A stretch of 21,254 bases of DNA from a virus. A program made the position numbers and the translations under genes. This document shows, in pieces, positions 1-21,254 of the stretch. The notes below the pieces were generated by a model. It had not been told where the DNA came from, searched no databases, and was given only the letters and a program-made list of their open reading frames with translations. The stretch is taken from IMG/VR virus record IMGVR_UViG_3300027833_000249, positions 1 to 21,254 of that record. One strand, written 5' to 3'. How positions within the stretch are numbered: the first letter of the stretch is position 1; every line of letters starts with the position of its first letter.

Positions 1-669
1 TTACCAGTAGCAAAGGGCGGGTTAGGAACAACTAATCCGTTTGGCGGAGCGTATCGTACTATTATATCTAATGGTTCAGCAATTAGCAGCAAAGAACACG
101 GTGTTCAAGGAATGCAAGTGTTTACAGGTAGCGGTACATGGACCAGGCCATCTAATGTAAGGTATATTAAAGTACAGATCACAGGTGGCGGCGGAGGTGG
201 CTCAGGACACGGAGAAAGTGGCGGAGCAGGTGGCTATTCAGAAAAAGTTATCGACGTAAGTAGTATTAGTTCTGTATCAGTATCAATTAGTGGTGAATCA
301 AATGGCACATATTATTCAGGTGCAGGTGGTAATGGAGGTGGCAGCAGCTTTGGTCCTTACTTATCAGCAGGTGGTGGATATGGAGCAAATAGAAACAACC
401 AACACTCAGGCGGCTTAGGTGGCGTAGGTAGTGGCGGCAACGTTAATACATATGGCGGCGGTGGAACTAATCACCACGGACGTTCTTGCTGGGGCGGATC
501 TAGTTTTTGGGGAGGTTCGACAGCAGCTGGACACCCACAAGGTGGCAATTTTAGCCACAATCACCAAAACCACAGCGCACCAGGCAGTGGCGGAGCAGGT
601 GGATATTTTCATGGACACAGAGGTTCAAACGGACGTCCGGGTTACTGCGTAGTGACTAATTACTATTAA
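1..669 (+). CDS. Glycine-rich tail fibre/adhesin, copy 1 (5' truncated)
   Basis: This frame is open from the first base of the window, so the gene begins upstream and the ATG at 112 is internal. The first residues include a VAKGGLGTT stretch, a variant of the AKGGTG motif of phage tail fibres. A GMQVFTGSGTW segment follows, then a long C-terminal domain of Gly runs with regularly placed Tyr, Asn, His and Trp. The two genes downstream are clear paralogues from GMQVFTGSGTW to the end. The polyglycine pattern recalls the glycine-rich receptor-recognition tips of T-even phage adhesins (gp38 type); that is an analogy, not a demonstrated homology. The likely role is host receptor binding at a fibre tip. 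The segment between the last GGGG run and the HPQGGNF motif differs from the paralogues. The missing N-terminus probably holds the fibre attachment region. Confidence 0.8.
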   Translation, partial: LPVAKGGLGTTNPFGGAYRTIISNGSAISSKEHGVQGMQVFTGSGTWTRPSNVRYIKVQITGGGGGGSGHGESGGAGGYSEKVIDVSSISSVSVSISGESNGTYYSGAGGNGGGSSFGPYLSAGGGYGANRNNQHSGGLGGVGSGGNVNTYGGGGTNHHGRSCWGGSSFWGGSTAAGHPQGGNFSHNHQNHSAPGSGGAGGYFHGHRGSNGRPGYCVVTNYY

Positions 670-691
670 ACAATAAGGCAAAGGTTAGAAA

Positions 692-1546
692 ATGGCATTT
701 AATTACAGTTCACTAAAAAAGATCACAACAGCAGGTATTGTTAACGACACAGTACAGACCGCAGACCTAGCATCTAATGCAGTTGGTAGTGATGAAATTA
801 CTAATAGCACAGTTGTATCAGGAGACCTTGCTGTAAGTGCAGTTAACTTAGGTACTACAGTTGTTACAGGATCAGCAGCAGTAGCCAAAGGTGGCACTGG
901 ACTAACATCAGTTGGTAGTGCTAATCAAGCACTAACTATAAACTCTGGCAATAACGGACTAGTTTATGCGCCTACTGGATTATACGGCATGCAAGTGTTT
1001 ACAGGCAGTGGCACATGGAACAGACCAAGTGGCGTTAGATATATTAAAGTACAGATAACAGGTGGTGGCGGAGGTGGCTCAGGACACGGAGAAAGTGGCG
1101 GAGCAGGTGGCTATTCAGAACGCATACTTGATATGAGTGGAACTTCTAGCGTGTCAGTATCAATTAGTGGCGAATCAAATGGCACATATTATTCAGGTGC
1201 AGGTGGTAATGGAGGAGGCAGTAGCTTCGGACCGTATTTGTCAGCAGGTGGTGGATATGGAGCAAATAGAAACAATCAACACTCGGGTGGATTAGGTGGC
1301 GTAGGTAGTGGTGGTACAGTAAACACATACGGTGGTGGCGGACAATCACATCATAATAGATCTTCGCCTGGCGGAGATAGCTATTGGGGTGGCGCCGTTG
1401 CAGCTGGACACCCACAAGGTGGCAATTTTAGCCACAATCATCAAAATCATAGTGCGCCTGGATCAGGTGGATCCGGAGGCTATTTTAACAGCCATAGAGG
1501 CTCAAATGGACGCCCAGGTTACTGTGTAGTAACAATGTTCTATTGA
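692..1546 (+). CDS. Glycine-rich tail fibre/adhesin, copy 2
   Basis: The 284-aa product starts MAFNY at an ATG preceded by an AAAGG ribosome binding site. Residues 20-60 carry a degenerate repeat of about 10 residues (xxADLASNAVGSDEI type), common in phage fibre shafts. VAKGGTGLTSVG follows at 64-75 and GMQVFTGSGTW at 99-109. From about residue 124 to the end is a glycine-rich domain with GGGGGGSGHG, GNGGGSSFG, NNQHSGGLGG and HPQGGNFSHNH motifs. The domain is nearly identical to copies 1 and 3 apart from residues of about 218-235 and the extreme C-terminus. The conserved His-rich stretch (240-253) could bind metal, but that is inference. The inferred role is tail-associated receptor binding. 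Three such genes in tandem suggest a set of alternative or combined adhesins. Phage fibre identity is well supported; receptor and exact tail position are unknown. Confidence 0.85.
   Translation: MAFNYSSLKKITTAGIVNDTVQTADLASNAVGSDEITNSTVVSGDLAVSAVNLGTTVVTGSAAVAKGGTGLTSVGSANQALTINSGNNGLVYAPTGLYGMQVFTGSGTWNRPSGVRYIKVQITGGGGGGSGHGESGGAGGYSERILDMSGTSSVSVSISGESNGTYYSGAGGNGGGSSFGPYLSAGGGYGANRNNQHSGGLGGVGSGGTVNTYGGGGQSHHNRSSPGGDSYWGGAVAAGHPQGGNFSHNHQNHSAPGSGGSGGYFNSHRGSNGRPGYCVVTMFY
1153..1233 (+). repeat. 81-base exact repeat, unit A (fibre copy 2)
   Basis: By eye these bases are identical to 2026-2106 in fibre copy 3. They encode the SVSISGESNGTYYSG...SSFGP part of the glycine-rich domain. Exact identity at synonymous positions suggests recent duplication or gene conversion rather than protein-level constraint alone. 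Confidence 0.85.
1247..1325 (+). repeat. 79-base exact repeat, unit B (fibre copy 2)
   Basis: These bases match 2120-2198 exactly. They encode GGGYGANRNNQHSGG...GGTVN and end close to the start of the variable segment. They would be a natural homologous arm for exchanging variable tips between fibre copies. Confidence 0.85.
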
Positions 1547-1570
1547 TAAGTATATACAAGAGGAAAAGAA

Positions 1571-2419
1571 ATGGCATTTAATTACGATACACTAAAACGC
1601 ATTACTTCAGACAGTATTATTGACGGCAATGTTCAAAATTCTGATATTGCTAACAATGCAGTAACTACTGCTAAAATAGCTAACAGTGCTGTTGGATCTA
1701 ATAAACTAGCAACGAACGCAGTTAATTTAGGTACTAATGTTGTTACGGGAACAGCAGCAGTATCCAAAGGTGGTACTGGACTAACATCAGTTGGTAGTGC
1801 TAATCAAGTTTTACGCTCAAATGGTAGTGGTAACGTTTACGGTGATATCGGACTTCGTAGTATTCAAACATTTACTGGTAGTGGTACATGGAATAGACCT
1901 GCAGGTGTTAGGTATATACATATTGCATTAGTAGGCGGCGGTGGGGCTGGATCCGGTCACGGAGAAAGTGGCGGAGCAGGTGGCTATGCAGAACGTATAC
2001 TCGATGTAACTAGTATTTCAAGTTCGTCAGTATCAATTAGTGGCGAATCAAATGGCACATATTATTCAGGTGCAGGTGGTAATGGAGGAGGCAGTAGCTT
2101 CGGACCTTACTTATCTTGCGGTGGTGGATATGGAGCAAATAGAAACAATCAACACTCGGGTGGATTAGGTGGCGTAGGTAGTGGTGGTACAGTAAACATA
2201 TATGGCGGTGGCGGCGGCAGTCATCACGAAAGTATTGGCCCTGGTGGAAAGAGTTTTTGGGGCGGCTCAACAGCAGGAGGTCATCCACAAGGTGGCAACT
2301 TTGCACACAATCACCAATCACACAGCGCACCGGGCTCAGGTGGCCGCGGTGGATATTATAATGGCCATAGAGGCTCAAATGGACGACCTGGAATGGCCGT
2401 AATAACGGAGTATAGATAA
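1571..2419 (+). CDS. Glycine-rich tail fibre/adhesin, copy 3
   Basis: The 282-aa product also begins MAFNY, behind an AGAGGA ribosome binding site. The N-terminal shaft (20-60) has tandem IANNAVTTAKIANSAVGSNKL-like units, then VSKGGTGLTSVG at 64-75. The boundary segment SIQTFTGSGTW (97-107) is more diverged than in copies 1 and 2. The C-terminal glycine-rich domain (about 121-282) shares 81-base and 79-base exact repeats with copy 2, pointing to recent duplication or gene conversion. The variable segment at about 216-233 (GSHHESIGPGG) and the last residues (MAVITEYR instead of YCVVTMFY) are specific to this copy. Only two bases separate its stop codon from the start of the next gene. The role is inferred as host recognition. 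Confidence 0.85.
   Translation: MAFNYDTLKRITSDSIIDGNVQNSDIANNAVTTAKIANSAVGSNKLATNAVNLGTNVVTGTAAVSKGGTGLTSVGSANQVLRSNGSGNVYGDIGLRSIQTFTGSGTWNRPAGVRYIHIALVGGGGAGSGHGESGGAGGYAERILDVTSISSSSVSISGESNGTYYSGAGGNGGGSSFGPYLSCGGGYGANRNNQHSGGLGGVGSGGTVNIYGGGGGSHHESIGPGGKSFWGGSTAGGHPQGGNFAHNHQSHSAPGSGGRGGYYNGHRGSNGRPGMAVITEYR
2026..2106 (+). repeat. 81-base exact repeat, unit A (fibre copy 3)
   Basis: This is the second copy of the repeat at 1153-1233, in the same place of the paralogous gene. Copy 1 of the fibre carries a similar but not identical version. Confidence 0.85.
2120..2198 (+). repeat. 79-base exact repeat, unit B (fibre copy 3)
   Basis: This is the partner of the repeat at 1247-1325, directly upstream of the copy-3 variable segment. 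Confidence 0.85.
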
Positions 2420-2420
2420 A

Positions 2421-2912
2421 ATGAAAAAAGCATTAATGGATATTCAGGGAACAATTGGACAGATTGAAGAGCCTGGAGACGATTTTGAAATTTACAACGG
2501 AGACGATGCAACTATCCAATGGGTAGACGCACCTGATGATGTACAACTTGACTGGACACTAGAGTGGAGCCCGGCACAAGAAACAATGGTATGGGTAGAG
2601 CGAGATGCTCCATTTACTGATCCAGAAATAGCAAGAAAAATTGCATACGGTGATGTAGGTGATCAATTAGACATGATTTATAAAGAAATTGTTGCTGAAG
2701 GTAGTATAAGTGCATCAGGTCCTTGGGCTTCGCACATTACAGGAGTTAAAACAACATTTGATGCGGTCCCAGCTAGAGACGAAGCTGTAACCGAGGAAGA
2801 GCAGATGGCACTAGACGCAGTTACTGAACCAAGTGCTGATAGTCCGGCCAAGCTGTCTAGTATTGAAATGCCATGCTGGAAACGTTTTAGCGGCTGGCAC
2901 GGCAATCAGTAA
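2421..2912 (+). CDS. Phage tail fibre-associated protein with YGDVGDQLDMIY motif
   Basis: The 163-aa protein follows the third fibre gene directly, with a GGAG ten bases before the ATG. The recognisable part is residues 76-110, YGDVGDQLDMIYKEI then GPWASHITGVK. This resembles the short YPxIGDQLDxLW-type motif of small proteins encoded next to tail fibre genes in many phages. The N-terminal 60 residues are acidic and Trp-rich, and the C-terminal 50 are low complexity. A role in fibre assembly or as a small fibre component is inferred from motif and position; enzymatic activity is not indicated. The C-terminal CWKRFSGWHGNQ is basic and aromatic, unlike the rest. Confidence 0.6.
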   Translation: MKKALMDIQGTIGQIEEPGDDFEIYNGDDATIQWVDAPDDVQLDWTLEWSPAQETMVWVERDAPFTDPEIARKIAYGDVGDQLDMIYKEIVAEGSISASGPWASHITGVKTTFDAVPARDEAVTEEEQMALDAVTEPSADSPAKLSSIEMPCWKRFSGWHGNQ

Positions 2913-2937
2913 TAAAAGAATTTAAAGGAGAATAATT

Positions 2938-3162
2938 ATGCCAACACTAACTGCTGTTAGCCCAGTACTTGTAGAAAACATAGGACTTGCAAAAGCAATT
3001 TCATGCCCCTTAGTATCGTTTGTAAAAAAAGATAACATAGTAGTAACGTTAGACGCATCAAATCTTACGTTAACTTATAATGCTGCTGAAATGCTATACA
3101 AAGGTACTAGAGGTGTATATAAGTACAGGACTACTGGTCCAGCTTATACTGCAACTGCCTAA
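2938..3162 (+). CDS. Small hypothetical protein (74 aa)
   Basis: I do not recognise this protein. The start is supported by a strong AAAGGAG at 2924-2930. The predicted product has alternating hydrophobic and polar stretches consistent with small beta strands. Its C-terminus is Tyr/Thr-rich (YKGTRGVYKYRTTGPAYTATA). There is no signal peptide and no obvious transmembrane segment. It is the last gene before the hairpin and late promoter, so it probably belongs to the fibre transcription unit. A small virion protein is possible. Its position just before the halogenase island also makes it a weak candidate substrate, but nothing in the sequence proves that. Confidence 0.6.
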   Translation: MPTLTAVSPVLVENIGLAKAISCPLVSFVKKDNIVVTLDASNLTLTYNAAEMLYKGTRGVYKYRTTGPAYTATA

Positions 3163-3186
3163 ACTATAAATTTTGTAATATTAATC

Positions 3187-3204
3187 AGGAGCCTAAGGGC
3201 TTCT
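3187..3204 (+). terminator. Possible hairpin terminator after the fibre operon
   Basis: AGGAGCC and GGCTTCT form a 7-bp stem (one G-T wobble) around a TAAG loop. The hairpin lies 25 bases after the stop of the 74-aa gene and ahead of the late promoter. The downstream stretch is only moderately T-rich, so termination may be weak. It is the only strong stem in this 119-base gap. Confidence 0.45.
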
Positions 3205-3246
3205 GGTTCTATCTTACCACATTTAAAAATTATGTGCCGAAGTGCT

Positions 3247-3254
3247 TATAAATA
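3247..3254 (+). promoter_or_regulatory. T4-type late promoter (TATAAATA)
   Basis: An exact TATAAATA octamer lies 27 bases upstream of the first halogenase ATG, in one of the few non-coding gaps of the window. In T4 this -10 sequence alone is recognised by the gp55 late sigma factor, and related NATAAATA motifs are used by T4-like cyanophages. Transcription should start a few bases downstream, leaving a short leader with an AGGAG before the ATG at 3282. It probably drives the whole halogenase/oxygenase run late in infection. Confidence 0.75.
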
Positions 3255-3281
3255 TTAGATATACACAAACTAGGAGTTTTT

Positions 3282-4913
3282 ATGGATATTAAAAGTATAG
3301 CAATTATCGGCGGCGGCTCAAGTGGTTGGATGTCAGCTGCTGCAATAAGTAAACTTTGCCCTAATGTAACTGTTACATTAGTTGAATCTAAAAAGATCGG
3401 AACTGTTGGAGTCGGAGAAAGTACACTAGGGCACATAAACAGGTATTTAAAATTACTAGGGTTAAAAGACGAAGACTGGATGCCTGCATGTAATGCAACA
3501 TATAAAAACTCTATTCGTTTTACAAACTTTAGAGAAAATGACGGAACTAGTTTTGAATATCCATTTGGTTCTGGCTATGATTTTACTGACTGTAATTCGG
3601 GATTAGCAACACACGGCCACCTAGCTGCATTATATCCTGACGAATTTACTCCTGATACATTTGCAAAAATGTATGCATCATCTAACACTGCACTTGCATT
3701 ACATAATAAACAAACTAGAAATAAAGACCGCGAACTAAGGCATTTTAACTTTGAGTATGATACCGCATATCACTTAGATGCTGGATTATTTGGTGAGTAC
3801 TTAAAAGATACTATATGTATTCCTAATGGGGTAGTACATAAAATAGGTGACGTACATTCGTACATTAAAGACAGTAAAGAAAATATTACTACAATATTAT
3901 GCGAAGACGGCACTAACGTAACTGCTGATTTGTTTATTGATTGTACTGGATTTAAATCAATGTTATTAGAAGGATGGATGGGTCAGGAGTTTATTCCGTT
4001 TGATAAACATCTTGCCAATGACAGTGCTTGGGCATGTAGACTTCCGTATACTAATAGAGAAGAGCAAATGCACAATGTTACTGATTGTCATGCACTTGGT
4101 AATGGATGGGTATGGAACATTCCGCTATGGAGCAGAATTGGTACAGGTTATTGTTTCTCTAGCAGGTTTATTAGTAAAGAAGGCGCACAGATGGAATTTA
4201 AAGAACATCTAGAAGCAACATACGGAAAAGATATTGCTGATGCTGCTGACATGTTCCATATAAAAATTAAACACGGATATCGACGCAAAGCATTTGTAAA
4301 AAATGTAGTCGGTATTGGCCTAAGTTACGGATTTGTTGAACCATTAGAGTCAACAGGATTGTTAACTACACACGAAAACATTCTTAAATTAGTTGATCTA
4401 ATAAATCGCCGCAAAGGATATATAACTAATTCAGAAAAAGAAGCATATAACTTTAGTGTAGAGTATGACTTAGTTGGCTTTAGAGATTTTGTATCTATGC
4501 ACTATGCATTATCAATGCGTACTGATACTCCTTATTGGCGCTGGGCAACTCAAACTAACGAATATCATCCTTTACAGTTTAATGATTTTATTCCTCAATA
4601 TAATGTTTATACTAATTTATTAGTGGCTCTTCAGAGTGCAAATACCTTTCAAGAAGCAAACCAAGGTGCAAACTATATAGCTGCTGGCATGGGAATTGCT
4701 ACATATTCGACTCCGGAATCAGTACGCGAAGAATACAGCAACGGTGATGCAAGATCTGCAATCCCTGTTAACGGCATAGAAGCATTAGAGCATTCACGCC
4801 AGGAATATCACAAACAACAGGAATCATTAACAGCATATATGGATACATTACCAAGTCATTATCAGTTCTTAAAAGATGAGATATATGGCGGTGTTGACAA
4901 CTATGAAGATTAA
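3282..4913 (+). CDS. Flavin-dependent halogenase 1 (tryptophan halogenase family)
   Basis: The 543-aa product has the family landmarks. The FAD-binding GGGSSGW is near residues 10-16, followed by VGVGEST (42-48). CNATYKNSIRF places the conserved catalytic lysine at K75. GWVWNIP (275-281) is the WxWxIP signature that separates halogenases from monooxygenases, and FVEPLESTGL (351-360) contains the catalytic-type glutamate E356. These enzymes use FADH2, O2 and halide to make HOX, which is channelled to the lysine and then to an aromatic or other electron-rich substrate. Marine phage homologues are known; VirX1 from a cyanophage was shown to be an iodide-preferring halogenase. The substrate here is unknown. 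The gene opens the island behind the late promoter and overlaps its paralogue by 11 bases. All catalytic residues appear intact. Confidence 0.9.
   Translation: MDIKSIAIIGGGSSGWMSAAAISKLCPNVTVTLVESKKIGTVGVGESTLGHINRYLKLLGLKDEDWMPACNATYKNSIRFTNFRENDGTSFEYPFGSGYDFTDCNSGLATHGHLAALYPDEFTPDTFAKMYASSNTALALHNKQTRNKDRELRHFNFEYDTAYHLDAGLFGEYLKDTICIPNGVVHKIGDVHSYIKDSKENITTILCEDGTNVTADLFIDCTGFKSMLLEGWMGQEFIPFDKHLANDSAWACRLPYTNREEQMHNVTDCHALGNGWVWNIPLWSRIGTGYCFSSRFISKEGAQMEFKEHLEATYGKDIADAADMFHIKIKHGYRRKAFVKNVVGIGLSYGFVEPLESTGLLTTHENILKLVDLINRRKGYITNSEKEAYNFSVEYDLVGFRDFVSMHYALSMRTDTPYWRWATQTNEYHPLQFNDFIPQYNVYTNLLVALQSANTFQEANQGANYIAAGMGIATYSTPESVREEYSNGDARSAIPVNGIEALEHSRQEYHKQQESLTAYMDTLPSHYQFLKDEIYGGVDNYED
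4311..4357 (+). repeat. 47-base exact repeat in halogenase 1
   Basis: The bases are identical to 5932-5978. They encode GIGLSYGFVEPLESTG, including the catalytic-type glutamate. Identity at all synonymous sites, inside otherwise diverged paralogues, suggests gene conversion. Confidence 0.9.
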
Positions 4914-6498
4914 AACTACTACTATAGTTGGCGGTGGGTCCAGTGGGTGGATGGCTGCTGCCGCACTAAGTAAACTGTGTCCAGAGGTTGATGTTGTTCT
5001 AGTTGAATCACCTGATATTGCAACAGTAGGCGTTGGAGAAAGTACACTAGGACAAATTAATTTGTTTTTAGATTACTTAGGTCTAGAAGACGAAGATTGG
5101 ATGGCTGCTTGTAATGCAACATATAAGAACTCTATTCGATTTACAAATTTTAGAGAAAATGACGGAACTAGTTTTCAATATCCCTTTAGTGAAGGCTTAG
5201 ACTTAACAGACAAAATAGGCGGCGTCGAAACACATTCAGAGTTAGCAACACTATACCCTAATGAATATACTCCTGATACATTTGCTAGATTTTATGCTAC
5301 ATTGCATACACACATAGCTGATGCAAATAAACAAACTGCCAATGACGGTAACTTTTATAGACATTATAGTTTTAAATGGGATACTGCATATCACACTGAT
5401 GCAAAATTATTTGGCGAGTACATGCGAGATAAAGTTGCACTTCCTAATAATGTTAAACACATTAAAGCTACAGTAGTTGATCAGAAAAAAGATGATAAAG
5501 GTAATTTAGAAAGTTTAACATTAGATAACGGAACTGTATTAACTTCAGATCTTTGGTTAGACTGTACTGGATTTAGTTCTATGTTGTTAGAGCAATGTAT
5601 GGGATCGGAGTTTAAATCTTTTGATAGCCACTTACATAATGACAGTGCCTGGGCTTGCCGTGTGCCTTACGAGAACAAAGATGAAGAAATGCATAACTAC
5701 ACTGACTGTCATGCATTAGGTAATGGTTGGGTTTGGCACATACCGTTATGGAATCGTATTGGTACAGGCTATGTGTATTCGTCAAAGTTTACAACTGCTG
5801 AAGATGCTAAACAAGAGTTTATTGAACATTTAAAAACAACAGGATCAATAGAACGTGCAGAAAATGCAGAAATGCACCACGTTAACATGCGACATGGCAG
5901 AAGAGAACGTGCTTGGGTTAAGAACGTAGTAGGTATTGGCCTAAGTTACGGATTTGTTGAACCATTAGAGTCAACAGGCCTCTTGACAACACACGAAAAC
6001 ATTGTTAAACTAGTAGAGATGTTAAACAGAAGAAACGGCTTTGTTGGGAGAACAGAAATAGAAGCGTTTAACTTTAGTACAGAAATAGAAGTATTAAAGT
6101 TTAGAGATTTTATTTCTATGCATTATTCTCTCTCAATGCGCACTGATACACCTTACTGGAAATATTGCACAGAAGAACACGAATACGAAAAAAACTACTT
6201 CGAAGAATGGTTACCTAAAAGCCAACAGTATACAAACCTACTAGGAACAGTAACTAGTGCTAGGAAGTATCCAGATACTACATTTGTTGCTGCATTATAT
6301 ATTGCTGCTGGTATGGGATTTAGGCCATTGACAACAAAAGAAATAATACTTAGTAAACCTAACAGACTAGAACAGTTAGAGTTTACAAAAAAGAACTTTG
6401 AAGCATACGAAAAATATATAATAGAAGAAGTAAATAAAATGCCTACACACTATGAATTTTTAAAACAACGTATATATAATGGGATTGATGATGTTTAA
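4903..6498 (+). CDS. Flavin-dependent halogenase 2 (paralogue of halogenase 1)
   Basis: The start chosen is the ATG at 4903 (MKIKTTTIVGGGSSGW), which aligns residue for residue with halogenase 1; the in-frame ATG at 4876 would add nine unmatched residues. The 531-aa product is collinear with its neighbour to residue 360. It has GGGSSGW at 10-16, K75 in CNATYK, GWVWHIP at 275-281 and E356 in EPLESTG. The last third is more diverged (for example EHEYEKNYFEEWLPKSQQYTNL), so substrate binding may differ. It arose by tandem duplication and keeps a 47-base identical stretch over the active site. Translation is probably coupled to halogenase 1, because the start lies inside that gene's end and only a weak purine-rich site precedes it. 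It needs reduced flavin from a partner reductase not found in this window. Confidence 0.9.
   Translation: MKIKTTTIVGGGSSGWMAAAALSKLCPEVDVVLVESPDIATVGVGESTLGQINLFLDYLGLEDEDWMAACNATYKNSIRFTNFRENDGTSFQYPFSEGLDLTDKIGGVETHSELATLYPNEYTPDTFARFYATLHTHIADANKQTANDGNFYRHYSFKWDTAYHTDAKLFGEYMRDKVALPNNVKHIKATVVDQKKDDKGNLESLTLDNGTVLTSDLWLDCTGFSSMLLEQCMGSEFKSFDSHLHNDSAWACRVPYENKDEEMHNYTDCHALGNGWVWHIPLWNRIGTGYVYSSKFTTAEDAKQEFIEHLKTTGSIERAENAEMHHVNMRHGRRERAWVKNVVGIGLSYGFVEPLESTGLLTTHENIVKLVEMLNRRNGFVGRTEIEAFNFSTEIEVLKFRDFISMHYSLSMRTDTPYWKYCTEEHEYEKNYFEEWLPKSQQYTNLLGTVTSARKYPDTTFVAALYIAAGMGFRPLTTKEIILSKPNRLEQLEFTKKNFEAYEKYIIEEVNKMPTHYEFLKQRIYNGIDDV
5932..5978 (+). repeat. 47-base exact repeat in halogenase 2
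   Basis: This is the partner of 4311-4357, at the same codon positions of the tandem paralogue. Confidence 0.9.
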
Positions 6499-7312
6499 AA
6501 AAGAAAAGTCTTGGGTTCGTTTTTACTCAATGGAGCCAGGCGTTGCAGAAGTCTTTCCAATTATACCTGCGCATAAACTAAAGCGTAGTTGGATGCAACG
6601 GAATGATCCTCCTGATCCAGATAACGGTAGTATGCACACTAAAAACTGCCCAGGGATTACTAAATTAGTGTCAATGGGGTATGTAGTATGTGCGCCTGCA
6701 GACTTTACAATAAGAACTGATGCAAATAATAATACAACATTTGAATGGTCTGAAGCAAGAAGATTTAATACCGAAGATGGTGATAATAAACGATATATTG
6801 GATACCATAACCAACATCAAACAGAAATTACATTAGATGATCCTAAAAAATCATTAAAGGTAGCTGTAAAGGTAGATACACCTTGGAGAGTAAAAGCGTC
6901 TGATGATATTTTATTATTACAGGTCCCTATAGCATATAATAACGAAGCTCGCTTTACGGCAGCACATGGGATATTAGATCCTCGTTACGGGCACGTAGTT
7001 AATGCACAGTTGTATTGGCATGTGTTAGAAGGCGAAACACTAATTAAAGCAGGCACACCATTAATGCACTATATTCCAGTGCAGCGTAATTTTAATATTA
7101 GCAATATAGATTTAATAGTCGACGATGCAACGCAAGATGACAAAGAATTAGAAAAAGCATTTAACTATTCAAACGATTCTATATTTTTAAAGCACGACAG
7201 CCTTAAGTCAAGATTAAAAAGAACCATGGCAGTAATGACTAAGTACAAACACAATAGGAGAAATACATTATGGACTTCATTATCGAACTCGATATCGCAA
7301 TTACTAAAGTAG
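6488..7312 (+). CDS. Uncharacterised protein of the halogenase neighbourhood (DUF6065-like)
   Basis: The start is one of two adjacent ATGs (6488 or 6491) that overlap the end of halogenase 2. The 274-aa product has a run of beta-strand-like segments: KNCPG near 52-56, GYVVCAPADF (64-73), KVDTPWRV (128-135) and AGTPLMHYIPVQR (188-200). It ends in a basic region (KYKHNRRNTLW). From memory this pattern resembles a family of unknown function (DUF6065) found near tryptophan halogenases in marine T4-like phages; the assignment is tentative. The fold may be a cupin-like beta-sandwich, but I see no convincing HxD...H metal triad. Overlaps on both sides tie it to the halogenases. It could present or bind their substrate. 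Confidence 0.7.
   Translation: MMFKKEKSWVRFYSMEPGVAEVFPIIPAHKLKRSWMQRNDPPDPDNGSMHTKNCPGITKLVSMGYVVCAPADFTIRTDANNNTTFEWSEARRFNTEDGDNKRYIGYHNQHQTEITLDDPKKSLKVAVKVDTPWRVKASDDILLLQVPIAYNNEARFTAAHGILDPRYGHVVNAQLYWHVLEGETLIKAGTPLMHYIPVQRNFNISNIDLIVDDATQDDKELEKAFNYSNDSIFLKHDSLKSRLKRTMAVMTKYKHNRRNTLWTSLSNSISQLLK
7256..7260 (+). promoter_or_regulatory. Ribosome binding site AGGAG for the 81-aa gene
   Basis: AGGAG lies nine bases before the ATG at 7270, inside the end of the upstream gene. It supports the 43-base overlap between the two reading frames as real rather than a chance ORF. Confidence 0.65.
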
Positions 7313-7515
7313 AAGCATCTTTAGCAGAAGCAAAAGAAAAATTAGCAGAGATGGAAAAAGACTTTGCTGATGTTAAATTAAATCCTTATGGGATTACATC
7401 TATTGACTTCCAAGGAAGACAAGAGTTGTTAGAAGATGCAACAAAGATGGAAGGCTGCATCATGGGATTACAGCTGGCGAAAGATACTTATGAGTCAAGT
7501 GTCGCAACAGCTTAA
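7270..7515 (+). CDS. Small coiled-coil protein (81 aa)
   Basis: This is an acidic, helical protein. Residues 5-38 show heptad-like spacing of Ile, Val, Leu and Ala between charged residues (KVEASLAEAKEKLAEMEKDF), and residues 50-78 a second helix with Leu and Met. The product is not recognised. It begins 43 bases before the end of the preceding frame with its own AGGAG, and its end overlaps the first oxygenase start. It could be an assembly or scaffold subunit for the enzymes, but that rests only on its size, helices and position. Confidence 0.65.
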   Translation: MDFIIELDIAITKVEASLAEAKEKLAEMEKDFADVKLNPYGITSIDFQGRQELLEDATKMEGCIMGLQLAKDTYESSVATA

Positions 7516-8098
7516 TGCAATTGATGTATCTCCGTTTCCAAAACTTGTATGGAAATTTAAGTATAATTTTCCATACGAGACATTAACTAGTTTAATATCT
7601 GAACTTACTTCACAAACACCTAATAATTCAGTCTTAGAAACTGGCGCAGCTTTTTCAACTGCGTCAGCATCTCAGGATCCTCCGCATACGTGGCCAGAGC
7701 TACATGACTTTAGACAGTGGATAGGCGACCCACTTGATTTACTTTGGAAACATAATAATTTTGATAAACACCGTGGATCAACTGTAACTAATTCTTGGAT
7801 TAACACTCATAAAAAGGGCGGCGCAACTCTAGAACATAATCATAATTTTTCATTATTTGTAGTTACTGCATATCTTAAACTTCCTAAAGAAGGTGGGTTT
7901 ATTGAATTTAGAGATCCTTTAGAATATCATAAAGCTAATACTCCTATTATACCTGAAGAAGAATTGTGGAAGGCTGTGCCGTGCGAAACTAACGATGTTC
8001 TTATTTTTCCAGCCTGGCTAAAGCATAGGGTACAAGAAAGTAAATCAGACGAAGAAAGAATTGTAATGACTATGAATATTGGACCCGGTAATGGGTAA
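7490..8098 (+). CDS. 2OG-Fe(II) oxygenase-like protein 1 (TIGR02466-like)
   Basis: The start is set at 7490 (MSQVSQQLNAIDVSPFPKLVW), overlapping the small coiled-coil gene by 26 bases; an in-frame ATG at 7436 would add residues unlike this family. The 202-aa product shows the double-stranded beta-helix pattern of putative 2OG-Fe(II) oxygenases. NSWINTHKKGG precedes H116-N-H118, followed by GGFIEFRDP (135-143), DVLIFPAWLKHRV (169-181, distal H179) and R190 as the likely 2-oxoglutarate anchor. An HxH stands where most relatives of the superfamily have HxD. Such proteins couple decarboxylation of 2-oxoglutarate to hydroxylation. The substrate is unknown. It overlaps the next gene by eight bases. 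Confidence 0.8.
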   Translation: MSQVSQQLNAIDVSPFPKLVWKFKYNFPYETLTSLISELTSQTPNNSVLETGAAFSTASASQDPPHTWPELHDFRQWIGDPLDLLWKHNNFDKHRGSTVTNSWINTHKKGGATLEHNHNFSLFVVTAYLKLPKEGGFIEFRDPLEYHKANTPIIPEEELWKAVPCETNDVLIFPAWLKHRVQESKSDEERIVMTMNIGPGNG

Positions 8099-8888
8099 CA
8101 CAATAGATTTTAATTTTTGTACTCCTGATGCTAATTCTTTTGACAAAGAAATGTTAGTTAAAACAATTGAAGAATGGAATGTTGAGTACGTTGCATTAAC
8201 TGAAAAAACAGGATATTGGATTGCTGATAACCCGTTTAACGGAAACTGCTTTGAAACTTATAAGAATCTTATTGCAGCATTTCCAGTAGTAAAGAATAAT
8301 AACGCAGGTACATCTACTGATCCAAATCCCTTTGACACAATTCATTTACCGGAATGGTTGACAAGATGTGTAATTGAACTTATAATAAGATATTACATTA
8401 ACAATGTAGAAAGCTCTATAGTTAATGACACAGTACATGAATGGGGAAACTTATATTGGAAGGATAAAAGTAAACCTATAGAAGCATTTAGAATACCGCA
8501 CATTGATTACCCGAACGGCATTGTTGGCAACTTGTGGCTTAGTGATCATCCTTATGGAAGCAGCGGAACTAACTTATACGAATACACAGGAAACGTACAT
8601 GGGTTGCATTATGACTTTCAAGTTGATGATACACACCCGCTGTATAACAGATATAAAAGCCTATCGTTAACTAATAGACTACCGCAATGGAAAAACTTTA
8701 GCGATGAAGAAGCAGAAGAATTTGGATTTAAAAAACTAGCAATGGTACCAGGAGAATATTCAAAGATTACAATGTATAAGTCAAACACCCCGCATTGTCC
8801 TTATATAGATCCAACCATTGATTTTAGATGGAGTCATACATTTGCTTTTGAACACGACACACTTAGTATGAAGGACGTTTTTAGATGA
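8091..8888 (+). CDS. 2OG-Fe(II) oxygenase-like protein 2 (DUF6445-like)
   Basis: The start at 8091 (MGNTIDFNF) overlaps the previous stop by eight bases (ATGGGTAA). The 265-aa product carries a convincing facial triad: IPHID gives H137 and D139, and NTPHCPYIDPTIDFRW gives H235 plus R246 for 2-oxoglutarate. GNLWLSDHPYGSSGTNLYEY (146-165) is the strand region between them, where DUF6445-type proteins typically read YLN...GGTxFY. An insertion of roughly 60 residues (about 166-225) makes it longer than its DUF6445-like neighbours at 10758 and 11381. The N-terminal 120 residues are not recognised. Hydroxylation of an unknown substrate is inferred. Confidence 0.75.
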   Translation: MGNTIDFNFCTPDANSFDKEMLVKTIEEWNVEYVALTEKTGYWIADNPFNGNCFETYKNLIAAFPVVKNNNAGTSTDPNPFDTIHLPEWLTRCVIELIIRYYINNVESSIVNDTVHEWGNLYWKDKSKPIEAFRIPHIDYPNGIVGNLWLSDHPYGSSGTNLYEYTGNVHGLHYDFQVDDTHPLYNRYKSLSLTNRLPQWKNFSDEEAEEFGFKKLAMVPGEYSKITMYKSNTPHCPYIDPTIDFRWSHTFAFEHDTLSMKDVFR

Positions 8889-9478
8889 ATACAGATTTTT
8901 ACTTTCCGACACCTGTATGGTGGGAAGATACTAATATAGATAACACCCCTATTGTACAGTTATGTAATAAACTACGTGCAGAAGATCCAGATGGTCGACT
9001 AATTAGTAACAATGGCGGATGGCAATCGAAAGACTTTAAATTACAAGAACACGACGAATTTATAGATTTTGTAGATGCTGTTGCAGATATGTCAATGAGT
9101 TGTCTTAATGATTATGGGTATGTTAACGGTGCATATAAATTAGAAATGCTTAACGGTTGGTTTAATGTAAATCAAAAAGGTAACTCTAATCAAATTCATA
9201 CACACGGCGGATCATTTATTTCCGGAACATACTATGTACAAGCTGAACAAGATCAGAGCGAATTAATTTTTTATAAAAACTTTACAGAAGACTTTGTAAT
9301 TTCTTCAGCAGGCCAAATAGACAACTTCACTGCTATTAGCGGAGCAACTTGTCGATATCCTCCAAAGACTGGAAGATTAATTTTGTTTCCGTCATATGTT
9401 CCACACGGAGTAATGCCTAGTACTAGTGATAACGAACGTATTTCGTTAGCGTTTAATATGAGGATGGTTGATGTATAA
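8885..9478 (+). CDS. 2OG-Fe(II) oxygenase-like protein 3 (TIGR02466-like)
   Basis: This 197-aa protein closely follows the TIGR02466 pattern. FPTPVWW sits at the N-terminus, NGWFNVNQKGNSNQIHTHGGSFISGTYYV at 90-118 has H105 and H107, and GRLILFPSYVPHGVMP (163-178) has the distal H174. ERISLAFN (184-191) provides R185. The family is annotated as putative 2OG-Fe(II) oxygenase and is frequent in marine phages and bacteria, without a defined substrate. The gene starts within ATGA at the end of the previous gene, so translation is probably coupled. No disruption is seen. Confidence 0.82.
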   Translation: MNTDFYFPTPVWWEDTNIDNTPIVQLCNKLRAEDPDGRLISNNGGWQSKDFKLQEHDEFIDFVDAVADMSMSCLNDYGYVNGAYKLEMLNGWFNVNQKGNSNQIHTHGGSFISGTYYVQAEQDQSELIFYKNFTEDFVISSAGQIDNFTAISGATCRYPPKTGRLILFPSYVPHGVMPSTSDNERISLAFNMRMVDV

Positions 9479-10190
9479 TAATATTGCAGAAAAAATATTC
9501 ACAAAAGTTGACTTAGAAAACGATGATAAAGCGTGTTTCTTTAAAGACTTTATTGATAACCCTTCGGATCTATTAACATGGAACGATGTTGCAGACTGCA
9601 TGAATAATCCTTCTTTTTATGATTTTGAATTAGTTGATCATGACAATCAAAAAGTAAATATACCTGCACACGCTAAAACGTGGAATTATCATAAACCTAT
9701 TCAGGATAAAAAATTCCTATTTGATAATGTTAATCACGGCCATACTTTAATTATTACAAATTACGGATATCGTAATGATAACACAACTGCACTGTTAGAT
9801 ACATTTGAACAAATGTTTGATGTGCATGCAGCAATACATGTATATGCTGGCCTAAAAAAATCTAAGTCATTTACAATACATGACGATTATCCTGCAAACT
9901 TTATAATACAAGTTGAAGGAGAAACTCGTTGGCGAGTATATGAAAATAGAATATCATATCTTTTTAAAACAGGTAGAATGAACGGCAGGGTAAATACTGA
10001 TACACTACGTACTGCAATTGACGTAACATTAACACCGGGCGATGCACTTTATATTCCGTCAAGGGCATACCATTGTGCAGAGCCTTCAGACAAAAGATTA
10101 TCTATTAGTATTCCGTGTTGGCAACGACTTGCTACAGACCCACCTGGTGCTAGAACTGATAGAACAACTTATAGGATAAAAGATGACTGA
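9471..10190 (+). CDS. JmjC/cupin-type 2OG oxygenase (putative protein hydroxylase)
   Basis: The ATG at 9471 (MYNNIAEKIF) overlaps the previous stop as ATGTATAA; a TTG three bases earlier is a poorer choice. The 239-aa product has a cupin core unlike its neighbours. FTIHDDYPANFIIQVEG (134-150) gives H137 and D139, then ETRWRVYE (151-158) and LTPGDALYIPSRAYHCAEP (187-205) with the distal H201. This layout, HxDxxxxFxxQxEGxxxWxxY then PGDxLYxPxxxxH, is that of Cupin_4/JmjC ribosomal oxygenases such as YcfD and the MINA/NO66 group, which hydroxylate Arg or His of ribosomal proteins. The inference is protein hydroxylation, of host or phage proteins. The C-terminal winged-helix part of cellular members is missing, so it is a minimal version. 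Confidence 0.78.
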   Translation: MYNNIAEKIFTKVDLENDDKACFFKDFIDNPSDLLTWNDVADCMNNPSFYDFELVDHDNQKVNIPAHAKTWNYHKPIQDKKFLFDNVNHGHTLIITNYGYRNDNTTALLDTFEQMFDVHAAIHVYAGLKKSKSFTIHDDYPANFIIQVEGETRWRVYENRISYLFKTGRMNGRVNTDTLRTAIDVTLTPGDALYIPSRAYHCAEPSDKRLSISIPCWQRLATDPPGARTDRTTYRIKDD

Positions 10191-10758
10191 TATTATAGAA
10201 ATACCAAACTTAGTTGATAGAGAATACCAACGTAAAATGTATAATACTGTAACAGGCGTTGACTTTCCGTGGCATTATTTAGAAGATACTACATACGAAT
10301 TAGGAAATAAAAAAAGTATTAGTACTCCGGGATTTTCTCATTTATTATTTGCTAGTGATGGCAATCAAAGCGAATATCTAGATATATTTACACCAATGTA
10401 TTTAAAGGGTATAGAAGCAGCAGGTCTAAAGCTAGTATCAACATTGCGTCTTAGATTAGGATTTCTTTTAAAAACCCGTTATACATTACCAAATATGCCA
10501 TATGTGTATAATACTCCGCATGTTGATTTTGACGTTGATCATTATACTGCATTGTACTATTTAAATACCTGCGATGGCGACACTATCATTTTTAATCAAA
10601 CTGAGGAAAGCGACAAGTATTCCACTAAGCATCGTAGTACTCCAGAGGCAGGCAAATTTACTATATTTGATGGGAACCACTATCATGCAAGTTCGTGTCC
10701 TAAAATGGAACCGTCAAGAATAGTGTTAACTATGAACTTTACTGCGGAGAAAATTTAA
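10183..10758 (+). CDS. 2OG-Fe(II) oxygenase 5
   Basis: The 191-aa protein starts in an eight-base overlap (ATGACTGA). The triad is clear: TPHVDFDVDHYTALYYLN gives H113 and D115, NHYHASS gives H168, and SRIVLTMNF gives R179. The segment DGDTIIF (131-137) lies between them. This is a compact oxygenase type that I associate with T4-like marine phage genomes, related to the prolyl-4-hydroxylase fold. It is a paralogue of the gene at 12085, sharing the N-terminal DIIEI and the PHxD, YYxN, DGDTxIFN and YHASS blocks. Substrate not known. Confidence 0.83.
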   Translation: MTDIIEIPNLVDREYQRKMYNTVTGVDFPWHYLEDTTYELGNKKSISTPGFSHLLFASDGNQSEYLDIFTPMYLKGIEAAGLKLVSTLRLRLGFLLKTRYTLPNMPYVYNTPHVDFDVDHYTALYYLNTCDGDTIIFNQTEESDKYSTKHRSTPEAGKFTIFDGNHYHASSCPKMEPSRIVLTMNFTAEKI

Positions 10759-11381
10759 TGGTACGAGCCGATCGCCCCCACATTCCTACTACTGTAATTG
10801 ATAACTTTTTTGAAACTCCTAGTTTATGGAGAGACTTTGCATTAGCTCAAGAATACTATAAAGGCGAAAGAGGTACCTGGCCCGGTATAAGAACATCAAT
10901 GTTAAGTGAATTAAGTTCTGAACTATATGAAATATTAGAAATTAGATTACTAGAACACTTACCTATGTTTACTGGCCTAAGTAAAGTAGAATCTACTTTT
11001 CAGCTAATAGACGAAACCTGGGGCAAGGGATGGGTACATGACGACAATCCAGAACATGACGTTGCAGGTATTATATATTTAAATAAAGATGCTCCGTTAA
11101 ACACTGGAACTACTATGTACGAAGGTGCAGCTGACATTAACGGAGAGCATTATTCTAAATTGTTTCAAGAAGATGTATTAAGTACAGATCCAGAAGTAAG
11201 AAAAGGGTATGCAAAATATAGAGATGAACAACGTGCATTTTTTAAACCAGCAATAAATGTAGATTGTGTATGGAATAGATGTGTAATGTTTGATCCAAGG
11301 ACTTGGCACAGTGCTGATAACTTCTTTGGTACTACTAAAGACGACACTAGATTAACATTAGTATTTTTTGGGAACACATAA
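10758..11381 (+). CDS. 2OG-Fe(II) oxygenase-like protein 6 (DUF6445-like, tandem pair)
   Basis: The 207-aa product begins at TAATG, sharing one base with the previous stop. Conserved blocks are VIDNFFETPSLWRDFAL (13-29), KGWVHDDNPEHDVAGIIYLN with H94 and D96, GTTMYEG (117-123), and NRCVMFDPRTWHSADNFFG with H184. TRLTLVFF supplies R198. This matches DUF6445-type proteins, which look like 2OG-Fe(II) oxygenases by triad and spacing but have no assigned substrate that I know of. The next gene is a close paralogue and the pair clearly arose by tandem duplication. Confidence 0.8.
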   Translation: MVRADRPHIPTTVIDNFFETPSLWRDFALAQEYYKGERGTWPGIRTSMLSELSSELYEILEIRLLEHLPMFTGLSKVESTFQLIDETWGKGWVHDDNPEHDVAGIIYLNKDAPLNTGTTMYEGAADINGEHYSKLFQEDVLSTDPEVRKGYAKYRDEQRAFFKPAINVDCVWNRCVMFDPRTWHSADNFFGTTKDDTRLTLVFFGNT

Positions 11382-12085
11382 TGACAATTGACATAAACAC
11401 TATCAATAATAATGCACGAAATAGTGCAGAGCTTATTGCTAAGAACGACTTAAAAAATAGAAGAAAAACAAAGTTTTTACCTACTAAGATAATTGATAAC
11501 TTCTTTGAAAGTCCTAGTTTGTGGAGAAACTTAGCATTGTCGCAGCATTACGAAGTTGCTGGAGAAAACCCTAGTACATATCCAGGAAAGCGAAGTCCTT
11601 TTTTAAATCAAATTGACGTTGAGTCGTTTGAACTACTAGCTAGAGGACTACTAAAGCATTTACCTATGTTTCGAGGATTTAATGATTTGTGGGCAAACTT
11701 TCATTTAATTGATAGCAGCTATGGTAGTGGATGGGTACATGACGATGATCCTACGCTATCTGTATCTGGGTTAATATATTTAAATCCTAATCCAGCCACT
11801 AATAGCGGCACAACAATATATAACGATCGACACGATGCTCAGGCTAACAAATATAATGATAAGTTTAAACAAGACATATTGTATGCTACGCCCGAAGACA
11901 GAGCAAATATAAGCAAGTACAGAGAAGAGCATCGATCTTACTTTACGCCTAATACTGTCATTGAAAATGTATATAATAGATGTGTAATATTTGATCCAAA
12001 GGTTTGGCATTCTCCTAATGAGTTTTTTGGCTCAGCAGACGATAGTGCTAGATTAACATTAGTATTTTTTGCAAGGGGCGGATAA
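11381..12085 (+). CDS. 2OG-Fe(II) oxygenase-like protein 7 (DUF6445-like, tandem pair)
   Basis: This 234-aa paralogue of the preceding gene has a 27-residue N-terminal extension rich in Asn, Asp and Lys. Matching blocks are IIDNFFESPSLWRNLAL (37-53), GSGWVHDDDPTLSVSGLIYLN with H120 and D122, GTTIY (143-147), and NRCVIFDPKVWHSPNEFFG with H210. ARLTLVFF gives R224. Between the triad parts is a Tyr-, Lys- and Asp-rich insert (about 148-195) present in both copies, which may form the substrate pocket or lid. It starts within TAATG of the previous gene. Confidence 0.8.
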   Translation: MTIDINTINNNARNSAELIAKNDLKNRRKTKFLPTKIIDNFFESPSLWRNLALSQHYEVAGENPSTYPGKRSPFLNQIDVESFELLARGLLKHLPMFRGFNDLWANFHLIDSSYGSGWVHDDDPTLSVSGLIYLNPNPATNSGTTIYNDRHDAQANKYNDKFKQDILYATPEDRANISKYREEHRSYFTPNTVIENVYNRCVIFDPKVWHSPNEFFGSADDSARLTLVFFARGG

Positions 12086-12687
12086 TGGACGATATTATTG
12101 AAATTAGAAATGTAGTATCGCTAGGATATCAAGACTTTATACATGAGAAAGTTACTAGCTTACAGTTTCCTTGGTATTTTAATACTAACCTAGTTACCCC
12201 CGAAGCAACATTAAAAGATGAAGCAAATATTCAAGGGTTTAATCACTTTCTTTTTGAAGAACAAAAACAGGTGTCGCCAACATTTGATTCTATATACCCG
12301 TTGTATCTAAGTATAGTAGATCAATTAAAGGGTACAGATATTAAATTTAACCTACTTGAAAGGATGCGTTTTAATTTAACTTATGCAAATCCATTGTCAA
12401 CGCTTCCTTGGCATATGCCGCACATTGATAGTATGTATCCGCACTATAATGCAATTTATTATGTAAATGATAGCGACGGAGATACTGTTATTTTTAATGA
12501 AACAAATGAAGATTATAGTGAAGACTTTGATGTAATGAAAGAAAACAAATTTACTGTTAAACAGAGAATAACTCCTGAAAAGGGAAAGGTAGTTGTATTT
12601 CCTGGACATTATTATCATGCAAGTTCATTTGCTAAAAACAGTAATTATAGATGCGTACTAAACATTAATCTAGGAAAAGTTTTTTAA
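12085..12687 (+). CDS. 2OG-Fe(II) oxygenase 8 (paralogue of 10183 gene)
   Basis: The 200-aa product has MPHIDSMYPHYNAIYYVN with H113 and D115, DGDTVIFN (131-138), PGHYYHASSF with H178, and YRCVLNIN with R189. The spacing of the triad is nearly that of the protein at 10183, whose H113 and D115 fall at the same residue numbers, so the two are paralogues now separated by the DUF6445-like pair. The chain is diverged outside the core, as expected for different substrates. It starts in TAATG. Confidence 0.83.
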   Translation: MDDIIEIRNVVSLGYQDFIHEKVTSLQFPWYFNTNLVTPEATLKDEANIQGFNHFLFEEQKQVSPTFDSIYPLYLSIVDQLKGTDIKFNLLERMRFNLTYANPLSTLPWHMPHIDSMYPHYNAIYYVNDSDGDTVIFNETNEDYSEDFDVMKENKFTVKQRITPEKGKVVVFPGHYYHASSFAKNSNYRCVLNINLGKVF

Positions 12688-13211
12688 TGGACTATAAAGT
12701 ATATAAATCACAAACAGTAATTGATCATCAATCGTTAATGATTAATGACTTAAATATAGCACAGGCTTATGTAAAAGAACACTTACCAGTAACTGACTTA
12801 ACTTGGAATTATAGGTATTATAATATATTTGCAGTTACATCACCTTCGCCTACTTTCTTTAATTTGTTTAAAGAAGTGTGTAATATTATTAGAGAACATG
12901 TAGGCGACGATAGACCTTTGTGGATGCAAAGTTGGTTAAATCGTCATTTGCACGACGAAGTATTAGATTGGCACGGACACGACTATCCGTGGCATGGATA
13001 TGTTTGTATAGATCCTAAAGATAGCACAACGCTATTTGAGGGATATGATATTAACAATGAAGTAGGAAATATATACATTGGCCCTGGACATAGGCGACAT
13101 AAAGTAGAATCACTTTCTGCTTTTGAAGGACATCGATTAACTTTAGGATTTGATGTACATGATGAAACAGGAACACCGTATGATCAATTTGGAATGGTAC
13201 CAGTATTATGA
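12687..13211 (+). CDS. 2OG-Fe(II) oxygenase-like protein 9 (HxH type, 174 aa)
   Basis: This short protein has WMQSWLNRHLHDEVLDWHGHDYPWHGYVCIDP at 79-110, with H96-G-H98 followed by D99. GNIYIGPGHRRHKVESL (127-143) holds a distal histidine, H138 (H135 is an alternative), and GHRLTLGFDV supplies R150. The strand order and spacing fit a 2OG-Fe(II) oxygenase. Whether the metal ligands are H96/H98 or involve D99 cannot be read from one sequence. It is joined to both neighbours by overlapping stop and start codons. Substrate unknown. Confidence 0.75.
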   Translation: MDYKVYKSQTVIDHQSLMINDLNIAQAYVKEHLPVTDLTWNYRYYNIFAVTSPSPTFFNLFKEVCNIIREHVGDDRPLWMQSWLNRHLHDEVLDWHGHDYPWHGYVCIDPKDSTTLFEGYDINNEVGNIYIGPGHRRHKVESLSAFEGHRLTLGFDVHDETGTPYDQFGMVPVL

Positions 13212-13936
13212 TTAATGAATTAAACTCAAAAGACTTTGCAATAGTATTGCGTAACGTAGTTAGCAAAGATATATGTAAGTTTGCTAGTGCAGAATTTAGA
13301 ATGGTATCAACCTGTGTAGGTCTTTTGAACGGCAATGACGATTCAAATAAAGAAATTGGACTTACTGAAAGTTTTTCAATATATTCTCCAATATTTACAG
13401 AAACACTATCATTGCTAATACAGCCGCATATTGAAGAAGCTGTTGGTAAGAAACTGTTGCCTACATACTCGTATGGAAGAATATATAGAACCGGTGCGAG
13501 GCTAGATCCGCATTTAGATCGTGCCAGTTCTGAATATACAATATCATTATGTTTAGAAAATGATCCAGTACACGATGATTGGCAATTAGTAGTAAAACAT
13601 AAAGATAAAACTCTTGAATATGTATCTTTAGGGGTAGGAGATGTATTAATTTATCCAGGAAGAGATCTTAACCATTGGCGTGAAGGTGCATTTAAAGGTA
13701 CAGAACAAATACAAGCATTTATACAATATGTCGATGCTGCCGGCCAGAGCAGAGACCTAAAGTGGGATGGTCGTCCAGCAATGGGAATGCCTTGGGATAG
13801 TGCTAATCAATTAGTACATGAGAACTTAGCTACACAAATGGACACTATGAAAAATGCTAACGGTGAAGATGGCCTTGACGATCAACTACCGTCAGTACTA
13901 GACGTAATGGCGGGTATTAATAATGCCAGAACCTAA
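13208..13936 (+). CDS. 2OG-Fe(II) oxygenase 10 (prolyl hydroxylase-like)
   Basis: The 242-aa protein has YSYGRIYRTGARLDPHLDRASSEYTISLCLE (87-117) with H102 and D104, followed by GVGDVLIYPGRDLNHWRE with H156. The segment after the distal histidine reads EQIQAFIQYVD. Where most relatives have an Arg or Lys to hold 2-oxoglutarate, a Gln (about Q167) seems to stand. The C-terminal 65 residues are an added polar tail not needed for the fold. The R-T-G-x-x-L-x-P-H-x-D arrangement resembles prolyl-4-hydroxylase-like phage proteins. It starts in ATGA and overlaps the next gene by 14 bases. Confidence 0.78.
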   Translation: MINELNSKDFAIVLRNVVSKDICKFASAEFRMVSTCVGLLNGNDDSNKEIGLTESFSIYSPIFTETLSLLIQPHIEEAVGKKLLPTYSYGRIYRTGARLDPHLDRASSEYTISLCLENDPVHDDWQLVVKHKDKTLEYVSLGVGDVLIYPGRDLNHWREGAFKGTEQIQAFIQYVDAAGQSRDLKWDGRPAMGMPWDSANQLVHENLATQMDTMKNANGEDGLDDQLPSVLDVMAGINNART

Positions 13937-14534
13937 AACACATTCAATGTTTCCAGTTGAAGTATTAGAGTATCAGCAAACTGGAAAAACATACGATGGC
14001 ATTATTGAGTTACTAAGAAACGAAGCGTTTAAAGAGCATGAAGCATATTCTTCATTAGCTAATATACATAAAATTCCGCATTATAACGAACCATTTGAAT
14101 TTATAAACGAATGTTTAGAAGACGTTAGAACTAGGTATAGTTATGATTGTGAGAAATTTGAAATAACATCTTCTTGGTGTAATATGTCAAAACCAAACAG
14201 TGGAATGAATCATAAATTTCATAGACATTCTATGAGTTATCTTAGCGGAATCTTTTATATGACCGAAGGTGCGCCTGTTGGGTTTGAAGATCCGTTAATG
14301 CAAAGAACTATGAATCAATTAGAAGTTCTTAGAACCGACGGGTATGTCCCGTTTGAATTTATAGCACCAATGCCGGGCAAACTATTATTATTTCCAAGCT
14401 GGTTGTATCATTGGACTAAGCCGCATATTGATGATTTTGAAAGATGGAATATTTCCTTTAATGTATTGCCAACAGGTAAGATTAACTATAATATGGGAAC
14501 AGATTCCACAGCAAATATAGAATTAAAAAACTAA
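13923..14534 (+). CDS. 2OG-Fe(II) oxygenase-like protein 11 (TIGR02466-like)
   Basis: The 203-aa protein has SSWCNMSKPNSGMNHKFHRHSMSYLSGIFYM at 83-113, with H100-R-H102. VGFEDP (119-124), GKLLLFPSWLYHWTKP (152-167) with the distal H163, and ERWNISFN (173-180) with R174 follow. This is the TIGR02466 layout of putative 2OG-Fe(II) oxygenases, again with HxH. The start overlaps the previous frame by 14 bases with a GGCGGG upstream. The C-terminal 25 residues are polar and probably disordered. Confidence 0.82.
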   Translation: MPEPKTHSMFPVEVLEYQQTGKTYDGIIELLRNEAFKEHEAYSSLANIHKIPHYNEPFEFINECLEDVRTRYSYDCEKFEITSSWCNMSKPNSGMNHKFHRHSMSYLSGIFYMTEGAPVGFEDPLMQRTMNQLEVLRTDGYVPFEFIAPMPGKLLLFPSWLYHWTKPHIDDFERWNISFNVLPTGKINYNMGTDSTANIELKN

Positions 14535-15079
14535 TGAAAAAGATAAAATTAGATATGCCTGTTGTAATATCACAATTAAAGGATCATACTAAAATTAAAG
14601 CTGATGTACTTGCACTAATTAATTCCGAAGTAAGTGGAGAACAAATAGTAGAGGGAGATACTTTAGATATTAGTAATTGTGATTATAAAATGTCAGATAA
14701 GGACCGATCTTGGACTGAATTAATACAGCCGTATATACTAGAGAATATGACTCATGTATGCAAAGACCTAGGGTATGATGCATTTAAGATATATAACATT
14801 TGGTTTCAGCAATATAATGAAGGAAGCACACATGGCTGGCACATACATACGCAGTGCCAATGGTCTAATGTTTACTACTTAGATATGCCAGAAGGTTCTC
14901 CACAAACACAATTAATAAACCCGTGGAATCAAACAGAAGTTATTACTATGGATGTTAAGGAAGGAGATGTATTAACATTTCCTAGCTTTGTTATTCACCG
15001 TGCTCCTGTGAACGAAAACACAACAACTAAGACTATTGTTAGCTTTAACAGTGATGTTGAATTAAACTTTGGAAAATAA
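14534..15079 (+). CDS. 2OG-Fe(II) oxygenase-like protein 12 (HxH type)
   Basis: The 181-aa protein shows YNIWFQQYNEGSTHGWHIHTQCQWSNVYYLDMPEG at 87-121, with H103-I-H105. EGDVLTFPSFVIHRAPVN (143-160) contains the distal H155. The expected basic residue for 2-oxoglutarate is probably K166 (TTKTIVSFN) rather than arginine. The pattern is close to TIGR02466-like neighbours but shorter at the N-terminus. It begins in TAATG and is followed after three bases by halogenase 3, the only non-overlapping junction of the run. Confidence 0.78.
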   Translation: MKKIKLDMPVVISQLKDHTKIKADVLALINSEVSGEQIVEGDTLDISNCDYKMSDKDRSWTELIQPYILENMTHVCKDLGYDAFKIYNIWFQQYNEGSTHGWHIHTQCQWSNVYYLDMPEGSPQTQLINPWNQTEVITMDVKEGDVLTFPSFVIHRAPVNENTTTKTIVSFNSDVELNFGK

Positions 15080-15082
15080 TAT

Positions 15083-16615
15083 ATGAAATTTGATAATATT
15101 GTAATTGTAGGTGGAGGTAGTGCAGGTTGGATGACCGCAGCTACTCTTATAAAGGTATTTCCAAATAAAAATATTACTGTAGTAGAATCTGCTGATGTTA
15201 GTGCTGTTGGCGTAGGCGAAAGTACAACACAACTTATGCGTCGCTGGCAACATTTTTTAGAAATACCAGATATTGACTTTTTAACAAAATGTAATGCAAC
15301 TAATAAGTTAAGTATTAGATTTGAAAACTTTCACAAAAAAGACGGTGTAGGATTTCATTATCCATTTGGAAGACTAGATGAAAGATACTTTAATGTTGCA
15401 GATTGGTTTGCACACCAGTCTTTAACAGGAGTTCCATTTGAGGATCTAGTATCTGATATGTCACCTATAAGCGAATGTTTAGCCACTAACAAAGTTCCAA
15501 CAACACCATTTGATGATAATTTTGTTGGCACTACTTGGAGTTTAGAAAACGATGCTGCCTGGCACTTTGACACACATAAATTTTATGCATACTTGCGAGA
15601 CGATTACTGTTTACCTAAAGGAGTAAAGCGTGTAGTTGCACATGTAACTGATACAACAACTGATGCTGATGGATTTATTACTAGTGTACATACTAAGCAA
15701 GGTAACATAACTGGCGATTTGTTTTTTGATTGCACAGGATTCAAGCGGGTATTAATCGAAGGTGTAATGAACGAACCTTGGGTAGAGTTTAATAATAAAA
15801 CTTATACTGATAGCGCCTGGGCAGCAGCAAGGCCATATAAAGATAAAGAAAAAGAACTACGATTGTATACTAATAGTGTAGCACTTGATTATGGATGGGT
15901 ATGGGAGATACCTACATGGGAGCGTATTGGCACAGGGTATAATTATGCAAGTAAATACATTAGTGACGAACAAGCACTGGCAGAATTTAAAGAATATCTA
16001 GGACCAGTTGCTGACGAAATGGAGTTCCGTCATATTAAAATGCGTAACGGTATGAGCAAACGTTTATGGGTTAAAAACTGTGTAAGCATTGGCCTTAGTG
16101 GAGCATTTATTGAACCTTTAGAATCTAACGGATTAATGAGCGTACACGAATTTTTATTAAACTTTGTTAATATTGCAGAAGGTAAAGACACATTAAATAA
16201 TTTTGACGCACATACATTTAACCATGTTAATAAAGAACAGTTTTTAAACTTTGCTGATTTTGTTACAATACATTATGCAATGACAGCTAGAGACGACACA
16301 CAGTACTGGCGTGATATACAAAATCAAGAGTTTAACGATAGTTCATTATTACAAGAAATATACAATTTAAGAGGAGCTAACTATCGTTCAATTCCTGATA
16401 GATTTCAAAATCTAGGAGCAAATACATATATGTTAGCTGGACATAAAATAAATCCGTACTCGTCCTTTAAACATAGTAATATGAATTTTTGGAGAGATAC
16501 GTTTCCTAATCAAATATATAATTTAGATACTATTAGTAAACCTAATAACATTAGTAAGAAAAAAATAACAGATACATTCCCTACAAGCGTAGAGTATTAT
16601 GGACAGTTTCATTAA
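15083..16615 (+). CDS. Flavin-dependent halogenase 3 (diverged)
   Basis: The 510-aa protein has the FAD motif GGGSAGW (10-17), VGVGEST (42-48), CNATNKLSIRF with catalytic-type K75, GWVWEIP (271-277) and FIEPLESNG (342-350) with E347. It is clearly a member of the family but lies well apart from halogenases 1 and 2. ATYK is replaced by ATNK, ESTG by ESNG, and there is a different insert around residues 97-155 (RYFNVADWFAHQSL...). It therefore probably has another substrate and was not part of the recent tandem duplication. The start follows a short gap after the previous gene. It overlaps the last oxygenase of the island at TAATG. Confidence 0.88.
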   Translation: MKFDNIVIVGGGSAGWMTAATLIKVFPNKNITVVESADVSAVGVGESTTQLMRRWQHFLEIPDIDFLTKCNATNKLSIRFENFHKKDGVGFHYPFGRLDERYFNVADWFAHQSLTGVPFEDLVSDMSPISECLATNKVPTTPFDDNFVGTTWSLENDAAWHFDTHKFYAYLRDDYCLPKGVKRVVAHVTDTTTDADGFITSVHTKQGNITGDLFFDCTGFKRVLIEGVMNEPWVEFNNKTYTDSAWAAARPYKDKEKELRLYTNSVALDYGWVWEIPTWERIGTGYNYASKYISDEQALAEFKEYLGPVADEMEFRHIKMRNGMSKRLWVKNCVSIGLSGAFIEPLESNGLMSVHEFLLNFVNIAEGKDTLNNFDAHTFNHVNKEQFLNFADFVTIHYAMTARDDTQYWRDIQNQEFNDSSLLQEIYNLRGANYRSIPDRFQNLGANTYMLAGHKINPYSSFKHSNMNFWRDTFPNQIYNLDTISKPNNISKKKITDTFPTSVEYYGQFH

Positions 16616-17169
16616 TGAATATAACTCCGTTATTTCCTAGTTTTTTAGCAACAGAAGATACATCGGAAATTATCGATGTTAACAGTATACAACAATATTG
16701 CAATGTTACAGGTGACGGAAATACTGATGCATATAGTAAAGCACTATTACCATTAACTAACTGGATAACTGAACAAGCTAATAACCTTAGAGATCTTCAG
16801 GGTATTAATAGCGAAATTCCGTTTACATTAGATGACTGTTGGATTAATTGTATAGGGCCAAATGATAAACATAATTCTCATCCAAACTTTCCGCATAGTC
16901 ATGCAGCATCGTGGTTAAGTTTTGTATACTACGTTAACTATGCAACTGATGCAGGAAGTTTAGTACTTATGTCGCCGCATCAAAATACAGAGTTATCAAT
17001 GCCACGTAAAATAGTTTCTGATAATAATATATTTAATGCAGTTCGCTGGAGTGTAATTCCAACAAATGGACTAGTAGTAGCATTTCCTGGATGGTTAACA
17101 CATTATGTTGAACCTAATCATAGTGATGAAACTAGGATTTCGATTGCATATAATTTTAGTTTACAATAA
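16615..17169 (+). CDS. 2OG-Fe(II) oxygenase-like protein 13 (TIGR02466-like)
   Basis: The 184-aa protein starts with ITPLFPSF, the usual N-terminal strand of TIGR02466 proteins. It continues with DDCWINCIGPNDKHNSHPNFPHSHAASWLSFVYYV (73-107), in which H94-S-H96 is the likely first ligand pair. LVVAFPGWLTHYVEP (153-167) gives the distal H163, and TRISIAYNF (173-181) gives R174. It closes the island; the next gene has its own ribosome binding site and possibly its own promoter. Confidence 0.82.
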   Translation: MNITPLFPSFLATEDTSEIIDVNSIQQYCNVTGDGNTDAYSKALLPLTNWITEQANNLRDLQGINSEIPFTLDDCWINCIGPNDKHNSHPNFPHSHAASWLSFVYYVNYATDAGSLVLMSPHQNTELSMPRKIVSDNNIFNAVRWSVIPTNGLVVAFPGWLTHYVEPNHSDETRISIAYNFSLQ

Positions 17170-17172
17170 ATA
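17165..17172 (+). promoter_or_regulatory. Possible late promoter (AATAAATA)
   Basis: AATAAATA differs from the T4 late octamer only in the first base and fits the NATAAATA form used by T4-like cyanophages. It overlaps the stop codon of the last oxygenase and lies 22 bases before the next ATG. Such octamers arise easily by chance in AT-rich DNA, so the call is weak. Confidence 0.4.
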
Positions 17173-17194
17173 CATGTACGCAAGGAGTCGATAA

Positions 17195-17410
17195 ATGTCA
17201 AAAATGATATATGAAATAAGAGCTTACTCACCAAGTAAGAATGAAGTACAACGAGAGTTTGATCAAGATGCTCTACAAGGCCGCCCTACACAGACTGCTG
17301 TCCTTGCACAACGCAAAGCAGATGCATTTGCTTATAGACTTAATTTACAAAAGAAGTTAAGAGTAAATGATTGGGAAGGTCAAATTGTTTTGATCTCAAC
17401 GATGATCTAA
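17195..17410 (+). CDS. Small hypothetical protein (71 aa)
   Basis: I do not recognise this 71-aa basic protein. It is preceded by a strong AAGGAG at 17182-17187, seven bases before the ATG. The sequence looks like a beta strand (MIYEIRAYSP), a helix rich in Gln, Ala and Arg (PTQTAVLAQRKADAFAYRLNLQKK) and a final strand (WEGQIVLIST), a compact alpha/beta fold. No catalytic motif is visible. Its last 15 bases overlap the end of the convergent Nudix gene, and it is the last plus-strand gene. Confidence 0.65.
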   Translation: MSKMIYEIRAYSPSKNEVQREFDQDALQGRPTQTAVLAQRKADAFAYRLNLQKKLRVNDWEGQIVLISTMI

Positions 17411-17839
17411 TAAATCTATAACTTTGAATACTGTTTTAAGTTTTTCTAAATTAACTTTATGTCTAAGGGTATTGCTTAGTCCATGATGTAATGGTTTAGG
17501 CCATTTACTAAATTCTACCCAAGCATATCCATTATGTTCGTCATTTAACACAGGCATAAATTCCTCTTGCACTACGCATAGATATGTATGAAAATGAAAG
17601 CGACTATCGTTACTAATAAATGTTTCTAATGGCATTGTTTTTGTTATTTGAATTTCGCCAATCTCTTCAAATATTTCACGCTGCAATCCTTCCCAAGGAG
17701 TTTCAGCACCTTCATTAGTGCCGCCAACTAATCCCCAAAGATTATTATGCCGTCCTTGTGCTCTATGTAAAAATAAAAAACGTTTAGTATTAAGGGCGTA
17801 TACAATCGCACCACTACAAATAATATTATCTAGCTTCAT
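17396..17839 (-). CDS. Nudix hydrolase
   Basis: The 147-aa product contains a near-perfect Nudix box at residues 40-62: G40, E46, then R54-E55-I-F-E58-E59-I-G61. The flanking WGLVGG and a late beta-strand region (YAWVEFSKW) fit the fold. Nudix enzymes hydrolyse a nucleoside diphosphate linked to another group. T4-like phages often carry one for nucleotide-sugar, ADP-ribose or oxidised-nucleotide clean-up. The substrate is not visible from the box. The gene lies 13 bases after the gp15 homologue and its start codon sits in an inverted repeat. It runs convergent to the oxygenase island. Confidence 0.88.
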   Translation of the reverse strand: MKLDNIICSGAIVYALNTKRFLFLHRAQGRHNNLWGLVGGTNEGAETPWEGLQREIFEEIGEIQITKTMPLETFISNDSRFHFHTYLCVVQEEFMPVLNDEHNGYAWVEFSKWPKPLHHGLSNTLRHKVNLEKLKTVFKVIDLLDHR

Positions 17840-17860
17840 ACTAATAATTATCTTAGTATG
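17837..17860 (-). promoter_or_regulatory. Inverted repeat over the gp15 stop and Nudix start
   Basis: CATACTAA and TTAGTATG are exact inverted copies separated by eight bases. On the minus-strand RNA the 5' arm contains the gp15 stop codon and the 3' arm ends in the Nudix AUG. The stem is eight pairs but only two are G-C, so it is weak. It might limit Nudix initiation unless ribosomes terminating on gp15 open it. Confidence 0.4.
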
Positions 17861-19361
17861 CTAATCTCCAGCTTCCTCTTGGATATTCGCCGTCATATGC
17901 TAGTATCCATTCGTCGTTTTCGTATTTGTATTGTTTGCCAGTAGTAAGATTTGAAGTATATACAACTGTACTATCTTGCGCACTTGCATCAAATACAACA
18001 GACCAAGCAGTTCCGCTCCATTCGATAATGTCATTGGCACTAGCTACAAAGTCAGTGCCGTCTGCATTTTTCCAAGCATCAGGACCGTCATATGCATAGT
18101 TATCGGGTGTTTCGTATCCAGCATCTTGACCAACATTTTCGCTATTGTTAATATCAGATAATATTAGTATGCGAGGATTGCCTGACTTTAATGAACTTGG
18201 ATTAGTTTTATAAGGGTTAACAATATAATCAATTTTATTCTTGTCACCATTTGGGCCAGGAATAACTGTATCTGCAGGTAGTGTATCAGTGTCCCATGTA
18301 ATTGCTAATTCATATGGATCAAGTGAGTTAACTACAACAGTACCTACAATATCATTTGTTAAGTCTTGTCTAGATAATCTTAATTCAGTGACTCCTGTAT
18401 CAAACTCAAACGGCATTGCTTTTAAATAACCAGTCCATGTTTCAGAACCAACAACTCCTCTGTTTACTAGTTTAGCCGTTGTCCCTAGTACTAACAAGCC
18501 GTAATTATCATGCGAATTAACTATAGAATTATCAACATCAGTAATAGATGTTCCTTCATTTGTAATTTGTTCTTCAACTCCGGTAGGATTATCAAAGTCA
18601 TCAACTGCTACTACTTTAGTTTTAATTTCAGCTTGCGGAGTAGTTGAAGAATACCCACCTGCTCTTGATAGATCTAAATCAATTGTGCCTTGACTTTCAT
18701 TGAATATACTCTGTATTACAGATGTAATAACACCAAGTCGCTTAACCTTAACTGGAGGACTAATATATATAGGTGTACTAAATGTTAGTGTTGCGATATC
18801 AATATCGCTTTCTGTTCCTGTAGGTATGCTTCTACTACTAAATGTAAGACCTGTCATATTTACTACACTTAAACTTGTCCAGTCAATGTAGTTATCTGTT
18901 GTTTGAATTTCTAAACTTGGATTAAACAACATTAATACTTGTTCTAAAATTTGTAATTTTTGGTCTGTATTAGAACTCCATACATCTACATTTACTGTTA
19001 AGGTATAAGGCGTAGGCATTAACCGTTCTACAGTAAAGTTCTTACCTTCGGTGTTTAAGTATTCTTGGCCGTCTGCATCATAAGCACGTTCTCTAATATT
19101 AACTTTATTAACGTAGCTACTATCGCTTAATCGAGCAGTATCCATTTCAAGCCCAGTAATATATACTGCCATTCGCGGTGCACTTGGTATTTTATTCTCA
19201 CTATTTTCACGGATAATATTAGCAACCTGACGAGTTAAATCACCATACATTACTGGTACTTGCGTAAGGGCGCCTTTGCCGTCCTTGTAACTAAAGTTGC
19301 TCATTAAGCGAACAATTTGTGTTATGTAGCGCCTTATTTGTCCGTCATAAAAGTGTTGCAT
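17853..19361 (-). CDS. 15: Tail sheath stabiliser/completion protein (T4 gp15-like)
   Basis: The N-terminal 220 residues follow T4 gp15, the hexameric tail terminator that caps the sheath and binds the neck. HFYDGQIRRYITQIVRLMSN at 3-22 matches gp15's opening FYNSSFRRYATLMGDLFSN. VPVMYGD (35-41) matches VPITYAS. PTPYTLTVNVDVWSSNTDQKLQILEQVLMLFNP (116-148) matches the PSPIKMIYELSIFTRYEDDMF...EQILPYFQP region, and PIYISPPVK (197-205) matches the W-MYPPV segment. At 502 aa it is much longer than T4 gp15 (about 270). The extra C-terminal half ends in EWSGTAWSVVF...GKQYKYENDEW...GEYPRGSWRL, a repeat-like WxG/YxW module. Its start shares TAATG with the gene upstream. Confidence 0.82.
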   Translation of the reverse strand: MQHFYDGQIRRYITQIVRLMSNFSYKDGKGALTQVPVMYGDLTRQVANIIRENSENKIPSAPRMAVYITGLEMDTARLSDSSYVNKVNIRERAYDADGQEYLNTEGKNFTVERLMPTPYTLTVNVDVWSSNTDQKLQILEQVLMLFNPSLEIQTTDNYIDWTSLSVVNMTGLTFSSRSIPTGTESDIDIATLTFSTPIYISPPVKVKRLGVITSVIQSIFNESQGTIDLDLSRAGGYSSTTPQAEIKTKVVAVDDFDNPTGVEEQITNEGTSITDVDNSIVNSHDNYGLLVLGTTAKLVNRGVVGSETWTGYLKAMPFEFDTGVTELRLSRQDLTNDIVGTVVVNSLDPYELAITWDTDTLPADTVIPGPNGDKNKIDYIVNPYKTNPSSLKSGNPRILILSDINNSENVGQDAGYETPDNYAYDGPDAWKNADGTDFVASANDIIEWSGTAWSVVFDASAQDSTVVYTSNLTTGKQYKYENDEWILAYDGEYPRGSWRLAY

Positions 19362-20107
19362 TATTCGTTATCCATGTTTGGTACTATGGCGTTTCTATAA
19401 TGGAATCTTTGTGGAGCTATTGTTATTGTTAACCTCTCACCGGGCTTTCGCGGCTTTTCTGGCGGTCCAACTGTTGTAATGTTGTTCCTGGCATTAACAG
19501 CATCAATAACTATTTCTCTCATGTCGTCATAATGACCTAGGTATACTGGCCAACCTTCACCATGTGTATATCCATGCTTGTCTCGTCGAGGAGTTTTAGT
19601 GTTTATTATTACAGTAATACCAATTTTTTCTTTAATGTCGTTAATTCTATATTTTTTGCCACCTTTGGTATACTCAAATGATGTGCCTGCAGGAAACTCA
19701 TGATCGACTGATCTTGGTAAGTAGCGTTTGTCTCCTGATTCCGCATTATCAACATACTTTAAATCTTTTCGTACACTATTATCCATGGTGTCTAAAACTA
19801 GTGTCCATAAATTTTGCACATTGTCCATATCAAGTTTTTCTTCTTCACTTGGTTCGTAGCTTGATGCAGGATTACCTGAATTAATCTCATCAGCTTCCTC
19901 TTGATTAACTTCAGACCAACTAGAAAATACTTCGTTTGGTTTTGCTTTCTGTGCTTTCTTTTTAACTTGTGTTTCAAAATCAGGTTTAAGTGTTAATGCT
20001 TTAGGAACATTTGCAATAGTAATTTTTTTACCACTTTGAAATTCAACAGCAATAATAACTCGTTCATCTGCTTCAACTATTACACTTTTTAAATCTGTCC
20101 ATTTCAT
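19361..20107 (-). CDS. Uncharacterised protein of the tail/neck cluster (248 aa)
   Basis: I do not recognise this protein. I chose the ATG at 20107 (MKWTDLKSV), which shares TAATG with the preceding stop and has GGGAG eight bases upstream; an in-frame ATG at 20122 would lie inside the previous gene. Residues 1-40 look like a small beta-rich domain. Residues 48-95 are charged and probably disordered. The second half (about 120-240) is alternating beta-type sequence with GTSFEYTKGGKKYRINDI, IGITVIINTKTPRR and ERLTITIAPQRFHYRN. It sits where T4 has neck genes 13 and 14, but I see no similarity to T4 gp14. A virion protein or processing-related role is possible. Confidence 0.75.
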   Translation of the reverse strand: MKWTDLKSVIVEADERVIIAVEFQSGKKITIANVPKALTLKPDFETQVKKKAQKAKPNEVFSSWSEVNQEEADEINSGNPASSYEPSEEEKLDMDNVQNLWTLVLDTMDNSVRKDLKYVDNAESGDKRYLPRSVDHEFPAGTSFEYTKGGKKYRINDIKEKIGITVIINTKTPRRDKHGYTHGEGWPVYLGHYDDMREIVIDAVNARNNITTVGPPEKPRKPGERLTITIAPQRFHYRNAIVPNMDNE

Positions 20108-21120
20108 TATAGTTTCTCCCAATCAAATTCTTCAGTGTCACCGGCATCTTCTTCGTCGTTACCGTTACTGTTTTTTTCTTCTGCTTCTTTTTCTTCTGCT
20201 GCTTTTTTTTCTGCTGCTGCTATTTCCGCAGCCTCTGCCGCTTTTTCTTTTGCTAATTTCTGTGCTGCTGCTATTCTTTTAGCTTCTGCCTCTGCTGCAT
20301 CTGCTTTGGCTTGTGCCTCTGCTGCATCTGCTGCCTTTTTTGATGCAGCCGCATCATCTGCTATTTTTTGTAGTCGCGCTGCTTCTGCTGCTTCTGCCGC
20401 CGCTAGATCTGCTAGCCTCTTATTTTCTTTTGCTAATTCTGCTGCGGCTTCAGCGGCTTGTTCTGCCTCTTCTGCATCTGCTAGTTTCTTAGCCGCTTCT
20501 GCGTCTTTTACAGCTTTGGCTGCGTCTATATCAGCTTGGACCGCCGCACTAATCATTTTGTAATATGGCACTGGCCATAATGCTTTTAAATCTGGGTCGC
20601 TATCAAGCAATGCCTTAGCACCTGCCCAGTCTTCTGCATTTATTAAACCTTCTAATTGATCAGCGCCTTTTTGTATCTTATTAGGACTTGTAATAGTGCC
20701 ACCTTTAGCTGCACCATTGGGACCGATCCAAGTATCACCGCCGCCTTTAGTAGTACCAGGCGCTCCGTTTTTACTATTACCGTTTTTAGTAGTTGAATTA
20801 CCCGGCAGTCCGAGATTGTTGCCTAAATTTTTATCAGCTGTTCCTATACCGCCAACGGCTGTGCCGCCTCCTGCAATACATGCTTCGATCCCTTTAGAAT
20901 ATTCTGGATTAGTTTTTGCAAAATTTCTTGCAGCAGCAATAGTTCTTCTAGAATAATCAGTAGTGCTAGATTCGTTATCTCTTTTAAATGAATTACGTAT
21001 TCCTCTGCACCATTTTCTTAATATACGCTGCTCAGCTGGTTCTTTATAGTACGGTCCTTGAGAATAGTCACTCCTGCTCTGAGGTTCTTGCTCAACTAGT
21101 TTTATGTCATTAAATTTCAT
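20107..21120 (-). CDS. Ala/Glu/Lys-rich coiled-coil protein (337 aa)
   Basis: I do not recognise the family. Residues 1-80 are polar and basic (WCRGIRNSFKRDNE). Residues 81-150 are low-complexity Gly, Asn, Lys and Thr. Residues 151-190 look like a short helical unit (LEGLINAEDWAGAKALLDSDPDLKAL). Residues 192-316 are almost only Ala, Glu, Lys, Asp, Leu and Gln and form a long alpha-helix resembling the TolA central helix, and 317-337 are strongly acidic. The DNA over the helix is rich in GCW codons, so length variation by slippage is likely. Position between the 44-aa gene and the tail completion genes suggests a structural or scaffold role. It shares TAATG overlaps at both ends. Confidence 0.7.
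   Translation of the reverse strand: MKFNDIKLVEQEPQSRSDYSQGPYYKEPAEQRILRKWCRGIRNSFKRDNESSTTDYSRRTIAAARNFAKTNPEYSKGIEACIAGGGTAVGGIGTADKNLGNNLGLPGNSTTKNGNSKNGAPGTTKGGGDTWIGPNGAAKGGTITSPNKIQKGADQLEGLINAEDWAGAKALLDSDPDLKALWPVPYYKMISAAVQADIDAAKAVKDAEAAKKLADAEEAEQAAEAAAELAKENKRLADLAAAEAAEAARLQKIADDAAASKKAADAAEAQAKADAAEAEAKRIAAAQKLAKEKAAEAAEIAAAEKKAAEEKEAEEKNSNGNDEEDAGDTEEFDWEKL
20116..20120 (-). promoter_or_regulatory. Ribosome binding site GGGAG for the 248-aa gene
   Basis: GGGAG on the minus strand is eight bases upstream of the ATG at 20107 and lies within the end of the upstream gene. It decides the start in favour of MKWTDL. Confidence 0.6.
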
Positions 21121-21254
21121 TATTCATCTGCCTTTGGTCTAAGTGCTTGTGATAGACTCTGTCTTTGAATTGTTGTTTCACCACCGATGGTGTCAGTTGT
21201 AGTATTATTTACAAAGCCACCTTTTTGTGTATCTCTTGCATTTGTTTGGGTCAT
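21120..21254 (-). CDS. Small protein at window edge (44 aa, possibly partial)
   Basis: The minus strand reads from an ATG at the very last bases (21252-21254) to a stop that overlaps the next start as TAATG. The product is polar and Thr/Gln-rich (MTQTNARDTQKGGFVNN...GGETTIQRQSLSQALRPKADE). No family is recognised. Because the ATG is exactly at the window end, the true start and any ribosome binding site lie outside view, and the gene may be longer. The overlap with the downstream gene and an uninterrupted frame support it as real. Confidence 0.5.
   Translation of the reverse strand: MTQTNARDTQKGGFVNNTTTDTIGGETTIQRQSLSQALRPKADE

Follow-up and report, generated by a model that had tools for sequence, protein, structure and literature searches.

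The halogenase VirX1 of cyanophage Syn10 (PDB 6QGM) has been studied alone, as a biocatalyst; its halogenating activity was assayed, and its active site is unusually open and accepts large substrates (PMC8407142). The original description of VirX1 aside, no discussion of its operon context was found in the literature. The 2-oxoglutarate (2OG)/Fe(II) oxygenases of T4-like cyanophages have been treated as unexplained metabolic genes, both the 10 of S-CREM1 (PMC9964418) and the 24 of S-SCSM1 (PMC9602691). Since the first cyanophage genomes it has been asked what viral halogenases such as VirX1, and the many 2OG oxygenases of marine T4-like phages, do in nature. No publication was found that describes a phage decorating its own fibre tips chemically.

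The window, i.e. the whole 21,254-base stretch analysed here, is a complete IMG/VR record and a fragment of a larger phage. At 3282-17169 it carries 18 genuine ORFs, all on the + strand and translationally coupled, which encode three predicted VirX1-type halogenases, 13 proteins bearing an oxygenase signature, one protein whose fold is probably dUTPase-like and one small coiled-coil protein. An earlier note on this DNA had called the run an oxidative-tailoring island, which is a fair description; the beta-rich protein it listed is present, its fold now refined to a probable dUTPase-like one by structure prediction and Foldseek. Because such a run of predicted oxidising and halogen-adding enzymes, 16 of them in this marine phage, recurs behind fibre tips in scores of related viruses, phages with this arrangement probably modify their own attachment fibres chemically at the tips. 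The location behind the tips was overlooked by earlier annotations. The features of the window are as follows.

1..669, + strand: U1, glycine-rich tail-fibre tip (phrog_863); frame open to base 1, 5' end lost at the contig end
692..1546, + strand: U2, glycine-rich tail-fibre tip; AlphaFold2 pLDDT 81.9; Foldseek 7ypx E 3.1e-8, 24% identity
1571..2419, + strand: U3, glycine-rich tail-fibre tip (phrog_863); 73% identical to U2
2421..2912, + strand: C, small conserved protein, phrog_1787 (2.9e-22), between tips and halogenase
2938..3162, + strand: X74, small ORF found in a subset of loci
3247..3254, + strand: T4-type late promoter TATAAATA, 28 nt before H1
3282..4913, + strand: H1, predicted flavin-dependent halogenase, VirX1 clade; PF04820 336 bits; 55% to the syn9 VirX1-type gene
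4903..6498, + strand: H2, predicted flavin-dependent halogenase; PF04820 360 bits; VirX1 6qgm E 1.2e-175
6491..7312, + strand: D, putative dUTPase-fold protein, DUF6065-like, phrog_7084 (6.8e-56); pLDDT 88.8
7270..7515, + strand: K, small coiled-coil-like protein; D and K are neighbours 72 times in 86 loci
7490..8098, + strand: a, predicted 2OG-Fe(II) oxygenase, PF13759, 54.6 bits; H134 H136 H197 R208 (numbering from 7436)
8079..8888, + strand: b, predicted 2OG-type oxygenase, phrog_1644, DUF6445-related; hhalign 94% to f; H141 D143 H239 R250
8885..9478, + strand: c, predicted TIGR02466 oxygenase, 97.9 bits (cut-off 62.5); H105 H107 H174 R185
9471..10190, + strand: d, predicted JmjC/cupin-type oxygenase, JmjC_2 64.7 bits; H138 D140 H202 R210 (numbering from 9468)
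10183..10758, + strand: e, predicted 2OG oxygenase, phrog_274; hhalign 96% to c, 100% to h; H113 D115 H168 R179
10758..11381, + strand: f, predicted DUF6445 oxygenase, 56.2 bits; H94 D96 H184 R198
11381..12085, + strand: g, predicted DUF6445 oxygenase, 46.9 bits; H120 D122 H210 R224
12085..12687, + strand: h, predicted 2OG oxygenase, phrog_274; H113 D115 H178 R189
12687..13211, + strand: i, predicted 2OG oxygenase, phrog_2696; PF13759 matched by 11 of 19 relatives; H96 H98 H138 R150
13208..13936, + strand: j, likely 2OG oxygenase, phrog_2954, by motif only; H102 D104 H156 R158 invariant
13923..14534, + strand: k, predicted PF13759 oxygenase, 59.7 bits; H100 H102 H163 R174
14534..15079, + strand: l, predicted PF13759 oxygenase, 46.6 bits; H103 H105 H155 K166
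15083..16615, + strand: H3, predicted flavin-dependent halogenase, second clade; PF04820 336.7 bits; 38% to H1
16615..17169, + strand: m, predicted PF13759 oxygenase, 70 bits; H94 H96 H163 R174
17165..17172, + strand: second and last late-promoter core in the window, ahead of the next gene

The starts of H2 (4903), D (6491), a (7490) and d (9471) are the likely ones, as opposed to mechanical first starts. The starts at 7436 (a) and 4876 (H2) were discarded in favour of later ones, since their overlap with the preceding gene is far larger than usual in relatives, where the gap between cassette genes is typically -4 nt. Searches of the window for tRNAs and against Rfam gave no match, and scans for sigma-70 promoters and terminators stayed at chance level. 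A DNA similarity search against isolate phages also gave no match, and comparison was therefore made at the level of proteins and gene order.

All three halogenase candidates score far above the PF04820 cut-off of 21 bits (336-360 bits), and each contains GGGSxG, GVGEST, WVWxIP and EPLES. The GxGxxG-type FAD motif, the catalytic lysine, WxWxIP and the conserved glutamate are present in all three. K75, E344 and E347 (H3 coordinates) are invariant in 121 homologues. H1, H2, which is a tandem duplicate of H1 (56%), and H3 are accordingly predicted flavin-dependent halogenases with intact active sites, as had been proposed. The accompanying view that phages carry single halogenases, with VirX1 as the example, is wrong: syn9, Syn10, P-TIM40, S-RIM44 and others have two or three, and VirX1 itself is located in the homologous cassette of Syn10.

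The signature HxD or HxH, a distal H and then R or K is complete in all 13 oxygenase candidates, the HxH form being that of the PF13759 members, and the patterns noted earlier thus hold throughout. For 12 of the 13 families, sets of 11-121 widely diverged homologues show 99-100% conservation of the metal residues, which therefore do not reflect chance patterning; the active site of g is intact in the window and degenerate in about one third of its relatives. Family evidence is uneven. Matches above the Pfam or NCBIfam cut-off were obtained for a, c, k, l and m (PF13759), d (JmjC_2) and f and g (DUF6445); c also exceeds the TIGR02466 cut-off, which k (61.8 bits) narrowly misses. Profile-profile comparison (94-100%; controls D, C, H and K at most about 4%) or relatives join b, e, h and i to recognised families. 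Gene j has no Pfam match and no profile link and is assigned from its motif and invariant residues; its family, phrog_2954, carries the annotation 'ferrochelatase'. Profile searches of PDB gave nothing useful for b, i and j. Judged from their sequences, the thirteen genes are predicted 2OG/Fe(II) oxygenases with intact active sites.

The model of D matches dUTPases in Foldseek with a best E of 4.4e-4 and probability 1.0, at a query-normalised TM of only 0.25-0.37. DUF6065 is matched weakly by 6 of 46 D relatives, and a PDB profile search with D gave nothing useful. Among 84,980 species genomes scanned for D, the only finds were a 188-kb contig of a Nonlabens assembly, arranged as in the phages, and a single-cell contig of Prochlorococcus with the order H H D a; both were interpreted as phage DNA, and a cellular origin was rejected. 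A dUTPase-like protein has no obvious place in protein tailoring.

Upstream of the enzymes lie the tandem glycine-rich tips, assigned to the Pam3 gp24/S16 gp38 type, and C. Foldseek places the model of the tip (one model, pLDDT 82) with 7ypx at a TM of about 0.5, as a TNF-like fold with a glycine-rich lattice; as modelled, this is the fold of the receptor-binding Pam3 fibre gp24. Residues conserved in the tips include His, Asn, Tyr, Glu, Pro and Trp, and PDB profile searches with U gave nothing useful. C, whose family phrog_1787 has no assigned function, is by its position possibly a fibre-assembly or folding factor. It has no PDB relative at E up to 1, hence none in the Pam3 chaperone, and no sequence relation to known tail-fibre assembly chaperones (Tfa/gp25 type).

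The order tips-C-H-D-K-a..j is kept in 86 distinct loci, and the cassette sits directly downstream of the tips and phrog_1787. It is therefore not unique to this contig, and a random scatter of the genes, which the earlier note had named as grounds for abandoning its reading, is strongly contradicted. In a scan anchored on phrog_1787, tips were upstream in 70 of 70 cases, a halogenase downstream in 61 of 64 and at least three oxygenases present in 44 of 46; anchored on oxygenase b, tips and C were upstream in 62 of 65. Of 50,697 isolate phage records, 20 contain C and 17 contain the tips; all of these are cyanophages and also carry the halogenase. The position of the locus varies, lying by the neck genes in S-RIM44 and by a methylase and a helicase in syn9, and the tips are retained. 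The genes k-l-H3-m are on the same strand in the window; most relatives carry such genes convergently. The number of tip copies gave no signal with respect to oxygenase number (9.6 oxygenases for two tips in 7 loci, 10.0 for three in 42). Related enzymes occur without U-type tips in Sf-CH11 and in single-halogenase phages, e.g. P-SSM2 and S-H35.

The late-promoter motif NATAAATA has been documented (PMC2984593). Overall it is depleted (293 found vs 689 expected). In 65 of 82 loci it occurs no more than 80 nt ahead of C or of the first halogenase, and internal oxygenase genes are hardly ever preceded by it. The linkage could also stem from a late promoter used in common or from an insertion hotspot.

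We give an even chance to the reading that the cassette is a late operon of T4-like phages whose enzymes add hydroxyl groups and halogens to the phage's own fibre tips as these are assembled. The tandem tips U and C would be made late in infection, alongside the halogenases and oxygenases. Before or during trimer assembly, the oxygenases would hydroxylate several exposed side chains of the tip and the halogenases would halogenate its aromatic residues, while D and K may keep tip and enzymes together; the modification would make the tips more stable or better at binding the receptor. The tip as substrate, these reactions, the parts played by C, D and K and the benefit are what we infer from a computed pattern of intact active sites, operon layout and near-obligate tip linkage. 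The conserved order, the late-promoter placement, the Pam3-like tip fold and the open active site of VirX1 argue for tip tailoring, and so do virion data for S-SZBM1 (PMC9146016 Table 1). There, mass spectrometry identified four of the five genes directly upstream of the tips (51-54) as virion proteins. Cassette enzymes 42-46 are missing from the list, as expected if they act before assembly ends; the tips were likewise not detected, and we infer their presence in that virion. Against it, VirX1 was characterised on small aromatics, not on protein, and the related enzymes of Sf-CH11, P-SSM2 and S-H35 occur without such tips. Among the substrates proposed in the earlier note, the neighbouring adhesins are best supported, and host ribosome, glycan and small molecule gained no positive support here.

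The idea that the enzymes are directed at a host target (a protein or glycan of the surface, or a ribosomal protein) and are joined to the fibre genes simply by a common late transcription unit is unlikely. Ribosomal-protein hydroxylation by 2OG oxygenases is known, according to a reference cited in PMC9602691, many enzymes could mean many targets, and host reprogramming is favoured by published authors (PMC9964418, PMC9602691). It is opposed by the near-absolute linkage to one adhesin type and C at differing genome positions and by the late-promoter placement. Moreover psbA, taken as a test for a cyanobacterial host, was present in only one of 15 long records, and no single photosynthetic host function is therefore implied.

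Less probable still is a role of the cassette in making or decorating a small molecule or polysaccharide (an antibiotic, toxin or capsule modifier), although halogenase homologues act in pyrrolnitrin-type pathways (an idea raised in PMC2984593) and a secondary-metabolite or capsule function was predicted for another cyanophage cluster, which combines carbamoyltransferases with a halogenase and 2OG enzymes (PMC7824862). Neither a scaffold synthase nor a conserved precursor peptide, the mark of a secondary-metabolite cluster, was found among the cassette genes; carrier protein, glycosyltransferase and transporter are likewise absent, and X74 is limited to a subset of loci.

Modification of phage DNA or the nucleotide pool, with oxygenases and halogenases acting on bases, is very improbable. 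The probable dUTPase/dCTP-deaminase-like fold of D would suit it, as would the weak alignment of the segment with its invariant Asp to E. coli Dut (E 0.019, probability 2.5%) and the D relatives outside the cassette that adjoin thymidylate synthase or ribonucleotide reductase; but the oxygenases are of TIGR02466, DUF6445 and JmjC types with no TET/JBP or AlkB match, and the late promoter and fibre linkage also speak against it. The proposal that the many oxygenase copies adjust the cell's 2-oxoglutarate (NtcA nitrogen signalling) or serve DNA repair (PMC3037559, cited in PMC9146016) has the slimmest prospect. It leaves unexplained the halogenases, the adhesin linkage and why thirteen diverged families should each conserve an active site of its own, and psbA is missing from most long records. 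The published ideas of antibiotic, DNA repair and 2OG/nitrogen signalling do not account for the tip linkage.

Returning to tip tailoring, we suggest, with somewhat less confidence than for the operon itself, that phages encode an enzymatic finishing line which diversifies their own receptor-binding tips by hydroxylation and halogenation at multiple sites, so that adhesin sequence and post-translational chemistry would together determine which host is recognised. If true, this would add a new layer to phage-host recognition and give viral halogenases a first native function. Adhesin sequence alone would then be insufficient to read the host range of abundant marine phages, and a set of protein-directed halogenases and hydroxylases whose natural protein substrate is defined would be at hand. 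The fixed operon ties the enzymes to one tip type and makes the native role directly testable by tip mass.

Known systems resemble the window to differing degrees. The S-SSM7/S-SSM6a cluster (PMC7824862) also combines a halogenase with 2OG enzymes in cyanophages, and the S-SSM7 copy lies downstream of a tail-fibre gene; it differs in its sugar and carbamoyl-transfer enzymes and its predicted metabolite or capsule role, and no C, D, K or U-type tips were detected in it. Pam3 gp24 with its chaperone gp25 (7YPX, PMC9608196) shares the predicted tip fold and the pairing of a fibre gene with a protein of about 160 aa, but no comparable enzyme cassette is reported. Pam3 is absent among the halogenase matches listed, and the fold alone thus need not require such enzymes. 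S-SCSM1, a T4-like cyanophage, has very many diverged 2OG oxygenases (24 genes) as in the window, but presented as metabolic genes at many loci with a halogenase or fibre link unmentioned (PMC9602691). The cassettes of syn9, S-CREM1, S-RIM44 and P-TIM40 consist of the same gene families in largely shared order, but are smaller, with about 4-9 recognised oxygenases and one or two halogenases in the run; the window adds k-l-H3-m. Syn10 has an orthologous enzyme, VirX1, in a homologous locus of tips, C, two halogenases and D, in the order found in syn9.

The IMG/VR record that forms the window is 21,254 bases long in full. Eighteen open reading frames at 3282-17169, all on the + strand and overlapping or almost abutting, constitute the cassette; overlaps of 4 bases are also typical of the related loci. 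The three halogenases with intact motifs that the earlier note reported were recovered: H1, H2 and H3 match PF04820 with 336-360 bits (cut-off 21) and all retain GGGSxG, GVGEST, WVWxIP and EPLES. H1 and H2 are tandem copies of the VirX1 clade (56%) and H3 belongs to a second halogenase clade (38%). The top PDB match of H2 is VirX1, the halogenase of cyanophage Syn10 (E 1.2e-175). An ORF of 74 aa at 2938-3162, between H1 and the small upstream gene C (phrog_1787), occurs in a subset of loci only and has no family match. The convergent - strand genes at 17396-21120 encode a NUDIX hydrolase, a long (502 aa) gp15-like tail sheath stabiliser and an Ala-rich charged protein.

The thirteen proteins with HxD/HxH...H patterns (a-m) likewise bear out the earlier note, the metal and co-substrate signature of 2OG-Fe(II) oxygenases being complete in 13/13. 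Candidates a, c, i, k, l and m are of the HxH...H...R/K type, and b, d, e, f, g, h and j of the HxD...H...R type. Among 11-121 homologues per family, conservation of the metal residues reaches 99-100%. The exception is g (DUF6445, 11381-12085), whose metal site is present here; its His/Asp residues are gone in about one third of relatives (e.g. L200, L212, L201), which suggests a pseudoenzyme or a protein with a structural role. Curated models assign a, c, k, l and m to PF13759 (c also above the TIGR02466 cut-off), d to JmjC_2 and f and g to DUF6445. Profile-profile comparison, with non-oxygenase controls at no more than about 4%, links e, h and i to c at 95-96% and b to f at 94%; PF13759 is also matched by 11 of 19 relatives of i. 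Gene j is called a likely oxygenase, from its invariant residues. The PHROG names of these oxygenase-like proteins, 'DNA endonuclease V' for phrog_274 (e and h, in 10183-12687), 'minor coat protein' for phrog_1644 (b, 8079-8888) and 'ferrochelatase' for phrog_2954 (j, 13208-13936), are likely propagated misannotations. Several cyanophage records use the same labels to name genes.

IMG/VR scans anchored independently on two halogenases, C, a tail-fibre tip and oxygenase b gathered about 250 loci, many of them overlapping stretches of the same contigs; requiring a distinct protein D left 86. The earlier note had left co-occurrence or random scatter to be decided, and the genes do travel together: the order U U U - C - H(H) - D - K - a b c d e f g h i j, U being the tandem tip genes and K a coiled-coil-like protein, is strikingly constant over the 86 loci. 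Many relatives carry a further halogenase set with k at the far end in convergent orientation, whereas the window has k-l-H3-m on the same strand as the rest. Homologous cassettes occur in the isolated cyanophages syn9/Syn10, S-RIM44, P-TIM40, S-CREM1, Sf-FP1, S-WAM1, S-SZBM1 and P-RSM6. The 188-kb contig NZ_RMVE01000006.1 of a Nonlabens xiamenensis assembly, on which a P-TIM40-like cassette lies, is probably a cyanophage genome and not bacterial DNA. A psbA gene was found in just one of 15 long IMG/VR records of relatives (42-278 kb, some possibly incomplete), so many carriers may infect non-cyanobacterial hosts.

In the C-anchored scan, a tip gene lies within 1.5 kb upstream in 70/70 loci with enough sequence, a halogenase within 1.5 kb downstream in 61/64 and at least three oxygenases in 44/46. 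These counts are biased to close relatives, as the scan kept the 80 closest out of at least 303, and the contigs are not independent events. With b as anchor, tips and C lie upstream in 62/65 loci; in the other three, b stands in reverse orientation at the cassette's far end. A cleaner count comes from 50,697 isolate records, where C is present in 20, tips in 17 and a halogenase in 66, and every phage with C or tips is among the 66. The remainder of the 66 have a halogenase without C; in P-SSM2, S-H35 and S-MbCM6, which were inspected, it is a single gene elsewhere in the genome.

The T4-type late-promoter core ATAAATA occurs twice in the window (13 expected):

3248, late-promoter core as TATAAATA, 28 nt before H1
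17166, late-promoter core directly after the cassette

Over the 86 loci it is depleted as well (293 versus 689 expected), and the core is thus strongly avoided away from promoter positions. In 65/82 loci the published cyanomyovirus late promoter NATAAATA (PMC2984593) stands no more than 80 nt ahead of C or the first halogenase; it precedes D, K and e in a handful of cases and is lacking before most internal oxygenase genes. From this layout, late, structural-phase expression of the cassette is predicted.

Gene D (6491-7312) follows a halogenase directly in 85 adjacencies over the 86 loci. Its structure model (pLDDT 88.8) is similar to dUTPases at E 4.4e-4 but with a low query TM, the segment bearing the invariant Asp aligns weakly to E. 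coli Dut, and 6 of 46 relatives match DUF6065 weakly. Haloarchaeal tailed viruses and S-RIM4 have distant relatives of D (L261:5845-6717; L262:5803-6597) with a thymidylate synthase or ribonucleotide reductase gene nearby; fold and neighbours together raise the possibility that D is a nucleotide enzyme that has been co-opted. A role of D as scaffold of the trimeric fibre can be no more than guessed at.

Intact active sites, operon structure, late-promoter placement, near-obligate neighbourhood and tip fold are computational observations. Their best reading, to which we give an even chance, is a late operon whose enzymes hydroxylate and halogenate the phage's own fibre tips as a finishing step. 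The tips would be the substrate, particular residues being modified at some stage for some benefit, with residues, stage and benefit all putative. The tips (about 280 aa, 24% glycine) have positions at which His, Tyr, Phe, Glu, Asn or Ser is invariant or almost so. Mass spectrometry of the S-SZBM1 virion detected the products of 4/5 genes upstream of the tips, and tips, C and cassette enzymes are absent from the protein list (PMC9146016). In number of suitable tryptic peptides the tips slightly exceed SSZBM1_51, a neighbour that was detected, so their absence may reflect a low copy number or mass-shifted peptides, which a standard search overlooks; it is proof of neither.

Alternatives to tip finishing are a host target, host reprogramming having been proposed for such genes (PMC9602691); a small molecule or polysaccharide, with antibiotic protection (PMC2984593, PMC9964418) and, for a different cluster, a secondary metabolite (PMC7824862) as published proposals; DNA; and 2OG signalling, with nitrogen signalling or DNA repair as the published proposal (PMC3037559). 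This literature treats the genes as metabolic or unexplained (PMC2984593, PMC9964418, PMC3037559, PMC9602691), and no proposal of fibre tailoring was found in the freely accessible literature on phage halogenases or oxygenases, tail fibres and modification. The cassette is real, conserved and made of known parts, but as a unit it seems not to have been described before. Its gene families were already familiar, and finishing of fibre tips would be a new function for them.
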